Shown in pieces: positions 1 to 64,000 of a stretch of 64,000 nucleotides of DNA (positions within the stretch are counted from its first letter, which is position 1; every line of letters begins with the position of its first letter). The stretch is taken from the NCBI RefSeq assembly GCF_011761265.1, contig NZ_JAAOZB010000001.1, forward strand, positions 124,001-188,000, in the 5' to 3' direction. The notes under the pieces are model-generated. The model was not told the origin of the DNA. It saw only the letters and a program-made list of their open reading frames with translations, and did no database searches. The stretch comes from Microbacterium halimionae. GTDB taxonomy: Bacteria > Actinomycetota > Actinomycetes > Actinomycetales > Microbacteriaceae. The position numbers and the translations under genes were made by a program.

Positions 1-489
1 TTCGTCACGCACAGCCTGATGCAAGTGTGCGATCGACCACCGCAGCGGGATATTGACGCCGAACAGATCGGTCAGCTCCGTCGCTGCCTGCCCAGTGCTG
101 GTGTTTCGCCACGTACGAAATGGTGTGAGCAGGCGATCTTCAGCATCGAAGGCGAGGTAACCGTGCATCATCGCCGAGATGCCTATCGCGTCGAACGACT
201 CGACAGTGACTCCGAAGCTTTCGCGGATGCTGGCACTCAGCGCCGAGTATGCGGCTTGCACCCCGCTCCACACGTCTTCGAGCGAGTAGGTCCAGGTGCG
301 ATCGACGAACTGGTTTTCCCATTCGTGACTGCCTGTCGCCACTACCTGCGTGGGGTCATCGGTCAGTACGAGGCACGCCTTGATGCGCGTCGAGCCAAGC
401 TCGATCCCGAGCGACGTGCGCCCGGCCACGAGAGCATCCTTCAAAACGCTCATCGCATCGGCCACGTTTTCTGCTGACTGGTCACTCAT
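1..489 (-). CDS. FGGY-family carbohydrate kinase, N-terminal part (ribulokinase-like), cut by the window edge
   Basis: The frame is open from an ATG at 489 to the left edge and gives the first 163 residues of a protein that would normally be about 500 residues. Seen: the FGGY N-terminal phosphate-binding stretch IELGSTRIKA near residue 30, then GISAMMHGYLAFD and FRTWRNTSTG further in. The family phosphorylates ketoses or polyols with ATP in the cytoplasm. The RTWRNT stretch recalls the ribulokinase/xylulokinase branch, and araD lies at 7626, so L-ribulose is a fair guess at the substrate, but this is inference. A LacI-type palindrome sits 76 bases upstream of the start codon. The C-terminal half and the ATP site are not visible. 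Confidence 0.8.
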   Translation of the reverse strand, partial: MSDQSAENVADAMSVLKDALVAGRTSLGIELGSTRIKACLVLTDDPTQVVATGSHEWENQFVDRTWTYSLEDVWSGVQAAYSALSASIRESFGVTVESFDAIGISAMMHGYLAFDAEDRLLTPFRTWRNTSTGQAATELTDLFGVNIPLRWSIAHLHQAVRDE

Positions 490-564
490 AGAACCGCTCC
501 GTCCTTGACCGCGCACCACCGCCCGGCATTACCATCCACACGGCCATTTCACCGCTGGCATAGA

Positions 565-578
565 TGTTACCGGTCACA
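565..578. promoter_or_regulatory. Candidate LacI-type operator upstream of the FGGY kinase
   Basis: TGTTACCGGTCACA is a 14-base palindrome with one mismatched pair around a central CG, the usual form of a LacI/GalR-family site. It lies in the 115-base gap upstream of the FGGY kinase. No regulator for it is visible in this part of the window. The core differs from the operators at 42606-42635 and 44781-44830. Confidence 0.4.
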
Positions 579-604
579 AACCGAGTAATCGATCCCAGCT
601 CGAG

Positions 605-1060
605 TTAGTCTCCGAACCCATGAGAGCTCTTCACACGGAGCCCCTCGTCAATGCGCTCGACGAAGCGTTTTGCTGCACCGAGATCTTCTCGACTGCCACC
701 CAAGGCCGACAGCATCCGCTGTGCCAGATATTCGCGAATTTTGGCGCTTGTCTCGTGGGCAAGATCGGTGAGCTCGATGCGCACGAGACGCGAATCCGCG
801 TCGTCGTGTCGGCGGACAACGAGACCGTGCGACTCGAGTCCGCGCAGCGCAACACTGAGATTGCTCCGCCGGAGCGCCGTTCCCTCGGCGATAGCACTCG
901 GTGTCGTGCGCGGGTGCCGCTGGATCCACCGCAACGTCGTAATTTCAGTGCCCGTCAACGACACGATCCCCGGAACATGAGAGCCGCGCGGTTCGATCTC
1001 GCGACCGATCCGCAGGATCGTCTCGGCAAGCTCCGCGAGATCGTCATCGTTTGTGGCCAC
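605..1060 (-). CDS. MarR-family transcriptional regulator
   Basis: The 151-residue protein has the winged-helix layout of MarR proteins: a helix-turn-helix around TTPSAIAEGTALRRSNLSVA (about residues 53-72), then the wing with DDADSRLVRIELTD (about 85-98). It is divergent from a Bcr/CflA-type efflux gene starting at 1129, the classic arrangement in which the regulator represses both genes until a ligand binds. The start is taken as GTG at 1060. A TAGCAT box on the minus strand ends 6 bases before this codon and no Shine-Dalgarno is visible, so the mRNA may be leaderless. Ligand unknown. Confidence 0.85.
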   Translation of the reverse strand: MATNDDDLAELAETILRIGREIEPRGSHVPGIVSLTGTEITTLRWIQRHPRTTPSAIAEGTALRRSNLSVALRGLESHGLVVRRHDDADSRLVRIELTDLAHETSAKIREYLAQRMLSALGGSREDLGAAKRFVERIDEGLRVKSSHGFGD

Positions 1061-1090
1061 AGCGCCATGCTACGCGAACTTCCGTTATAG

Positions 1091-1104
1091 TTATGGTTAC
1101 ATAA
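1091..1104. promoter_or_regulatory. Candidate MarR operator in the divergent promoter region
   Basis: TTATG-gtta-CATAA is a short inverted repeat (5-base arms, 4-base spacer) in an A/T-rich island between the marR-like gene and the efflux gene. Position and A/T richness fit a MarR site, but the arms are short, so support is modest. Confidence 0.35.
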
Positions 1105-1128
1105 TCATTATTTACTCACGGGAGAACA

Positions 1129-2367
1129 ATGTCTACGGCGACTGCCACGACCCTCACATCGCCGCCGGTAACAACTGCCTCGAAGGTGAGCGTTCCGGTA
1201 CTTCTTGTGCTGGCGCTACTCTCGGCAATCGCCCCGTTCGCGACCGATCTGTACCTGCCTGCGTTCCCGGGGATGGTCGTCGATCTCGACACGACAGCAA
1301 CCCTCGTGCAGTTCACGCTCACCGCGTTCCTCGTCGGCATCACGCTCGGGCAGCTCATCTTCGGCCCCCTCTCCGATCGATTCGGGCGGATGCCTCCACT
1401 CATCATCGGGTCGGTGCTCTGTGTCGCAGCATCCGTCGTGGCTGTGTTCGCGCCGACCGTCGGAGTCTTGATCATCGCGCGGCTCGTTCAGGGTCTCGGA
1501 GCGGCCGCCGGCATGGTGATCGGCCGGGCGATCATCTCGGACGTCAGTTCGGGCAAAGCTGCAGCACGCGCATTCAGTCTCATGATGATCGTCGGCGGCG
1601 TCGCACCCGTCATCGCCCCACTGGTGGGTGGCTTCTTGGTCGGACCGCTCGGCTGGCGCGGCATTCTCGCCGTCATCTTGGGCCTTTCGATCCTCATGCT
1701 CGTGGCCATCATCGTCGTCCTGAAAGAGTCTTTCCCGCAGCACGCCCGCCACCAGCGTCGCGCTCACATCAACGCTGGCAACTCGCCTTTCACAGAGCTG
1801 CGTACGCGGAAGTACATCGGCTTCACGGCGACTTTCGGATTCGCATTCGCCGTCATGATGGCCTATATCTCCGCGTCGCCGTTCGTCTACCAAGACATGA
1901 TGGGAATGAGCGCCCTGCAGTACGCCATGTGCTTTGGCATGAACGCGTTGGCACTCGTCATCACGAGCGCGATCTCAGCGAAGCTTGCGGCCACCCGATC
2001 AGTGCAGGCTCTGCTTACGGGCGGCATCGCCGTACTCACCCTCGCGACGATCGCCTTCGCACTCGTTGCCGTGAGTGATGCTCCGGTGATTTGGCTCGCG
2101 GTGCCGCTGTTCGTCGCGGTCGCAAGTCTTGGATTCGTGCTCGGAAACGGCACATCGCTCGCACTTGAAACCGTCCCTCACGCTTCCGGCCTCGGGTCTG
2201 CTTTTCTTGGTGCGCTGCAGTTCGGCCTCGCGGCCGTCGTGTCACCGCTCGTCAGCCTCGGTGGCACGATGACGGTAACTCCGCTTGCGATCGTCATGAT
2301 CACCTGCGCGGTTATCGCGAGCGTCTCGCTTCTGGTCGCTCGGCGAGGCGCTCCAGCGCGGCCGTGA
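1129..2367 (+). CDS. Bcr/CflA-type MFS multidrug exporter
   Basis: The 412-residue protein is a 12-helix major facilitator of drug:H+ antiporter family 1. Seen: PFATDLYLPAFP in the first helix region, typical of Bcr/CflA proteins; GPLSDRFGRMPP in the helix 2-3 loop (about 80-91), the MFS signature; and GLGAAAGMVIGRAI in helix 4-5. It ends in a short basic tail. The start ATG is preceded by GGGAGAACA, a good Shine-Dalgarno. It is divergent from the MarR gene at 605-1060, which probably controls it. The exported compound cannot be told from sequence. A strong hairpin at 2427-2464 follows it. Confidence 0.88.
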   Translation: MSTATATTLTSPPVTTASKVSVPVLLVLALLSAIAPFATDLYLPAFPGMVVDLDTTATLVQFTLTAFLVGITLGQLIFGPLSDRFGRMPPLIIGSVLCVAASVVAVFAPTVGVLIIARLVQGLGAAAGMVIGRAIISDVSSGKAAARAFSLMMIVGGVAPVIAPLVGGFLVGPLGWRGILAVILGLSILMLVAIIVVLKESFPQHARHQRRAHINAGNSPFTELRTRKYIGFTATFGFAFAVMMAYISASPFVYQDMMGMSALQYAMCFGMNALALVITSAISAKLAATRSVQALLTGGIAVLTLATIAFALVAVSDAPVIWLAVPLFVAVASLGFVLGNGTSLALETVPHASGLGSAFLGALQFGLAAVVSPLVSLGGTMTVTPLAIVMITCAVIASVSLLVARRGAPARP

Positions 2368-2426
2368 CTGTGACGCCGTTGGAGCCAGATCAACGACTGC
2401 GCTCACGGGCCGAAGCTCACGGGACG

Positions 2427-2464
2427 AAGAGGCTGCGCGCCGGTACTGAAGCGCGCAGCCTCTT
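2427..2464. terminator. Shared terminator hairpin between convergent genes
   Basis: A 14-base perfect inverted repeat, AAGAGGCTGCGCGC with its complement, encloses a 10-base loop and is followed by TTTG on the + strand. It lies between the convergent efflux gene and the SDR gene and could stop transcription from either side; only the + side has a short T run. Confidence 0.75.
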
Positions 2465-2470
2465 TGTCGC

Positions 2471-3367
2471 TCATGGCGTTGGCATGCCGCCGTTGACGTT
2501 GATCGTCTCTCCGACGACGTAGCTCGATTCGGCCGATGCCAAGAACACATATGCCGGCGCGAGTTCGGCCGGCTGCCCCATTCGACCGAGCGCTGTCTCG
2601 GCGCCAAAGCTCTCGATCTTCTCCTGCGGCTGACCATCGGTCACCTGCAGCGGCGTCCAGATGGGCCCGGGAGCTACGGCATTCACACGAATACCTTTGG
2701 GTGCGAGCTGCTCAGCCAATGCCTTCGTGAACGCATTGATGGTCGCCTTCGTCGAGGCGTAATCGACCAGGATGCCAGCGGGCTTATACGCCTGCACGCT
2801 CGTCGTGTTGATAATCGTTGCGCCCGGAACAAGGTGCTTCAGCGCGGCTTTAGATATCCAGAACATCGCAAACACGTTCGTCGTAAATGTCGATTCGAAC
2901 TGCTCGACGGTGAGGGCCTCGAGATCATCGTTCCACACCTGTTTTCCGGCATTGTTCACCAGTATGTCGAGGCCGCCGAGGCCTCTTGCGGCGTCCTCGA
3001 CAAGCTTTTCGGCAAAAGTGTGATCCCGAATATCTCCCGGCAACAACACAGCAGTCCGCCCCGCGTCACGCACCAGCGTGGCGATCCGATCGGCATCCGC
3101 CTGCTCTTCTGGCAGATAGCTCAGCGCGACGTCGGCACCTTCTCGTGCGTAGGCGATTGCTATCGCCGCACCGATGCCAGAATCAGCGCCGGTGATGAGG
3201 GCCTTTCTGCCTGTCAATCGACCGGTACCTCGGTAGGTCTTCTCGCCGAGATCGGCGCGCGGCGAGAGCTCAGCGTCAAGTCCCGGTTCTTGCTGGTGCT
3301 GAGCCGACGGTTCGATGTCGTTGTAAAGCTCGACAGGATTAATAAACGTGTACTGGTCACGAATCAT
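2471..3367 (-). CDS. SDR-family oxidoreductase, general-stress type (long N-terminal extension)
   Basis: The 298-residue protein is a short-chain dehydrogenase with a 50-residue N-terminal extension (MIRDQYTFINPVELY...) before the Rossmann fold, as in the Bacillus stress dehydrogenases YhxC/YdaD. Seen: TGADSGIGAAIA cofactor loop, LVNNAG, and the catalytic pair YASTK. The substrate is unknown. The start is set at ATG 3367 because GAAGGAGACACC directly precedes it; a longer frame opening with GTG at 3406 overlaps the upstream stop codon and has no ribosome site. It is the last gene of the run GH15, SMP-30, SDR, SDR. Confidence 0.85.
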   Translation of the reverse strand: MIRDQYTFINPVELYNDIEPSAQHQQEPGLDAELSPRADLGEKTYRGTGRLTGRKALITGADSGIGAAIAIAYAREGADVALSYLPEEQADADRIATLVRDAGRTAVLLPGDIRDHTFAEKLVEDAARGLGGLDILVNNAGKQVWNDDLEALTVEQFESTFTTNVFAMFWISKAALKHLVPGATIINTTSVQAYKPAGILVDYASTKATINAFTKALAEQLAPKGIRVNAVAPGPIWTPLQVTDGQPQEKIESFGAETALGRMGQPAELAPAYVFLASAESSYVVGETINVNGGMPTP

Positions 3368-3405
3368 GGTGTCTCCTTCGTGGGCTAACAGATCCGGATC
3401 TCGCA

Positions 3406-4206
3406 CTAAATGGTCGCGACAGAACCCGAATCGACGCGGTAGTTAGAACCGTTGACGAACGATGCGAGGTCAGAACACAAGAACGCGATCACGTTCGCGA
3501 CCTCTGCCGGCTCTCCGCGCCGCTTCAGCTCCATGTAGGGCCGTTCCTCGTCGAGGAACGAGGTAATTGCTTGCGTGGGAGTCACGTCGAGTTGCTCGGC
3601 ACGCTTTTTCATCATCGCGTCAGTCATCGGGGTGTGGATGAACGCCGGCGAGACAGCGTTCACAAGCAAACCTTCGAGCGCATAAGAGCGCGAAAGGCCC
3701 TTCGCCAAAGCGAGGATGCCCGCCTTCGCGGCGCAGTATGGCAACTCGTCGTCATAAGGCTGCACTGCGTCTTCTGAGGCCAGAAGGACGAGCCGACCCC
3801 AGCCACCGCGCCGAAGCATCGGCAGGAATTGACGGATGAGTCGAACCGGACCGATCAGGTCGGTTTCGATCGTCTTCGTCCAGCCTTCGTCAGTGATCTC
3901 ATGAAAGAGCCCCTGCGCTCCAGTAACTCCCGCCGACTGCACCAAGATGTCGATGTCGCCAACGGCATCCGCCACCCTCTCATGCAGGTCCGCCAACGAG
4001 TCAACGCTCGTGATGTCGGCGGCGAACGCGAAGAGCCGGTCTTTGGGTGCCTTCAGAGTTTTCGCGGCCGTGTCGAGTTCGGCCTGGTCCATGTCGCTGA
4101 TCACAACGGTGGCGCCTTCATCGAGAAGCAGCCGCGCTGTCTCCCATCCGATTCCAGAGTCGGCGCCGGTGATAAGGGCTGTTCGTCCTGCAATTCCGAG
4201 GTCCAT
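3406..4206 (-). CDS. SDR-family oxidoreductase (glucose/3-oxoacyl dehydrogenase-like)
   Basis: The 266-residue classical SDR shows TGADSGIGWETA (about residues 14-25, NAD(P) loop), LVQSAGVTG, the catalytic serine region LLASEDA and YCAAK (Tyr/Lys pair). It ends with VNGSNYRVDSGSVATI, the usual SDR C-terminus. It starts one base after the stop of the SMP-30 gene, with AAAGGAAC 5 bases upstream, so the two are translated from one mRNA. Beside a lactonase-like protein, a sugar or sugar-acid dehydrogenase role is plausible but not shown. It is not a close copy of the SDR at 2471. Confidence 0.85.
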   Translation of the reverse strand: MDLGIAGRTALITGADSGIGWETARLLLDEGATVVISDMDQAELDTAAKTLKAPKDRLFAFAADITSVDSLADLHERVADAVGDIDILVQSAGVTGAQGLFHEITDEGWTKTIETDLIGPVRLIRQFLPMLRRGGWGRLVLLASEDAVQPYDDELPYCAAKAGILALAKGLSRSYALEGLLVNAVSPAFIHTPMTDAMMKKRAEQLDVTPTQAITSFLDEERPYMELKRRGEPAEVANVIAFLCSDLASFVNGSNYRVDSGSVATI

Positions 4207-4207
4207 G

Positions 4208-5143
4208 TCAGTTCCTTTCCATCATGCGGTTTTGGTGTGACGCTGCGCTCGATAGCTGGGGTGCTGTAGCGCCAAAAGTGTTCACCGGGTAGCCGTGACC
4301 GACGCCGTCAAGGCGAAAGATCGCGCCGCTAAGCGAGTGCGATTCAAGGTCGCCCTCGGTGAGGTTTTCGCGCGCCGTGCCAACGAAGAGCGTGCCGAGA
4401 TCTGGGCCGCCGAAGGCCACCGAAGTAACCTGCGGTGCGGGGAGCGCAAACTCTTCCATCACAGCGGGGGTGCTGCCCTCGCCGCTCCACAGCACGGCCG
4501 CGGATTCGCCGTACAGACCATTGACAAACCCACCCTCGCGGCGGCGCACAAGGCCGTCCGACGTGCGCCCAACGAGATAGGGCTGAAGCTCCCCCAGGTC
4601 GCCAGCGGAGTTGTAGCTTGCTCGGTAGACAGTCTTCGTCGAAGTATCTGTGACAAACATGACATCGCCGCTGTCGCTCCACTCGAAGCCGTTGGCCACT
4701 CCGAATCCGCCCCGCAGCTCACGAAGGCTTCCGTCGGGCTCGATCGCAACCAGCGTTCCGTCGGGATCGCCGGTCGTCACGTCCATCGACCCCACAAGGA
4801 AGCGGCCGAACGGGTCCACTTTTCCTTCGTTGCAGCGGATGCCGTCGTGTGAATGCGTCACGTGCGCAATCGTCCGCTCGATCGTGCCGTCAGCGTCAAG
4901 AGCCACGACGCTGTCTTTGAGCGCAGCGACGTAACCACCGCCGAGCGCTGGTTGCACAGCCGAAACCGGCGGCGGCAACTGAACGACACGGTCATCGCGG
5001 CCGTCAACGTTTCCGTCGAGGCGACCGCGATGCATCGTGCCAGCCGAAATGTCGACCCACACCATCTCTTCGGTGCGCGCATCCCACCAGAGGCTCTCGA
5101 CCAGGATTGCCGGCCCCGTCCGAAAAACAGTGTCAATGACCAT
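4208..5143 (-). CDS. SMP-30/gluconolactonase/LRE family protein
   Basis: The 311-residue protein is a six-bladed beta-propeller of the SMP-30/gluconolactonase type. Seen: the N-terminal ESLWWDARTEEMVWVDI, in which the glutamate is a usual metal ligand, SHDGIRCNEGKVDPFGRFLVG with the conserved asparagine, and DSGDVMFVTDTSTKTVYR with the catalytic-type aspartate. The family hydrolyses sugar lactones with a divalent metal. Its start overlaps the end of the GH15 gene by 11 bases and its stop abuts an SDR gene, so all belong to one operon. A sugar dehydrogenase/lactonase pairing with the SDRs fits, as inference. Confidence 0.85.
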   Translation of the reverse strand: MVIDTVFRTGPAILVESLWWDARTEEMVWVDISAGTMHRGRLDGNVDGRDDRVVQLPPPVSAVQPALGGGYVAALKDSVVALDADGTIERTIAHVTHSHDGIRCNEGKVDPFGRFLVGSMDVTTGDPDGTLVAIEPDGSLRELRGGFGVANGFEWSDSGDVMFVTDTSTKTVYRASYNSAGDLGELQPYLVGRTSDGLVRRREGGFVNGLYGESAAVLWSGEGSTPAVMEEFALPAPQVTSVAFGGPDLGTLFVGTARENLTEGDLESHSLSGAIFRLDGVGHGYPVNTFGATAPQLSSAASHQNRMMERN

Positions 5144-6965
5144 CGGCCTTCCCCCCTGCTACTTCGCGAATGATGATGGCGGCGTTGATGAGCGCCAAGT
5201 GACTGAGTCCCTGGGGAAGATTTCCCCAAAAGCTGCCATCGCGCGCCGAGATCATCTCGGAGAACAGCCCGACATCGTTGCCGCGAGTGACGAGATCGTC
5301 CATGAGTTCAATTGCTTCGTCATATCGCCCGACGCATGCCAGCGCCCCCGCACGCCAGAACGCGCATGCAACGAACGTGTGTTCCTCACGATCGACACCG
5401 CTGTAGCGATAGAGAAGGCTCCCGTCTCCGAGCGCGCCCGTGATGGCGTCGATCGTCGACGACATCCGGTCGCCCCGATCGAACCCGCTGGGCGCGTGCA
5501 GCAGCACCGACGCGTCAAGGTCAGTGGTGTCGGGATGCATTGTGTACGCGCCCATGTCTTCTGACCAGCAGTTCTCTTCAATCCACAGACGGATGCGGTC
5601 GCGCTCCGTGGCCCAGCGATCGGCAGAACCGGCAACCTGGCCGATCTCAGCGAGGTGCACAGCGTCATTGAGCGCTTGCCAGCAGCCCATTTTCGACGAT
5701 GTGTAGTGCGCTTCGTCAGGCAGTTCCCACATGCCCGCATCGCGATCGCGCCACAGATCGCACACCCGGTCAGCAATGACCGCCAGCATCCGACCGGTCT
5801 CGATATCGAGCACATTGCCGGCATCGACATACACCCGACATACCGAGAAGAGATCGCCGTATACGCCTAACTGCACCTGACCTTGGGCGGGATTGCCCGT
5901 CACAACCGGACCGATACCATTCCAGCCCGATACCTCGTGGGTGTGAGTGTCGCTAGGAACATCGCCGTTCAAGCTATAAAAAATATGAAGGTCGGGCCCA
6001 GACTCTCGAATCGAACGCAGCAGCCACGAAACCGCGGCATGAGTCTCTTCGCGAAGGCCGAAGTGCACGAGTGCGTTCGCGGTATACGCCAGGTCGCGCA
6101 CCCAAGCGAAGCGGTAGTCCCAGTTCTTGCCCCCGGCGGGGTTCTCCGGCAACGAACTGGTGGCCGCGGCCGCGATTGCGCCAGTCGGACTGAAGATCAA
6201 AAGTTTGAGTGCCAGCGCGCTGCGCTGCACGTGTCGTGCCCATGGGCCGTCATACGAGAATTCCCGCGACCACGCGCGCCAGTTGGCGATCGTACGATCG
6301 ACACCACGATCAGCGTCGTCGGCGTCCGGTATGTAAAGCGGCTCGCCACTTGTCGCAACTACTGCGATTACGTGGCGGGACTCCGCCTCGGCGGTGAACT
6401 CGCCGGTAAACGCGGGAGTCGGCTCCGCTGCCGCGTCATACTCCGCACGCGGTTCTGTTCGCGGTGTCGGGCCATGATTGCCACCGATCACGGCGAGCGA
6501 GACGTCACCGGCACGAATGATCTCGCCCTGCGGCGTGGATTGCACCCAGGGCGACACGGTGTGGAGCGCCGTGCCAACCTCCACTCGCCAACCGAACTCG
6601 ACCTGACCCTCGACGCCATCGATGCGACGGACGAGTTGTGCCCAGGGCAACCGACCTGCGGCCCCCGTCACGAGCGCGTCGGTGATCTTCGCCCGGCCCG
6701 TGCCTGTCGTGAAGGTCGTCTCGAGCACGTTCGTGCGGTCGACGTACCGACGAGAAACCTCGAACGGGGCGATCGGGGCAAGCTCGATCGATCCGCCGGT
6801 TGCTTCGTCGAGGATCCGAGCAAACGCTGGCATCTCATTGAGATCAGGAGTCGGCATCCAATCAATTTGCGCGCGCGAGCCGATCAGCGCGACGGTGCGG
6901 CCATCACCAATCGCCGCGTACGCGCGCAGATCACTTTCAGAAGGGGCCGGCTCGCTTTTAGTCAT
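5133..6965 (-). CDS. Glycoside hydrolase family 15 protein (glucoamylase/trehalase-like)
   Basis: A protein of about 610 residues. It opens with the YAAIGDGRTVALIGSRAQIDW motif of the actinobacterial GH15 group, and later shows NWDYRFAWVRDLAYTANAL (the conserved substrate-site stretch), MGCWQALNDAVHLAE and HTFVACAFWRAGAL. Related actinobacterial proteins include trehalases and glucoamylases; the substrate cannot be settled here. The frame continues upstream to 7220 but that part is basic and overlaps the acetyltransferase gene, so the start is placed at ATG 6965 (MTKSEPAPSESD), although its ribosome site is weak. No signal peptide: cytoplasmic. It overlaps the next gene by 11 bases. Confidence 0.85.
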   Translation of the reverse strand: MTKSEPAPSESDLRAYAAIGDGRTVALIGSRAQIDWMPTPDLNEMPAFARILDEATGGSIELAPIAPFEVSRRYVDRTNVLETTFTTGTGRAKITDALVTGAAGRLPWAQLVRRIDGVEGQVEFGWRVEVGTALHTVSPWVQSTPQGEIIRAGDVSLAVIGGNHGPTPRTEPRAEYDAAAEPTPAFTGEFTAEAESRHVIAVVATSGEPLYIPDADDADRGVDRTIANWRAWSREFSYDGPWARHVQRSALALKLLIFSPTGAIAAAATSSLPENPAGGKNWDYRFAWVRDLAYTANALVHFGLREETHAAVSWLLRSIRESGPDLHIFYSLNGDVPSDTHTHEVSGWNGIGPVVTGNPAQGQVQLGVYGDLFSVCRVYVDAGNVLDIETGRMLAVIADRVCDLWRDRDAGMWELPDEAHYTSSKMGCWQALNDAVHLAEIGQVAGSADRWATERDRIRLWIEENCWSEDMGAYTMHPDTTDLDASVLLHAPSGFDRGDRMSSTIDAITGALGDGSLLYRYSGVDREEHTFVACAFWRAGALACVGRYDEAIELMDDLVTRGNDVGLFSEMISARDGSFWGNLPQGLSHLALINAAIIIREVAGGKADGH

Positions 6966-7075
6966 CGCCGCAACGATATGCAGGCCAAAAGTAAGCGAGG
7001 TGGGGGTTGCGCTGACGACAAGTTTGATGCAGTGGCGCGCTGCAGCTGGAGTGACGCGGCGCGTCTGGAACTCGG

Positions 7076-7525
7076 TTACGACCGACGCATCGGAACGTGC
7101 GGAATTCCGTCTTCTGCGAACGCGGCCCCACTGATCACGAACCCGAAGCGGGCGTACCAGGGTGCGAGATGCTGCTGCGCATCGAGATCGATCGGCAGCC
7201 CCGGCCGACGTTCCCCGCACCGCGCGACCGCCCAGGTCATGAGATCCCCGGCGATCCCGCGGCCGCGATATGCGGCATCCGTCGCTACCCGCCCGATACG
7301 CATGGCATCGCCGTCGTCGAGAACACGGAGGGTCGCAGCAATTGCGCCAGTCTCGTCGTCGACAGCCCAGGCGAGTTCAGCACCGGGCTCAACGTCGCGC
7401 CCATCGAGGTCAGCGTAGGCAGCTTCTTGCTCGACGACGAACACGAGCATCCGCAGCCGGGCGATCGCGTACAGCGTTGACGATGGAATATTGGCTACGG
7501 CCCCGAATTGCAGTGTCACAGTCAC
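7076..7525 (-). CDS. GNAT acetyltransferase, ElaA-like
   Basis: The 149-residue protein matches the ElaA branch of GNAT enzymes: LRMLVFVVEQEAAYADLDGRD (about 24-44), the acetyl-CoA loop RGRGIAG near residue 88, and the C-terminal Q..L.PWYARFGFV and EDGIPHVPM blocks. It would transfer an acetyl group from acetyl-CoA to an unknown amine. Start GTG at 7525. It lies 110 bases upstream of the GH15 gene on the same strand and could be co-transcribed, but the function does not obviously fit that operon. Confidence 0.85.
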   Translation of the reverse strand: MTVTLQFGAVANIPSSTLYAIARLRMLVFVVEQEAAYADLDGRDVEPGAELAWAVDDETGAIAATLRVLDDGDAMRIGRVATDAAYRGRGIAGDLMTWAVARCGERRPGLPIDLDAQQHLAPWYARFGFVISGAAFAEDGIPHVPMRRS

Positions 7526-7625
7526 ACTTTTACGCTACCGGCGGGCGCCGACCGGCCAGGGGTGCACGCGCGGAAGCTTCAGACCTGGAAAGCTGGTGCG
7601 GAGCATCCTGAAAGGACATCACCCG

Positions 7626-8351
7626 ATGACTTCATCTCTTTCCGCGGTCGTCCGCGAAGAAATCGAACGCGCACGCAAGGTCGTCGCTGACCTTCACGCC
7701 GAACTCCCACGGTGGGAGCTCGTTGTCTGGACAGCGGGCAACGTCTCACAGCGCGTAAAGGTTCCCGGCGGAGAAGACCTCTTCGTCATTAAGCCCTCCG
7801 GCGTCTCGTACGACGACCTCTCCGCCGAAGCTATGGTCGTGTGCGATCTTGACGGCAATCTCGTCGAGGGTGCGAAGGCCCCATCCTCTGACACTGCGGC
7901 ACACGCATACGTCTACAAGCACATGCCCAACGTGGGCGGCGTCGTGCACACACACTCGACGTTCGCTACGGCGTGGGCGATGAACCAGGAAGCTATCCCT
8001 TGCACGCTCACGATGATGGCTGACGAATTCGGTGGACCGATCCCGATCGGCCCCTTTGCACTCATCGGTGATGACTCGATCGGGCGCGGCATCGTCGACA
8101 CTCTTTCGGGCGGTCGGAGCCGCGCCGTCCTCATGGCAAACCACGGGCCTTTCACCATCGGCCGCGACGGCAAAGACGCTGTGAAAGCCGCCGTCATGGT
8201 CGAAGAAGTTGCGCGAGCTGTGCACAGCGCCCGCCAAATGGGTACCCCGGTTCCGATCGAAACCCACCTGATCGACTCACTCTGGGACCGATACCAGAAC
8301 GTCTACGGTCAGGGCGGCTCCGAAACCGCTCCGCTCACCCTCTCGATCTAG
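7626..8351 (+). CDS. araD: L-ribulose-5-phosphate 4-epimerase (class II aldolase family)
   Basis: The 241-residue protein has the AraD signature set: GNVSQRV (phosphate site), KPSGVSYDDL, SSDTAAHAYVYKHMPNVGGV followed by HTHS (zinc histidines), MADEFGGPIPIGPFA with the acidic catalytic residue, MANHGPF, and a C-terminal YGQ. It converts L-ribulose 5-phosphate into D-xylulose 5-phosphate, the last step of L-arabinose entry into the pentose phosphate pathway. The start ATG 7626 is preceded by GAAAGGAC. It stands alone, although an FGGY kinase lies at the left edge; no araA is visible. The arabinose released by the GH51 enzyme at 48208 would need this route. Confidence 0.88.
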   Translation: MTSSLSAVVREEIERARKVVADLHAELPRWELVVWTAGNVSQRVKVPGGEDLFVIKPSGVSYDDLSAEAMVVCDLDGNLVEGAKAPSSDTAAHAYVYKHMPNVGGVVHTHSTFATAWAMNQEAIPCTLTMMADEFGGPIPIGPFALIGDDSIGRGIVDTLSGGRSRAVLMANHGPFTIGRDGKDAVKAAVMVEEVARAVHSARQMGTPVPIETHLIDSLWDRYQNVYGQGGSETAPLTLSI

Positions 8352-8397
8352 CCGACCCCGGGCGGAGTGTGAAAAGGCTATGCCTTCGCTCAATCTG

Positions 8398-8426
8398 TTG
8401 TGCGCAATTTAGTTGCGTGCAATACT
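8398..8426 (+). promoter_or_regulatory. Possible ohrR promoter and operator
   Basis: TTGTGC, 17 bases, then AATACT ends 6 bases before the ohrR ATG, with no Shine-Dalgarno in between. Inside it GCAA-ttta-gTTGC forms a short inverted repeat, where an OhrR dimer could bind. The layout matches the TetR promoter at 14450. Confidence 0.4.
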
Positions 8427-8432
8427 TTATAG

Positions 8433-8873
8433 ATGAACGCGGTCGACAACATGGTGTGCTTTTCGCTGTACTCCGCCAGCCGCGCCACAACGCAGGCATA
8501 CCGCAGGCTCCTCAAGCCATGGGACCTCACATATCCGCAGTACCTCGTGCTGGTGAGCCTCTGGTCGGAAGGCCCGCTTTCGGTGGGCGCCCTCGGCGAA
8601 ACACTCGACCTCGACTCGGGAACCCTCTCGCCGCTCCTGCGCCGACTTGATTCCGTCGGACTCGTCATGCGAACCCGCGAAGCACCCGACGAAAGAGTTG
8701 TCACGGTCTCGCTCACTGAGCGCGGTCTCGCACTGCGTGACGAGATGAGCAGCCTCCCCTTACAGGTGGCCTCGTGCATGAACCTCACTCCGGCAGCTGC
8801 GACAGCGCTTTTGGGCACGCTGCAGAGCTACACCAACGGTATCCGCCAGCCCCACACACTTCCCATTTCCTGA
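8433..8873 (+). CDS. ohrR: OhrR, MarR-family organic hydroperoxide sensor
   Basis: The 146-residue MarR-type repressor carries the reactive cysteine of OhrR proteins at residue 9 (VCFSLYSASR), followed by YRRLLKPWDLTYPQYLVLV, the winged helix with LDSGTLSPLLRRLD, and EAPDERVVTVSLTERG in the wing. Oxidation of this cysteine by organic peroxides releases the protein from DNA and turns on ohr, which follows 26 bases downstream on the same strand. The start codon sits 6 bases after a possible -10 box, so translation may be leaderless. Confidence 0.92.
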   Translation: MNAVDNMVCFSLYSASRATTQAYRRLLKPWDLTYPQYLVLVSLWSEGPLSVGALGETLDLDSGTLSPLLRRLDSVGLVMRTREAPDERVVTVSLTERGLALRDEMSSLPLQVASCMNLTPAAATALLGTLQSYTNGIRQPHTLPIS

Positions 8874-8899
8874 CGTATCTCCAACCGAAAGGCAGAATC

Positions 8900-9322
8900 A
8901 TGGACGTTCTTTACACCGCAGAAGCACTCGCAACCGGCGGAGGCCGCAACGGCCACGTCACGACCGTCGACGGCATCATCAACTCCGACGTGCGCGTCCC
9001 CAAGGAGATGGGCGGCGAAGGCGGCGCACCGAACCCCGAGCTCTACTTCGCCGCGGGATACGCCGCGTGCTTCCACAGCGCCCTCCAGTCGGTAGCCCGC
9101 GCACAGAAGGTCACACTGAGCGACACGAGCGTCGGCTCGCGCGTACAGATCGGACCCAACGGCGAAGGTGGATTCCAGCTCGCTGTACAGCTCGAGGTCG
9201 TCATTCCCGACATGGAGCACGACAAGGCTCAGGCGCTCGCCGATGCTGCCCACCAGGTGTGCCCCTACTCCAACGCGACCCGCGGCAACATCGAAGTGAC
9301 AGTAACCGTCGTTGAGGACTAA
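8900..9322 (+). CDS. ohr: Organic hydroperoxide resistance protein (OsmC/Ohr family)
   Basis: The 140-residue protein has the Ohr layout: N-terminal LYTAEALATGGGRNGHV, the first redox cysteine in YAACFHSALQ (about residue 60), and the second in HQVCPYSNATRGN (about 125). It is a thiol peroxidase reducing organic and fatty-acid hydroperoxides with lipoyl-type thiols. The start ATG 8900 is preceded by GAAAGG; the longer frame from 8774 lies inside ohrR and is not used. It follows ohrR directly and ends at a strong terminator. Confidence 0.93.
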   Translation: MDVLYTAEALATGGGRNGHVTTVDGIINSDVRVPKEMGGEGGAPNPELYFAAGYAACFHSALQSVARAQKVTLSDTSVGSRVQIGPNGEGGFQLAVQLEVVIPDMEHDKAQALADAAHQVCPYSNATRGNIEVTVTVVED

Positions 9323-9354
9323 TCCTCTGTAGGCAACTGCATCCACCCCGGATG

Positions 9355-9403
9355 CTGGGGGTCATGGCCGTGATGATGTCACAGCCGTGGCCCCCAGTTT
9401 TTT
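9355..9403 (+). terminator. Rho-independent terminator after ohr
   Basis: Arms at 9355-9373 and 9379-9397 pair over 19 positions with only a few wobble or mismatched pairs, loop of 5, followed by six T. It ends the ohrR-ohr unit and lies just before the convergent metB-like gene. Confidence 0.88.
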
Positions 9404-9407
9404 GAGG

Positions 9408-10574
9408 TCAGACTGCCGCGAGCGCCTGGTCGAGATCGGCAATCAGGTCGTCGATGTTCTCGATGCCGACAGACAACCGCACAACCTCTTCGGGGACCGC
9501 AAGCTCCGTTCCTCGCACCGACGCATGGGTCATCGCATCGGGGTAGTTGAGCAGCGACTCGACCCCGCCAAGCGACTCGGCGAGGGTGAACAGCCGCGTC
9601 GACTCAGCGAACTTTCGAGCCGCCACACCATCTGCGAGCGCGAGCGAGACGATTCCGCCGAATCCTGACATCTGGCGCGCGGCGAGTTCGTGCCCCGGGT
9701 GGGATTCGAGCCCCGGGTAGTAAACCCGAGCGACACGCTCGTCTGATTCGAGGAACGACGCGATCGCTCCCCCATTTTCGCTATGGCGCTGCATCCGAAC
9801 CGCCAGCGTTTTGACGCCACGCGTTGTGAGCCACGCATCCATGGGACCAGACACCGCTCCCGCAGCGAACTGCAAGAACTTCGCCTGCTCGGCAAGAGCA
9901 TCATCGTTGATGACGAGCGCTCCACCGACGACATCGGAGTGACCACCGAGGTACTTGGTCGTTGAGTGCACCACGACGTCAGCTCCGAGTGAGAGCGGCT
10001 GCTGCAGGGCGGGTGAGGCGAAGGTGTTATCCACGACGACGACAGCTCCGGCCGCGTGGCCGAGATCAGCGAGCCCGGCAATGTCGGTGATACGCAGCAA
10101 CGGGTTGCTTGGCGTCTCGACCCACAACACCTTTGCCGGGCGCTCTTCGAGAGCCGCGCGGACAGCCTCGAGGTCGCTCATGTCCACGATGCGAAGCCCA
10201 ATTCCCCATGGCGCCAGCACTCGAGCAAGCAAACGGTAGGTGCCGCCGTACACGTCGTTACTGAGCAGCACTTCATCTCCGGGCTGCAAAAGAGCGCGTA
10301 GTAGTGCATCTTCGGCGGCGAGGCCGGACGCAAATGATAGTGCGTGCGCACCTCCCTCGATCGCGGCAAGTTGCGTCTCGAGCGCTGAGCGCGTGGGATT
10401 GCCGCTGCGTCCGTACTCGTACCCGCCGCGAAGACCACCAATGCCGTCTTGTGCGTAGGTTGTCGAGAAGTGCACGGGCGGAATCACGGCACCGGTCGTA
10501 GGGTCAAATGCTTGGCCCGCGTGTACCGCGAGGCTTTCAAAACGTCGAGCTGCGGATGCCGTTTCTTCGCTCAT
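9408..10574 (-). CDS. metB: Cystathionine gamma-synthase/gamma-lyase family PLP enzyme
   Basis: The 388-residue enzyme is of the Cys/Met metabolism PLP family. Seen: GYEYGRSGNPTRSALE (tetramer/phosphate contacts), SFASGLAAEDALL, NDVYGGTYRLL, DNTFASP and HSTTKYLGGHSD, in which the lysine binds PLP. The family includes both gamma-synthase (cysteine + acyl-homoserine) and gamma-lyase (cystathionine to cysteine); motifs do not separate them. Its ATG overlaps the stop codon of the cystathionine beta-synthase gene (ATGA), which favours the reverse transsulfuration role, gamma-lyase. The gene symbol is the one usual for this family and is provisional. Confidence 0.85.
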   Translation of the reverse strand: MSEETASAARRFESLAVHAGQAFDPTTGAVIPPVHFSTTYAQDGIGGLRGGYEYGRSGNPTRSALETQLAAIEGGAHALSFASGLAAEDALLRALLQPGDEVLLSNDVYGGTYRLLARVLAPWGIGLRIVDMSDLEAVRAALEERPAKVLWVETPSNPLLRITDIAGLADLGHAAGAVVVVDNTFASPALQQPLSLGADVVVHSTTKYLGGHSDVVGGALVINDDALAEQAKFLQFAAGAVSGPMDAWLTTRGVKTLAVRMQRHSENGGAIASFLESDERVARVYYPGLESHPGHELAARQMSGFGGIVSLALADGVAARKFAESTRLFTLAESLGGVESLLNYPDAMTHASVRGTELAVPEEVVRLSVGIENIDDLIADLDQALAAV

Positions 10575-11563
10575 GAGTGAGTCCCTGCCGTTGATGTTGG
10601 TTGAGTATCGCTGTCATATCCGCGTGCATTCATCCACGCGTCGTCAAAAATCTTGCTGAGATAGCCGCGGCCGTGATCGGGCAGCAGCACAACGACCACG
10701 GCATCGGCGGGGAGAGCACGAGCCTCGCGGAGTGCAGCGACGACTGCCATTCCGCTCGATCCGCCGACAAGGAGTCCCTCTTCCCGCGCGAGCCGACGTG
10801 TCATGGCGAAGGATTCGCTGTCGTCGACGCGGTGAAACTGATCGACGACGTGGCGGTTGTAGGCCTCCGGCCAGAAGTCTTCGCCAACGCCTTCGACGTC
10901 GTAGGTGTGAATGGGCCCGCCCGAGTAGATCGATCCCACAGGATCTGCTCCGATGATGCGCACCGCACCATCGGAGATTTTCTTCAGATAACCGCCCGCA
11001 CCGCTGATCGTTCCGCCGGTGCCGACTCCGGCAACAAAATGGGTGAGCTTGCCGTCGGTGTCGCGCCAGATCTCGGGGCCGGTCGACTCGAAGTGGCTGC
11101 GTGGCCCCTGCATATTGCTGTACTGGTTGGGCTTGAACGCCCCGGGAATCGATGCCGCGAGGCTGTCGGAGACGCTGTAGTACGAACGTGGGTCATCTGG
11201 TTGCACCGAAGTGGGCGTGACAATGACCTCAGCGCCGTATGCGCGAAGCACTGCGCGCTTGTCTTCCGCCACCTTGTCGGGCACAACAAAAATGCATCGG
11301 TACCCCCGCTGTTGCGCAACGAGAGCGAGGCCAACCCCGGTGTTGCCGCTCGTCGGTTCCACGATGGTTCCGCCCGGCCGGAGCAGGCCATCTTCTTCGG
11401 CTGCGTCGAGAATATTGGCGGCGATGCGGTCTTTCGAAGAGCCACCGGGGTTGAAGTACTCGACCTTGGCAAGCACCGTTGCGCTGATGCCAGCGGTCAC
11501 GCGGTTCAACCGCACGAGCGGGGTGTTTCCAACGAGGTCAGTGATGTTTTGCGCGTATCGCAC
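10571..11563 (-). CDS. Cystathionine beta-synthase (catalytic domain only)
   Basis: The 330-residue fold-type II PLP enzyme shows NPGGSSKDRIA with the PLP lysine (about 46), EPTSGNTGVGLA, GTGGTISG, and the stretches GVGEDFWPEAYN and YLSKIFDDAWMNARGYD typical of cystathionine beta-synthase rather than cysteine synthase. It would condense serine (or acetylserine) with homocysteine. Mycobacterial Cbs is about 460 residues and ends with two CBS regulatory domains; here the protein stops after the catalytic domain plus a short polar tail. Start GTG at 11563, with AGGA 8 bases upstream. The downstream PLP gene overlaps by four bases. Confidence 0.85.
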   Translation of the reverse strand: MRYAQNITDLVGNTPLVRLNRVTAGISATVLAKVEYFNPGGSSKDRIAANILDAAEEDGLLRPGGTIVEPTSGNTGVGLALVAQQRGYRCIFVVPDKVAEDKRAVLRAYGAEVIVTPTSVQPDDPRSYYSVSDSLAASIPGAFKPNQYSNMQGPRSHFESTGPEIWRDTDGKLTHFVAGVGTGGTISGAGGYLKKISDGAVRIIGADPVGSIYSGGPIHTYDVEGVGEDFWPEAYNRHVVDQFHRVDDSESFAMTRRLAREEGLLVGGSSGMAVVAALREARALPADAVVVVLLPDHGRGYLSKIFDDAWMNARGYDSDTQPTSTAGTHS

Positions 11564-11755
11564 GGAATGTCCTGAGGGGTGTGGCGCGAAAGAATGCGCG
11601 CATGGCTGATGTGGGTTGGGGGAGGGCGAAGCCTCTCAGCGACAACAACGACAGTTCAGCACGGGTGTGAGCGTAGCGGGTTAGCTTGCATTCAGCCAGT
11701 CCACTGGCGTGACACATCGGCGCTTGGCACGCCGGTGGCGACTAAAGTTATGTGT

Positions 11756-12334
11756 ATGGGTCAGTTCACGCACGCAGCAGCTTCCGACGACGAGGGCCTC
11801 TCCGCATCCGCATCTCTCACCGGTTCGCTCAGCGCCGATGAATTCAAGGCAGTGTTTCGCGGACACCCGGGAGGTGTAGCCGTCATCACAGCCGACGCAG
11901 GCAATGGACCTGTCGCGCTGACGGCAACATCAGTTTCATCGGTCAGCGCCGAACCGCCGCTTTTGATCTTCTCAATTTCGTCACAGTCGTCAGCCGCACC
12001 CACGATTTCGGCTGCCGGAACCATCGTGGTGCACCTTCTCGACTCAGCCGATGTCGATGTCGCGCGTCTTGCTGCGACCAGTGGCGTCGATCGCTTCGCC
12101 GACACTACAGCGTGGTCACGCCTCACCTCAGGTGAGCCGGTGTACCACGGTGTGCGCGCTTGGGTTCGCTGCAGTGTCATCGATCGGATGGACGCCGGCG
12201 GCTCCACAGTCATTGCAGCTCACGCGCTCCAGGCGAGCATCGATCGCGATGTCGAGCCCGGCGCTCACGGTGATGCACTGGTTTACCACAATCGCACGTG
12301 GCATCGACTGGGCGACCACTCGCGCCTCACCTGA
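11756..12334 (+). CDS. Flavin reductase-like FMN-binding protein
   Basis: The 192-residue protein matches the flavin reductase (split-barrel FMN) domain: HPGGVAVITADAGNGPVALTATSVSSVSAEPPLLIFSIS in the first half, then an SADVDVARLAATSGVDRF stretch and a C-terminal DALVYHNRTWHRLG. These proteins reduce FMN/FAD with NAD(P)H for a partner monooxygenase, or bind flavin. No partner is adjacent. ATG 11756 is chosen because TAAAGT ends 7 bases before it, which suggests a leaderless mRNA; an in-frame ATG six bases earlier (11750) is the alternative. Confidence 0.8.
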   Translation: MGQFTHAAASDDEGLSASASLTGSLSADEFKAVFRGHPGGVAVITADAGNGPVALTATSVSSVSAEPPLLIFSISSQSSAAPTISAAGTIVVHLLDSADVDVARLAATSGVDRFADTTAWSRLTSGEPVYHGVRAWVRCSVIDRMDAGGSTVIAAHALQASIDRDVEPGAHGDALVYHNRTWHRLGDHSRLT

Positions 12335-12340
12335 GTCGCG

Positions 12341-12691
12341 TTAAGCAAGCGCCGCTGAAAGGGTGCTCGCGCGATCTTCCGGCGGCTCGGGGATGACCTG
12401 CTCCAGGCTCACGGAGAGACCTCCGGAAGAGTTCGCAGACACCGCCAGCTCTTGCAAAAATGCCGAACTCAGCTTTTCAGCCTCAGCACCTTCGAAAACG
12501 AATCGCAGCGGGATCGAAGGCTGAATCCAAAGTGTGCTTCTGCCACCCGGCGAGGAATCCGAGTGCCGCCAAGAAAGAGTGAAGCTCTCTCCGCGACGAA
12601 GTTTTGTCGCGGCGACAACCTTGAGGTGCGCAAGAAGTCGGTCGGGAAAGTGAATGGGAGCCTCAGTGCTGCCGTAGTACAACGAACCCAT
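12341..12691 (-). CDS. Small DUF7882-like protein, copy 1
   Basis: A 116-residue protein. Seen: GSLYYGSTEAPIHFPDRLLAHLKVV, TKLRRGESFTLSW, STLWIQPSIPLRFVF and a C-terminal block ending LEQVIPEPPED. The same order of blocks recurs in the protein at 13039. I recognise this as a family common in Microbacteriaceae (DUF7882), often mislabelled as ATP-dependent DNA ligase; nothing here looks like a ligase, and function is unknown. Start ATG 12691 with GGAG 5 bases upstream. It converges with the flavin reductase gene six bases away. Confidence 0.75.
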   Translation of the reverse strand: MGSLYYGSTEAPIHFPDRLLAHLKVVAATKLRRGESFTLSWRHSDSSPGGRSTLWIQPSIPLRFVFEGAEAEKLSSAFLQELAVSANSSGGLSVSLEQVIPEPPEDRASTLSAALA

Positions 12692-12713
12692 CAAGGCTCC
12701 GATCTGTAGTTCA

Positions 12714-12737
12714 AACTAGCTTCTAGCTTAGCTAGTT
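12714..12737. promoter_or_regulatory. Inverted repeat upstream of DUF7882 copy 1
   Basis: AACTAGC and GCTAGTT are exact complementary 7-base arms with a 10-base A/T-rich spacer, 22 bases upstream of the start at 12691. It resembles a MarR-type operator in size and base composition and could serve one of the two MarR genes nearby. Confidence 0.4.
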
Positions 12738-12829
12738 ATTAACCAGATCGAGTCTCGATACCTGGAACACGAAAAAGTGGGGTTTTCAACCCCTAGGACT
12801 GATGTCGCAATGGTCGTTAGCGTTATCGA

Positions 12830-12994
12830 ATGCTGTACCTACTCGAGGGTGGACCCAGAGCAAAACAGCTCGTCGATGATTTACCGGTCAATTATCACGT
12901 CAACGCCCCGAACGAGACGCCAGAATGCGTCGAAGTTCTCGAAGGACTTGTCGCAGATGTTGCGCACTGGCGACCGGCATCCGATCGGCCATAG
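12830..12994 (+). CDS. Candidate small protein (54 residues), unknown
   Basis: An ATG-to-TAG frame of 55 codons lies in the otherwise empty 344-base gap 12695-13038. It encodes MLYLLEGGPRAKQLVDDL followed by VNYHVNAPNETPECVEVLEGLVADVAHWRPASDRP in two stretches. The composition is protein-like: acidic, with a regular hydrophobic pattern and no runs of Arg or Ser as in shadow frames. Against it: no clear Shine-Dalgarno and only about half of third positions are G or C, lower than the neighbours. The stop lies 44 bases before the DUF7882 gene on the same strand. I do not recognise a family. The rest of the gap holds only the inverted repeat at 12714 and promoter-like A/T-rich DNA. Confidence 0.4.
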   Translation: MLYLLEGGPRAKQLVDDLPVNYHVNAPNETPECVEVLEGLVADVAHWRPASDRP

Positions 12995-13038
12995 CGTCAC
13001 GAACTTAGTTAACCCTCGCTCGCGTGTAGTCTCATTTC

Positions 13039-13356
13039 GTGGGAAAACTGATTTATACGTCGTCTGGACAGTCATTCGACATCGACGACCGCACACTCGC
13101 CCACTTGCGTGTGGTGTTCATGAACAAGCTGCGCCGTACGGAGCCTTTCATGCTCCACATCGCCAGCGGGGATGGCAGCGGATCAAGAAGTCTCTGGATT
13201 CACCCCGGCATCGCAATCGTCTTCCATTTCTACGGAAGTCGCCTTCCCGCCATGAATCGCCACTGGATTGACGCGCTCATGCACGAGGCGAGCGGAACGC
13301 AAGGGCTCACACTGCTCCCTGAGCCTGACGCCATTGCACAGGGTTCAGCTCGTTAA
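13039..13356 (+). CDS. Small DUF7882-like protein, copy 2
   Basis: A 105-residue protein beginning MGKLIYTSSGQSFDIDDRTLAHLRVVF, then NKLRRTEPFMLHIA, SRSLWIHPGIAIVFHFYG, LNRHWIDALMHEAS-like block and LLPEPDAIAQG. Block by block it parallels the protein at 12341 (LAHLKVV/LAHLRVV, LRRGESF/LRRTEPF, LWIQPSIPL/LWIHPGIAI). GTG start at 13039; TAGTCT ends 6 bases before it and there is no Shine-Dalgarno, so probably leaderless. It converges with the MarR gene and their stop codons overlap (TTAA shared). Function unknown; the MarR neighbour suggests a regulated, perhaps stress-linked, role. Confidence 0.8.
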   Translation: MGKLIYTSSGQSFDIDDRTLAHLRVVFMNKLRRTEPFMLHIASGDGSGSRSLWIHPGIAIVFHFYGSRLPAMNRHWIDALMHEASGTQGLTLLPEPDAIAQGSAR

Positions 13357-13829
13357 GTGCACTCCTGATCGACAGCATCGGCAACCTGAGCGAGAAACTG
13401 CGAAACCTTCTTCGCCTCGGAATCCGAAAGCTGTCGCACCATTTTGCGAATCTGCGCCGTAAGCGGGTCAATGTCGTCAGGGTCGGCGCCGCGATCAAAC
13501 GGTACGACGAGTTTGCTGCGTCGATCCGCGGGATTTGGCGCAAAGGCGATCATGCTTCCCGAGTGAAGGCGGTCGAGCATTCCGGTAACGGACGCCGTTG
13601 ACACCCCGAGATACTCGGCGATCAATGTGGGAGTGACATCTTCGCCTGCATCGGTGCGCTCAAGCACGAATCGCATGGCGGCTCGCGCGTTCTCACTCGG
13701 CCCGCAATCGGTCTGGCGCCGACGTGCCAGCCTCGACTCAGACAGTCGTAGGCGCTCTACTGAGCGCGCAGCGGCATCTAGCGCGGTCGTGTCGTCTGTG
13801 GTTGTCACATCGCCTCGATTCGGGTTCAT
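13353..13829 (-). CDS. MarR-family transcriptional regulator
   Basis: The 158-residue protein has an N-terminal arginine-rich helix, then the winged helix VTPTLIAEYLGVSTASVTGMLDRL (split here: TPTLIAEYLGVST, ASVTGMLDRLHSG, about 76-100) and the wing FAPNPADRRSKLVVPF. The C-terminal helix ends in LAQVADAVDQECT. On the minus strand a perfect TATAAT box lies 18 bases upstream of ATG 13829, and an inverted repeat at 13852-13870 sits just behind that box, so it probably represses itself. It converges with the DUF7882 gene with overlapping stops. Ligand unknown. Confidence 0.85.
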   Translation of the reverse strand: MNPNRGDVTTTDDTTALDAAARSVERLRLSESRLARRRQTDCGPSENARAAMRFVLERTDAGEDVTPTLIAEYLGVSTASVTGMLDRLHSGSMIAFAPNPADRRSKLVVPFDRGADPDDIDPLTAQIRKMVRQLSDSEAKKVSQFLAQVADAVDQECT

Positions 13830-13847
13830 CTGAGCTCAGTCAATCCC

Positions 13848-13853
13848 ATTATA
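13848..13853 (-). promoter_or_regulatory. -10 box of the MarR gene at 13829
   Basis: On the minus strand this reads TATAAT, a perfect sigma-70 -10 hexamer, 18 bases upstream of the start codon. No good -35 hexamer is seen at the right distance. Confidence 0.6.
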
Positions 13854-13870
13854 GTTAGGCAGCCTGACTA
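13852..13870. promoter_or_regulatory. MarR operator overlapping its own promoter
   Basis: TAGTTAGGC-AG-CCTGACTA is a 19-base inverted repeat with one mismatched pair, directly upstream of and touching the TATAAT box of the MarR gene. The half-site TAGTTAGG also occurs in the repeat at 61120 before another MarR gene. Confidence 0.6.
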
Positions 13871-13892
13871 CTTGCCCCATTTCGTGCAGGAT

Positions 13893-14384
13893 CTAACTGA
13901 GTATTCGAAGCACTCGCGCCAGCGTCGCCTGGTCAGCCCGACTCACCTCGGCGAGCGCCTCCGCCTCCCGGCGCGCGAGCTCGCGCATCGCACCGTCGAC
14001 GCGCTCGGCGCCTTCGGGGGTAATGGTGACAAGCACTCCCCTGCCATCGCGCGGGCTTGGTCGCCGCACGATGAGGTTTCGACCAGAAAGCTTGTCGAGT
14101 CGCGTTGTCATCGCAGCACTTCCAATCATCGTGGCTTCGATCAGCTGCGAAGGGCTGAGCTCTCCTTGCTCGTCGCGGCGAAGCGCCGCCAGAACGTCGA
14201 ATTCCCACGAACGGAGACCTGCCGAAGCGAATGCTCGTGCCCGCAGCGCCGCAAGTCGGTGAGATGCACGACGAAGACGCGACATCACGTCCAAAGGCGT
14301 GAGATCAACGTCAGGGAGCAGACGCGACCACACGTCGATGAGTAGATCAACGTCATCATCACGATGCCCTGGGCTCTCCGTCAT
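13893..14384 (-). CDS. MarR-family transcriptional regulator
   Basis: A 163-residue protein: long N-terminal helix with LRRASHRLAALRARAFASAG, then LRSWEFDVLAALRRDEQGELSPSQL in two parts, the recognition region MIGSAAMTTRLDKLSGRNLI and the wing RRPSPRDGRGVLVTITPEG. It belongs to the group of MarR proteins with a long leader before the DNA-binding part. The frame opens at 14474, but that extension covers the TetR operator, so ATG 14384 (MTESPGHRDDD) is taken, with AAGGGG about 13 bases upstream. It diverges from the TetR gene at 14486. Target not known. Confidence 0.82.
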   Translation of the reverse strand: MTESPGHRDDDVDLLIDVWSRLLPDVDLTPLDVMSRLRRASHRLAALRARAFASAGLRSWEFDVLAALRRDEQGELSPSQLIEATMIGSAAMTTRLDKLSGRNLIVRRPSPRDGRGVLVTITPEGAERVDGAMRELARREAEALAEVSRADQATLARVLRILS

Positions 14385-14449
14385 AGATGCGACGGTACCC
14401 CTTAACCGACGACCCAGCTCGACTGTCGCGCGCGTGACAATCGCGTGAA

Positions 14450-14478
14450 TTGCACTCTGAAGGTCAGAGTGCAATACT
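14450..14478 (+). promoter_or_regulatory. TetR operator laid over the tetR promoter
   Basis: TTGCACTCTGA, a 3-base spacer, and the exact complement TCAGAGTGCAA form a 25-base perfect palindrome at 14450-14474. TTGCAC also serves as a -35 box, with a 17-base spacer to AATACT (14473-14478), 7 bases before the ATG. Two more half-sites, TGCACT (14478-14483) and AGTGCA (14495-14500), flank the start codon. A repressor bound here would cover the whole core promoter. Confidence 0.75.
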
Positions 14479-14485
14479 GCACTTT

Positions 14486-15082
14486 ATGATCGATAGTGCA
14501 CCTTCACTTCGGGAGCAGCATATCTCCGCCACCGCACAGCGCCTTCGCGCCACCGCGCGGAAACACACAGCCACGGTTGGTCTCGCCGGGTTCACAATCG
14601 AAGAGCTGTGCGAGGAGGTCGGCGTTTCGCGCCGTACGTTCTTCAACTACTTCGCGTCGAAAGAAAACGCCGTCCTCGGGATCTCGTTGCGGAGCGACGT
14701 CAGCGACCTCGATGATGCCTACGTCGCGGGTGGTCCCACGGGGAATTTGATCCAAGATCTGGCCGAGTTGCAAGCAGTCCGCTGGGAACGCATGGATATG
14801 CACTCGAGTGAACTCGACAGCGTCGCTGCCGCTCTTGATCGCGAACCTGCGCTTCTGTCTTCTTTGCTCGATCTTGTGGCAAAGAGCGATCGGGACGACA
14901 TCGCGCGCACTGAAGAGCGTGAGAAATTCTTCCCCGGGGACGAGCGGGCCGTCACAGCGGTGCGGCTCGTCGGTTCGCTCATGCGACCCACCGTCGCCGA
15001 GTATCTCTCGGGCGCCGACTACGACTTTCGCACTCTCCTGTTTGCACGCCTTGAGATCGCGCGCGAACTCCTCGCTGGCTAA
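14486..15082 (+). CDS. TetR-family transcriptional regulator
   Basis: The 198-residue protein has the TetR N-terminal helix-turn-helix: LAGFTIEELCEEVGVSRRTFFNYFASKENAVLG (two stretches, about residues 33-65). The C-terminal ligand domain is not close to a known one, and contains DMHSSELDSVAAALDREPALLS. It lies 21 bases before a 14-helix exporter gene and most likely represses itself and the exporter until the exported drug binds. ATG 14486 is chosen because it follows the -10 box by 7 bases; the frame extends a little upstream but through the operator. Confidence 0.88.
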   Translation: MIDSAPSLREQHISATAQRLRATARKHTATVGLAGFTIEELCEEVGVSRRTFFNYFASKENAVLGISLRSDVSDLDDAYVAGGPTGNLIQDLAELQAVRWERMDMHSSELDSVAAALDREPALLSSLLDLVAKSDRDDIARTEEREKFFPGDERAVTAVRLVGSLMRPTVAEYLSGADYDFRTLLFARLEIARELLAG

Positions 15083-16759
<1,677 letters not shown>

Positions 16760-16851
16760 GTCAACTCCCTGGCGCGCGACGCGAAATGAGCGCATAGTTC
16801 TTCGAAAGGGTTTGGGGAAACCCGCGTGATGAATCGAGGGAGATGAGCACG

Positions 16852-17184
16852 ATGGCAGGCGGCGGAACGATATACGACACCGTACAGAGTGAAAACGCGG
16901 CAAGGTCTCGAAATGGCGGTGCCGACCGGTTCGCCCTTCGACGAGTCGACGATGGGCACTGGTCGATCGTTGACCGTAAATCACAAGTAGCAAATGACGT
17001 TCTTGCATATATCAGCGAGGTTGCCGACGAAGATTCCGTCACCGTCTCGTGGTGTTCGAGGGTACCGCTTCGCACTCGCTACGCCACGCTCGACGATGTT
17101 CTCACCGATCTCGTGGAGTGGTCCGAGCGATCCCCAGGTCACTCCAAGCCCAACCGCATCCCGAGCTACCCACCTCGGCGTTGA
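16852..17184 (+). CDS. Small hypothetical protein
   Basis: A frame of 110 codons with AGGGAG 9 to 10 bases before ATG 16852 (another ATG at 16843 sits too close to that site). The first 30 residues are polar; then FALRRVDDGHWSIVDRKSQVANDVLAYISEVADEDSVTVSW (two stretches) has a mixed alpha/beta pattern, ending with a basic PRR tail. No domain recognised. It lies 92 bases after the exporter gene on the same strand and 50 bases before a transglutaminase-like gene. Codon use looks ordinary for the window. It may be a lineage-restricted protein. Confidence 0.55.
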   Translation: MAGGGTIYDTVQSENAARSRNGGADRFALRRVDDGHWSIVDRKSQVANDVLAYISEVADEDSVTVSWCSRVPLRTRYATLDDVLTDLVEWSERSPGHSKPNRIPSYPPRR

Positions 17185-17234
17185 CATCGCCGCCCGATCC
17201 CCGCTACTGCCGAACCCTCTGACATGATGAGCGC

Positions 17235-18032
17235 ATGAAGAGGGAAGTTTCGAGCCGCATTGTCCTGGCGATTACCGCACCCGCCGACCTCGTATTCACA
17301 ATCGCGGTGTCGGGCCATTCCGCGCCTGTAACCGAATCACTCGTTGCAACTCTCGACGGTCAGATGTTAGCGATCTCGGAGCTAGCCGACCTCCACGAAA
17401 CGCGCCTGCACCGCGTACTTTCGGGCGTCGGCGAACTCGTCGTAGAGTACAGCGCAACGCTCGACGGTGAGGGTACGGCTGCTGCCGCGAGTGATACCGA
17501 CCTTCTGACCTACGTACGGCCAAGCCGATACGCGGAGTCTGATGCGCTCGGCCCCACCGCCGCTGCCGAGTTCGCCGGAATTTCTGATCACCGTGAACTC
17601 CTCACAGCAGTCTCATCGTGGGTGGGCACGCGCCTCGCCTACGTGTCTGGCTCATCGCTTCCGACCGATGGAGCCGAGCGAACACTTCTCGCACGCAAAG
17701 GCGTCTGCCGCGACTACTCCCACCTGTCTGTTGCGCTCCTTCGCGCGCTCGGGGTTCCGGCACGACTCGTCGCGGTGTACGCACCCGGGCTCAGCCCCAT
17801 GGATTTTCACGCCGTCGCCGAGGCGTGGGTGGGCGGTCAGTGGTGCGTCGTCGATGCGACGACCCTCGCTCCCCGCTCAAGTCTCGTGCGCATTGCGACC
17901 GGCCGGGATGCCGCCGACACGGCGTTCCTGAACGTGATATCTGGTCGCGCCGATCTCGTCAGCGTGACGGTGAGCGCCGTCGCAGATTCACTACCGACTG
18001 ACGATCTGAGCCAGACCGTCAGTATTGCCTGA
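17235..18032 (+). CDS. Transglutaminase-like (cysteine protease fold) protein
   Basis: The 265-residue protein has a C-terminal transglutaminase-like domain with the triad visible: Cys in RKGVCRDYSHL (about 157), His in MDFHAVAEAWV (about 191) and Asp in CVVDATTLAPR (about 206). The N-terminal half is a beta-rich region typical of the same family. Members act as peptidases or crosslinking enzymes; substrate unknown. No signal peptide is seen. Its last 14 bases overlap the convergent aminotransferase gene. ATG 17235 follows closely after the small hypothetical gene. Confidence 0.85.
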   Translation: MKREVSSRIVLAITAPADLVFTIAVSGHSAPVTESLVATLDGQMLAISELADLHETRLHRVLSGVGELVVEYSATLDGEGTAAAASDTDLLTYVRPSRYAESDALGPTAAAEFAGISDHRELLTAVSSWVGTRLAYVSGSSLPTDGAERTLLARKGVCRDYSHLSVALLRALGVPARLVAVYAPGLSPMDFHAVAEAWVGGQWCVVDATTLAPRSSLVRIATGRDAADTAFLNVISGRADLVSVTVSAVADSLPTDDLSQTVSIA

Positions 18033-19182
18033 GCGCAGCACCCATACGTTCGATCGCTTCACGCAAGAGCGGACGCGGAAGCGCAAACACGAACCGAGTG
18101 TGCCCAATTGCCGCTTCACCACATGACGCGCCGTCAGTCATCGCGACATGAGCGTTCTCACGGAACCACTCTCCAAGATCGCCCGTGAGCCCGTAGTCGC
18201 GAAAATCAATCAAAGCGATGTAGGTACCCTCTGGGAGCGTCACCTTGGCCCGCGGGAGGTGCTCTGCGATGAGCTCCGCGAGGAGCCTGCGGTTGCCGTC
18301 GAGATAGTCAACGACGGTGTCGAGCCACTCGCTTCCAGCCGAATACGCCGCCGTATTGGCCAGCACGCCGAGCGTTGAAGTGCCGTGGCCCGCCCAGAAA
18401 CCGAGTTCTTCCCACACTGCGGCATCCGCGTCGTTCGACAGGATTACCTGAGCGCATTTGAGCCCCGCCAGATTCCACGCCTTCGAGGCCGATGCCGCCG
18501 TAATTGTGTGAGCCGCGGCATCCGCTGACACCGACGCGTACGGTACGTGGTGCGCACCGCGGTAGATCAGGGGCGCGTGAATTTCGTCCGAGAAGACGCG
18601 GCCACCCTTTTCATGGACGACAGCGGCTGTCGCAAGGAGTTCCTCGCGCGTGAAAACAGTACCGAGGGGGTTGTGGGGATTGCAGAGCACGAGCAGACCG
18701 GCTCCGTCATCGAACGCGCGCGCAATACCGTCGAGGTCCATGACCATGCGACCGTCCACGTTGATACTCGGCACTTCGATCACCTCTCGCCCGAGCATCG
18801 GGGGCACCAAAAGAAACGGCATGTACGCGGGAGTCGGGACGATCACGGCTGAGCCGGGCTTGGTGAAAGTCTTGATTGCAAGCTCGAACGCTGCGATCAC
18901 ATCGGGCACGTGGTGTACCCGATCAGAAGCAACTTGCCACCCGTATTTGCTCGCGTACCAAGAAGCAGTCGCCGCTGAGAGGTCACTCGCGAGCTTCGTC
19001 GGCAGGTAGCCGGTGACGCCGGTGTCAATTGCAGTCTTGAGGGCGGTTGCGATCGGTGGCGCCATCCCGAAATCCATCTCTGCGACGAACGCGCCGATCG
19101 AATCGGGGAACATCGTCCACTTCATGCTTCCGTTGGCTCGGAGTTGAGACTCGGTGATGGCGTCAAAATCTGGAGTGGACAT
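18019..19182 (-). CDS. MalY/PatB-type PLP aminotransferase (cystathionine beta-lyase-like)
   Basis: The 387-residue fold-type I enzyme of the MalY/PatB group opens with FVAEMDFGMAPPIATAL, then shows GYLPTK, VLCNPHNPLGTVFT (aspartate/asparagine side of PLP site), SDEIHAPLIY, and SASKAWNLAGLKCA with the PLP lysine. The group cleaves C-S bonds of cystathionine or cysteine-like substrates and may aminate. It converges with the transglutaminase-like gene (14-base overlap) and is divergent from a TetR gene at 19239, with only 56 bases between. Confidence 0.87.
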   Translation of the reverse strand: MSTPDFDAITESQLRANGSMKWTMFPDSIGAFVAEMDFGMAPPIATALKTAIDTGVTGYLPTKLASDLSAATASWYASKYGWQVASDRVHHVPDVIAAFELAIKTFTKPGSAVIVPTPAYMPFLLVPPMLGREVIEVPSINVDGRMVMDLDGIARAFDDGAGLLVLCNPHNPLGTVFTREELLATAAVVHEKGGRVFSDEIHAPLIYRGAHHVPYASVSADAAAHTITAASASKAWNLAGLKCAQVILSNDADAAVWEELGFWAGHGTSTLGVLANTAAYSAGSEWLDTVVDYLDGNRRLLAELIAEHLPRAKVTLPEGTYIALIDFRDYGLTGDLGEWFRENAHVAMTDGASCGEAAIGHTRFVFALPRPLLREAIERMGAALRQY

Positions 19183-19238
19183 GACTCAATTCTCGCGCAG
19201 GATGTGTGCGACGCGGGTCGCGGTACTCTCAGATCACC

Positions 19239-19868
19239 ATGGTCGAGAACATTCCCGCTTCCACGCCGAGGCGGCGTGGCCCTTACTCGAAGTCTGATGG
19301 GCGCCGCCGCGATATTCTCGCCGCAGCGACGCAGGTTTTCGGGGTGAATGGGTACCGCGCGGGTTCGCTGAAAGAAATTGCTGGGATCGTCGGCATGAAT
19401 CCGACCTCACTTCTCCATTACTTCCCCACAAAAGATGCACTCTTGCAGGCAGTGCTCGATGAGCGCGACAAAGTTTCCGACGCAGTCGCAAGCGCTGCAG
19501 CCGGCGATCCCACTGATCCGGCGGATGTTCCTCGGGCATTTTTGCGGATTGCACAAAACAATCAAGATGTGCCCGGAATCATCGGGCTCTACACACTGCT
19601 GGCAGCAGAATCAGCGACCCCCGGGCATCCGACGCGCGAGTACTTCGTTGCTCGCTATCAGCGCGTGAGAGAGCAGTTTCGAGGTGTGTTCGCACGAATG
19701 GAAGATGCCGATTTACTCGCTCCGGGAGTCACCGCTGAATACGCTGCGGCATCGACTCTGGGGCTCTGGGACGGAATACAGATGCAGTGGATGATCGACC
19801 CGGATTCGATTGACGTCGTGGCTCACCTTCGCCGGCACCTCAGCATGATCACGGTCGTGGAACTCTAA
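19239..19868 (+). CDS. TetR-family regulator next to a GH2 glycosidase
   Basis: The 209-residue protein has a TetR helix-turn-helix, RRRDILAAATQVFG, YRAGSLKEIAGIVGMNPTSL and LHYFPTKDALLQAVLDERD (about 22-72). Its C-terminal domain includes VPGIIGLYTLLAAES and GLWDGIQMQWM. It is clearly related along its length to the TetR protein at 62946 (YRAGSLREVAQRVGM, VPGVVELYCVLSAEA, DGLQVQWLL). ATG 19239 is used (MVENIPAS); the frame opens earlier at 19206. It ends convergently with a GH2 gene, overlapping by four bases, which suggests but does not prove that it controls it. Confidence 0.87.
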   Translation: MVENIPASTPRRRGPYSKSDGRRRDILAAATQVFGVNGYRAGSLKEIAGIVGMNPTSLLHYFPTKDALLQAVLDERDKVSDAVASAAAGDPTDPADVPRAFLRIAQNNQDVPGIIGLYTLLAAESATPGHPTREYFVARYQRVREQFRGVFARMEDADLLAPGVTAEYAAASTLGLWDGIQMQWMIDPDSIDVVAHLRRHLSMITVVEL

Positions 19869-22288
19869 CACTGCGCGTCGGTGCCGCTCACTTCGAGTTC
19901 AAGAACGACATCAGCGAATCCCTCCGCTGACACTGTGACAGCGGCCTGTCCGACATCGCGCGGTCTGACAATGGCCAGCGCGCGCCCATCGAACGTACGC
20001 CAGGTGCGCGCATCGAAACGCTCTGTCGTCGCAGGGTTGGCGCTGCTCATTCCCACAAGAGTCGCCGCGCCCGACACAGTGACCGAAACCTCGCGGTCGG
20101 AATCGGTGACGAGCAAGCCGCTGGCGTCTCGTAGTTCAATTGCCACATGCGACAGATCCGAATCATCGTTTCGCAGGAAGTTGCGATCGGCACGGGCGGT
20201 GAGCATTGCGGCACCAGCTGTCGCGAGTTTCGTACGACCCACCTCGATCCCGTTTCGGTATGCCAGCGCTGTCAAGACTCCGGGGCGATACACGCTGTCG
20301 ATGACAGCCATCATCGGCAGGGCCTCGCCAACTCGCGCACGACCAATCTCGGAGCCGTCGAGGAGGAGGGCTACTTCTTCAGCATCGGCGTACACCTCGA
20401 CAGTGACTGGCTTTCCTTCGTAGCCAGACCACGTCCATGACGACACCGAATCGCTCCAGGCCCACAGCGACGGGCTCACGATCTCCACACCGAAATACTC
20501 CGGGCGTCGCACCGCGATGAAGGGCTCAGCCCGGAGGCCGTAGACGATCTCCCGGTAGTACGAGGCTGGGCGGCGCCACCCCGTGATGTCAAGGTCTCCG
20601 GACCACGCCGTGAGGTAGGGAAATTCCCGCTCGAGCTGGCCGGAGGCATCCGCATCATCGGCGTACATCCGCGACCCGATGCCGACTTCGCCCAAATAGT
20701 CCCACCCGGTCCACGAGAAGTCACCGATCACGTTCTTGTTCTCGAGGATCATCGGCCACAACCGCCCGATCTGCGACGGAAATGATTCGGAGCCGACGAT
20801 CACGCGATGTGGGAACGCCTCGGCGTCGCCGCTGTAACGCGACTCGGCGTAGTTGAGACCCAACACATCGAGAACCGAGGAGGACTCTTCGATACGAGCC
20901 GTCGCCGAGCTGCTCTCGCTGATGGTGCTAAAAACGTTGCCGTCGGCCATCGCCGCGTTTACCCCGCCGAGCTGCTCAACTATCTCTGGCACCTCGTCAA
21001 TGATTGCCAGCAGTGCATTGACACCGTTCGTAACAGGTCGGGTCGGGTCAAGCGCGCGAACATGCTCGGCCAGTCGGCGAGCCCAGCGGGCACCATGCGG
21101 CGTGCCGACCTCGGCGATCTCGTTCCCGATCGAGTACATGATCACGCTCGGGTGATTGCGATCCTTCGCAACCATCGATTCGAGGTCATCGGCCCACCAC
21201 TGCGGAAACTCCGCGGCATAGTCATACGGCGTCTTGAACTTCGTCCACATGTCGAATGCTTCATCGAGCACCAGCATCCCCACACGGTCACACGCGTCGA
21301 GCATCGCCACCGACACTGGGTTGTGGGCGGCACGAATCGCATTGAATCCCGCTGCTTTCAAAAGTTCGACGCGGCGCTCTTCTGCGCGCCCAATCGCCGC
21401 CGCGCCCAACGCGCCGTTGTCGTGATGCACACACGCTCCACGCAGCAGAATTTTCTCGCCGTTGATCCGCATCCCTTTTCGCGGATCAACCGTGACAGTG
21501 CGGATGCCGAAGCTACTGCGCACCCCGCTTTCGCGCCCTTCGAGCGACACCTCGGCGGCGTACAGAGCGGGGTGGTCCGGTGACCACAACTCGGGGCTCG
21601 CCACATAGAACCGTTGCCGGACGACCGATTGCTCACCAGGCGCAAGCGTCACGGGTGTGACATCATGTTCGATCGCAACTTCCCCAGCGTTGAAGATCTC
21701 CGTGCGCACGCGCACTGTCTGAGTCGTCATGCCGGCGTTCGCCACCTCGGTGGCAGCGTCGACCACTGCCTGGTCTTCTTCAAGGCGCACTGTCGTGATG
21801 CTGATGCCATCGGGAACGACATGCACCGGCTCATCGACGTGCAGCACGACTGGGCGATGCAGACCCGCCCCCGAATACCAGCGCGAGTCTTCACCGGCGC
21901 GCACCTCGACACGGAGGCTGTTCCTCTTGCCGAAGGCGAGGAACGGCGTGAGGTCTACGAAGAATCGCGCGTAGCCATCCGCCCGATTTCCCGCAAATTC
22001 TTCGTTTACGAAGATTTGCGCGCGACGAAAAGCGCCCTGAAGCTCAAGTCGCACAAGGTGATCTGCCCACTCGAGAGGCACCTCAAACTCTTTGAGATAG
22101 GTGTACGCACCGCGTGGATAGTACGCACCAGCGCCGCGACCTGGGGCATCCGCTCGACGCTCTTCATCGCGCAGAGCGTCATGCGGCAAACGAACAGCGC
22201 TCATAGCTGCGTCGCCGTCGAAGGCACCAGCGAAAGGTCCAACAGGTTGGCGATAGGCCCAGTCGTCATTGAAGGGAAAAACGGTCAT
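19865..22288 (-). CDS. Glycoside hydrolase family 2 (beta-galactosidase/beta-glucuronidase type)
   Basis: The 807-residue protein has the GH2 order: sugar-binding sandwich (about 1-180), immunoglobulin-like domain, TIM barrel from about residue 290, and C-terminal sandwiches. Seen: MRINGEKILLRGACVHHDN, AIRAAHNPVSVAMLDACDRVGMLVLDEAFDMW (in parts), the acid/base glutamate in YSIGNEIAEVG (about 388) and the nucleophile in VGSESFPSQ (about 500). It hydrolyses terminal beta-linked sugars; galactose or glucuronate cannot be told apart by eye. No signal peptide, so cytoplasmic. ATG 22288 follows GGAGCCACACTTC. Length is short of LacZ (about 1000) and fits the shorter GH2 group. Confidence 0.87.
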   Translation of the reverse strand: MTVFPFNDDWAYRQPVGPFAGAFDGDAAMSAVRLPHDALRDEERRADAPGRGAGAYYPRGAYTYLKEFEVPLEWADHLVRLELQGAFRRAQIFVNEEFAGNRADGYARFFVDLTPFLAFGKRNSLRVEVRAGEDSRWYSGAGLHRPVVLHVDEPVHVVPDGISITTVRLEEDQAVVDAATEVANAGMTTQTVRVRTEIFNAGEVAIEHDVTPVTLAPGEQSVVRQRFYVASPELWSPDHPALYAAEVSLEGRESGVRSSFGIRTVTVDPRKGMRINGEKILLRGACVHHDNGALGAAAIGRAEERRVELLKAAGFNAIRAAHNPVSVAMLDACDRVGMLVLDEAFDMWTKFKTPYDYAAEFPQWWADDLESMVAKDRNHPSVIMYSIGNEIAEVGTPHGARWARRLAEHVRALDPTRPVTNGVNALLAIIDEVPEIVEQLGGVNAAMADGNVFSTISESSSATARIEESSSVLDVLGLNYAESRYSGDAEAFPHRVIVGSESFPSQIGRLWPMILENKNVIGDFSWTGWDYLGEVGIGSRMYADDADASGQLEREFPYLTAWSGDLDITGWRRPASYYREIVYGLRAEPFIAVRRPEYFGVEIVSPSLWAWSDSVSSWTWSGYEGKPVTVEVYADAEEVALLLDGSEIGRARVGEALPMMAVIDSVYRPGVLTALAYRNGIEVGRTKLATAGAAMLTARADRNFLRNDDSDLSHVAIELRDASGLLVTDSDREVSVTVSGAATLVGMSSANPATTERFDARTWRTFDGRALAIVRPRDVGQAAVTVSAEGFADVVLELEVSGTDAQC

Positions 22289-22386
22289 GAAGTGTGGCTC
22301 CGGGAGCTACTCGAGAAACAGCAGGTCTCATGACACGATACGCGAAAATCAAACGCGCATTCTATTTTGCCAGGAATGACTGCCAG

Positions 22387-22475
22387 TTAGCTCAGCCTCT
22401 CGAGCACGATCGCCATCCCCCGCCCACCGCCCACGTTGAGCTGGCGCTCGACGTCGATGCCCAATTCCCGCGCCG
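22387..22475 (-). pseudogene. Remnant of a thiolase (acetyl-CoA acetyltransferase) C-terminus
   Basis: On the minus strand an open stretch of 28 codons reads AARELGIDVERQLNV then GGGRGMAIVLERLS and a TAA stop, preceded by an in-frame TGA. RELGID resembles the stretch before the catalytic-histidine region of thiolases and GGGRGMAIVLE their very C-terminus, so the fragment seems to be a tail with the intervening GHP-containing part deleted. No other part of a thiolase gene is found upstream. Recognition is by eye only. Confidence 0.55.
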
Positions 22476-22568
22476 CTCATCGCTCTCGGTTTTCGCTACT
22501 GGGAGTCGGCATACAAACCGAAGGGCCTTGTGCGCTAGGGCAGCCCATGCTCCGCGGCCTGCAGGGGC

Positions 22569-23153
22569 TCAGGGGGTCGTGACGACGATGACGGTCATGC
22601 CCATTCCAGCTGGCGTCGGCATCCCACTCATCTTCAAGCAAATCGAAGACGGCGCTTTTATTTCGCATGTCCGAAAGATGCCATGCCCCCGTCCCACTTC
22701 GGCGAAGCGCTTCGGTGTCCACAGTCGCTGAAACCGCTGCACCCCCAGGTGCCCGAGCTTCGCTCGCAGCGGCCCCCTCGCGCGCCAACAATGGCTCCCC
22801 GCGCTAGTTGTTGCTTGGGGTTCAGGGCTGGCAGGCGATCCCATCAACTTCGCGATCACGATCGTCAATGCCTGACCCGACGACGCGGGATTTGCCGAAG
22901 AAGTAAGCGAGACCATTGCCACTTCCACCGACCAGTCCACGTCGCTCGCGATGGGAACACAACCCTCCGCGCAGTTGGGTTTGGAGTCGAGGGCTGCGTC
23001 GCACGCGCGGTTGGCGCCGCGACAATCGCGGAAGAGTTTGACAAGGTTGCAGCGCTCACGCGCGACATGTTCAGTCCACGCGGCGCCGTCCCACCACCGC
23101 TGCTGATCGATGTTACCCAGATCGGAAAACCATCCCGCAGCCTGCTGCACCAT
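22569..23153 (-). pseudogene. DUF2510-containing frame, probably degenerate
   Basis: The frame from ATG 23153 begins with a DUF2510-like module: GWFSDLGNIDQQ followed by RWWDGAAWTEHVA, matching the GWYPDP...RWWDG..WTEH pattern of actinobacterial membrane or secreted proteins. After it the sequence loses any recognisable pattern except VSLTSSANPASSGQALTIV, which resembles an Ig-like repeat. There is no transmembrane segment where DUF2510 proteins usually have one, and the C-terminus lies in non-protein-like DNA. I read it as a fragment of a gene that once was longer; a real 194-residue protein is possible. Confidence 0.35.
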
Positions 23154-23315
23154 TGCGACGTACCCCCAAGATACGTAAACGCTCACCGCATCCGTGCAGA
23201 AACTGTCGCTCGCACTGGTCCGCTAGCGTTCGTCAAACTCGATAGAAGAGGATGCCGCAAGGAAAACGCTGGTATTCGACTCACTAATTGAGAACTTCGA
23301 CCAGGGATTTTACTG

Positions 23316-23405
23316 CGGAGACGGAGGGATTTGAACCCTCGGACCCCTTAAAGGGGTCTCCACCTTAGCAGGGTGGTGCACTCGGCCGGACTATGCGACG
23401 TCTCC
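23316..23405 (-). tRNA. tRNA-Ser (anticodon GCT)
   Basis: The 90-base minus-strand gene has a GGAGACG acceptor stem paired with CGTCTCC, a CCACC/GGTGG anticodon stem with loop CTGCTAA (anticodon GCT), the long variable arm of a class II tRNA (CCCCTTTAAGGGG) and a GGTTCAAATCC T-loop. The CCA end is not encoded. It reads AGC/AGT serine codons. Its 3' end faces the decayed stretch 22289-23315. Confidence 0.96.
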
Positions 23406-23494
23406 AGGCATCCGACGTTGAAGCGACGAACGCGCAGACTCAATGCTAACTGATGACGACCACCAATATCGACCGACACCTGTGAGCAGTCTCG

Positions 23495-24781
23495 CTAACG
23501 CACGTTTCCGTTCGAGCAAGTCTCTTCTGCGGCTGTCTGGCCCGCGATCGACGATGGCAGTGCCACCGAAGTCTCCGCCGGCGCCGGTGTTTCTGAGGCA
23601 TCCGTTGCCGGGTCGCTCGCGTCATCGCTCGGAGTCTCATCCGTCGCACCGTCAGTCGGGTCGACAACGACGACACCGTCGCCCTGGCTCACTTCACCAG
23701 TGAGCTCGATCGCCTCGTTTGCATCGAGTGCGGCCCACAGCGCGTCGGCAGCATCGTGGTTCGGTACAACGCGGTTGCTGTTGTCCGGATCAGTGCCCGT
23801 TGGGTACTGCACGAAGACGATGTCTTCGAACGGCACGTTCTTTACCGCGAGGGCAATCTGAACAAGGGTAAGCGGGTTCGTCAGGCTCTCGCTGGGGGTG
23901 ACGTTGTTGACGGCTGTCGTCGCGAGCTTGAACAGCGTCGTTGGATCAGACAGCACGTCTTCGCTCACAAGCTTTCGAGCGAGACGCGACATGTACTGCT
24001 GCTGGTTCGAGATACGGCCGAGGTCCCCACCGTCACCAACGCCGTGCCGGGTGCGCAAGAACTGCAATGCTTCGAGGCCCTGCAAGGTCACGTTGCCCGC
24101 CGGTAGATCGAGCCCGGTGTAACGGTCTTGGATGCCGTTGGCGACACAGACTTCGACACCGCCGATGGCGTCAGTGATGTTGATCACTCCGCCGAACGTC
24201 ACTTTGGCCGCGAACTGAATATCTTGGCCGCTCAGTTCGGAAATCGTGCTCACGACGCACGAAAGACCACCGTACGAGTACGCAGAGTTGATCTGCTGCT
24301 TACTCATCGCCGACCACGTATATCCGGTCTCGGGATTGGTGCACGACGGAATCGGCACCATCAAGTCACGCGGAAAAGAAATGACCGTCACCCGACGTGG
24401 CTCGTCCGAAATATGCACGAGCAGATTCACGTCGTTGAGTTCAGCCGAGGAATCGGGTCCGTCGCAACGCTCGCCGAAGAGGTAGGCGAACTCTTCTTCG
24501 CACGCATCGGTGCCTGCAACGAAAAGATTCACGCCACCTTCGATCGCGCCGATGTCGGGGGGAACTGCATCCTGACCCTCGATCTCGACAGCACTAGCCG
24601 TGAAGCTTTGGGTCAAGTCATACGCTGTGTAAGCCGCCACGCCGAGTCCTGCGACGAGAACGGCTGCCATAGCCACGGCGATCACGATGAAGAACTGCGA
24701 AACAGGATGCGGTGACTTCAGCTTGCCGTGGCGCGCCACGGTGCTGCGGTCACCAGCGCTCGTCGGAGACTTCGGGCTCAC
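23495..24781 (-). CDS. LytR-CpsA-Psr (LCP) family cell-wall glycopolymer transferase
   Basis: The 428-residue membrane protein has a short cytoplasmic N-terminus, one TM helix at about 27-50 and an extracellular LCP domain. Seen: NLFVAGTDACEEE, DSSAELNDVNLLVHISDEPRRVTVISFPRDLMVPIP (in parts, with the conserved Asp and Arg), INSAYSYGG, INITDAIGGVEVCV, and LEALQFLRTRHGVGDGGDLGRISNQQQYM with the conserved Arg pair. LCP enzymes move lipid-linked polymers onto peptidoglycan. The C-terminal 60 residues are a low-complexity Asp/Thr/Pro tail. GTG start at 24781 with AGAGGAC upstream. It lies between two tRNA-Ser genes on the same strand. Confidence 0.9.
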   Translation of the reverse strand: MSPKSPTSAGDRSTVARHGKLKSPHPVSQFFIVIAVAMAAVLVAGLGVAAYTAYDLTQSFTASAVEIEGQDAVPPDIGAIEGGVNLFVAGTDACEEEFAYLFGERCDGPDSSAELNDVNLLVHISDEPRRVTVISFPRDLMVPIPSCTNPETGYTWSAMSKQQINSAYSYGGLSCVVSTISELSGQDIQFAAKVTFGGVINITDAIGGVEVCVANGIQDRYTGLDLPAGNVTLQGLEALQFLRTRHGVGDGGDLGRISNQQQYMSRLARKLVSEDVLSDPTTLFKLATTAVNNVTPSESLTNPLTLVQIALAVKNVPFEDIVFVQYPTGTDPDNSNRVVPNHDAADALWAALDANEAIELTGEVSQGDGVVVVDPTDGATDETPSDDASDPATDASETPAPAETSVALPSSIAGQTAAEETCSNGNVR

Positions 24782-24834
24782 CGGCGGGTCCTCTCACATC
24801 GTGCATCGGGCTCACTTCTCCCTCGCACGGAAAG

Positions 24835-24919
24835 CGGAGGGTGTGGGATTCGAACCCACGGGACATTGCTGCCCACTGGTTTTCAAGACCAGGTCCATCG
24901 GCCGCTCGGACAACCCTCC
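24835..24919 (-). tRNA. tRNA-Ser (anticodon TGA)
   Basis: The 85-base minus-strand gene has a GGAGGGT acceptor stem, GTCCGAGCGG D-arm, CTGGT/ACCAG anticodon stem with loop CTTGAAA (anticodon TGA), a long variable arm and GGTTCGAATCC T-loop. No CCA is encoded. It reads UCA and other UCN serine codons. The LCP gene starts 54 bases downstream. Confidence 0.96.
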
Positions 24920-25036
24920 CGATGACACCGCTAGGCGGTATCTATCGAACAGTCGTCTAGTCTAGCCGACAGCACTGCCCCTTATTGTCCCCATGCTGGC
25001 TGTGGAGCGCCTGAACGGCGCTCGCAATACGTTCCG

Positions 25037-25930
25037 TCATGCCGCAAAGATGCCGACGGATGCCGAACAACGCGCCACTTCGTCGTCACTGAGATCGAGG
25101 CCAGCGGCCGCCGCGGAGTCCACAATCGACGTCGCACGGCGCGCGCCGGGGATCGGGATGACGTGCTCACCGAGTGCGAGTTCCCATGCCAGCACGACTC
25201 GCTGTGCGCTCACACCGTGGTCAGTGGCGACATCCTGGAAAACGCCGAAACGCTCCCCCACGCGTTGTGCACCACCGCCGGTGCCACCCAGCGGGCTCCA
25301 GGGCAAGAACGCAATCCCGTGCTTTTCACAGAACCTCAATTCGTCGATGCTGCCGGGATGACTCGGCGAAAACTGGTTCTGCACACTCGCCAGGTTTCCC
25401 TCTCCCAGCACTTGCTGTGCGATCTCGATCTCTTCCACACTCGCGTTGGAAATTCCCACAGCGCGAACGAGCCCCTCGTCGAGCAAGGTTTTGAGGTTCG
25501 ACATCACATCGCCGTACACCATCCAGCGGTCTGGCCGGTGGTACTGATACAGATCGATCGCGTCGACGTTCAGGTTTCGGAGCGACTTCTCGACGGCGCT
25601 TCGAAGGTACTCCAACGAACCGTTGCGCCCCCACACCTCACCCTCGCTGCGGGTGATGCCACCCTTCGTGGCGACAGTGATCGCCGAAGCGTCACCAGAC
25701 CAGGAGCGCAAGGCATCCGCGACGATAAGTTCGTTGTGGCCCATCTGGTCCCAGCTGGGTGCGTAGCAGTCCGCCGTGTCGATGAACGTCACTCCGGCAT
25801 CGAGCGCCGCGTACACTGTCGCAACAGCGTCGTCGTGCGCCGGGATCTTTTTGTCATTGTTCATCGAGACCGGCATCGCGCCGAGTCCGATCGCCGAAAC
25901 CTCACGGCCGGCAAGTGTACGAAACTTCAT
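25037..25930 (-). CDS. Aldo/keto reductase
   Basis: The 297-residue protein is an AKR barrel: EVSAIGLGAMPVS at the start, FIDTADCYAPSWDQMGHNE (catalytic Asp and Tyr), ITVATKGG (Lys), YQYHRPD (His), RAVGISNASVEEIE, and the NADPH-binding end VIPIPGARRATSIVD. It reduces carbonyls with NADPH; substrate unknown. It follows the HAD gene by 48 bases on the same strand and is likely the third gene of the serS transcription unit. Confidence 0.88.
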   Translation of the reverse strand: MKFRTLAGREVSAIGLGAMPVSMNNDKKIPAHDDAVATVYAALDAGVTFIDTADCYAPSWDQMGHNELIVADALRSWSGDASAITVATKGGITRSEGEVWGRNGSLEYLRSAVEKSLRNLNVDAIDLYQYHRPDRWMVYGDVMSNLKTLLDEGLVRAVGISNASVEEIEIAQQVLGEGNLASVQNQFSPSHPGSIDELRFCEKHGIAFLPWSPLGGTGGGAQRVGERFGVFQDVATDHGVSAQRVVLAWELALGEHVIPIPGARRATSIVDSAAAAGLDLSDDEVARCSASVGIFAA

Positions 25931-25978
25931 TGTCGTCTCCTTCGCTCGGCTCGAAGCGAGCCTCTGATTCGTGAGGTT

Positions 25979-26800
25979 CTAAAGCGCCCGCAGCACTGCC
26001 GCGACACCGCCATCGACCACTGAGGTCGTAACTTCGCCCGCCGCGTCGCGAACCTCTTGCGGACCCTGCGCCATAGCAACGGCACGGCCGCCGTGAGCCA
26101 ACGCCCATGCGAACATGCCGAGGTCGTTGCGCCCATCGCCGATCACCAGGACGCGAGCGCCCGCAACGCCGCGCCACGTGCGCACCATTTCAAGCGCGGT
26201 TGATTTGTCGACACCCTGCGGCGCGATGTCGAGCCACGCCGTCCACCCCACGGCATAGGAGACGTGGTTGAGGCCGATACGTTCGATGAGTTCGATGAAG
26301 TCACGGTCGGTGTGCGTCGGCGAGACGACCACGACACGGCTGACAGGATGCGTGCCGAGCTGCTCGAACGGCACACGGTTGGCGCGCTCGAGGCTCCAGT
26401 CGTCAAGGTAATCCGTGTAGAGCCGTCGCCCATCGGGCAGCTCCACGAGATAGTGAGCTTCAGGTAGGTGCGTGCGAAGAAGATTCAGAACCGGAGTCGC
26501 GTCAAACGACTCGGTATGAAATCGCTCGTACGTGTCGATTGTGTCACCAGCACGCTTCATGATCGCAGCGCCGTTGGAACACACGACGTACTCGGGAAGA
26601 ATCTGCAGCATCGAAAGGATGCTGTGCGTCCCCTCCCAGCTGCGCCCAGTGGCAAGCATCACTTCGTGACCTGCCGCGTGCGCTGCACCAACGGCTGCAA
26701 CAACGTCGGGGCTCGGAGACTCGTCTTCGAGAATGACGGTGCCGTCAATATCAAGCGCGATCAACAGGGGCGCTGCGGCACGTGCTGTGGCACCGGTCAC
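25979..26800 (-). CDS. HAD-family phosphatase (Cof-type, class IIB)
   Basis: The 273-residue protein opens with [11 protein letters not shown] (nucleophile Asp in DxDGT), has LATGRSWEG (motif II Ser/Thr region) and ends with [14 protein letters not shown] (motif IV acidic residues), with the large cap domain between that marks Cof-type sugar-phosphate or cofactor phosphatases. Its ATG overlaps the stop of serS by four bases, so it is translationally coupled to it. The substrate is unknown. Confidence 0.87.
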
Positions 26801-28065
26801 TCGATCGGCTCCATGACCTCGAGTCCACCGAGGTACGGACGCAGCGGCTCGGGCACAGTTACCGAGCCATCAGCTCGCTGGTGAGTTTCAAGAATTGCGA
26901 CTATCCAGCGCGTTGTCGCGAGCGTGCCGTTGAGCGTTGCCGCTGGCTGAGTTTTGCCACCATCCTCTGGCCGGTATCGCGTCTCAAGGCGACGCGCCTG
27001 ATACGTCGTGCAGTTACTCGTGCTCGTCAGTTCGCGGTAGGCACCTTGAGTGGGAACCCAGGCTTCTACGTCGTACTTACGCGCCGCCGACGACCCAAGG
27101 TCTCCTGCCGCAACGTCAATGACGCGGTACGACAGGCCTAGATCTTGCAGCATCTGCTCCTGCAGCGCCACTAAACGCAAGTGCTCTGCTTCGGCATTCT
27201 CCGGCGTCGTGTAGACAAACATCTCGAGCTTGTTGAACTGGTGCACGCGGATAATGCCGCGCGTGTCTTTGCCATAAGAACCGGCTTCGCTCCGGTAGCA
27301 GGTCGACCAGCCGGCGTAGCGCTTCGGTCCCTTGGCGAAGTCGATGATCTCGTCCATGTGGTAGCCAGCAAGCGGCACCTCGCTCGTGCCAACGAGGTAA
27401 AGATCTTCTTGATCGAGGTGATAAACCTCATCAGCGTGGTTACCCAAGAAGCCCGTGCCGCGCATGACCTCGGGGCGAACGAGCGTCGGCGGGATCATGG
27501 GAATGAAGCCGGCAACGAGAGCACGATCGAGGGCCATGCTCATCAATGCGAGTTCAAGACGCGCACCGATCCCCTTCAAGAAATAGAAACGACTCCCTGA
27601 CACCTTCGTGCCACGTTCCATGTCAATCGCGTCGAGCATCTCACCGAGCTCGAGGTGATCGCGCGGCGCAAAGTCGAAGGTCGGCACTTCGCCGTGCGTG
27701 CGGAGCGTAATGAAGTTGGCTTCGCCACCCGCAGGAACACCCTCGATGACGATGTTTTCGATAGCGGCGAGCGCTTCGGTGGCAGCTTCTTCAGCCGCCG
27801 TGACCTCGCGCTGCAGAGCCTTAACGCTCTCACTCAGCTCTTTCGCCTGCGCAACGAGCGCGGCCTTCTCCTCTTTGGGCGCCTTCGCGACGAGTTTGCC
27901 GTGCGTATTTTGCGCGGCCCTCGCCTCCTCAAACGAAGTAATGGCAGCACGCCTGGCAGCATCGGCAGCGATCGCGGTGTCGACGGAGTCTGGCGACTCG
28001 CCTCGCGCCACCTGTGAACGCTTGACCAGCTCTGGATTCTCACGCAACAACACCGGATCGATCAC
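26797..28065 (-). CDS. serS: Seryl-tRNA synthetase
   Basis: The 422-residue protein has the SerRS order: N-terminal coiled-coil arm (about 30-105, rich in Glu/Lys/Ala), then the class II catalytic core with [18 protein letters not shown] (in part motif 1), [34 protein letters not shown] (motif 2, in parts), [16 protein letters not shown] and [16 protein letters not shown] (motif 3). It charges both serine tRNAs, two genes for which lie 2 to 4 kb downstream. Start GTG at 28065. The next gene overlaps by four bases. Confidence 0.96.
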
Positions 28066-28124
28066 GCGTCAAGTCTAGGCCGACAGCACGGGTCGGCCTC
28101 CCGTGCCGCGGCTATCGTGTGAAC

Positions 28125-29123
28125 ATGACAGCGGATGCCGCGGGCCAACGGCGAGCCGCCCTGATATACAACCCAATCAAAGTCGACCAAAAGCGCTTGC
28201 GTGAACAGGTGACGCACTACTGCGCAATGGCGGGTTGGCAGCATCCGTTGTTTCTCGAAACCACACTCGATGACATCGGTGACGGAGCTGCACGCAAAGC
28301 GCTCGACGGCCACATCGACCTCGTACTTGTTGCCGGCGGTGATGGCACCGTGCGCGCTGTCGCGCACGCGCTCGCCGAAACGGGTGTGCCACTGACGATC
28401 GTGCCAAGCGGCACCGGCAATCTGCTCGCCCGAAACCTCAACTTGCCACTTGATGATCCCGAAGCGATGATCCGGGCAAGCTTCGACGGCGATCAGCTGC
28501 CCATCGACATTGGTGTCGCGCGCATTGACCGCGCCGACGGCGAGACGGCAGAAGCTGGTTTTGTCGTCATGGCCGGAATGGGTCTCGACGCCGCGATGAT
28601 CGCGAACACTCGGCCCCGCCTTAAAAAAACAGTGGGGTGGGTTGCTTATGTCGATGGCGCCGCACGATCGTTGCCGGGAGCGCGCCCGTTCCGTGCCATG
28701 TTTCAAGTCGGAGATGGGCGGCTGCATTCAGCAAAAGCGCAGAGCATTCTCGTCGCCAATTGTGGTGCGCTGCCGGCGGGAATCGCTCTCATGCCCGAAG
28801 CATCCCTCCGCGACGGAATGCTAGATGTCGCCGTCATCCAGCCGAGCGGCTGGTTCGGCTGGCTCGGCGTGTTTCGCAAAATCTGGTGGGACAACAGCGT
28901 GCTCCGCCGTTTTCACGCTGGGCGCCTCGTCCTGCGACACCGCCGCCGCTACTCTTCAGTGCACTTTTTTCAGGGCGGCATGGCAGAGATCGGTACAGCG
29001 CCAGCCCAACCCGTCGAACTCGATGGTGACGAGTTCGGACTCGCCACCGGGCTTCGTTGCCACGTCTTGCCGGGGGCACTTATCGCCGTCGTACCTCGCG
29101 GTCACAACACCGAGAAACTCTGA
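28125..29123 (+). CDS. Diacylglycerol/lipid kinase family protein
   Basis: The 332-residue protein has the DAGK catalytic domain: AALIYNPIKVDQ at the start, VLVAGGDGTVRAVAHAL (nucleotide loop GGDGT, about 68-84) and VPSGTGNLLARNLNLP. The C-terminal half is the beta-sandwich of YegS/DgkB-like kinases. It phosphorylates a lipid alcohol with ATP, in actinobacteria possibly in phosphatidylinositol or glycolipid synthesis. ATG 28125 is preferred; a GTG at 28119 is an alternative. It is divergent from serS with 59 bases between. Confidence 0.88.
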   Translation: MTADAAGQRRAALIYNPIKVDQKRLREQVTHYCAMAGWQHPLFLETTLDDIGDGAARKALDGHIDLVLVAGGDGTVRAVAHALAETGVPLTIVPSGTGNLLARNLNLPLDDPEAMIRASFDGDQLPIDIGVARIDRADGETAEAGFVVMAGMGLDAAMIANTRPRLKKTVGWVAYVDGAARSLPGARPFRAMFQVGDGRLHSAKAQSILVANCGALPAGIALMPEASLRDGMLDVAVIQPSGWFGWLGVFRKIWWDNSVLRRFHAGRLVLRHRRRYSSVHFFQGGMAEIGTAPAQPVELDGDEFGLATGLRCHVLPGALIAVVPRGHNTEKL

Positions 29124-29127
29124 CGGG

Positions 29128-29604
29128 TTAGCGTGAGCCGAGGTTGATCGAGCCGGTCTGTGGGTGCTCTCTCGGCATCCGATCACGGTCGTAGGTGACC
29201 TCACTGAAACCGTGCGGAACTGGGTGACCCTCTTCATCGACGCTGACAAAGACAATGCGTTCGATCGTGAGGATGCGTCGTCGCGTGATCATGTTGCGGA
29301 CAACTGCGCGCATCGTCAGCGAGGTGCGGCCGAAGTGTGTCGCTACCAGGCCCATCTCAACGAGGTCGCCCTGAAGGGCGGAAGCCTCAAAGTTGATCTC
29401 GGAAATCAACTTTGTGACAACGCGATAATTTCCCAGCTGCAAAATAGCGTAGATCGCGGCTTCTTCGTCGATCCACTTCAGCAGGCTTCCGCCGAACAGC
29501 GAGCCATTCGCATTCAAATCCTCCGGACGAACCCACTTTCGCGTGTGAAAGTTGATGCCGTCTTCAGAAGGATGCCACTCGGAGTTTTTCTGTTGCGCTG
29601 CCAC
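29128..29604 (-). CDS. Acyl-CoA thioesterase (hotdog fold)
   Basis: The 158-residue protein matches the YciA/BFIT-like acyl-CoA hydrolases: HTRKWVRPEDLNANGSLFGGSLLKWIDEEAA (in parts, with the Asn and Asp of the active site), ISEINFEASALQGDLVEMG, FGRTSLTMRAVVRN and RRRILTIERIVFVSVDEEGHPVPH. It cleaves acyl-CoA thioesters in the cytoplasm. It converges with the lipid kinase gene, with only four bases between the stop codons. Confidence 0.88.
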   Translation of the reverse strand: MAAQQKNSEWHPSEDGINFHTRKWVRPEDLNANGSLFGGSLLKWIDEEAAIYAILQLGNYRVVTKLISEINFEASALQGDLVEMGLVATHFGRTSLTMRAVVRNMITRRRILTIERIVFVSVDEEGHPVPHGFSEVTYDRDRMPREHPQTGSINLGSR

Positions 29605-29644
29605 CCTCTCAGGGTAACCACCGTGGCTGAATGCGTGTGGTGCG

Positions 29645-29893
29645 CTAGCTCTGCGAGAAGGCGATGGCGAAGATCGCGATGAAAGCGATCACCGCCGACG
29701 CGACGGCCACCCAACCGATGATCACAGCTGCGAGAGCGATGCCGCGTCCGCCTTCACCGGTCCGCTTGATCTGCGAGAGGGCGATGTATCCGAAGATCAG
29801 GCCGAAGAGCGCTCCGAACCATACGAAGATGATCGAAAGGATCGCGAAGAGGTTGGTTGATTTAGGCTGAACGGCTGCTGTGTCGTTGGTCAT
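29645..29893 (-). CDS. Small DUF4190-type membrane protein
   Basis: The 82-residue protein has a polar N-terminus, then two TM helices, TNLFAILSIIFVWFGALFGLIFG and IALAAVIIGWVAVASAVIAFIAIF (quoted in part), joined by YIALSQIKRTGEGGRG, the loop characteristic of DUF4190 proteins. Function unknown. The frame runs upstream to 30355, but the added part is Arg-rich and overlaps the photolyase gene, so ATG 29893 is taken. It is divergent from the photolyase gene. Confidence 0.85.
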   Translation of the reverse strand: MTNDTAAVQPKSTNLFAILSIIFVWFGALFGLIFGYIALSQIKRTGEGGRGIALAAVIIGWVAVASAVIAFIAIFAIAFSQS

Positions 29894-29931
29894 GATCGAA
29901 CAGTAGCGGTTAGCGCTCCTTCGTGGTGAAT

Positions 29932-29949
29932 ACGTCGTAACGTCGACGT
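29932..29949. promoter_or_regulatory. Short inverted repeat before the photolyase gene
   Basis: ACGTCG-taacgt-CGACGT is an 18-base repeat with exact 6-base arms, directly upstream of the photolyase ATG. It could be an operator for the divergent photolyase/DUF4190 promoters, but such arms arise easily in GC-rich DNA. Confidence 0.25.
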
Positions 29950-31302
29950 ATGACGAGTCCCTCGATCGTGTTGTTCCGCGACGATTTGCGCCTGGCCGAC
30001 AACCCCGCGCTGCAGGCTGCAGTTGACCGTGACGCGCCCGTGATTGCTCTTTACGTGCTCGATGAGCAGTCACACGGCATCCGCCCGCTCGGAGGCGCAG
30101 CGCGGTGGTGGCTGCACCACAGCCTCTCGTCACTCGACGAGCGACTGCGAGAGCGCGGTGTGCAACTCGTCCTCCGCCAGGGGCCCGCAGCGCTCGTCGT
30201 CGGCGGAGTTGTGAGGGATGCTGGCGCCGGTGCCGTCTTCTGGAATCGGCGCTACGGGGGGCCAGAGCGAACTGTCGACACGGAACTGAAGACGGCACTT
30301 CGCGCAGACGGCGTAATCGCCGAGTCGTTCGCGGGCTCACTCCTTTTCGAACCATGGACCGTGCGCACCGGAAGCGACCGTCCGTACTCGGTTTTTACAC
30401 CGTTTTGGAAGGCATGCCAGCAGCTGCCAGCGCCGCGCGCGCCGCTTCCTGAACCGACCGAACTCTCTGGCCTTCAGCATCAGCTCGCCTCTGACGACCT
30501 GGACGACTGGGGCCTCTTGCCGCAGCATCCTGATTGGGCGGGTGGCCTGCGGGATGCGTGGCAGCCGGGCGAACCTGCCGCGCGTGCACGTATGCAGGCA
30601 TTTCTGCAGGAGGACATCGCCGACTACGACCGAACTCGCGATGAACCCGCGGCTGGCAACACCTCGCTACTTTCGGCCAGCCTGCGTTGGGGCGAAGTGA
30701 GCCCTTATACGGTGTGGCACGAGACGCTCGCCTCAGGTGCCGACGCCGGCAGATTCCTCTCCGAAATCGGGTGGCGCGAGTTTGCGTGGCACACGCTGTT
30801 TCACTTTCCGGATTTGGCAACGAAGAACTGGCGTTCCTCATTTGATGCGTTCCCGTGGCCTGATGCCGACGAGAACCAATTGGCGGCGTGGCAGCAGGGA
30901 CGCACCGGCATCCGTCTGGTTGACGCCGGTATGCGCGAGCTCTGGCACACCGGCACGATGCACAACCGGGTTCGGATGGTCGTGGCATCTTTTCTCACCA
31001 AGAACCTCCTGATCGACTGGCACCGCGGCGAAGAGTGGTTTTGGGACACCCTCGTCGACGCCGACTCAGCGAGTAACCCGTTCAACTGGCAGTGGGTCGC
31101 AGGCTCCGGCGCGGATGCCTCCCCCTACTTCCGTATCTTCAATCCTGAGACGCAGGAAAAGAAGTTCGACCCGCACTCGGCCTACGTCCGCTCTTGGGTG
31201 CCAGAGCTCGACGACGCGAGCTACCCCGACCCCATCGTGGATCTCGCCGAAACCCGGCGCCGAGCGCTCGACGCCTATGAGTCGGTGAAGCGAGCGCGCT
31301 GA
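29950..31302 (+). CDS. phr: Deoxyribodipyrimidine photo-lyase (class I)
   Basis: The 450-residue protein has the N-terminal photolyase domain (IVLFRDDLRLADNPAL, VIALYVLDEQ, FWNRRYGGPE) and the C-terminal FAD-binding domain: LLSASLRWGEVSP, LSEIGWREFAWHTLFHFPDL, GIRLVDAGMRELWHTGTMHNRVRMVVASFLTKNLLIDW (in parts), DTLVDADSASNPFNWQWVAGSGADASPYFRIFNP (in parts). It splits UV-induced pyrimidine dimers using blue light. The tryptophan-rich dimer pocket and the Asn-x-x-x-Asp/Asn FAD contacts are intact. ATG at 29950. Confidence 0.95.
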   Translation: MTSPSIVLFRDDLRLADNPALQAAVDRDAPVIALYVLDEQSHGIRPLGGAARWWLHHSLSSLDERLRERGVQLVLRQGPAALVVGGVVRDAGAGAVFWNRRYGGPERTVDTELKTALRADGVIAESFAGSLLFEPWTVRTGSDRPYSVFTPFWKACQQLPAPRAPLPEPTELSGLQHQLASDDLDDWGLLPQHPDWAGGLRDAWQPGEPAARARMQAFLQEDIADYDRTRDEPAAGNTSLLSASLRWGEVSPYTVWHETLASGADAGRFLSEIGWREFAWHTLFHFPDLATKNWRSSFDAFPWPDADENQLAAWQQGRTGIRLVDAGMRELWHTGTMHNRVRMVVASFLTKNLLIDWHRGEEWFWDTLVDADSASNPFNWQWVAGSGADASPYFRIFNPETQEKKFDPHSAYVRSWVPELDDASYPDPIVDLAETRRRALDAYESVKRAR

Positions 31303-31352
31303 GAGGATCGCGAGAAGGAATGCTGAGCGCGGTGCGAGGGTTGCATTGAGGT

Positions 31353-32411
31353 ATGACCACCTCAGCTGTTCCCGCCCTCTCCGTTCTCGATCTGGTTCCG
31401 GTTCGCTCGGGCCAAACGAGCGCGCAGGCGATCGCGGCGTCTCTGGGTGTTGTCGAGGCCGCCGACCGGCTCGGCTACCGCCGTTACTGGTTTGCCGAGC
31501 ACCACAACATGCCAGCCGTCGCCTCCACGACGCCGCCGGTCCTGATCGCGGCCGCCGCCGCACGCACATCGCGGATTCGCGTCGGCTCAGGTGGCATCAT
31601 GCTGCCGAACCACTCGCCTTTGATCGTCGCGGAACAGTTCGCCGCTCTCGAAGCGATCGCGCCGGGACGTATCGATCTCGGCATCGGGCGAGCCCCCGGC
31701 AGCGATCCCGTCATCACACAGCTTCTTCGCCAGTCAGGGACCACGAGTGACGTCGACAAGTTTCCTCAGCACGTGAGAGATATCTCGAGCCTCGTGAGCG
31801 CTCAAGGCGCCACGGTGCAGTTCTCGTCAGGTGGCACCTATTCAGTGCATGCCACTCCCGCAGCGACCAGCACCCCCGACGTCTGGCTACTCGGATCAAG
31901 CACATACTCAGCGCAGCTCGCGGCATCTCTCGGCTTGCCGTACGTCTTCGCGAATCACTTTTCGGGCGAGGGCGTCGAGCAAGCGCTCGACCTTTATCGC
32001 GCGCAGTATCAGCCGAGCGAAGAGCATCCCGAACCGCGGACTTTTCTCACGGCCAATGCCGTCGCGGCCGCGACACATGAAGAAGCAGAATTGCGCGCGC
32101 TCTCGCAGATTCGCATGATGGCTCGGTTGCGCGGCAACCGCCCGCTCGTGCCCATTGAAACTGTTGAGCAGTCTGTCGCCGCCGAAGCTGAGGATCACCT
32201 CGGTGAGCCGATGCGAGGGTGGGCGCGCACCCGCTGGTTCGTCGGAACCGGTGACGAAGTGGCATCCCGCCTCACGGCGTTCGCGACGAAATACGACGTC
32301 GAAGAGGTCATGATCTCACCCGTGACGGCAGCACGCGACGCTGAGTCGATGGATTCTTCAGACGCGCGAGTCGAAACGCTCGAACTGATCTCGGCGGCGC
32401 TTGCCGCATAA
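31353..32411 (+). CDS. LLM-class (luciferase-like) monooxygenase, MsnO8 type
   Basis: The 352-residue protein is a bacterial luciferase-like barrel: LSVLDLVPVRSGQTSAQAI, LGYRRYWFAEHHNMPAVASTTPPVLI (in part), RIRVGSGGIMLPNHSPLIVAEQFAALEAIAPGRIDLGIGRAPG (in parts). These blocks mark the MsnO8-like subgroup, FMN-dependent, with unknown substrates. It follows phr by 50 bases on the same strand, but no functional link is evident. It converges with pheA (five bases between). Confidence 0.88.
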   Translation: MTTSAVPALSVLDLVPVRSGQTSAQAIAASLGVVEAADRLGYRRYWFAEHHNMPAVASTTPPVLIAAAAARTSRIRVGSGGIMLPNHSPLIVAEQFAALEAIAPGRIDLGIGRAPGSDPVITQLLRQSGTTSDVDKFPQHVRDISSLVSAQGATVQFSSGGTYSVHATPAATSTPDVWLLGSSTYSAQLAASLGLPYVFANHFSGEGVEQALDLYRAQYQPSEEHPEPRTFLTANAVAAATHEEAELRALSQIRMMARLRGNRPLVPIETVEQSVAAEAEDHLGEPMRGWARTRWFVGTGDEVASRLTAFATKYDVEEVMISPVTAARDAESMDSSDARVETLELISAALAA

Positions 32412-32416
32412 GCCGT

Positions 32417-33382
32417 TCAGCTTTCGGGTTCACCCGAAAGCAGTCCGCGCAACCAGTCACGCGCTTCGACGAACACCTCATCGGAGTAGCGGTCTGAGTA
32501 GCGAATAATCGCACGGTCTGCGCGTGGATATGACCCGAGGAAGATGACCTGCGGGCTGAAGCGTCGAAGTCCGAGGAGTGCATCGGCCATACGCTCGTCG
32601 GCAATGTGACCATCCGCATCGACCACGAATCGGTACCGGCCAAGCGCGTCGCCAATGGGTCGAGAAGCGAGCAGACTGAGGTTGATACCGCGCGTTGCAA
32701 ACTGTTCGAGCATCTCCATGAGAGCGCCGGAGTACTCGGTGGGCAGCTCGACAATGAGCGACGTCTTGTCGGCTCCGGTCGGGGTCGGTGGCGCAACGGT
32801 TCGCGCGACGAGCACGAAGCGTGTGACGGCGTTGACGTTGTCGCCGATGTGTTCGGCCAATAGCTCAAGGTCGTGGTGTTCGAGAATTCCCGGGGGCGCA
32901 ATAGCGGCATCGGCATCGCTCGTGCCGTCGATAATTCCCATCGCGCTTGCCACGTTGCTTGCCGCAGGAAGATGCGCGTGCTCGGGCATCTCGCGAGAAA
33001 GCCACCGCAAGCACTGCGCGTAAGCCACGGGGTGCGCCGCCACGAGTTTGACGTCAGCGAGCGTTGCGCCGGGCTTCGCCACGAGCACGAAGTCGACCGG
33101 CACCAGGTATTCGCCCACGATTCGTAGTCCCGGCATTGTGGCCAGGGCATCCTGCGCGGTTGAGACGCCGCCGTCGACGGAGTTCTCGATGGCGATCATG
33201 GCGGCGTCTGACCGGCCCTCAACAACGTCCGAGAGCGCTTCACCGACATTGTTGACGGGCTTCCAGACCTGCCCCCGCGCCTCAGGAACCTGCGCCAGCG
33301 CTGCCTCGGTAAAAGTACCGGCCGGGCCTAGGAAGCTGTAGATACGGCGCGTGGGAAAAACATCGGAAGAGACGGTGGTCAC
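32417..33382 (-). CDS. pheA: Prephenate dehydratase
   Basis: The 321-residue protein has the dehydratase domain: YSFLGPAGTFTEAAL, ENSVDGGVSTAQDAL, GASIADVKLVAAHPVAYAQC-like block (here GATLADVKLVAAHPVAYAQC) and a C-terminal ACT domain: TSLIVELPTEYSGALMEMLEQFATRGINLSLLASRP (in parts), the Phe-binding region, with YRFVVDADGH. It converts prephenate to phenylpyruvate in phenylalanine synthesis and should be inhibited by phenylalanine. No chorismate mutase domain is fused. GTG start at 33382. About 20 residues past the ACT domain form a polar tail. Confidence 0.93.
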   Translation of the reverse strand: MTTVSSDVFPTRRIYSFLGPAGTFTEAALAQVPEARGQVWKPVNNVGEALSDVVEGRSDAAMIAIENSVDGGVSTAQDALATMPGLRIVGEYLVPVDFVLVAKPGATLADVKLVAAHPVAYAQCLRWLSREMPEHAHLPAASNVASAMGIIDGTSDADAAIAPPGILEHHDLELLAEHIGDNVNAVTRFVLVARTVAPPTPTGADKTSLIVELPTEYSGALMEMLEQFATRGINLSLLASRPIGDALGRYRFVVDADGHIADERMADALLGLRRFSPQVIFLGSYPRADRAIIRYSDRYSDEVFVEARDWLRGLLSGEPES

Positions 33383-33507
33383 GGAGATTCAGCCTAGTCC
33401 CGGCCCCGCGTCCGTTTGCCCACGAGAAATGGGCGTTCACCTGAGCGTTGGGGGCAAATCTCGCGCTGCGGATGACCCGAGCGCCCGAACACGGCAGACT
33501 AAGGACC

Positions 33508-35154
33508 ATGAGCCGCGCGGGACAGCTAGCTGAAGCATCCGATCTGATCGACATTGATGAACTCATTGCCGCCTACTACGACCTAAAGCCCGACGCCGGA
33601 GTTCCGGCGCAACGCGTGGCATTCGGCACGAGCGGTCATCGGGGGTCGAGTCTTTCGACAAGTTTCAATGAAGACCACATTCTCGCAACCACCCAGGCGA
33701 TCGTTGACTATCGCACCGCGGCGGGAATTGCTGGCCCCCTCTTTTTGGGCCGCGACACGCACGGGTTGTCGCTTCCGGCCGAGCGAAGCGCCGTCGAAGT
33801 TCTCGTCGCCAACGGAATCGATGTGCGGGTCGACTCGCGCGATTCGTGGGTGCCGACGCCCGCACTGAGCCACGCCATCTTGACGTACAACAAGGACCGC
33901 GAAGCGGCAGATCCCGGTCGCGCTGACGGCATCGTGGTGACGCCGTCGCACAACCCGCCGCGCGATGGTGGCTTCAAGTACAACCCGCCGCACGGTGGCC
34001 CAGCCGACACTGACGCGACGTCATGGATCGCTGACCGCGCCAATGAGCTCATTGCTTCGGGCCTCGAGGGCGTCAAGCGCACCCGCTTCGCCGACCTCGA
34101 CGCCGACGCACTCGGCAGCTACGACTTTCGCGGCGTCTACGTCGCAGACCTCGAGAACATCATCGACATCGAGGCAATCAAGAAGGCCGGCGTGCGGATC
34201 GGAGCCGACCCGCTGGGCGGCGCATCCGTCGAGTACTGGGCGCTCATCGCCGACGTCTACGGCATCGACCTCACCGTCGTGAATCCCGATGTTGACCCCA
34301 CGTGGCGCTTCATGACGCTCGACTGGGACGAGAAGATCCGCATGGACCCGTCGTCGCCGTCGGCGATGGCGTCACTCGTTGCTCGCCGCAACGAATACGA
34401 CATCCTCACGGGCAACGACGCTGACGCCGATCGCCACGGCATCGTTACCCCCGATGCCGGGCTCATGAACCCCAATCACTTCTTAGCGGTCGCGATCGAC
34501 TACCTTTTCAGCCACCGCGAGAGCTGGCCAGCGGACGCCGCCATCGGCAAGACGCTTGTCTCATCGATGATCATCGACCGCGTCGCCGAGTCACTCGGCA
34601 AGACGCTGCTCGAAGTGCCGGTTGGCTTCAAATGGTTCGTGCCAGGTCTCCTCGACGGTTCCGTCGCGTTCGGCGGCGAAGAGTCGGCCGGTGCCTCATT
34701 CCTTCGCTTCGACGGCTCCGTCTGGACGACAGACAAAGACGGCATCCTGCTGTGCCTGCTCGCGGCGGAGATTTTGGCCGTGACCGAGAAAACGCCCTCT
34801 GAGCGGTACGCCGAGCTTGAGGCTGAGTTCGGTTCATCTGTCTATCAGCGCGTCGATGCTCCCGCGTCGCCGGCGCAAAAGGCGGCGCTTGCAAAGCTCT
34901 CCCCCGACGCCGTGACTACAACAACACTCGCGGGTGAAGAAATCACAGCGAAACTCTCACACGCGCCAGGTAACGGTGCGGCCATCGGAGGGCTGAAGGT
35001 GCAGACGGCGCACGCGTGGTTCGCTGCCCGCCCCTCAGGCACCGAGGACGTCTACAAGCTCTACGCCGAATCACTTCGCGGCGAAGAGCACCTGCGCGAG
35101 GTACAAGAAGAAGCCCGCGCTGTCGTCACCGAAGCACTCGGCGACGTGAGCTAA
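33508..35154 (+). CDS. pgm: Phosphoglucomutase (alpha-D-glucose 1-phosphate/6-phosphate)
   Basis: The 548-residue protein shows FGTSGHRGSS, the catalytic serine loop TPSHNPPRDGGFKYNPPHGG, the metal loop NDADADRHG, the sugar loop GGEESAGASFLR and the phosphate loop ARPSGTEDVYKLYAES. ATG 33508 directly follows TAAGGACC; the frame opens earlier but without support. It interconverts glucose 1- and 6-phosphate, the exit step for glucose 1-phosphate made by galT from the neighbouring Leloir genes. Its last 29 bases overlap the convergent GH43 gene. Confidence 0.95.
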   Translation: MSRAGQLAEASDLIDIDELIAAYYDLKPDAGVPAQRVAFGTSGHRGSSLSTSFNEDHILATTQAIVDYRTAAGIAGPLFLGRDTHGLSLPAERSAVEVLVANGIDVRVDSRDSWVPTPALSHAILTYNKDREAADPGRADGIVVTPSHNPPRDGGFKYNPPHGGPADTDATSWIADRANELIASGLEGVKRTRFADLDADALGSYDFRGVYVADLENIIDIEAIKKAGVRIGADPLGGASVEYWALIADVYGIDLTVVNPDVDPTWRFMTLDWDEKIRMDPSSPSAMASLVARRNEYDILTGNDADADRHGIVTPDAGLMNPNHFLAVAIDYLFSHRESWPADAAIGKTLVSSMIIDRVAESLGKTLLEVPVGFKWFVPGLLDGSVAFGGEESAGASFLRFDGSVWTTDKDGILLCLLAAEILAVTEKTPSERYAELEAEFGSSVYQRVDAPASPAQKAALAKLSPDAVTTTTLAGEEITAKLSHAPGNGAAIGGLKVQTAHAWFAARPSGTEDVYKLYAESLRGEEHLREVQEEARAVVTEALGDVS

Positions 35155-38100
35155 GCGAGAATCCAACACCGGCGACCAAAACGATGGCCGCCAACAGCGC
35201 AATGAAGCGAGGCGTTGCCGCGGTGCTCCCGGTAACGGCCAGCTCGCGGACCGATACGACCTGGACTGGTATCGAGACTGTCACGTTCGACTCCGCACCG
35301 ATCAGAACGATGTGGTGGTCGCCGCGCACAGCGTCGGCCGGGATCGTGATACGCGTCGAAACAGCGCCAGACGAATCCGCGACGACGGCTGCCAGGAGTA
35401 CGGGCGTCGAGTAGAGCCACACGTCGACCCGCTCACCGGGGCGGAACCCAGTCGCGCTCACGTCGATCTGCACGCCCGGTGCGGTTCGCTCAACCGATAC
35501 AGAGCCGGTTGCATCTGGACTCGTTGCGGGAAGCGGTGGAGCTGTCGGATCTGAACCACCCGCCGCCGGCGCAGCAGGGGTCGCACTCGCAGTCGGCTCA
35601 GGTGTTGTGGTTGGCTCCGCGGTCGACTCAGGTGTTGCAGTCGGTGTTGGCTCAGGAGACTCTCCCGCGTCACCGTAGATCTGAACCTCCACAATGCCGG
35701 CGGCCCAGGCAGCCTCGTTTCCGTTGTGGTCGTTGATCACGCGGTTCACGTCCACTCGCACAAACCGGTATGAGCCTTCTAGCGCGTCGCTGGTGAAACC
35801 CACCTGACGGTTCGACGTGCGATCGGCGATGGTTGTCCAGTTCTCGCCATCGGTACTGCCCGAAAGCACGTACCCGCTGTAGCTCTCCGAGCCGTTGTGG
35901 CTGCGCCAGCTGATGTCGGCGCGACTCACGTCGTACTCGCTCTGGAGATCGACCTGCCACGAGTAGGTCGAGGTCGACCCGGGAAAGAAATAGTGACTGT
36001 TGTCGTACGGACTCGTCGTGTCGTCGATACCGTCGTTTGCTGCCGCCGCTGGAGAACCCAGCGTCTCGCCGTTCTCACTCGGAGTCGAATAGCCCGCAGA
36101 GAGCGAGCCCACAGGGTCAGACGATGATGGCTTACCCTGCGAGAGCAGCCCGGACGGGGTCTGCTCGATCTGCCCTGACGGCACATCGAGCGACCATTCA
36201 TCGGTGTATTCCAGACCCAGCGTCTTCTGCACGGGATCAAGATCGAGCGGCAACCACACGTATGTCGATGTCGCGAGTGCTCCGGCTACCCAGCGGTCTC
36301 CCATATAGACAAGCGATGTACCGCCGTCACTTCGCGGCAGCGAGACAACGTATGCCGGTTGACTCTTAAATGTCGTGTTGTTGCCGAGATTATGGTTCTC
36401 CGACCACCCATTCGGGTCCGACAGATCGGATGTCGTCGCGTACTTGAGCTGGTTCGCGTACCAGCCCGACTGGCCCGACGTCACGAGGTAGTACGTGCCA
36501 TCCACTTGAGTGATAGCGGCAGCTTCGCGGCTCTCCCCCGAGAACAACGGGTACGACTTCTCGAAGTCGGCATTCTCATAGTCGGCCGACAGCGGGTATA
36601 CCCGCAGCTGCTCATGAGCTTCAGCTGAAATCAGCCACCCGTCACGGTCGCTGTCGACGTAGACGGTGAAGTCTCGAGATTGGTGACCGAGTGGGTCGTT
36701 TCCGGCGGTGCGGTAGGCAGCTTCGGCCGCAGCGAAGTCGGCGTACCGACCTTCTCCGATCGTCGCCTCGATCGCGTGCTGTTGCTCAAGGTCCCACACG
36801 TCCCCGGCACCCGGACGACCGTGATATTTCACTTCGTAGTCGCCATCGATAGTCGGGCTCGTGGCCACAACGACTTCAGACGCGGCATACGAGTCGGCAG
36901 TTTCCCAATGACCCCACAACACGAACGCGTCGGTTGTTTCGTTGAAGAGCAGCTTGGGACGCTCGACCTTGCACGATGCGGCTCCCCGCACGTTGCAATC
37001 GAGGCCAGACGCTTCGGGCACGAGTATTTGTGTGACGAACTGCCAATTGAGCAGGTCTTCTGAGCGGTAGAGATTTGTGCCGTTAAAGCTCGCTCCGTTG
37101 TGCGCCTTGTCTTCACCCACCCAGTAGTACGCGCCATCGTGCTCGAGAAATCCGCCACCGTGGGCCTGTATCGAGTTTCCTTCGGTGTCGAACCATGGTT
37201 GGCCAACCGGCACGCTCTCGTACTCACCGTCGACAGGCGCGATGGTGTAGTCCACGGTCGTGACAGCACTTGCGACACCGTCTCGGAACGCCAGAGCGCG
37301 AACGGTGGCTGAGCTATCGAGCAGAAAGGGATCCGAGTACCGCGTACCGCTCGTGCGGGTCGGCGCACTGCCGTCGAGGGTATAAAAAACCACGGCGTCA
37401 TCGGCGGCGTTGATTGACACAGTCTGAGCCGATCCGTAGACAACGGTGGCGCTCGGAGACACGACAGGAGCCTCGACCGACGCCACCGCGAGGTCGAGCT
37501 CCTGCGCTCCGCGAGCGGCCGCGAGCCACGTCACTGATGCGCCCTGCCAGCCGACATTGGAGATGCGAACAGTCACCTCGCCCGCCGCGGCCTCAGAGAG
37601 TTCGAAGGTGCCGGCGACAGCGGACTCGCGGTGCGACGGCGAAACATCACCTGAAGCGCTTCGAACGACAGCGTGCTGCTCGTTGAGCGAGTCGATAACT
37701 GTCACGTCGATCTGACGATCGCTCGCGCTCCACCACTCATATAGGCCGAGAGCGAGCGTGTACTCGCCGGCATCGGGCAAATCTAGGGTGTACGTGATCG
37801 AGTTGCCGACGCCGTTGTAGCCGTAGTGCCCGTTCACACCTTTTGTTCCCGCGTCGGCGCGTGAACCGTCTTGACCGGCGTAACCCCAACTCGAGTCGGA
37901 GGCCTTCGGCTGATCAGGCACATCGTTGCGGAGGGCATCCCCCAGAAGGTTTTTCGCGCCATCGAACGCAGCAGAGGAGGCCACGGCGGAGTCGATGAAA
38001 TAGACGGTGTCATCGGCAAGCGTTTCAACCGTGGCTGTGGCAGCTTCGTCGACCCCCGCGACGTCACCATAGATTGTGTACGACTTGTACGGCTGCGAGA

Positions 38101-38347
38101 AGGTCGTCCCGGCGAGATCCCACGACACAGCTGCCTGCGATGTGTCTCCGCTCGAGGTGGAGACGGCGACTTCAGCGGGCAACTCTGGCGAATCACCAGC
38201 GACAACTGCGAAGTTCAGCGGCTGATCGTTCAACGCTAACACTTCCGCGTGCGCGCCGGGAGCAACTGCCACGGCAGATGCACACACGAGCGCGAGCGTT
38301 ACGAGCGTTGCAGGCACTCTGGTTCGTCGGACAGATGTGGTTCTCAT
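35126..38347 (-). CDS. Secreted, wall-anchored GH43 multidomain enzyme, exo-beta-1,3-galactanase-like
   Basis: A protein of about 1073 residues. Order: signal peptide ending AHA-E (about 34), an Ig-like Big_4-type domain, a carbohydrate-binding-like sandwich (about 115-275), a chitobiase-C-like beta domain (FYTLDGSAPT), GH43 propeller (about 380-735: AHGGGFLEHDGAYYWVGEDK, DFTVYVDSDRDGWLISA, REAAAITQVDGTYYLVTSG, MGDRW), F5/8-type sandwich, Pro/Thr linker, stalk domain, LAVTG at about 1036-1040, TM helix and basic tail. The GH43 blocks match the subfamily 24 type that removes galactose or capped units from beta-1,3-galactan backbones. ATG 38347 has AAGGA upstream; ATG 38359 has none. It follows the GH30 gene by 97 bases. 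Confidence 0.87.
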   Translation of the reverse strand: MRTTSVRRTRVPATLVTLALVCASAVAVAPGAHAEVLALNDQPLNFAVVAGDSPELPAEVAVSTSSGDTSQAAVSWDLAGTTFSQPYKSYTIYGDVAGVDEAATATVETLADDTVYFIDSAVASSAAFDGAKNLLGDALRNDVPDQPKASDSSWGYAGQDGSRADAGTKGVNGHYGYNGVGNSITYTLDLPDAGEYTLALGLYEWWSASDRQIDVTVIDSLNEQHAVVRSASGDVSPSHRESAVAGTFELSEAAAGEVTVRISNVGWQGASVTWLAAARGAQELDLAVASVEAPVVSPSATVVYGSAQTVSINAADDAVVFYTLDGSAPTRTSGTRYSDPFLLDSSATVRALAFRDGVASAVTTVDYTIAPVDGEYESVPVGQPWFDTEGNSIQAHGGGFLEHDGAYYWVGEDKAHNGASFNGTNLYRSEDLLNWQFVTQILVPEASGLDCNVRGAASCKVERPKLLFNETTDAFVLWGHWETADSYAASEVVVATSPTIDGDYEVKYHGRPGAGDVWDLEQQHAIEATIGEGRYADFAAAEAAYRTAGNDPLGHQSRDFTVYVDSDRDGWLISAEAHEQLRVYPLSADYENADFEKSYPLFSGESREAAAITQVDGTYYLVTSGQSGWYANQLKYATTSDLSDPNGWSENHNLGNNTTFKSQPAYVVSLPRSDGGTSLVYMGDRWVAGALATSTYVWLPLDLDPVQKTLGLEYTDEWSLDVPSGQIEQTPSGLLSQGKPSSSDPVGSLSAGYSTPSENGETLGSPAAAANDGIDDTTSPYDNSHYFFPGSTSTYSWQVDLQSEYDVSRADISWRSHNGSESYSGYVLSGSTDGENWTTIADRTSNRQVGFTSDALEGSYRFVRVDVNRVINDHNGNEAAWAAGIVEVQIYGDAGESPEPTPTATPESTAEPTTTPEPTASATPAAPAAGGSDPTAPPLPATSPDATGSVSVERTAPGVQIDVSATGFRPGERVDVWLYSTPVLLAAVVADSSGAVSTRITIPADAVRGDHHIVLIGAESNVTVSIPVQVVSVRELAVTGSTAATPRFIALLAAIVLVAGVGFSLSSRRRVLR

Positions 38348-38408
38348 ACGTTCCTTCATTGGAGCGGGAGTGCGTTGAATTGCAGATGCTTACGCTGCGT
38401 CAGGTACG

Positions 38409-38437
38409 AGCGGGTGGGCCAAATCAGCCCACCCGCT
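38409..38437. terminator. Hairpin between the GH30 and GH43 genes
   Basis: AGCGGGTGGGC and its exact complement (11-base arms) enclose a 7-base loop, 7 bases downstream of the GH30 stop on the minus strand. There is no T run on that strand, so it may be a partial terminator or an mRNA-stabilising hairpin that tunes GH43 expression relative to GH30. Confidence 0.6.
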
Positions 38438-38444
38438 CCGTTCG

Positions 38445-41400
38445 TTACTTCGTCGAGATGCCTGCGCGTCGCCGCACGCGGACGACGGCAATGAGTCCGC
38501 CGAGCGCGAGCAGCATGATCGCGAACGGCAGAACCGGCGCGACAACACCACCCGTCACGGCGAGGTCGCCCGCAGCGTTCACTCGCAGCGGGTTCCATCC
38601 GATGACAGCGCCAGAGGCATCCGTAACGACGATGCGGTGATCACCGGCGGGCACATCAGCCGGAATACGCACCGTGACCTCACCGGATGCCGAAACCACA
38701 ACCGTGCCGAGATGGCGCGGAGTCGAGAACAACCACACATCCATGGAGTCGCCGGCATATTCTTCGCCGACGCGGATTGTCACGTTCTGTCCCGCCACGA
38801 CCTCGGTCGGCGTGCCGATCTTTCCTCGCAACGCAGCAGTGAGAGCGTCTACCGAAGGCGCTGATGCCGCACCGGTCGATGGCAGGGACGGCGACGATGG
38901 GCTCGTCGTCGGCGCGGGCGCAGACGGCTCGGGCGCGGGCGTTGTCGGCTCAGGCGTCGGCTCAGGTGCCGCCTCCACCGTGACCGGCTCTGACATTGCC
39001 GTTGCCGATGTGAACCCTGCAGCGGATGCCGTCACACCAACGCGAAGCATCGCTCCGATGTCTTCGGAAGTCGCCATGTATGCGGCACCTGTCGCGTCGG
39101 AGATGTTTTCGCCGTCGCGTGTCCACTGATACGCGAGTTCGGCATCGTCGGGGTCGACCGTCGACACCGACGCGTTGAGTGTCGAACCAACGCGCGCGTC
39201 GCCCGCAATCGACCCAACCGCAAGGTCGACCGTGCGAGTGATGCCGACTGTGTACGAACGAACTGTGCCATCGGGCGCTGTCACGTCGACGCGACCCTGA
39301 CCATCGGCATCCGCTGGCTGAACGACGCTCACGTTCGCATCGCCATCAACCGCCACAGCGCTCAGGACTGGCCATCGCGACCCGGTCGACTCGGCGGAGT
39401 ACTCCAAGCGATCAGCTGCGAAGTCGGCTACGGCAACGCCATCGAGCGAGATGCGCGCGAGATCTGCGACACCAGACTCGGATGCCTGGAGACCGAAGAT
39501 CTCCACTTCGGAGACGACCATGTGCGTTGCCGCTCGCGCCGTGAGCACTACTCGCACCTCGTCGGCCGCGACATCGCCGAGCGGAACATCGACGACCGGC
39601 GCACCGGTCTCGGGTGCAGCTACTGCAACCGAGTCGCCCTCGACCCACTCGCCGCCGTCAGTTCGGTGGTCGATTCGAAGCGTCTGTGCCCAGGTCGTTC
39701 CACCATCTCGGTAGAAGTGCACCTTCAGGTGACGCACCTGCGTCGTCTGCGCCAGCGTGTAGCTGAGCGTGTCTCGTGCGTTCTTCGTGCCCGATCGCCA
39801 GTTCGACCAGCCTTTGTCGGTGGTGAGCCCGTTCTTCGTGCGGTCGACACTGTACGAAGAGCTTTCAGTGAAGGTGGCCGATGCCGTGCTCGAAGGCGCA
39901 ACGTTCGCTTCTTCAGCGGTCGTGACGATCACAGTGAGCGTTGCAGGCAGCCGAGGTGCTGTCGGATCGTTCGACTCTGCTGAACCCGGAACTGTCACAG
40001 TCCCCGTTTCGGCGAAGTTCGTATCGGCGAGACCTGTCCAGTCCCACTCGACATTCGCTTCGAACGTGGCACCGCCCGGTGTGAGCTCCGCCGGAACCGT
40101 CGTCGGGGCGCCCTGCTGCACCCGGTCGAGGGTTGCCCCAGCGTAGATCGTCAGCGACACCGGTCGCGTGCCGGTGTAAGAACCGATCTCAACTTTCGCT
40201 CGCGCCGAATCGAACGTTGCGCCGAACATGTCAACACCGTGACCTGAAATCGTGACAGTGCCAGGCGTCGACCAGTCAGCATCTTCTACATCCCATTCCA
40301 CGGCGGCAGATCGCTCAACACCGCCGCGATAGGTGAGAGTAACAGTGCCCGGAAGCTCCGGAGCCTCACCCGTGATCGTGCTGACGTTCACCGGAACAGC
40401 CGACTGCACAGCAGTTGAGGCAAGCGTCCAGCGCTGGTTTCCACCGTTGTTCGATGTCCAGGTGCCAACTCCTGCGCCATCGGCTGAGCTTTGACCGTTC
40501 ACATCGAGCACGCGTTCGGCCGTCGGGCTCAGCAACGAGTACGTCCGCCCGTCCGATGTGGAGGGGATCCACTGCATCGACTCATCCGCGGCGGCTGTTG
40601 CCTCATCGGTGCTCACAAGAGTCGTCGACGTGCCCGAAACGGCGAGGAACTGACCGTTTCCATTTTCGAGCGTGATGCGCTGGCGGTTGGTACCCGCTCC
40701 CGAAAGTGTGCGAACAGTCCACGCTTGCGCGCTGGCGGCATCCGGTGTCGTCGCTGACGACGCGATCTGAACTGCGTCGCCGTTGGCGGCGAGCGCCTTT
40801 CCACTCTGCACTCCAAGGAGCTGATATGTCTCGCCATCAGTGAAGGTCGAAACCTCGTCGGAAACGCCTGACACTCCATCGATCACGAATGTGGTGACTG
40901 ATTTCGCGGGAACACTGACCGTGGCTGTCTTGGTGTTTGCATTGATCGCGACAGGGTTTGATGCAATAAGTGCATTCGCTGTCACGTCTTCCACCGGAGA
41001 CTCCGTCGTGGTGATGGGCGTCACGGTCGCCCCGGAAGCGATGTCACCGAATCCGGAAAGATCGATCGTCACGGTGCGCGTTGCGGCCTCCGAGTTCACG
41101 TGCACGAGCGTTGCGCTCTCGCCGTCCGCGGCAACCGCGGCAGTCGTCTGCGCATCGTTCGTCGGAATCAGATGATCACCGGGGAGAATGTAGTGCGTGA
41201 AGTTTCGCACCGTGTTGTACTTCGCATTGGTCAACACTTCACACGACGGGTCGGGTTCGTTGTCAGCGATGCGACGTTCTGAGTCACCGTTGTCGTCGCA
41301 GTCGAAGTCGATGAGAACACTGCCCCAGTTGCTGTTCTCCGTTTTCTCCATGTTGTAAAGGTCTTCAACGGGCTGCCAGAACACCCATGCTTCTGGTTCG

Positions 41401-42551
41401 AGTTCTCTCAAGTCATCGACGATTCGGGATGCCATGCCAATACCGTTATCGATGTTGGTGAGGTTGAATCCGCCGGTGGTGTCCCAGTTGCCCTCGACCT
41501 CACTCATCCACAGCGGTTTGTCTGAGGCCTTCGCGATATCGCGCACAATCATGCGATCACTTGTCCCGTACGTGTGCACATTGAGCTGGTCGACACTGGC
41601 TTTCGACTCGTCGCTCCAGCCGTTCCAGTTGGTGACGAATGTCGAGGGATTGGTCTCGTCCATTGCTGAAATGCTGACGTCGGTGGACGTGTCGGGTTCA
41701 GCAAGTCGTGACGCCAGCGCTTGAATCATCTTGTTCTGCGCGCTCGGCCCGATGTGTGCGCCCTCTTGACGACTCGCACTCGTTGGCCACTGGCTTCCGT
41801 TCGGAATGCTTGTCGACCAGTAGTTGGTGTTGGGCTCGTTGAAGGGATCCAGCGTTTCGATGTCGATGCCGTAGGTCGACTCGAGGTGCTCAACAGCTGT
41901 CACGAGATATCCCGCGAAAGCGTCCATGTCTTCGGGAGCGAGCTGCTCACTCGAGCCGTTGTTAATTCCGCCCGAGGAATATCCGCTCTGGGTCAGAAAG
42001 TAGGGCGGTGAATTGCTGAATGCTTCCCACGTGATGCCCTCGTTTTTCAGCGCGTCGACCCACCACCGTTGGGTTGCGTCAGCGTCGAGGTTGTAGTGAT
42101 CGGGGTTGTCGGCGTCCCAGGCAGCGGCATACCGCTCACGGTCGCCATACGTCGATGTGATTTCTCCCTCGTCATCGCTTTCGCCGAGGTCAGGATTCCA
42201 CCAGCCCTCGACGGCGCCACCGGGTCGTAGATACGACGGCACGTCCGTCGCATTTCCGCCGCCGATGTTGTAGCGGGCGATATTGAGGTTGAGACCGTCC
42301 TCGCCGAAAACCTTCTCGAGCAGCTCCTGACGGACGTCCTCGGGGTAGCCACCGGTTGCGTTCGCGAACCACACGAGGCTCGTTCCCCACCCTTCGAATG
42401 CCTCCGCGGAGGCGTACGCGGGATTGGGCGTAATCGTCACGTCTGTGGCGGCTTCTGCGGCGATGGGGTTCGCAACCGCCGCGGCAAATCCGAGTGTTCC
42501 CGCGCTGAGCGTTCCGACGCACAGCAGGGAGAGGATTCGAGAGGACTTCAT
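38445..42551 (-). CDS. Secreted, wall-anchored GH30 multidomain enzyme, endo-beta-1,6-galactanase-like
   Basis: A protein of about 1368 residues. Order: signal peptide (cleaved near AEA-AT, about 34), GH30 barrel (about 40-480: AFEGWGTSLVWFA, LNIARYNIGGGNA, FSNSPPYF, acid/base Glu in DPFNEPNTNYW, nucleophile Glu in WMSEVEGNW, VFWQPVEDL) with its beta sandwich, ricin-type lectin (QAWTVR...QRW), two Big_4-like Ig domains, a galactose-binding-like sandwich, further Ig-like domains, Pro/Thr linker, stalk, LAVTG at about 1330-1334, TM helix and basic tail. The barrel blocks fit GH30 subfamily 5, whose known members cut beta-1,6-galactan side chains of arabinogalactan. ATG 42551 is followed by a normal signal; the earlier ATG (42596) adds a basic stretch. 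Confidence 0.87.
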   Translation of the reverse strand: MKSSRILSLLCVGTLSAGTLGFAAAVANPIAAEAATDVTITPNPAYASAEAFEGWGTSLVWFANATGGYPEDVRQELLEKVFGEDGLNLNIARYNIGGGNATDVPSYLRPGGAVEGWWNPDLGESDDEGEITSTYGDRERYAAAWDADNPDHYNLDADATQRWWVDALKNEGITWEAFSNSPPYFLTQSGYSSGGINNGSSEQLAPEDMDAFAGYLVTAVEHLESTYGIDIETLDPFNEPNTNYWSTSIPNGSQWPTSASRQEGAHIGPSAQNKMIQALASRLAEPDTSTDVSISAMDETNPSTFVTNWNGWSDESKASVDQLNVHTYGTSDRMIVRDIAKASDKPLWMSEVEGNWDTTGGFNLTNIDNGIGMASRIVDDLRELEPEAWVFWQPVEDLYNMEKTENSNWGSVLIDFDCDDNGDSERRIADNEPDPSCEVLTNAKYNTVRNFTHYILPGDHLIPTNDAQTTAAVAADGESATLVHVNSEAATRTVTIDLSGFGDIASGATVTPITTTESPVEDVTANALIASNPVAINANTKTATVSVPAKSVTTFVIDGVSGVSDEVSTFTDGETYQLLGVQSGKALAANGDAVQIASSATTPDAASAQAWTVRTLSGAGTNRQRITLENGNGQFLAVSGTSTTLVSTDEATAAADESMQWIPSTSDGRTYSLLSPTAERVLDVNGQSSADGAGVGTWTSNNGGNQRWTLASTAVQSAVPVNVSTITGEAPELPGTVTLTYRGGVERSAAVEWDVEDADWSTPGTVTISGHGVDMFGATFDSARAKVEIGSYTGTRPVSLTIYAGATLDRVQQGAPTTVPAELTPGGATFEANVEWDWTGLADTNFAETGTVTVPGSAESNDPTAPRLPATLTVIVTTAEEANVAPSSTASATFTESSSYSVDRTKNGLTTDKGWSNWRSGTKNARDTLSYTLAQTTQVRHLKVHFYRDGGTTWAQTLRIDHRTDGGEWVEGDSVAVAAPETGAPVVDVPLGDVAADEVRVVLTARAATHMVVSEVEIFGLQASESGVADLARISLDGVAVADFAADRLEYSAESTGSRWPVLSAVAVDGDANVSVVQPADADGQGRVDVTAPDGTVRSYTVGITRTVDLAVGSIAGDARVGSTLNASVSTVDPDDAELAYQWTRDGENISDATGAAYMATSEDIGAMLRVGVTASAAGFTSATAMSEPVTVEAAPEPTPEPTTPAPEPSAPAPTTSPSSPSLPSTGAASAPSVDALTAALRGKIGTPTEVVAGQNVTIRVGEEYAGDSMDVWLFSTPRHLGTVVVSASGEVTVRIPADVPAGDHRIVVTDASGAVIGWNPLRVNAAGDLAVTGGVVAPVLPFAIMLLALGGLIAVVRVRRRAGISTK

Positions 42552-42605
42552 CGTCGTTCCGTTCCGGTCGCTTCTTCGCAACCATCGATACTTCAAGCAA
42601 ACGAC

Positions 42606-42635
42606 ATGTTTACGTTAACATGTTGACGTCAACAC
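42606..42635. promoter_or_regulatory. Tandem LacI operators between GH30 and galE
   Basis: Two overlapping sites: ATGTTTACGTTAACAT (42606-42621, one mismatched pair) and a perfect palindrome TGTTGACGTCAACA (42621-42634). They fit ATGTTKACGTMAACAT, the same pattern as the two sites at 44781-44830 beside the lacI gene. They lie between the divergent GH30 and galE genes and could control both. Confidence 0.75.
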
Positions 42636-42738
42636 TCATCATAGGATGAACACAGGATTCACCGCAATGATCAAAGCGGTGGCGCCGTGGCGAACACGGC
42701 GCGTTCGTCAACAACACACAACCTGCGAGGATGAACTC

Positions 42739-43716
42739 ATGACTTGGCTTGTGACCGGCGGCGCCGGCTATATCGGTGCACACATTGTTCGCGCACTCAC
42801 CGCGGCGGGCCTTCAACCGGTTGTGATCGACGATCTTTCCAGCGGGCATGCGTCCTTCGTGCCCGATGACGTTCCATTCGTGAACGGCTCGATTCTCGAT
42901 CTGGCGCTGATGGAAAAAACGCTGCGCGATAACAGTGTCGAGGGCGTCATCCACGTCGCGGGCTTCAAATACGCAGGCGTTTCCGTCAACCGCCCGCTCC
43001 ACACGTACGCCCAGAATGTCGAGGGCACTCGCGTCGTTCTCGAGGCAACGGCGAACGTCGGAGTGAGCAATCTGGTGTTCTCCTCGAGCGCTGCCGTCTA
43101 CGGCACCCCCGACGTCGATCTGGTGACAGAAGATCTACCGAAACGCCCGGCTTCACCGTACGGAGAATCGAAGCTGATTGGTGAATGGATGCTGCGCGAT
43201 CAGGGCATTGCGACTGCACGTACCGAGAGCCCGCTTCGCCACACGTCGCTGCGCTACTTCAACGTCGTCGGCTCGATCGATACGAGCATCTACGACTCGA
43301 GTCCTCACAACCTATTTCCCCTGGTGTTCGAAGCACTCATCGAGGGACGCACGCCCCGCATCAACGGAGACGACTACAACACCCCCGACGGCACCAACGT
43401 GCGTGACTACGTGCACGTCGCTGACATCGCCGCAGCGCACGTTGAGGCGGCAAAGCTCCTCATCTCGGAATCACCGATCGAAGCTGCCTACAACCTTGGT
43501 TCGCAAAATGGCCTGTCGGTGCGCGAAATCATGGATGCCATGGCTCGAGTGACAGGTATCGACTTCACCCCGGAGATCGCTCCTCGCCGCGCTGGAGATC
43601 CCGATCGAATCGTGGCAACCGGAGAACTCGCAGCGCGCGACCTCGACTGGAGGAACCGCCACAGCGTCGACGACATGGTGCGAAGCGGCTGGGAAGCGCG
43701 CCGGGCCGCCAACTAG
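42739..43716 (+). CDS. galE: UDP-glucose 4-epimerase
   Basis: The 325-residue extended SDR has TGGAGYIGAHIVRAL (NAD loop), GVIHVAGFKY, SSSAAVYG and YGESK (catalytic Tyr/Lys), LRYFNVVG, NVRDYVHVADIA and AYNLGSQNGLSVREI. It interconverts UDP-galactose and UDP-glucose, regenerating UDP-glucose for galT. ATG 42739 follows GAGGATGAACTC; the upstream frame to 42646 covers promoter DNA. It lies between the GH30 gene (divergent) and a LacI gene (convergent, four bases apart). Confidence 0.92.
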   Translation: MTWLVTGGAGYIGAHIVRALTAAGLQPVVIDDLSSGHASFVPDDVPFVNGSILDLALMEKTLRDNSVEGVIHVAGFKYAGVSVNRPLHTYAQNVEGTRVVLEATANVGVSNLVFSSSAAVYGTPDVDLVTEDLPKRPASPYGESKLIGEWMLRDQGIATARTESPLRHTSLRYFNVVGSIDTSIYDSSPHNLFPLVFEALIEGRTPRINGDDYNTPDGTNVRDYVHVADIAAAHVEAAKLLISESPIEAAYNLGSQNGLSVREIMDAMARVTGIDFTPEIAPRRAGDPDRIVATGELAARDLDWRNRHSVDDMVRSGWEARRAAN

Positions 43717-43720
43717 CCGG

Positions 43721-44767
43721 TCAGACGCGCGGCGGTGCCGTACTTGCGCGCACGACAAGTTCCGTCGGAACGAGAGCGCGCACGTCGCTCACACCACCTT
43801 CGATCTCTTCGATGAGGGCCGTGAGCGCTTCGATGCCGACCCGATCGAAGTGCTGACGCACCGTCGTCAAGGGTGGAAAGTGGTTCGCGGAGTCGGCCAT
43901 GTCATCGAAACCCACCACGCTCACGTCTGCGGGAATGCGCCGCCCTGCTTCGTAGATAGCGCGAGAGAGCCCCACAGCCATCTGATCGTTGGCACTGAAG
44001 ACCGCCGTCACGAGAGGGTCGGACGCGAGCGACAGACCGAGCCGATAGCCAGAGTCGCTCGTCCAGTCCCCCACTGCCATGTCGGGAACGGGGGCCCCAG
44101 CCGCCTCAAGCGTTGCTCGCCACGACTGAGCGCGGCGTTCCGCCGAATACGACCCCTTCGGACCTGAAACGTGATGCACGGTGCGGTGACCAAGTTCCAG
44201 CAGGTGCTCGGTCGCAAGTCGCGCACCCTGCGCTTGGTCGGTATCGACCACCGGATATTCGTAGTGCGCGCTTGAGTCGAGAACGACAACGGGGAGTCCG
44301 GAGGGAAGTTCGAGGTCGGCACCGTTGAGCCGGTGCGCTTCGATGAGAATGATCACGCCATCAACCGCTTGTTCTCGCAGTCGATCGAATGCGCCAGACA
44401 CGTCGGATTGCGTCGCTGAAGACAGCGGCATCAGGGTAAGCGAATACCCCGAACGTGCAGCCTCGGACGCCACTGCATCAAGGGTTCGCGTGTTGCCATA
44501 AGACGAAAGCGAGAACATGATGACGCCGATGCTCTGAAACCGTCCCGAGCGGAGCGCCCGCGCGGCACTGTTGGGCCGGTAGCCAAGCTTTTGCATCGCT
44601 TGAACCACTCGGGAGCGCGTTTCGGGGTCGACGTTGGTGCGACCATTGGCCACGCGAGACACTGTCTGGCCCGACACTCCCGCTTCGCGGGCAACGTCAG
44701 CCATTGAGGGGTCGCGACGGCGCTCGGGCCGGCCGAGACCGATCTCGACATGCTGCGCATCCGTCAT
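43721..44767 (-). CDS. LacI-family regulator of the arabinogalactan locus
   Basis: The 348-residue protein has the LacI helix-turn-helix MADVAREAGVSGQTVSRVAN (about 22-41) with the hinge YRPNSAARALRSGR, then the periplasmic-binding-like domain: IGVIMFSLSSYGNT, VDGVIILIEAH, HVSGPKGSYSAERR, AVFSANDQMAVG and FPPLTTVRQHFDRVGIEA. ATG 44767 is chosen because CGGGAGTTTCC precedes it; the ATG at 44782 is inside the operator. It is divergent from the ABC operon and its probable operators match those before GH30/galE. The ligand is probably an arabinogalactan-derived sugar (inference). Confidence 0.9.
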   Translation of the reverse strand: MTDAQHVEIGLGRPERRRDPSMADVAREAGVSGQTVSRVANGRTNVDPETRSRVVQAMQKLGYRPNSAARALRSGRFQSIGVIMFSLSSYGNTRTLDAVASEAARSGYSLTLMPLSSATQSDVSGAFDRLREQAVDGVIILIEAHRLNGADLELPSGLPVVVLDSSAHYEYPVVDTDQAQGARLATEHLLELGHRTVHHVSGPKGSYSAERRAQSWRATLEAAGAPVPDMAVGDWTSDSGYRLGLSLASDPLVTAVFSANDQMAVGLSRAIYEAGRRIPADVSVVGFDDMADSANHFPPLTTVRQHFDRVGIEALTALIEEIEGGVSDVRALVPTELVVRASTAPPRV

Positions 44768-44780
44768 GGAAACTCCCGTC

Positions 44781-44796
44781 ATGTTGACGTTGACAT
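44781..44796. promoter_or_regulatory. LacI operator O1 of the lacI/ABC region
   Basis: ATGTTGACGTTGACAT, two positions off a perfect palindrome, fits ATGTTKACGTMAACAT with one deviation. It contains the -35 box (TTGACA, 44790-44795) of the ABC operon promoter. Confidence 0.7.
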
Positions 44797-44818
44797 GCTA
44801 CCCACAATCGGGTTATGT
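44790..44818 (+). promoter_or_regulatory. Promoter of the CUT1 ABC transporter operon
   Basis: TTGACA, a 17-base spacer, and TTATGT form a good sigma-70-type promoter 56 bases upstream of the first permease ATG. The -35 box is inside operator O1 and the -10 box overlaps operator O2, so LacI bound at either would block RNA polymerase. Confidence 0.65.
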
Positions 44819-44830
44819 TGACGTAAACAT
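44815..44830. promoter_or_regulatory. LacI operator O2 of the lacI/ABC region
   Basis: ATGTTGACGTAAACAT is a 16-base palindrome with one mismatched pair, matching the sites at 42606-42635. Its centre lies 34 bases from that of O1, close to three helix turns. Confidence 0.72.
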
Positions 44831-44873
44831 CCCGCTCACGGGAAAATCACCCCAGAAAAGGCAACATCGGCCA

Positions 44874-45791
44874 ATGACGACCACAGCAGCAGCGCCACCC
44901 GTCGTGGCGCCCCCCCGGCGCAAGCGGTCGCGCATCGAACAGCGCGGCTGGCTTTTCGTCGCTCCGTTCGCAATCGTATTCGCGCTCGTCTTCCTCGCTC
45001 CCCTCATCTACTCCCTGTGGTTGAGCCTGTTCCGCGACCAGTTGGTCGGCGGAAACGCGTTCGTCGGATTCGATAACTACATCGCCGCATTTACGGATCC
45101 CAAGTTCTGGGACGGTTTCGTGCGGGTTCTCGGCTTCCTCGTCGTGCAGGTGCCGATCATGCTCTTGCTTGCTCTCGGTGCAGCCCTCGCGATCGACAGC
45201 GCACGGCTGCGCGCAAAAAGCTTCAACCGCATCATCATCTTCTTGCCGTACGCCGTTCCCGCCGTCGTCGCCGTCCTCATGTGGGGTTACATCTACGGCG
45301 ACCAGTTCGGTCTTGCCGGCAACATCAATGATTTGCTCGGATCGACTTTCCTTGCCCCGCTGTCCTCGCAGTGGATCATGCTGTCGATTGGAAACATCGT
45401 CACGTGGGAATTCGTCGGCTACAACATGCTGATTTTCTATTCCTCGCTCAAGACGATCCCCGGTGACCTCTACGAAGCGGCATCTATCGATGGCGCGGGC
45501 GACTGGCGCACGATCTTCTCGATCAAGCTTCCCGCTCTCCGCGGATCTCTCGTGATCGCGACGATCTTCTCGATTATCGGGAGCTTCCAACTCTTCAACG
45601 AGCCCAACATTCTGAAGCCGCTGGCCACAAATGTGATCTCGACGTACTTCACCCCGAACATGTACGCGTACAACCTGTCCTTCGCGGGTCAGCAGTACAA
45701 CTACGCCGCAACCGTCGCGATCATCATGGGCGTTATTACCGCGATCATCGCCTATGTCGTGCAGTTGCGCGGCTCACGACAGGAGGTGTGA
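44874..45791 (+). CDS. Sugar ABC transporter permease (CUT1, MalF-type)
   Basis: The 305-residue membrane protein has a basic N-terminus (RKRSRIEQRG), six predicted TM helices and the ABC permease coupling motif EAASIDGAGDWRTIFSIKLP (about 199-218). It pairs with the second permease to form the channel of a carbohydrate importer. ATG 44874 is used; the frame opens at 44634 but that part crosses the operators and lacI. The next gene starts two bases after its stop. Confidence 0.88.
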   Translation: MTTTAAAPPVVAPPRRKRSRIEQRGWLFVAPFAIVFALVFLAPLIYSLWLSLFRDQLVGGNAFVGFDNYIAAFTDPKFWDGFVRVLGFLVVQVPIMLLLALGAALAIDSARLRAKSFNRIIIFLPYAVPAVVAVLMWGYIYGDQFGLAGNINDLLGSTFLAPLSSQWIMLSIGNIVTWEFVGYNMLIFYSSLKTIPGDLYEAASIDGAGDWRTIFSIKLPALRGSLVIATIFSIIGSFQLFNEPNILKPLATNVISTYFTPNMYAYNLSFAGQQYNYAATVAIIMGVITAIIAYVVQLRGSRQEV

Positions 45792-45793
45792 CG

Positions 45794-46681
45794 ATGGCCG
45801 CGCCCGCTTTCGCCCACACATCGAAATCAAAATCGGCACGCTCACGCAAGTCGAACATCCTCATGATCGTCATGGGCGTGTACCTGCTGTACACACTCGT
45901 GCCGCTGTTCTGGTTGGTCATCAACTCATCGAAGACACAGACTGATCTGTTCTCGACCTTCGGCCTCTGGTTCGGTAACGACTTCGCCCTCTGGGACAAC
46001 ATCGTCCAGACGCTGACATACAACGACGGCATCTTCGTTCGTTGGCTCGGCAACACCCTGCTCTACGTCGTCGTCGGTGCCGGTGGCGCGACCCTGCTCG
46101 CGACAATGGCCGGATACGGACTCGCTAAGTACAACTTCCGAGGACGCAAGGCTGTCTTCGCCGTCATTCTTGGCGCGATCGCCGTGCCCGGGACAGCACT
46201 CGCGGTTCCCACCTTCTTGTTGTTCAGTCAGATGGGACTCACGAACACCCCGTGGGCCATCATCATCCCGTCACTCATCAGCCCCTTCGGCCTTTACCTG
46301 ATCTGGGTCTACGCGAGCGATTCGATTCCGACCGAGATTCTCGAAGCCGCACGAATGGATGGTGCCGGTGAATTCCGTACCTTCTTCACCATTTCGTTCC
46401 GGATGCTCGTTCCTGGCATCGTCACGGTGGCGCTCTTCGCGGTCGTTGCGACGTGGAACAACTACTTCCTCCCCTTGATCATGCTGAGTGATCCCAACTG
46501 GTACCCACTGACGGTGGGTCTGAACCAGTGGAACGCGCAAGCAACAGGTGTCAGTGCTCAGCCGATCTACAACCTCGTGCTCACCGGCTCGCTGTTGTCG
46601 ATCATCCCTATCGTCGCCGCGTTCCTCGTACTGCAGCGGTTCTGGCAGTCGGGCCTGAGCGCCGGAGGCGTCAAGCAGTGA
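45794..46681 (+). CDS. Sugar ABC transporter permease (CUT1, MalG-type)
   Basis: The 295-residue membrane protein has six TM helices, a C-terminal permease domain with TLLATMAGYGLAKYNF and the coupling motif EAARMDGAGEFRTFFTISFR (about 178-197). AGGAGG lies 7 bases before ATG 45794; the GTG at 45788 is too close to this site. It forms the second half of the channel with the gene upstream. No ATPase gene is in the operon, so it must use an ATPase shared with other sugar importers (MsiK type), which is usual in actinobacteria. Confidence 0.9.
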   Translation: MAAPAFAHTSKSKSARSRKSNILMIVMGVYLLYTLVPLFWLVINSSKTQTDLFSTFGLWFGNDFALWDNIVQTLTYNDGIFVRWLGNTLLYVVVGAGGATLLATMAGYGLAKYNFRGRKAVFAVILGAIAVPGTALAVPTFLLFSQMGLTNTPWAIIIPSLISPFGLYLIWVYASDSIPTEILEAARMDGAGEFRTFFTISFRMLVPGIVTVALFAVVATWNNYFLPLIMLSDPNWYPLTVGLNQWNAQATGVSAQPIYNLVLTGSLLSIIPIVAAFLVLQRFWQSGLSAGGVKQ

Positions 46682-46770
46682 TCTGAGGGGGCACTGCATG
46701 ACTACGCCCGCCCCTCATCCCCCGGAGCGTCCTGCCCCGGAATCCACAACAACGAAGTGAAGGAAAATCC

Positions 46771-48120
46771 ATGATTCTCATGCGAAAGAATTCGGCGCTG
46801 CGTCGCGTCGCATTCGTCGTGGCGGCAACAGCGTTGGCCGGCACGACCCTGGCTGCATGCTCGTCAGACGGCGGCAGCACCGGCGGCAGCGGCAGCGCTG
46901 GCGACCTCCAGGCAGCACTCGACGCCGGTGGCGAAATCACGTACTGGTCCTGGACCCCCTCCGGCGAGGCACAGGTTGCCGCGTTCGAAAAGGCATACCC
47001 GAACGTCACTGTAAACCTGGTCAACGCGGGAACCAACACCGACGAGTACACCAAGCTGCAGAACGCGATCAAGGCAGGCTCGGGAGCGCCCGACGTCGTA
47101 CAGATCGAGTACTACGCCTTCCCGCAGTTCGCACTCTCCGACTCACTCCTCGACCTGTCGCAGTACGGCATGGACGACCTCGAAGGCGACTACACCGCCT
47201 CGACGTGGGGTTCGGTCAACATCAACGGTGGCCTTTACGGTCTTCCCCAGGACTCCGGCCCCATGGCGATGTTCTACAACCAGTCGGTCTTCGATGAGTA
47301 CGACCTGACCGTGCCCACCACATGGGACGAGTACATCGCAACGGCTGAAGCCCTCACGACTGCTGACCCGAGCAAGCACATCACGTCCGACACAGGCGAC
47401 TCCGGCTTCGCGACCAGCATGATCTGGCAGGCGGGTGGCCACCCGTTCGACGTGCAGGACACTGACATCACGATCGCTCTCGCTGACGAGGGTTCGACGC
47501 AGTGGGCTGACATGTGGAACCAACTGCTCGAAAATGGCCTCCTCTCGAACACTCCCAGCTGGACTGACGAGTGGTACCAAGGACTCGGCGACGGATCGAT
47601 CGCGACCCTGATCACTGGTGCATGGATGCCTGGCGTTCTCGAGTCGTCGGTTGCAAACGCCACCGGTGACTGGCGCGTTGCCCCCATCCCGACCTACGAC
47701 GGCACTGCAGCCACCGCAGAAAACGGTGGCGGTGGCCAGGCAGTCACCAGCCAGAGCGAGAACCCTGCCCTCGCGGCAGCGTTCCTGAAGTGGCTGAACA
47801 ACGATCCCGAGAGCCTCTCGATCTTCGCCGAGAGCGGCGGATTCCCGTCAACGACGTCGACCCTCGAGTCGGATGACTTCCTCAACTACGAATCTGACTA
47901 CTTCGGTGGCCAGAAGATCAACGAAGTGCTCGTCGACGCTACGAAGAACGTTGTCGAAGGCTGGCAGTACCTGCCTTACCAGGTCTACGCCAACAGCATC
48001 TTCAGCGACACCGTCGGCCAGGCATACGCCAACGAAAGCGACATCAACGCTGGACTCGCTAACTGGCAAGACCAGCTCGTGCAGTATGGCAACGACCAGG
48101 GCTTCAGCGTCAACAAGTAA
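46771..48120 (+). CDS. Sugar ABC transporter substrate-binding lipoprotein (family 1)
   Basis: The 449-residue protein has a lipoprotein signal with lipobox LAAC at about residue 27-30, a Gly/Ser-rich linker, then the family 1 solute-binding domain: ITYWSWTPSGEAQVAAFEKAYPNVTVNLVN (in parts), GAPDVVQIEYYAFPQFA, YGLPQDSGPMAMFYNQSVFDEY, and ALAAAFLKWLNNDPES. It would sit on the outer face of the membrane and hand oligosaccharides, here probably arabinogalactan fragments, to the two permeases upstream. GAAGGA lies 9 bases before ATG 46771. A hairpin follows at 48129. Confidence 0.9.
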   Translation: MILMRKNSALRRVAFVVAATALAGTTLAACSSDGGSTGGSGSAGDLQAALDAGGEITYWSWTPSGEAQVAAFEKAYPNVTVNLVNAGTNTDEYTKLQNAIKAGSGAPDVVQIEYYAFPQFALSDSLLDLSQYGMDDLEGDYTASTWGSVNINGGLYGLPQDSGPMAMFYNQSVFDEYDLTVPTTWDEYIATAEALTTADPSKHITSDTGDSGFATSMIWQAGGHPFDVQDTDITIALADEGSTQWADMWNQLLENGLLSNTPSWTDEWYQGLGDGSIATLITGAWMPGVLESSVANATGDWRVAPIPTYDGTAATAENGGGGQAVTSQSENPALAAAFLKWLNNDPESLSIFAESGGFPSTTSTLESDDFLNYESDYFGGQKINEVLVDATKNVVEGWQYLPYQVYANSIFSDTVGQAYANESDINAGLANWQDQLVQYGNDQGFSVNK

Positions 48121-48128
48121 GTCCTTGT

Positions 48129-48178
48129 AAGCGAAGGGCGGGTCGAATCGAGTGCTGATCCGACTCGCCCTTCCGCTT
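48129..48178. terminator. Hairpin after the substrate-binding protein gene
   Basis: AAGCGAAGGGCGGGTCGA pairs with TCCGACTCGCCCTTCCGCTT over about 17 positions with one bulge. Without a T run it looks like the intercistronic hairpins that protect or limit mRNA behind highly expressed binding-protein genes, leaving lower expression of the glycosidases downstream. Confidence 0.6.
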
Positions 48179-48207
48179 GCCCCCTCCTTAGAACCAAGAA
48201 AGACCTC

Positions 48208-49740
48208 ATGACTTCCACGACGCGCATCACAGTGCCAGTTTCTGACGTCGGCGCCCAGATCTCCCCCCGCCTGTTCGGTACCTTCGTCGAGCACATGGGT
48301 CGCTGCGTCTACGACGGCATCTACGAGCCCGGTCACCCCGAAGCAGATGAACGTGGCTTCCGGCGCGACGTTCTCGCGCTGGTGCGCGAGCTCGGCGCAA
48401 CCGTCGTGCGCTACCCCGGCGGCAACTTCGTGTCGGGCTACCGATGGGAAGACGGCGTTGGGCCACGCGAAAATCGTCCAGTGCGACTGGACGCCGCATG
48501 GCACAGCACCGAATCGAACCAGGTGGGTCTGCACGAGTTTTCTGAGTGGGCAGCAGACGCCGGCCTCGAAGTCATGGAAGCTGTAAACCTCGGCACTCGA
48601 GGCGTCGCGGAAGCCGCTGACCTCCTCGAATACACGAACCACCCGAGCGGCACGGCGCTGAGCCAGCAGCGTATCGACAACGGCCGGGCGGAGCCCTTCG
48701 GCATCCGCCTCTGGTGCCTCGGCAACGAGATGGATGGCCCGTGGCAGATCGGCCACAAGACCGCTGACGAGTACGGCCGGCTTGCTGCCGAAACCGCCCG
48801 CATGATGCGATTCATCGATCCAGAAATCGAACTCGTAGCCGCGGGTAGCTCCAACCACGAGATGCCGACGTTCGGCGAGTGGGAGCGCACGGTACTCCGC
48901 CACACAGCGGGCCTTGTCGATCACATCTCGGTACACGCCTACTACGAAGAAGCGCCCGGCGACCCCGCCAGCTTCCTCGCGTCCGGGGTCGGCCTCAGCC
49001 GCTACCTCGACGATGTCGCCAAAATCATCGAAGACGTGCGCGCTGAGTTCAACATCGAAAAGCCCATCGGCATCAGCGTCGATGAGTGGAACGTCTGGAA
49101 CCAGACACGCTGGAACGAGGTCGACAAGCCACGCGCCTTCACGGGTGACTGGCCGGTTGCCCCACGTCTCATCGAAGATGACTACACGGTTACTGACGCT
49201 GTCGTCGTCGGGTCGCTCCTCATCACTCTGCTCAAGCACGCTGAGCACGTGTCGATGGCGAACCTTGCCCAACTTGTCAATGTCATCGCCCCGATTCGCA
49301 CCGAGCCCGGCGGGCCAGCGTGGCGACAGACCACGTTCTTCCCGTTTCAGCTGACGGCTGCCGCCGCTCGCGGAAACGTCATCGCCCTCGATGTGCAGTC
49401 CCCCCGCATCACGACAGCACGCTTTGGGGAGGTCGATGCCGTCGACGCGGTGGCAACAATCGACGGCGACGACGTCGCGCTGTTTTTCGTGCACCGCTCT
49501 CTTGATGAGGCCACAACAGTGACTGTCGCCGTACCGAGCAGGCTCGACGGCCTCGAAGCGCTCGTCATCTCGACCCCAGACGGTGCCGACCGTCACGCCG
49601 TCAACGGCGCAGACCGCCAGCCCGTGGGCCCGGCATCCTTGCCTATCGCTGTCGAGATCGATGACGCGGGCATCTCGCACCTCACACTCACTCTTCCCCC
49701 GCTTGCCTGGGCGCGTGTCACTGCACGCCTGGCCGCATAA
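48208..49740 (+). CDS. abfA: Alpha-L-arabinofuranosidase, GH51
   Basis: The 510-residue protein is a GH51 barrel plus sandwich: ISPRLFGTFVEHMGRCVYDGIYEP, VVRYPGGNFVSGYRWEDGVGP, acid/base Glu in WCLGNEMDGPWQIGHK (about 176), HAYYE and nucleophile Glu in SVDEWNVWNQ (about 294). It releases terminal alpha-L-arabinofuranose. No signal peptide, so it works on imported oligosaccharides. It follows the binding-protein gene after a hairpin and precedes GH35. AAGAAAGACC lies before ATG 48208. Confidence 0.94.
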   Translation: MTSTTRITVPVSDVGAQISPRLFGTFVEHMGRCVYDGIYEPGHPEADERGFRRDVLALVRELGATVVRYPGGNFVSGYRWEDGVGPRENRPVRLDAAWHSTESNQVGLHEFSEWAADAGLEVMEAVNLGTRGVAEAADLLEYTNHPSGTALSQQRIDNGRAEPFGIRLWCLGNEMDGPWQIGHKTADEYGRLAAETARMMRFIDPEIELVAAGSSNHEMPTFGEWERTVLRHTAGLVDHISVHAYYEEAPGDPASFLASGVGLSRYLDDVAKIIEDVRAEFNIEKPIGISVDEWNVWNQTRWNEVDKPRAFTGDWPVAPRLIEDDYTVTDAVVVGSLLITLLKHAEHVSMANLAQLVNVIAPIRTEPGGPAWRQTTFFPFQLTAAAARGNVIALDVQSPRITTARFGEVDAVDAVATIDGDDVALFFVHRSLDEATTVTVAVPSRLDGLEALVISTPDGADRHAVNGADRQPVGPASLPIAVEIDDAGISHLTLTLPPLAWARVTARLAA

Positions 49741-49769
49741 CCACCGCATTTGAAACCGAGACAACTATC

Positions 49770-51515
49770 GTGAGTTCTTTCACCATCGGCGAAACCGATT
49801 TCCTCCTCGACGGCGCCCCTTACCAAGTCATCGCCGGCGCGCTTCACTACTTCCGTGTGCACCCGGACCAGTGGGCGGACCGCATCCACAAGGCCAAGCT
49901 CATGGGTTTGAACACGATTGAGACCTATGTTGCATGGAACGCCCACGAGCCGGTGCGCGGCCAATGGGATGCCACTGACTGGAACGATCTCGGTCGATTC
50001 CTTGACCTCGTGGCAGCTGAAGGCATGCACGCGATCGTGCGCCCTGGCCCCTATATCTGTGCGGAGTGGCACAACGGCGGGCTTCCGGTGTGGCTCACGA
50101 GCACACCCGAAATTGGCCTCCGACGCAGCGAGCCGCAATACATCGACGCGCTCTCGACCTACATTCGTCGCGTGTACGAAATCGTCGCGCCGCGCCAGAT
50201 CGACCGCGGTGGCAACGTCATCCTCGTGCAGATCGAGAACGAGTACGGCGCCTACGGCAATGACAAAGAGTATTTGCGGACCCTCACAGCGCTCACTCGC
50301 GAGTGCGACATCACGGTGCCGCTCACAACCGTCGACCAGCCCGAAGATCAGATGCTCGAAGACGGTAGCCTGCCAGAGCTCCACCTCACGGGTTCTTTCG
50401 GTTCACGCTCGGCCGAGCGCATGAAGACGCTTCGCGCACACCAACCCACGGGCCCACTCATGTGTTCGGAATTCTGGGACGGTTGGTTCGACTGGTGGGG
50501 CGGCATGCACCACACGACGGATGCCGCAGCCTCCGCCGCAGACCTCGACACGCTGCTTGCCGCGGGTGCGTCGGTGAATATCTACATGTTCCACGGTGGC
50601 ACGAACTACGGCACAACGAACGGCGCAAACGACAAGGGTCGCTACGCCCCCATCGTCACGTCGTACGACTACGACGCACCACTCGATGAGACCGGCGCAC
50701 CCACCGAGAAGTTCTTCGCGTTCCGTGACGTCATCGCGCGCTATGCGCCAGTGCCCGACGAAATACCGGCCGCTCGGGTGAGTGCACCGGCGTTCGAGGC
50801 TGCACTCTCCTCACAGCGCGCGGTCTTCACAGGCCCCGTCGCCGGAGAGCCGAGTGACACCCCGTCATCTTTCGAAGACCACAGCCACCTCGGCCCGCTC
50901 ATGCGGTACGAAATCGCCCTGCCCTCGGCCGCTTTCGACGCAAGCGGCACAGCGCTACTCGCATTCGAAGAGGTGCGCGATATGGCGTGGGTCTTCGTCG
51001 ACACGAAGTTCTGCGGTCGTCTCTCACGCGCACTTCATGAGCGCGCTCTCCGAATCCCCGTCGGCACTCGGCTTACTGTGCTCGTTGAAGACCAGGGTCG
51101 AGTGAACTACGCGAGCAGGCTCGGCGAGCCCAAAGGTCTCATTGGCGCACCTACACTCGGTGGCGTTACGCTCACCGGGTGGATGAGCGCTCCGCTCGAC
51201 GTGCCAGCCCTTGCGGCGTCCGCGGCTTCCGGGGCAACCGGTGGATTCGGGCCGGTGTCGGCATCCGGGTCGTTCGAACTCGAAGCGGCAACAGATCTGT
51301 TTCTTGACACCGACCCGTGGGGCAAGGGCTTCGCGTTTGTGAACGGGTTCTTTCTGGGCCGGTACTGGCGAAGTGGTCCGCAGCGGACGCTGTACGTCCC
51401 CGCATCCGCTCTCCGTGCTGGGTCAAACGAGATCTCCATCGTCGAACTCGAACAGCTCAGTACGCCGGTGGCTCGATTCGTTGCCGACCCTGACCTCGGC
51501 CACCTCGAGGAGTAA
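49770..51515 (+). CDS. Beta-galactosidase, GH35
   Basis: The 581-residue protein has GH35 blocks from the start: FLLDGAPYQVIAGALHYFRVHPDQWADRI (in parts), NTIETYVAWNAHEP, GPYICAEWHNGGLP, acid/base Glu in VQIENEYGAYG (about 155), nucleophile Glu in MCSEFWDGWFDWWG (about 233), MFHGGTNYG. It removes terminal beta-galactose. No signal peptide, so cytoplasmic. GTG start at 49770, 29 bases after GH51; only a weak ribosome site. The last codon touches the convergent LacI gene. Confidence 0.94.
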   Translation: MSSFTIGETDFLLDGAPYQVIAGALHYFRVHPDQWADRIHKAKLMGLNTIETYVAWNAHEPVRGQWDATDWNDLGRFLDLVAAEGMHAIVRPGPYICAEWHNGGLPVWLTSTPEIGLRRSEPQYIDALSTYIRRVYEIVAPRQIDRGGNVILVQIENEYGAYGNDKEYLRTLTALTRECDITVPLTTVDQPEDQMLEDGSLPELHLTGSFGSRSAERMKTLRAHQPTGPLMCSEFWDGWFDWWGGMHHTTDAAASAADLDTLLAAGASVNIYMFHGGTNYGTTNGANDKGRYAPIVTSYDYDAPLDETGAPTEKFFAFRDVIARYAPVPDEIPAARVSAPAFEAALSSQRAVFTGPVAGEPSDTPSSFEDHSHLGPLMRYEIALPSAAFDASGTALLAFEEVRDMAWVFVDTKFCGRLSRALHERALRIPVGTRLTVLVEDQGRVNYASRLGEPKGLIGAPTLGGVTLTGWMSAPLDVPALAASAASGATGGFGPVSASGSFELEAATDLFLDTDPWGKGFAFVNGFFLGRYWRSGPQRTLYVPASALRAGSNEISIVELEQLSTPVARFVADPDLGHLEE

Positions 51516-52517
51516 CTAGCGCAGGCGACGAGCCGGGGCCGTGCTCGCTCGCGCAGTGAGAAGCGCGGGCACGAGAAAGCGGGCAGCGGTCGCGGGGCTG
51601 CTTTCGATGTCGCCGACGAGCGCTCCGACCGCTCGTTCCCCGAGTTGATCGAAGTGTTGGCGCACGCTCGTGAGCGGCGGTCGATAGTTGGCGGCGTCTT
51701 CGACGTCGTCGAAGCCGATCACGCTGACGTCTTCGGGAACGCTTAGTCCGCGCTCCCCCAGCGCTCTGAGAGCCCCGAGCGCCATCTGATCGTTCGCGAC
51801 AAAAAAGGCTGTGGGGGCACTCGCTTCGAGAATGCGAAGCGCAGCCGTGTATCCGGATGCCGCTTTCCACGTGCCACGCTCAAGCGGACCCGGTTCGAGC
51901 TCAGCTTCGGCTAACACTGCCCGCCATCCGCGTTCACGTTCCGCCGCAGCATAAGAGTCAGCAGGACCTGCGATGTGCGCAATCGTCTCGTGGCCGAGTT
52001 CACGGAGATATGTGGTCGCGGCGCGGGCACCACCGAAGTGATCGGTCTCGATCACTGTATAGCGCGCGTCGGGGGGCGAATCAACGACCACGAGGCGGAG
52101 CCCCTGCGGAAGCACTGCTTCGTGGGCAAGGGCAGAAGCCTCGTTTAGGACGAGCGCACCATCGACGCCCTGGTCGCGCAACCGGCCGAGAGCAGACCCG
52201 ACACTCTCGTTTCCGATGGAAACGAGAGCAACGGCATAACCGCGCGTCGAAGCCGCATCGTTCACCGCCTCGAGCATGAGCGAATTTCCGACGGTCGCGA
52301 GAGTCGATACGACGACACCGATCGTGTGTGTGCGCCCGGTGCGGAGCGCACGAGCTGCGCGGTGCATCCGATACCCGAGCTCTTCCATCGCGGACTCAAC
52401 ACGTAGACGTGTTGCCGGATCGACGCGCGGGCTGCCGTTGACGACACGTGACACAGTTTGCGCTGAGACTCCGGCGGCCGCCGCGACGTCTGCCATCGAC
52501 ACGTTTCGTTCGCTCAC
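51516..52517 (-). CDS. LacI-family regulator next to galTK
   Basis: The 333-residue protein has the helix-turn-helix MADVAAAAGVSAQTVSRVVN (about 8-27), hinge YRMHRAARALRTGRT, and sugar-binding domain with VDGALVLNEAS, HIAGPADSYAAAERERGW, FFVANDQMALGALRAL and RPPLTSVRQHFDQLGERA. Recognition helix AQTVSR is like GQTVSR of the regulator at 43721, yet the palindrome here differs. GTG start at 52517, with GTGAGGAAAAA upstream. It is divergent from galT and probably controls galTK and itself; galactose is the likely ligand (inference). Confidence 0.9.
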   Translation of the reverse strand: MSERNVSMADVAAAAGVSAQTVSRVVNGSPRVDPATRLRVESAMEELGYRMHRAARALRTGRTHTIGVVVSTLATVGNSLMLEAVNDAASTRGYAVALVSIGNESVGSALGRLRDQGVDGALVLNEASALAHEAVLPQGLRLVVVDSPPDARYTVIETDHFGGARAATTYLRELGHETIAHIAGPADSYAAAERERGWRAVLAEAELEPGPLERGTWKAASGYTAALRILEASAPTAFFVANDQMALGALRALGERGLSVPEDVSVIGFDDVEDAANYRPPLTSVRQHFDQLGERAVGALVGDIESSPATAARFLVPALLTARASTAPARRLR

Positions 52518-52561
52518 TTTTTCCTCACTTCGCGACCAAATTCGTCATCGTGTGCGTTTGC

Positions 52562-52577
52562 ATGTTGTCGATAACAC
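52562..52577. promoter_or_regulatory. LacI-type operator of the lacI/galT region
   Basis: TGTTGTCGATAACA is a 14-base palindrome with one mismatched pair. A second half-site, TGTTATCG at 52593-52600, overlaps the galT start codon. The core TCGA differs from the ACGT core of the sites at 42606 and 44781. Confidence 0.65.
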
Positions 52578-52593
52578 GGTTGATTGCTAGCGT
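52565..52593 (+). promoter_or_regulatory. galT promoter, giving a leaderless mRNA
   Basis: TTGTCG, a 17-base spacer, and TAGCGT (52588-52593) stop six bases before the GTG start codon; no Shine-Dalgarno is present. The -35 box lies inside the operator. Confidence 0.5.
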
Positions 52594-52599
52594 GTTATC

Positions 52600-53766
52600 G
52601 TGACCAAAAACGAGCCTACCGCGCAGCCCCTCGGCGCCGGAGTCATCAAGCGTTCAACTCGCCTTGCCGACGGCCGAGACCTCTTTTACTACGACGACGC
52701 GAACACCACGCTCGCCGCCGAGCGTGCAATCGACACGCGAAACCTCGCCGCGCGCCCAGAGACCGCAACGATGCGCCTCGACGTACTCACGGGCGACTGG
52801 ATTTCGATCGCTGCCGCTCGCCAGAATCGCGCTTTTTTGCCGCCAGCCGAGCTCGACCCACTTTCACCCCAATCGCCGACAAATCCCTCCGAAATTCCCT
52901 CGACGTACGACGTCGCAGTGTTCGAGAACAAGTCGCCGTCATTCGGCCCCGCCCTCGCTGCCGCCTTCGGCGACGCACCGGCTGCGATCGATGCACCGCA
53001 GGGCGTCGACGACCTCAACACCATCGACCTCGGACGCACCCGCACATCCGTCGGTCGCTGCGAAGTGGTGTGCTTCAGCCCAGAGCATTCTGGTTCCTTC
53101 GGCACGCAGACAGTGACACGCGCCCGCACCGTGATCGAAGCGTGGGCCGATCGCACGGCAACGCTGTCTGCCATGCCCGGCATCGAGCAGGTCTTCCCGT
53201 TCGAAAACCGTGGTCAAGAGATCGGCGTGACGCTCCCCCACCCGCACGGCCAGATCTACTCGTACCCGTATGTCACGCCTCGCACGCAGCGACTGCTGTC
53301 CTCGATCGAACGCGGCGGAAAAGATCTCTTCGCGCGCATTCTCGACTTCGAACAGGCCTCAGAGCGTGTGCTGCTGCGCGGCGAGCACTGGACGGCATTC
53401 GTACCGTTCGCGGCCCGCTGGCCACTTGAGATACACCTCCTGCCACACCGTCACGTTGCCGACTTCGCGGAGACCACGGACGCCGAACGAGACGAACTCG
53501 CACCGATGTATCTGCGGCTTCTCCGCGGCATCGATGCACTCTATGAGACACCTACCCCCTACATCGCCGCATGGCACCAGGCGCCCGTCAACATCGGTCG
53601 CGAAAGCATCCGCATGCACCTCGAAATCACGTCGCCGCGTCGCGCGGCGGACAAGCTGAAATACCTCGCCGGCTCCGAGTCGGCAATGGGCGCCTGGATC
53701 GGAGACATCCCACCCGAGTCTGCTGCTGAGCGCCTGCGCACAGCCATTGAAGGAGTAACCGTATGA
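52600..53766 (+). CDS. galT: Galactose-1-phosphate uridylyltransferase
   Basis: The 388-residue protein has RLDVLTGDWISIAAARQNR, FENKSPSFG, EVVCFSPEHSG, and the active-site block NRGQEIGVTLPHPHGQIYSYPY containing HPHGQ (in parts), then EIHLLPHRHVADFAE, ESIRMHLEITSPRRA. It moves UMP between UDP-glucose and galactose 1-phosphate. GTG start at 52600, probably leaderless. galK follows with a four-base ATGA overlap. The N-terminal 30 residues vary from the family and precede the conserved part. Confidence 0.94.
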   Translation: MTKNEPTAQPLGAGVIKRSTRLADGRDLFYYDDANTTLAAERAIDTRNLAARPETATMRLDVLTGDWISIAAARQNRAFLPPAELDPLSPQSPTNPSEIPSTYDVAVFENKSPSFGPALAAAFGDAPAAIDAPQGVDDLNTIDLGRTRTSVGRCEVVCFSPEHSGSFGTQTVTRARTVIEAWADRTATLSAMPGIEQVFPFENRGQEIGVTLPHPHGQIYSYPYVTPRTQRLLSSIERGGKDLFARILDFEQASERVLLRGEHWTAFVPFAARWPLEIHLLPHRHVADFAETTDAERDELAPMYLRLLRGIDALYETPTPYIAAWHQAPVNIGRESIRMHLEITSPRRAADKLKYLAGSESAMGAWIGDIPPESAAERLRTAIEGVTV

Positions 53767-54941
53767 CCGCCATCGCCGCCGCGCAAGAGCTTTTTGTTCA
53801 GATCGTAGGGCGTGACCCCGAGGGCGTATGGTCATCGCCTGGGCGTGCCAACCTCATCGGTGAACACACTGACTACAACGACGGCTTCGTGCTGCCGTTC
53901 GCGATCGCGCAGCGCACCGATGCCGCCCTGGGGCTGCGCGATGATCGGCGAATTCGTGTGTCATCGACGTTCACCGATGGTGTCGTCGAGATAGGCCTCG
54001 ACGACCTCGACGATCTGTTCCCCTCGCACCACGACCGGGTTCCCGAGTGGGCGACGTACCCGCTCGGCGTTGCGTGGGCGATTCTTCAGACGACGGATAC
54101 CCCCACGAGCGCTGTTTCGGGGTTCGACCTGGCCATCGCCTCAGAGGTACCTGTCGGCGGCGGCCTCTCGTCATCGGCGGCGATCGAAGGTGCGGTTTCG
54201 AGCGCGCTTAACGACGTGTGGGGTCTCGGTCTGACGGCCGTTGAGCTCGCCAAGGTCGGTCGCAAAGCTGAGAATGAAGCAGTCGGCGCCCCCACCGGCA
54301 TCATGGATCAGATGGCATCGATGCTCGGGCAGCCCGACGCAGCAATATTTTTGGATTGCCGTTCGCTCGAAACCCAGATCATCAACCTGGGCCTTGAGCC
54401 AGCGGGCCTGGAGCTTCTCGTCATCGACACCAAGGTGCAGCACTCTCACTCCACGGGTGGTTACCGAGAGCGTCGCGAGTCGTGCGAAAAGGGTGCCGCG
54501 ATCATGGGCGTTCCCGCGCTTCGTGATCTTACGATCGACGATCTCACGCGCGCCGAAAAGCTGATGGATGACGTGACATTTCGCCGTGTGCGACACATTG
54601 TTACCGAGAACCAGCGGGTTCTCGACACCGTGGCAACTCTTGCGGCATCCGGGCCACTTGCGATCGGCGACCTCCTGCTTGCCTCACACGCGTCAATGCG
54701 CGATGACTTCGAGATCTCCATTGCAGAACTCGACACCGCTGTTGAGGCATCCGTTGCCGCGGGTGCTGTCGGCGCGCGGATGACCGGTGGCGGTTTCGGC
54801 GGGGCGGCAATTGCACTCGTGCATGCCGACGATGCTGTTTCGGTAGCCGAGGCGGTAGAAAAGGCATTCGCGGATGCCGGATTCACAGCGCCGCATGTCT
54901 TCCCCGTGTACCCATCGCAGGGAGCGCGCCGCGACTGGTGA
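53763..54941 (+). CDS. galK: Galactokinase
   Basis: The 392-residue GHMP kinase has the galactokinase signature GRANLIGEHTDYNDGFVLPFAI (in parts, about 22-43), the ATP loop VPVGGGLSSSAAIEGAV (about 128-144), and the C-terminal GARMTGGGFGGAAIALV. GIMDQMASMLGQ supplies the catalytic aspartate region. It phosphorylates galactose, released by the GH35 and other glycosidases, to galactose 1-phosphate for galT. ATG 53763 overlaps the galT stop codon. Confidence 0.95.
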   Translation: MTAIAAAQELFVQIVGRDPEGVWSSPGRANLIGEHTDYNDGFVLPFAIAQRTDAALGLRDDRRIRVSSTFTDGVVEIGLDDLDDLFPSHHDRVPEWATYPLGVAWAILQTTDTPTSAVSGFDLAIASEVPVGGGLSSSAAIEGAVSSALNDVWGLGLTAVELAKVGRKAENEAVGAPTGIMDQMASMLGQPDAAIFLDCRSLETQIINLGLEPAGLELLVIDTKVQHSHSTGGYRERRESCEKGAAIMGVPALRDLTIDDLTRAEKLMDDVTFRRVRHIVTENQRVLDTVATLAASGPLAIGDLLLASHASMRDDFEISIAELDTAVEASVAAGAVGARMTGGGFGGAAIALVHADDAVSVAEAVEKAFADAGFTAPHVFPVYPSQGARRDW

Positions 54942-54962
54942 GTCTCAGCCGGCGCGCTGACG

Positions 54963-55937
54963 CTACATCACGTCACGTTCGAACAGCTCCATCCCTGAGG
55001 TGTCATACGCCGCCTCAGGAAAGTAGTGAATGGCGTAGCCGAGGCCGCGCTTCTCGCGTTCAGCGAGACGCTCGGCGACCTGTTCCGTGGTACCGAAACC
55101 GTCGGATTCGCGGTAATCCTGCTCGATCTGCGACGCTCGCTCTTCACCGACGTGCGGCAAGAGACGCGCTTTCACAGCTGCCAGCCGATCGTTCGCTTCG
55201 GCTTCTGTCGCACCGACGATTGTGTTGAAGTTCATTGAGCGCACGATTTCGCTGTCGTCGCGTCCGATGTCAGCACAGTGTCGACGCAACACTTCGCTCT
55301 TGTGGTCAAACTCGTCGAGAGTGCCCGCAAAGTTGGTGTAGCCGGCGTATTTTGCCGCGATTTTCAGTGTTACCTTCTCGCCGCCGCCCGCGATCCACAT
55401 GGGGATTCCGCCCTGCTGCACCGGAAGCGGGCGGACGATCGCGCCATCAACCTGATAGTGCTTGCCATCAAGAGTAGCTTTTCCCGTGCTCCACGCCTGG
55501 CTCATGATCTCAACGCCTTCTCGCAGCATCGCAAGGCGGTCGCCGATCGCCGGAAATCCATAACCATAAGCGCGCCACTCGTGCTCGTACCAGCCACCGC
55601 CGATACCCATTTCAACGCGGCCGCCCGACACGTGGTCGACAGTTGCAGCGACCTTTGCGAGCATGGCTGGGTTTCGGTATCCCATGCAGGTACACATCTG
55701 GCCGAGACGGATGCGGGAGGTCGATGCGGCGAACGCCGACATCAGCGTCCACGCTTCGTGGGTTGCCTCATCGCTTGCGACCGGAACAGTGTGGAAGTGG
55801 TCATAGACCCACAGCGATTCCCATGCCCCGGCATCGGCTCGCTCCGCGAGTCCACGCATAGCGGACCACTGATCCTGATCATTGATGTCGACGAGGTCGA
55901 AGCGCCAGCCCTGGGGGATAAATATTCCGTATCGCAT
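54963..55937 (-). CDS. LLM-class oxidoreductase, probably F420-dependent
   Basis: The 324-residue protein is a luciferase-like barrel of the F420 group: MRYGIFIPQGWRFDLV, WESLWVYDHFHTVP, RIRLGQMCTCMGYRNPAMLAKVAATVDHVSGGRVEMGIGGGWYEHEW (in parts), and IPMWIAGGGEKVTLKIAAKYA. Substrate unknown. It converges with galK and is followed upstream by the RibD-like gene nine bases away, so the two may be co-transcribed. Confidence 0.87.
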   Translation of the reverse strand: MRYGIFIPQGWRFDLVDINDQDQWSAMRGLAERADAGAWESLWVYDHFHTVPVASDEATHEAWTLMSAFAASTSRIRLGQMCTCMGYRNPAMLAKVAATVDHVSGGRVEMGIGGGWYEHEWRAYGYGFPAIGDRLAMLREGVEIMSQAWSTGKATLDGKHYQVDGAIVRPLPVQQGGIPMWIAGGGEKVTLKIAAKYAGYTNFAGTLDEFDHKSEVLRRHCADIGRDDSEIVRSMNFNTIVGATEAEANDRLAAVKARLLPHVGEERASQIEQDYRESDGFGTTEQVAERLAEREKRGLGYAIHYFPEAAYDTSGMELFERDVM

Positions 55938-55946
55938 GGCGTCAGC

Positions 55947-56537
55947 CTAGGACGCGGTGGCGGGGTAGTCGATGGCATATCGCTGCATCGTCACGCCACC
56001 CGGGTACACGGCTTGTTCGAGCAGGTTCAGCTTGATGGGCTCATCGTGCGCGTCGAAGACTGGCCGCCCGCGACCGAGGATGACGGGGTGCGTGAACAGC
56101 AGCAGCTCGTCGAGCAGGCCCGCGTGGAGGAGTTGGGTCGCGAGATCCGCGCCGCCGACACCGATGTCCCCCGTTGATTCGGCCCGGAGCGTGGCGAGGC
56201 GTTCCATCGCGTTCTCCGCGATGATCTGGGTGTTGTACCCGGCAGTCGTGCGGGACCTCGAGACAAGAGTCTTCGGCGTCGAGGTCCAGATCTCCCCGTA
56301 CTCACGGGCGAAGTGCGGCTGAGAGGCGTCGTCTCGTGCGGCCGGCCAATACTGCTCCATGGTCTCGTATACCTTTCGGCCTTGCACCATGTGAGTGAGG
56401 TCAGCCGCTCGGGCGTTGAAGACAAGGTGGATGGCCTCATCGATACTCATCCAGTCGCCAGATCCCGCTTCGTCAAGGTCCCGCTCAATCTTGAGATCAA
56501 CCGAAACATTCATCCAATAGACGAATCGTGCGGACAT
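55947..56537 (-). CDS. Dihydrofolate reductase-like (RibD C-terminal) protein
   Basis: The 196-residue protein begins FVYWMNVSVDLKIERD and has MVQGRKVYETMEQYWPA, TPKTLVSRSR, and DIGVGGADLATQLLHAGLLDELLLFTHPVILGRGRPVF (in parts). These are the NADPH-binding and substrate blocks of the DHFR/RibD reductase group that is common as single-domain proteins. Its substrate is not known. It lies nine bases upstream of the LLM gene. Confidence 0.87.
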   Translation of the reverse strand: MSARFVYWMNVSVDLKIERDLDEAGSGDWMSIDEAIHLVFNARAADLTHMVQGRKVYETMEQYWPAARDDASQPHFAREYGEIWTSTPKTLVSRSRTTAGYNTQIIAENAMERLATLRAESTGDIGVGGADLATQLLHAGLLDELLLFTHPVILGRGRPVFDAHDEPIKLNLLEQAVYPGGVTMQRYAIDYPATAS

Positions 56538-56606
56538 GATCGGCCTCCCGGCGTCGTTGCGAATTATCCAACAACTACTCGGCTCCAGTCACCGGTGTCA
56601 AGAACT

Positions 56607-57503
56607 TCAGCAATCGGGCGAGGAGGCACCCTCATCAGAGTGCACTCGCGCGTGGCGGAGCCGTGCACTCATAATCGCGACAGCTTCGGCGCTCGTGTCG
56701 ACGAGCACAGCGTGTCGCCCGAGCACTGCGGCAGCAGCGCCCGTCGTGCCGCTACCGGCAAACAGATCGAGCACCCGATCTCCTGGTCGACTCGACGCCT
56801 GCACGATTCGACGAAGAATGCCCTCGGGCTTCTGCGTGGGGTAACCGGTCTTCTCGTGCCCCTTGGTCGGCACGATCGTGTGCCACCAGACGTCGGTGGG
56901 GAGCTTGCCGCGCGCGGCCTTTTCAGGTGTGACGAGGCCCGGAGCCATATACGGTTCACGGTCAACGGCATCCGAATCGAACCAGTAACGCGTCGGATTC
57001 TTGACGTATACGAGGATCGTCTCGTGCTTCGTTGGCCACCGCCGCTTGGTTTTGGCGCCGTAGTCGTAGGCCCAGACGAGTTCGTTCAAGAAGTTGTCGC
57101 GACCGAATAGCGCATCCATGAGCACTTTGGCATAGTGCGATTCGCGATAGTCCAGGTGCAGATAGAGAGTGCCGTCATCGGCGAGCAGCCGCCAGCTCTC
57201 GATGAGGCGCGGCTCCAGGAAACCCCAGTAGTCGTCGAAGGTGTCGTCGTATGTGCGCAGATCTCCCCGCAAGCGCTGATACGAGCGTCCGCGAAACCCC
57301 GCGTAGAGCACGGCTGTCGCGGGGGCAGAATCCCGCGCAACAGTTGGCGGGCGCGACCTGGTGCGCCCGGTATTGAATGGCGGGTCGAGATAGATGAGAG
57401 TAAATGACTCGCTCGCAAGCGAGCGTGCGACCTCAAGGCTGTCGGCGTGATAGATGTCGACATCGCCCAGAGCAGAAAGACTCACGGAACGCGATTGAGC
57501 CAC
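56607..57503 (-). CDS. Solitary DNA methyltransferase, beta class
   Basis: The 298-residue protein has the motifs in beta-class order: motif IV LIYLDPPFNTGRTR (about 36-49) first, then the target-recognition middle (YRESHYAKVLMDALFGRDNF, WAYDYGAKTKRRWPTKHETIL), and later KTGYPTQKPEGILRRI and motif I DLFAGSGTTGAAA (about 254-266). This order fits N6-adenine or N4-cytosine enzymes (DPPF favours adenine). No restriction gene is adjacent. Its start overlaps the end of lplA by 22 bases on the same strand, so it is translated with it. Confidence 0.87.
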   Translation of the reverse strand: MAQSRSVSLSALGDVDIYHADSLEVARSLASESFTLIYLDPPFNTGRTRSRPPTVARDSAPATAVLYAGFRGRSYQRLRGDLRTYDDTFDDYWGFLEPRLIESWRLLADDGTLYLHLDYRESHYAKVLMDALFGRDNFLNELVWAYDYGAKTKRRWPTKHETILVYVKNPTRYWFDSDAVDREPYMAPGLVTPEKAARGKLPTDVWWHTIVPTKGHEKTGYPTQKPEGILRRIVQASSRPGDRVLDLFAGSGTTGAAAAVLGRHAVLVDTSAEAVAIMSARLRHARVHSDEGASSPDC

Positions 57504-58531
57504 GCGTCGGTGGCGAACTTCGCCTCGACGAGCGCTTCAGCCTCGGCATATTCCTCTTCGGTGATATGCCCGTTCGTTGCGCCGTATCGAGTCGTGAACG
57601 TGTCGATAAAGCGCTGAATGATCTCGTCTCGCGGCAGGCCGGTCTGGCGCCGCAAGGGGTCGACACGCTTGGCGGCGGAAACTGTGCCCTTGTCACTGAG
57701 CTTTTCGCGGCCGATGCGGAGTACCTCCGTCATGATCTGGCCGTCCATGTCGTAGCTGAGCGTCGCATGGTGCAAAACTCCACCGTTTGCGAGCCGCTTT
57801 TGCGCGGCACCACCGATCTTGCCTTCGGGGCCGGCGATGTCGTTAAGCGGTTGGTACGAAGCGTCGATTCCGAGCGAACGAAGCGCCTCAAGCACCCAGT
57901 CGTCGAGGAACGCGTACGAGTCGGCGAAGGTCATTCCCGACACGAGGGATGCCGGTACGTACAGGGAATAGGTCACGATCGAGTTCGCGCCCATCATCAT
58001 CGCCCCGCCTCCCGAGATGCGGCGGACGACGTCAAAACCGTGGCTCTTAGCTCCTTCGGGGTCGACTTCGTTACGAAGCGACTGGAAAGACCCGATCACG
58101 ACAGCAGACTCATTCCACTCCCACAACCGCAGTGTCGGATTGCGGCGGCCATCTCCGACACGGTTCGTCAAGACCTCATCAAGAGCCAAATTCATTCGGG
58201 GAGATACCGGCCGGTCGTGCACGACCTCCCAGTCGAAATCGGCCCAGCCAGGTGCCACCACAAGCGCTCGGCGCACAGCCGTCGCGACCGATTCGGGAGT
58301 GAAGCCCAAGAGCTGAGCGCCCGCGGGAAGCGCGGCGCGCACCGCGGCCGCGATCGTTGGCACATCGGACGTGTCGGGAAGCCCTGTGACGGCGGCATCG
58401 ATATCGGCGAGCGCATCGTCGGGTTCAAGAAAGAAATCACCGGCGAGGTGGAACTGAGAAATGACGCCGTCGGTTACTTCGAGGTCGACGACGACGAGCT
58501 TGCCACCAGGCACCTTGTATTCACCGTGCAT
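57482..58531 (-). CDS. lplA: Lipoate-protein ligase family protein with N-terminal accessory domain
   Basis: The 349-residue protein begins with MHGEYKVPGGKLVVVDLEV, the accessory domain found at the C-terminus of many LplA proteins (about 1-90), followed by the catalytic domain: VSPRMNLALDEVLTNRV, LRLWEWNESAVVIGSFQSLRNEVD, VVRRISGGGAMM and KIGGAAQKRLANGGVLHHATL. It attaches lipoate (or octanoate) to E2 and H proteins. A C-terminal 60 residues with GLPRDEIIQRFIDTF are also conserved in actinobacteria. It ends inside the methyltransferase gene by 22 bases. Confidence 0.87.
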   Translation of the reverse strand: MHGEYKVPGGKLVVVDLEVTDGVISQFHLAGDFFLEPDDALADIDAAVTGLPDTSDVPTIAAAVRAALPAGAQLLGFTPESVATAVRRALVVAPGWADFDWEVVHDRPVSPRMNLALDEVLTNRVGDGRRNPTLRLWEWNESAVVIGSFQSLRNEVDPEGAKSHGFDVVRRISGGGAMMMGANSIVTYSLYVPASLVSGMTFADSYAFLDDWVLEALRSLGIDASYQPLNDIAGPEGKIGGAAQKRLANGGVLHHATLSYDMDGQIMTEVLRIGREKLSDKGTVSAAKRVDPLRRQTGLPRDEIIQRFIDTFTTRYGATNGHITEEEYAEAEALVEAKFATDAWLNRVP

Positions 58532-58552
58532 GGCTCCAGCCTAGGCGTGTGC

Positions 58553-59407
58553 TCAGGCGTTGCGAGCGGGGAAGCGCATATCGAGCCACGCCCGGAGATC
58601 GGCGCGCACCTCGCCCTGTGTCTTGTCGTTGAAAATCTCATGTCGCGTCTCGGGGTAGACGAGGGTCGTGATGTCGGTGAGCTTCGAGCGCTCACGGTAC
58701 GCAGCTGCGAGTTTGTGCACACTACGCGGGCCGCCGACGGTGTCATCGCGACCGACCATCAAAAGCAGGGGGATGTTGCGTCCCAGATTCTTTCTGGGGC
58801 GACCGAGCATCCGCGCGGCTTCCCGCATCCCGAACAGCTTCGCGAGGGGCGTCGTTGTCGTCAGCGGATCGTCAAGGAAGTCTTGTTGCACGTCGATGTC
58901 GGTCGAAAGCCACTCCACGCCGTTGGCGTCGCTTCCCGCCCAGGGCGCATTGAGGTCGCCCGAGTTGAGGCTTCCGGGCCAGAGCAGCGCCGACCCCGAC
59001 AGCACGAGACCGTCGTACGCACCGGGGTGCGAATTCACCAGTATCTGCGCCAAGAACGATCCCCAGGAATGCCCCAAAAGTATGAGCGGCAGATCGGGGG
59101 TATCGGTGCGAATGATCTCGGTGAGTTGCCATTCGGCGTTGACCGCCGCGCGGTGTCCACCGACCCCGAGCCGCCCGAGTTTGCTCATATCGCCGTCGTG
59201 TTGACGGATGCCGGTGCGCCCGTGCCCGCGGTGATCGTCTGCGTAGACGATGAACCCGTCGGCGGTGAGAGCGGAAATCACGCTGCTGTAGCGACCAGCA
59301 TGCTCACCGACACCGTGCAGAAGTTGCACGACTCCACGGGGCGTTGTCGCAGCGGGATAAACGTCGTAGACGATCGCAACTCCGTGCGCGTCGATGAACT
59401 CGGGCAT
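58553..59407 (-). CDS. Alpha/beta hydrolase (monoacylglycerol lipase-like)
   Basis: The 284-residue protein is a serine hydrolase: GVVQLLHGVGEHAGRY (oxyanion loop), YADDHRGHGRT, nucleophile Ser in LLGHSWGSFLA (about 112), the Asp region GRDDTVGGP and His in PETRHEIFND. The lysophospholipase/monoacylglycerol lipase blocks are clear; no signal peptide. It starts 21 bases upstream of lplA on the same strand and may share its mRNA. Confidence 0.88.
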   Translation of the reverse strand: MPEFIDAHGVAIVYDVYPAATTPRGVVQLLHGVGEHAGRYSSVISALTADGFIVYADDHRGHGRTGIRQHDGDMSKLGRLGVGGHRAAVNAEWQLTEIIRTDTPDLPLILLGHSWGSFLAQILVNSHPGAYDGLVLSGSALLWPGSLNSGDLNAPWAGSDANGVEWLSTDIDVQQDFLDDPLTTTTPLAKLFGMREAARMLGRPRKNLGRNIPLLLMVGRDDTVGGPRSVHKLAAAYRERSKLTDITTLVYPETRHEIFNDKTQGEVRADLRAWLDMRFPARNA

Positions 59408-59510
59408 GCCGACGAGCCTAGATGCCGGGTTGGCAATCAGTGGGACGAGGAGTAACGTTCCGCGTGTCAGATATTGCTAGAAAAGCGAGATACTTTCATG
59501 GTTGATTCTC

Positions 59511-61127
59511 ATGGCTGATTTTGAACGCCGCCGCTGGGCCGGGCTGATCTTCATCAGCGTCGCCGTTTCACTCATCATCGTGGACTCGACGATCGTCAAT
59601 GTCGCGGTACCCTCGATCGTCACGGATCTGGGAATCTCCTCGACCCAAGTGCAGTGGGTCCAAGAGGCCTACACCCTCGTCTTCGCCTCTCTCCTCCTGC
59701 TGTTCGGCAGCTTTGCCGACCGTTTCGGCCGACGACGGATGCTTTTGGTGGGGATCGTGATCTTCGCGGCTTCATCGGTGTTCGCAGCCCTTGCGCCCAC
59801 CGGCGATCTCTTGATCCTCGCTCGTCTCGTGCAGGGCATCGGCGGCGCAATGATCCTCCCCACGACACTGTCTCTCATCAACGCCACATTCCGGGGCCGT
59901 GAACGCGGTATCGCGTTCGCCATCTGGGGTTCGACAATCGGCGGAATGGCCGCGCTCGGACCTCTCCTCGGCGGATGGCTGACGACCTACTTCTCGTGGC
60001 GCTGGGCTTTCGGGATCAACGTCCCGCTCGGAATCATCGTGTTTATCGGCATCCTTCTCACCATTCGAGAGTCGAAAGAACACCGAGCAGGAAACCTCGA
60101 TTTTGTGGGTGCGGGGCTTTCAGTTGCACTCTTCGGAACGCTGGTATTCGGACTTATCGAAGGCCGCACCTACGGGTGGTGGACAGCCAAAGAGGCGTTC
60201 GAGATCGGTGGCTTCTCCTGGCCATTTGCGCTCTCGCCCGTGCCGGTCGCTTTCGCGATAACCGCACTTTCCCTCGTCGGCTTCATCGCGTGGGGACTCC
60301 ACCGGCGCCGTGTGGGTAAATCCTCACTCATCGAGTTTTCGCTCTTTCGGATCTCATCGTTCACGAACGGCAATATCGCTGCCCTCGTGGTGGCTCTCGG
60401 TGAGTTCGGCATCATTTTGTCACTGCCACTGTGGCTGCAGTTCGTCTTGGGGTTCGACGCGCTCGGCACGGGCCTCATACTGCTCGCACTCGCCGTCGGA
60501 TCATTCTTTGCGAGCGGAATCGCGGGGGCGACAAGTGGTCGAGTGCGCCCCGTCGCGCTCGTGCGGGCGGGTATCGCCGCCGAGATCATCGGCGTTGTAG
60601 GGGTTGCGCTCGTCATTCGACCCGACGCGCAGTGGGGTTGGCTACTGCCTGCGCTCTTCGTATACGGCATGGGAGTGGGCCTTGCCACCGCGCAACTCAC
60701 CGGCGTGATCTTGCAAGACGTCCCGGTGGAACTCTCCGGCCAAGGCTCAGGTACGCAGTCGACAGCACGGCAGGTCGGCTCAGCCCTCGGCATCGCAATC
60801 CTTGGCACGGTGCTGTTCACAAGCACCGCCGGCATCCTGTCGACGTCACTTGACGATCAGGGGCTCTCCGCGTCACAGCGCGACCAGGTGGTGTCAGCCG
60901 TCGTAGACAGCGCGGGATCAGCCATCTCGGGACTTGGATCGTCCGGCCAGACTGCCGCGACAGCGGATGCCGCCAAGTCGGCGTTCTCTGATGGCACCCG
61001 TTTCGCCGCCTATACGGCGGCAGGATTCCTCGTGGTCGGGCTCGGTGCAACGTTTGCACTGGGTCGGGGCGAAACAGCGTCTCGCCGTGAAGATGCTCCA
61101 GAAGAGGCAGACACAGGTATTAGTTAG
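59511..61127 (+). CDS. DHA2-family MFS exporter (14 TM)
   Basis: The 538-residue protein has IIVDSTIVNVAVPSIVTDLG (motif D1), GSFADRFGRRRML (loop 2-3), LVQGIGGAMILPTTLSLINATF and PLLGGWLTTYFSWRWAFGINVPLG in parts, as in EmrB/QacA. It differs from the exporter at 15104 throughout. ATG 59511 is taken; no good Shine-Dalgarno is seen, and a six-codon frame (ATG 59498) overlaps the start. Its stop codon lies inside the MarR operator at 61120; the MarR gene that follows may be co-transcribed with or regulate it. Confidence 0.88.
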   Translation: MADFERRRWAGLIFISVAVSLIIVDSTIVNVAVPSIVTDLGISSTQVQWVQEAYTLVFASLLLLFGSFADRFGRRRMLLVGIVIFAASSVFAALAPTGDLLILARLVQGIGGAMILPTTLSLINATFRGRERGIAFAIWGSTIGGMAALGPLLGGWLTTYFSWRWAFGINVPLGIIVFIGILLTIRESKEHRAGNLDFVGAGLSVALFGTLVFGLIEGRTYGWWTAKEAFEIGGFSWPFALSPVPVAFAITALSLVGFIAWGLHRRRVGKSSLIEFSLFRISSFTNGNIAALVVALGEFGIILSLPLWLQFVLGFDALGTGLILLALAVGSFFASGIAGATSGRVRPVALVRAGIAAEIIGVVGVALVIRPDAQWGWLLPALFVYGMGVGLATAQLTGVILQDVPVELSGQGSGTQSTARQVGSALGIAILGTVLFTSTAGILSTSLDDQGLSASQRDQVVSAVVDSAGSAISGLGSSGQTAATADAAKSAFSDGTRFAAYTAAGFLVVGLGATFALGRGETASRREDAPEEADTGIS

Positions 61128-61153
61128 GCAAGCTAATGAGCTATGCTAACTAA
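61120..61153. promoter_or_regulatory. MarR operator before the MarR/MFS gene pair
   Basis: TTAGTTAG (61120-61127) and CTAACTAA (61146-61153) are exact complementary arms over an 18-base spacer that holds a further AGCTaatgAGCT repeat. TATGCT at 61142 could be a -10 box 8 bases before the GTG start codon. The half-site resembles that at 13852. Confidence 0.6.
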
Positions 61154-61155
61154 TT

Positions 61156-61611
61156 GTGTCGCACCGCTCCATCCCCCAATCCGCATCGCTTGTCGACCTC
61201 AGTACCGAAGCCTCGGAACTGAGGATGGCGACGTTTCGGCTCGCTCGGCGCCTACGCGCACAGCGAGCTGTTGACACCCTGAGCGACGGCCAGTACACGG
61301 TACTCGCGGCGCTCAAGCACTTCGGAGCACACACTCTCGGCGAACTTGCGGAACGGGAACGCGTCACCCCACCGTCGATGAATCGCACCGTCAATTGCCT
61401 CGCCGACGCTGGATATATCGCTCGGACGACCGACGACACCGACCGACGGAAGACCAATATCGACCTCACGCCGACAGGCCGCGCCCTTGTCGAGGAAACC
61501 ACCCGACGTCGAGATGCCTGGCTTGAAGGCGCGCTCGCGAACCTCACCGCCGAACAGCGCGAGGTCGTCGCTCGGGCAGCGAGCATCCTCCGCGAGGTAG
61601 CAAGCCAATGA
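61156..61611 (+). CDS. MarR-family transcriptional regulator
   Basis: The 151-residue protein has the MarR winged helix: FGAHTLGELAERERVTPPSMNRTVNCLADAGYI (in parts, about 54-86) and the wing RTTDDTDRRKTNIDLTPTG. GTG start at 61156. The next gene's ATG overlaps its stop (ATGA), so regulator and exporter form one unit behind the operator at 61120. Ligand unknown, perhaps a drug exported by the downstream transporter. Confidence 0.88.
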   Translation: MSHRSIPQSASLVDLSTEASELRMATFRLARRLRAQRAVDTLSDGQYTVLAALKHFGAHTLGELAERERVTPPSMNRTVNCLADAGYIARTTDDTDRRKTNIDLTPTGRALVEETTRRRDAWLEGALANLTAEQREVVARAASILREVASQ

Positions 61612-62945
61612 GGGGAATGTTCCGCTCACTGGGTATCTACAACTATCGGCTCTGGTTTATTGGCGCTCTTGTCTCCAATATCGGCGGTTGGATGCAGTCG
61701 ACTGCTCAAGACTGGGTGGTGCTCACTGAGCTGACCGACAACAATGCCGCAGCTATGGGCGTCACCATGGCGCTTCAATTCGGTCCGCCCCTTCTGCTCG
61801 TGAGCATCACGGGTTGGGCAGCTGATCGCTTTGATCGCAGGCATCTCCTGTTCGCCACGCAGTCAGCATTGCTTCTGCTCGCCATCGGTGCCGGCGTCAT
61901 GCTCCTCACTCATGTCATGACGCTGCCGTTCATGTTCTGCTTCGCGCTCGCCTTCGGAATCGTCACGGCCTTCGATGCTCCGGCACGGCAAGCGTTCGTT
62001 TCAGATGTCGTGGCAAAAGAAAATGCGTCGAATGCTGTCGCACTGAACTCGGCATCCTTCAACACCGCGCGTCTGATCGGGCCGGCCGTTGGCGGCATCC
62101 TGATCGTCGCGATCGGAACGGGGTGGGTGTTCATTGTCAATGCCGTGACGTTCTTCGCGATGCTCTTAGCCCTCCGGCTGATGCACGCACGGGACCTCGT
62201 GCCGCGCGCTCGCGCAACAGGTCCTCGAAAACTCGCGGATGGCTTCCGATATGTTGCGCGACGCCCCGACCTTGTCGTGACGTTCATCATGGTTTTCCTA
62301 CTCGGAGCCTTTGGGATGAATTTTCCGATCTTCGCATCGACCATGGCACTGGAATTCGGCCAGGGCGCAGATGGCTATGGCGTCTTGAGTTCGATTCTTG
62401 CGATCGGCTCACTCGCCGGGGCGCTCCTGTCTGCGCGACGAGAAAAGGCCCGCATGCGGGTAGTGATGTGGGCTGCCGGAGGATTCGGTATCGCCTCCCT
62501 TGTTTCGTCGTTCATGCCGACGTATTTTGCGTACGCTCTCGTGCTCGTCTTCGTGGGGTTCTTCACCGTCACAATGCTCACGACCGCTAACGGCTACGTG
62601 CAGACGACGACCGATCCGGCTCTTCGTGGGCGAGTCCTCGCGCTCTATATGGCGGTCATCATGGGCGCGACCCCAATAGGTGCCCCGATTGCGGGGTGGA
62701 TCGCTGAAGAGTTCGGCCCTCGCGTTGCCATTGTCGTTGGTGGCGTTGCAGGCGTCCTCGCGTTTGCAGTCGGCGCGGTGTGGTTGATGATGTCGGGGCG
62801 GGTGCATCGCCATGAGCAATTGAGATTTCGCCTGCGCCTCGATGAGACGAGGCCATTGCACGTCGTCACACCCGGTCCGGAGGAGTTCAGCGACGCCGTC
62901 GCCAGCACGACGCCGATTCGCATCCCGGGACCGTCGCCGCGCTAA
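61608..62945 (+). CDS. MFS transporter (EntS/MFS_3 type exporter)
   Basis: The 445-residue 12-helix protein opens with RLWFIGALVSNIGGWMQSTAQDWVVL, then DRFDRRHLLFATQ (loop 2-3), FDAPARQAFVSDVVAKENASNAVALNSASFNTARLIGPAVGG (in parts), the signature of the EntS-like group which exports siderophores or drugs. It is translationally coupled to the MarR gene. Polar C-terminal tail of about 50 residues. Its stop touches that of the convergent TetR gene. Confidence 0.88.
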   Translation: MRGMFRSLGIYNYRLWFIGALVSNIGGWMQSTAQDWVVLTELTDNNAAAMGVTMALQFGPPLLLVSITGWAADRFDRRHLLFATQSALLLLAIGAGVMLLTHVMTLPFMFCFALAFGIVTAFDAPARQAFVSDVVAKENASNAVALNSASFNTARLIGPAVGGILIVAIGTGWVFIVNAVTFFAMLLALRLMHARDLVPRARATGPRKLADGFRYVARRPDLVVTFIMVFLLGAFGMNFPIFASTMALEFGQGADGYGVLSSILAIGSLAGALLSARREKARMRVVMWAAGGFGIASLVSSFMPTYFAYALVLVFVGFFTVTMLTTANGYVQTTTDPALRGRVLALYMAVIMGATPIGAPIAGWIAEEFGPRVAIVVGGVAGVLAFAVGAVWLMMSGRVHRHEQLRFRLRLDETRPLHVVTPGPEEFSDAVASTTPIRIPGPSPR

Positions 62946-63614
62946 TTACGCGCCAGCGGCGTGAGCGTCGAGCGCAATCTCGAGCGATTCCATGTCGAAC
63001 CCCGAAACGAATCCGCGAAAAAACTCTTTGAGCGCTTCGGCCATGTCGACGATATTTCGGTCGAGCAGCCACTGGACCTGCAGGCCGTCCATCATCGCGA
63101 GCGTTGCGACCGCGGCCCGTGCGGGGTCGACCCCGGCACCAAGCCTGCCCTCTTGCTGAAGCCGCTCGAAAGCCAGCATCACCTGGCCGCGCGTGTACTC
63201 GTAGCGGTTGATGAAGTACTCGTGTGCTGGATGCCGAGGCGACGTTGCCTCGGCCGAAAGCACGCAGTACAGCTCCACCACCCCTGGCACCGATGCGTTG
63301 TACGCGGCAAGCGCGACCAACCCGCGAAGACCAATGACGCCATCGGGCGCATCGAAATCGACGAGCTCGAGCGAACGCTCATCGCGCCGGTCGAGAACAG
63401 CGAGGAGGAGTGCGCTTTTACTCTTGAAGTGATGGAGGAGCCCGGCTTCGCTCATACCCACACGCTGCGCAACCTCGCGCAGTGATCCCGCGCGATACCC
63501 CGACCCAGCGAACACTTCCAGGGCGGCATCCAAAATCGCCTCGCGTTTGGCCTCCGTCTTCGCATACTCACCGCGTAGTTTGCGCGCGGGCGCTGCATCT
63601 GTGGTGTCCGTCAT
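62946..63614 (-). CDS. TetR-family regulator divergent from a family 5 binding-protein gene
   Basis: The 222-residue protein has the helix-turn-helix KREAILDAALEVFA, YRAGSLREVAQRVGMSEAGL, LHHFKSKSALLLAVLDRRD (about 23-75) and a C-terminal domain with VPGVVELYCVLSAEA and DGLQVQWLLD. It is closely patterned on the TetR protein at 19239, which sits next to a GH2 glycosidase. The gene at 63808 reads away from it and starts a probable oligosaccharide or peptide importer. ATG 63614 (MTDTTDAAP). Confidence 0.88.
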   Translation of the reverse strand: MTDTTDAAPARKLRGEYAKTEAKREAILDAALEVFAGSGYRAGSLREVAQRVGMSEAGLLHHFKSKSALLLAVLDRRDERSLELVDFDAPDGVIGLRGLVALAAYNASVPGVVELYCVLSAEATSPRHPAHEYFINRYEYTRGQVMLAFERLQQEGRLGAGVDPARAAVATLAMMDGLQVQWLLDRNIVDMAEALKEFFRGFVSGFDMESLEIALDAHAAGA

Positions 63615-63754
63615 CGCATCACCGTATCTCGCCCGATGGAACCGCTACCAGCACCACGCGAACAACCCTTCCGCATCCTTTTTATAACGAAACCCGAGTA
63701 GGCGCTAGTTTTTTGCCATGAAAACCTAGTGTTCGCTCGTATTTGATGTTAGCG

Positions 63755-63767
63755 TCTCGATTCGAGA
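63755..63767. promoter_or_regulatory. Short palindrome in the tetR/binding-protein gap
   Basis: TCTCGA-t-TCGAGA is a 13-base perfect repeat 40 bases before the binding-protein start. It could be the TetR operator, but no second copy was found near the related TetR at 19239. Confidence 0.35.
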
Positions 63768-63807
63768 GGCGATCCATTGGGGTATCGCCCAGACGAAGGG
63801 ACCAAGG

Positions 63808-64000
63808 ATGTTCCGTTGGAAGGCCACAGCAGCCGTCCTCGCAATAGCCGCTCTCACGCTCTCCGGATGCGCATCGAGTGGTTCCGACTCCAGCAATGGA
63901 GACGGCGCAAAAGGCGAGACTCTTACGCTCGGTGCAATCACTGAGCCCCTCACCCTCGACCCGGCGGGTGCGGAATGGGGAAACCGATCCCCCTACTACC
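63808..64000 (+). CDS. Family 5 ABC solute-binding lipoprotein, N-terminal part
   Basis: The first 64 residues are visible before the window ends. A lipoprotein signal MFRWKATAAVLAIAALTLSGC has its lipobox LSGC at residues 18-21, followed by a Ser/Gly linker and GETLTLGAITEPLTLDPAGAEWGN, the start of family 5 (peptide/nickel/oligosaccharide) binding proteins. GAAGGGACC lies before ATG 63808. The TetR gene at 62946 is divergent and probably controls it. Substrate not known. Confidence 0.85.
   Translation, partial: MFRWKATAAVLAIAALTLSGCASSGSDSSNGDGAKGETLTLGAITEPLTLDPAGAEWGNRSPYY

Follow-up and report, generated by a model that had tools for sequence, protein, structure and literature searches.

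Two large glycosidases encoded side by side in Microbacterium halimionae end in the same C-terminal sorting signal, and the reading that best accounts for the evidence as a whole, one we consider very probable, is that a class E sortase anchors both enzymes at the cell wall via LAVTG, where they would feed a neighbouring uptake and catabolic system. The genes lie in a 64,000-nucleotide stretch of contig NZ_JAAOZB010000001.1 (the window, in which all positions below are numbered). The sequence itself establishes the signals, the single class E sortase, the enzyme families and the gene neighbourhood. The two proteins and their parts are as follows.

35126..38359, minus strand: GH43 protein, 1077 aa, with signal-peptide-like start, Big_4, CHB_HEX_C_1, GH43 and F5/8C domains, Pro/Thr linker, Ig-like domain and LAVTG
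35129..35242, minus strand: sorting signal of the GH43 protein, with LAVTG (35228-35242), hydrophobic segment and basic tail, from the translation
35249..35500, minus strand: Ig-like pre-anchor domain of the GH43 protein (VWLYSTP), from the domain alignment
36155..37216, minus strand: GH43 catalytic region, residues ~382-735, from alignment with solved relatives
38445..42551, minus strand: GH30 protein, 1368 aa, with signal-peptide-like start, GH30, ricin-B lectin, Big_4 and F5/8C domains, linker, Ig-like domain and LAVTG
38448..38564, minus strand: sorting signal of the GH30 protein, with LAVTG (38550-38564), hydrophobic segment and basic tail, from the translation
38568..38846, minus strand: Ig-like pre-anchor domain of the GH30 protein (VWLFSTP), from the domain alignment; AlphaFold2 mean pLDDT 88.6
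41022..42452, minus strand: GH30 catalytic region, residues ~34-510, from alignment with 24td

The two genes run in the same direction, GH30 first, with 85 bases between them; the GH30 start is taken as the ATG at 42551, and a TTG at 42596 is also in the open frame. Both translations begin with a signal-peptide-like stretch, read by eye, and both have a pentapeptide, a hydrophobic segment and a basic tail at the extreme C-terminus, the build of an L[AP]xTG-type sorting signal. LAVTG starts at residue 1040 of the GH43 protein (1036 when counted from Met5, a later start) and at residue 1330 of the GH30 protein. The tails measure 38 and 39 aa, their best 19-residue Kyte-Doolittle means are 2.48 and 2.46, and the final part contains 4 and 5 Lys/Arg, respectively, and no Asp/Glu. 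The preliminary description had assigned LAVTG, a hydrophobic segment and a basic tail to both proteins, which translation, a scan of open frames and shuffling confirm; its positions (about 1036 and 1330) agree with ours, the GH43 figure being numbered from Met5.

The pentapeptide alone is common. A DNA pattern for the bare motif, which admits Phe codons too, has 272 matches genome-wide versus 316 for a reversed control pattern; the motif alone thus carries no signal and was dropped as evidence. These counts are what could be said for the tags being random runs of residues, an origin with a practically negligible probability that is already refuted by the combined pattern. L[AP]xTG followed by a hydrophobic segment and a basic tail is present in the GH43 and GH30 proteins only, among the 126 open frames of at least 150 aa in the six frames of the window, and shuffled C-termini of these frames satisfied the rule in 4 of 200,000 cases. 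A domain upstream of the tag, described below, is moreover common to most of the tagged proteins.

The tag is general in the genome (2.94 Mb, 99.9% complete) and not special to the two galactanase-type enzymes. It was found on 17 proteins (12 LAVTG, 2 LATTG, 2 LAATG, and 1 LPATG), 16 of which have Ala, the residue favoured by class E sortases, at its second position, and the set includes phosphatase-type proteins and an HtaA protein. This number is obtained from 19 profile rows after removal of L033 and L034, weak matches restricted to profile positions 14-37 and 15-32 that leave the motif uncovered. Two curated sorting models, NCBIfam NF058582 (Microco_LAVTG) and NF041528 (strep_LAETG), provide a comparison. 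Most tails here resemble the former, with 11 of 14 matching it at E up to 1 when scanned alone (best 4.5e-11). The window proteins, scanned whole, score 16.4 and 16.2 bits against NF058582 (cut-off 27), and the GH43 protein 17.4 bits against NF041528 (cut-off 30); both therefore fall outside these subfamilies.

A search with PF04203 (E 0.001) found one sortase in the genome, at about 559.2-560.0 kb of contig C1, ∼390 kb from the window locus and next to what are presumably pknB- and pabA-like genes. It scores 228.8 bits against the class E model NF033747 (cut-off 160), which assigns it to this class; classes D, C, and F were rejected, with scores far below their cut-offs (44.7 of 165, 34.8 of 160, and 17 of 166 bits). 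SrtE1 of Streptomyces coelicolor (5cuw) is among the solved relatives nearest to it; the two proteins align at the catalytic His, Cys and Arg and at the beta3/beta4 Tyr, which is kept (GHY). The roles of these residues are taken from the available part of PMC5148588, in which Tyr229 of SrtE1 is proposed to read the alanine of LAXTG. A single class E sortase with a conserved Ala-reading Tyr supports the earlier claim that LAxTG is the signal of this class, and srtE, which the preliminary description had named as the gene to look for, is present. Sortase presence as such barely discriminates, because a sortase is detected in 292 of the 297 genomes of the order.

An Ig-like domain precedes the tag in 12 of the 17 tagged proteins. 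The domain alignment consists of 12 rows from 14 places, L011 and L013 being left out as their matches lie well upstream of the tail, and none of the 12 copies reached a Pfam cut-off. A domain model that excludes the tag finds copies in at least 159 of the 297 genomes of the order, with up to 17 candidates scored per genome. Leaving aside M. halimionae itself, 158 genomes have copies; the top-ranking 60 were sampled by their best listed copy, and 4 of these copies had no stop in the stretch. Among the 56 closed copies, 51 precede L[APSG]xTG, a hydrophobic segment and a basic C-terminus (53 under a looser motif rule; the stricter rule is used here). Of the other five, three have no tail of this kind, and two have a hydrophobic, basic tail that follows VPPTA in one case and IATTG in the other. 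Co-occurrence of the domain with sortases was rejected as evidence: the domain-positive genomes include none of the 5 that lack a sortase (chance 0.02 assuming independence, which genomes do not have), and with 292 of 297 genomes sortase-positive the comparison has little power. The first Foldseek rows for the domain are a Nir2 C-terminal domain (E 2.4e-05, TM 0.62), a likeness taken as a shared common fold. The domain may serve as a marker of likely sortase clients across the order.

In the proposed mechanism, the signal peptides would export the two proteins, the hydrophobic tail would retain the chain in the membrane, and the class E sortase would cut between Thr and Gly of LAVTG and join the Thr covalently to a cell-wall precursor, with the Ig-like domain and Pro/Thr-rich linker possibly forming a stalk. 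The cleavage is a step that we infer, and membrane retention would need no more than the hydrophobic segment and basic tail. The C-terminal segment could on these grounds be a membrane anchor only, with both proteins staying in the membrane unprocessed. This is improbable, given that all 14 frames found via their upstream region keep L[AP]xTG ahead of a hydrophobic segment whose own sequence is freely variable, that a matching class E sortase is encoded in the genome, and that across the order an L[APSG]xTG signal follows 51 of the 56 closed copies of the domain.

Similarity predicts an endo-beta-1,6-galactanase for the GH30 protein and an exo-beta-1,3-galactanase for the GH43 protein. The GH30 region is homologous to 24td, named endo-beta-1,6-galactanase (E 1.2e-29), with aligned DPFNEP and WMSE motifs; we take the DPFNEP and SE motifs to hold both catalytic Glu. 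The GH43 region is homologous to 7bys (9.2e-42) and 5flw (1.2e-17), named galactan 1,3-beta-galactosidase / exo-beta-1,3-galactanase, and matches 3vsf at 4.5e-62, an entry deposited as ‘Ricin B lectin’ that we take to be an exo-beta-1,3-galactanase. Its ERPK, EA, and SQ positions align with the solved relatives and are presumably the functional positions of such enzymes, and the protein is assumed to be of the GH43 subfamily 24 type. It scored 26.6 bits against Pfam PF04616 (Glyco_hydro_43), below the cut-off of 32.2, so its filing rests on the solved relatives. By similarity, both genes appear to belong to a type II arabinogalactan locus, which continues as follows.

42646..43716, plus strand: NAD-dependent epimerase family protein, UDP-glucose 4-epimerase like, presumably galE
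44634..46681, plus strand: two ABC transporter permeases (44634-45791 and 45788-46681)
46771..48120, plus strand: extracellular solute-binding lipoprotein, lipobox LAAC read by eye
48208..49740, plus strand: alpha-L-arabinofuranosidase (Alpha-L-AF_C), presumably GH51, no export signal seen by eye
49770..51515, plus strand: GH35 beta-galactosidase
52600..54941, plus strand: galactose-1-phosphate uridylyltransferase (52600-53766) and galactokinase (53763-54941)

The enzymes are likely displayed on the surface rather than released. Galactose and arabino-galacto-oligosaccharides set free there would be taken up by the adjoining ABC transporter, and intracellular finishing would involve the arabinofuranosidase, the GH35 enzyme and the galK/galT/galE steps. 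Local capture of products by the lipoprotein is predicted and plausible, since it is a solute-binding protein within a galactose/arabinose locus.

Relatives of these enzymes occur with and without the tag. In 29 closed family relatives, GH30 is tagged in 16, has a variant tag with Ser for Thr in 3, and in 10 lacks a membrane or sorting tail and ends in other modules. A class E sortase is found in all 29 genomes, and exceeds the cut-off in all 10 with a tail-less GH30; anchoring is therefore not required by the pathway. In 18 named GH30 loci, 7 proteins have a complete tag, one (L052) has LATTG cut by the record end, 8 are closed without a tag and 2 are undecidable (L053 open, L066 broken); the two sets overlap (e.g. 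Agreia records), and their counts are not summed. The tail-less relatives and untagged loci are in keeping with enzymes that work mainly as released, diffusible proteins, their tag being residual or inefficiently used. For M. halimionae this is very improbable, as neither tag is degraded and 15 further proteins of the genome end in a tag of this type, and wall anchoring remains the preferred reading. The GH43 protein lacks the tag in 2 of 3 non-own relatives, and in G447, the sole further genome of the family survey to contain the two genes, both are tagged, with LPQTG and LAVTG.

GH43 was not found in the named GH30 loci by tblastn at 1e-15, yet a divergent one is present in that of Demequina soli (L063), where GH30 and GH43 of the same type form a single untagged polypeptide that also has CBM5/12 modules; this fusion links the two activities. 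Type II arabinogalactan degradation may here come in interchangeable formats, with both enzymes wall-tied by a sortase as in M. halimionae and G447, both in one untagged chain as in D. soli, or GH30 released with another C-terminal module, a view held tentatively and at somewhat less than even odds. If true, nature would here have set up a comparison of private and shared digestion, since one catalytic core exchanges its C-terminal modules in genomes that all have a class E sortase. Two GH30 tails, in genomes G350 and G411, end in LANSG, and both genomes contain a second class E-like sortase just under the cut-off (136.5 and 139.2 bits). A tag and sortase that diverged together as a dedicated pair could explain this, but it is only a lead because extra sortases occur with ordinary tags too; second sortases over the cut-off are found in G376 (175.7 bits) and in G460 (236.8 bits), the GH30 of the latter being untagged.

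The system is of a known kind and an ordinary example of it, with the enzymes as new members. The available part of PMC5148588 describes SrtE1/SrtE2 and chaplins in S. coelicolor, which are alike in the LAxTG signal, the class E enzyme and the aligned residues; a single sortase was found here, however, and the predicted clients are polysaccharide-degrading, phosphatase-type, and other proteins instead of chaplins. In Bifidobacterium bifidum, a housekeeping class E sortase is likewise proposed to display glycoside hydrolases, whose signals are of the [L/I/V][S/A/P]XTG type, although the context in the accessible text (PMC8603203) is host mucin adhesion and not a plant arabinogalactan locus. Bacillus cellulosilyticus also has a set of anchored polysaccharide degraders (17 of 23 LPXTA-anchored proteins) with wall-associated activity, but it is a Firmicute with class D sortases, according to the portion of PMC3617157 at hand. 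M. halimionae provides a defined case of predicted cell-surface attachment for actinobacterial plant-glycan enzymes, with one sortase, 17 predicted clients, and relatives that have the same enzyme untagged. The same pair of enzyme families acts on type II arabinogalactan in Bifidobacterium longum, as Bl1,3Gal (GH43_24) and Bl1,6-Gal (GH30), the comparison covering the families and not the C-termini; the latter enzyme is described as a galactobiohydrolase in the available part of that report (PMC7889515).

Both giant glycosidases of the window carry a complete sorting signal at their C-terminus, here called the tag: an L[AP]xTG-type pentapeptide, a hydrophobic segment and a basic tail.

Window 35126-38359, minus strand: GH43 protein of 1077 aa, LAVTG at residue 1040.
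Window 38445-42551, minus strand: GH30 protein of 1368 aa, LAVTG at residue 1330.

Residue 1036, the position previously given for the GH43 motif, is obtained when the start is placed at Met5. The tails comprise 38 (GH43) and 39 (GH30) residues, are both strongly hydrophobic, and have 4 and 5 basic residues in their last part, respectively. On its own the motif has no evidential value, since its DNA matches across the genome number 272 against 316 for the reversed control. Of the 126 open frames in the window that reach 150 aa or more, only these 2 showed the full pattern, which arose in 4 of 200,000 shuffled C-termini. The translations bear out the preliminary description of both C-termini as LAVTG followed by a hydrophobic helix and basic tail.

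That description also took LAVTG as a class E sortase signal by which both enzymes are displayed on the surface, a reading that would have been refuted had the genome lacked such a sortase. The assembly (2,935,457 bases in three contigs, 99.91% complete) contains one match to PF04203 at E 0.001, ∼390 kb away from the genes of the window. At 228.8 bits this protein exceeds the class E model's cut-off of 160, and it stays far below those for classes C, D, and F. It adjoins genes that, from their translations, we take to be pknB- and pabA-like, with presumably rhomboid-like and peptidyl-prolyl-isomerase-like genes farther along. Its His, Cys, and Arg are paired with those of Streptomyces coelicolor SrtE1 (5cuw) in an alignment, as is the Tyr proposed by the authors of the SrtE1 study to recognise alanine as the second residue of LAXTG (PMC5148588). 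Class E sortases and LAXTG signals are established (PMC5148588, PMC13251363), and the assignment of LAVTG to this class is supported. Display of the GH30 and GH43 proteins by the class E sortase is predicted with high confidence.

The tag is shared by other proteins of the genome. A protein search with the C-terminal 126 aa of the GH43 protein identified 14 places, each with a frame that terminates in the tag; a profile of these tails returned 19 rows, consisting of the same 14, three more tagged proteins, and two weak rows that were left out. The 17 tagged proteins (12 LAVTG, 2 LATTG, 2 LAATG, and 1 LPATG) look like a general housekeeping set and not one dedicated to the GH30/GH43 pair. Among the other 15 are proteins with metallophosphatase and 5'-nucleotidase domains, one GH92 protein, a GH43 protein of 2496 aa, and two further predicted sortase clients:

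Own genome, contig C1, 433.9-436.4 kb: HtaA-domain protein (L036), the domain being, we assume, of a haem uptake family.
Own genome, contig C1, 1062.3-1063.1 kb: small cohesin-like protein (L041).

Two of the 15 had no Pfam match at 1e-5 (in the first 1600 aa for the 2977-aa one).

Upstream of the tag, a domain with the motif [FYHRS]S[TAES]P is common to 12 of the 17 (70-97 residues per aligned row), in some cases separated from the tag by a linker. All 12 copies stay below every Pfam cut-off, the nearest scores being 24.5 bits for Big_3_5 (cut-off 35.5) and 21.6 for MalQ_N (cut-off 24.1). For the GH30 copy, AlphaFold2 predicted a beta sandwich from a five-row alignment (mean pLDDT 88.6, pTM 0.77). 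Foldseek itself ranked a Nir2 C-terminal domain first; after realignment, the best matches (Z about 9) were to cyclodextrin glycosyltransferases and galactose oxidases, one of them being 3bmv (Z 8.9, rmsd 2.3 across 80 residues). The predicted fold is a widespread one of Ig-like type. Although the tag was excluded when the sequence model was built, 51 of 56 closed copies fetched from elsewhere in the order terminate in L[APSG]xTG, a hydrophobic segment and a basic tail (second position 31 Ala, 8 Pro, 8 Ser, and 4 Gly), and the domain therefore marks sortase clients. It probably serves as a stalk.

The GH43 protein scores below the cut-off of the Pfam GH43 model, and matches the solved structures 7bys (named galactan 1,3-beta-galactosidase) and 5flw (named exo-beta-1,3-galactanase). 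Its top solved match is 3vsf, deposited as 'Ricin B lectin', which we take to be an exo-beta-1,3-galactanase-type enzyme. The GH30 protein matches the solved endo-beta-1,6-galactanase 24td, and a structure of a GH30 subfamily 5 endo-beta-1,6-galactanase has been published (PMC13431644). The two genes lie on a common strand, 85 bases apart, and their neighbours encode a galE-like protein, two ABC permeases, a solute-binding lipoprotein, an arabinofuranosidase, a GH35 beta-galactosidase, galT, galK, and two regulators:

Window 43721-44782, minus strand: LacI-family regulator.
Window 51516-52517, minus strand: LacI-family regulator.

These families suggest a type II arabinogalactan locus. Joint action of GH30 and GH43 is supported by Demequina soli, where a single 1999-aa protein (L063:6791-12790) carries galactanase-type domains of both families together with CBM5/12 modules, and no sorting tag. 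Such an enzyme pair is already known in Bifidobacterium longum (PMC7889515). Local capture of products by the lipoprotein at 46771, as proposed earlier, is a reasonable putative consequence of display.

The original observation is correct and its reading largely so, and the kind of system is ordinary. LAVTG sorting models already exist in NCBIfam, class E display of glycoside hydrolases has been proposed from sortase mutants in B. bifidum (PMC8603203), and wall-bound carbohydrases are reported in Bacillus cellulosilyticus (PMC3617157). Judged by title and abstract opening, and among the open-licence papers listed, none on sortases with Microbacteriaceae or LAXTG, on LAVTG, on housekeeping sortases with actinobacteria, LAXTG and glycoside hydrolases, or on arabinogalactan and galactanase with Bifidobacterium and sortase is about this case.

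Surface display is not conserved across relatives. Among 299 genomes of the family, the GH30 core (1e-60) was found in 31 and the GH43 core (1e-40) in 4, own genome counted. A stop was present in the fetched stretch for 29 of the 30 other GH30 genes: 16 are tagged, 3 have LARSG/LANSG with a like-shaped tail, and 10 lack such a tail and end in other modules. In the own genus, one of three relatives is tagged. A class E sortase exceeds the cut-off in 29 of the 30 genomes; the exception, G337, holds the sole GH30 gene without a stop, and all 10 untagged cases therefore occur in genomes with class E. Of 18 named GH30 loci, 17 were tested for class E and 16 were over the cut-off; the sortase of Demequina litorisediminis is broken into two frames. 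G447, the one other genome of the survey in which both enzymes were found, has both tagged, and the GH43 proteins of G422 and G096, where no GH30 passed the threshold, have no tag.

The LARSG/LANSG sequences, which replace LxxTG ahead of a hydrophobic segment and a basic end, belong to L210 (G471), L212 (G350), and L213 (G411); G350 and G411 each encode an additional class E-like sortase that falls slightly short of the model cut-off, with scores of 136.5 and 139.2 bits. Another kind of C-terminal stretch recurs on untagged GH30 proteins (L055, L056, L058, L065, L067, and L202): it is YGSK-like, continues with TR and PAG, and ends near a Cys; in L202 it has no Pfam match at 0.01, and the pre-anchor domain model matches L202 weakly (E 1.7e-05). 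The GH30 genes of Demequina litorisediminis (L066) and Microbacterium oral taxon 186 (L069) have broken frames, from assembly error or decay. A 3.8-kb contig labelled Stenotrophomonas maltophilia (L053) encodes a GH30 75% identical to that of the window, and is likely contamination by an actinobacterium.
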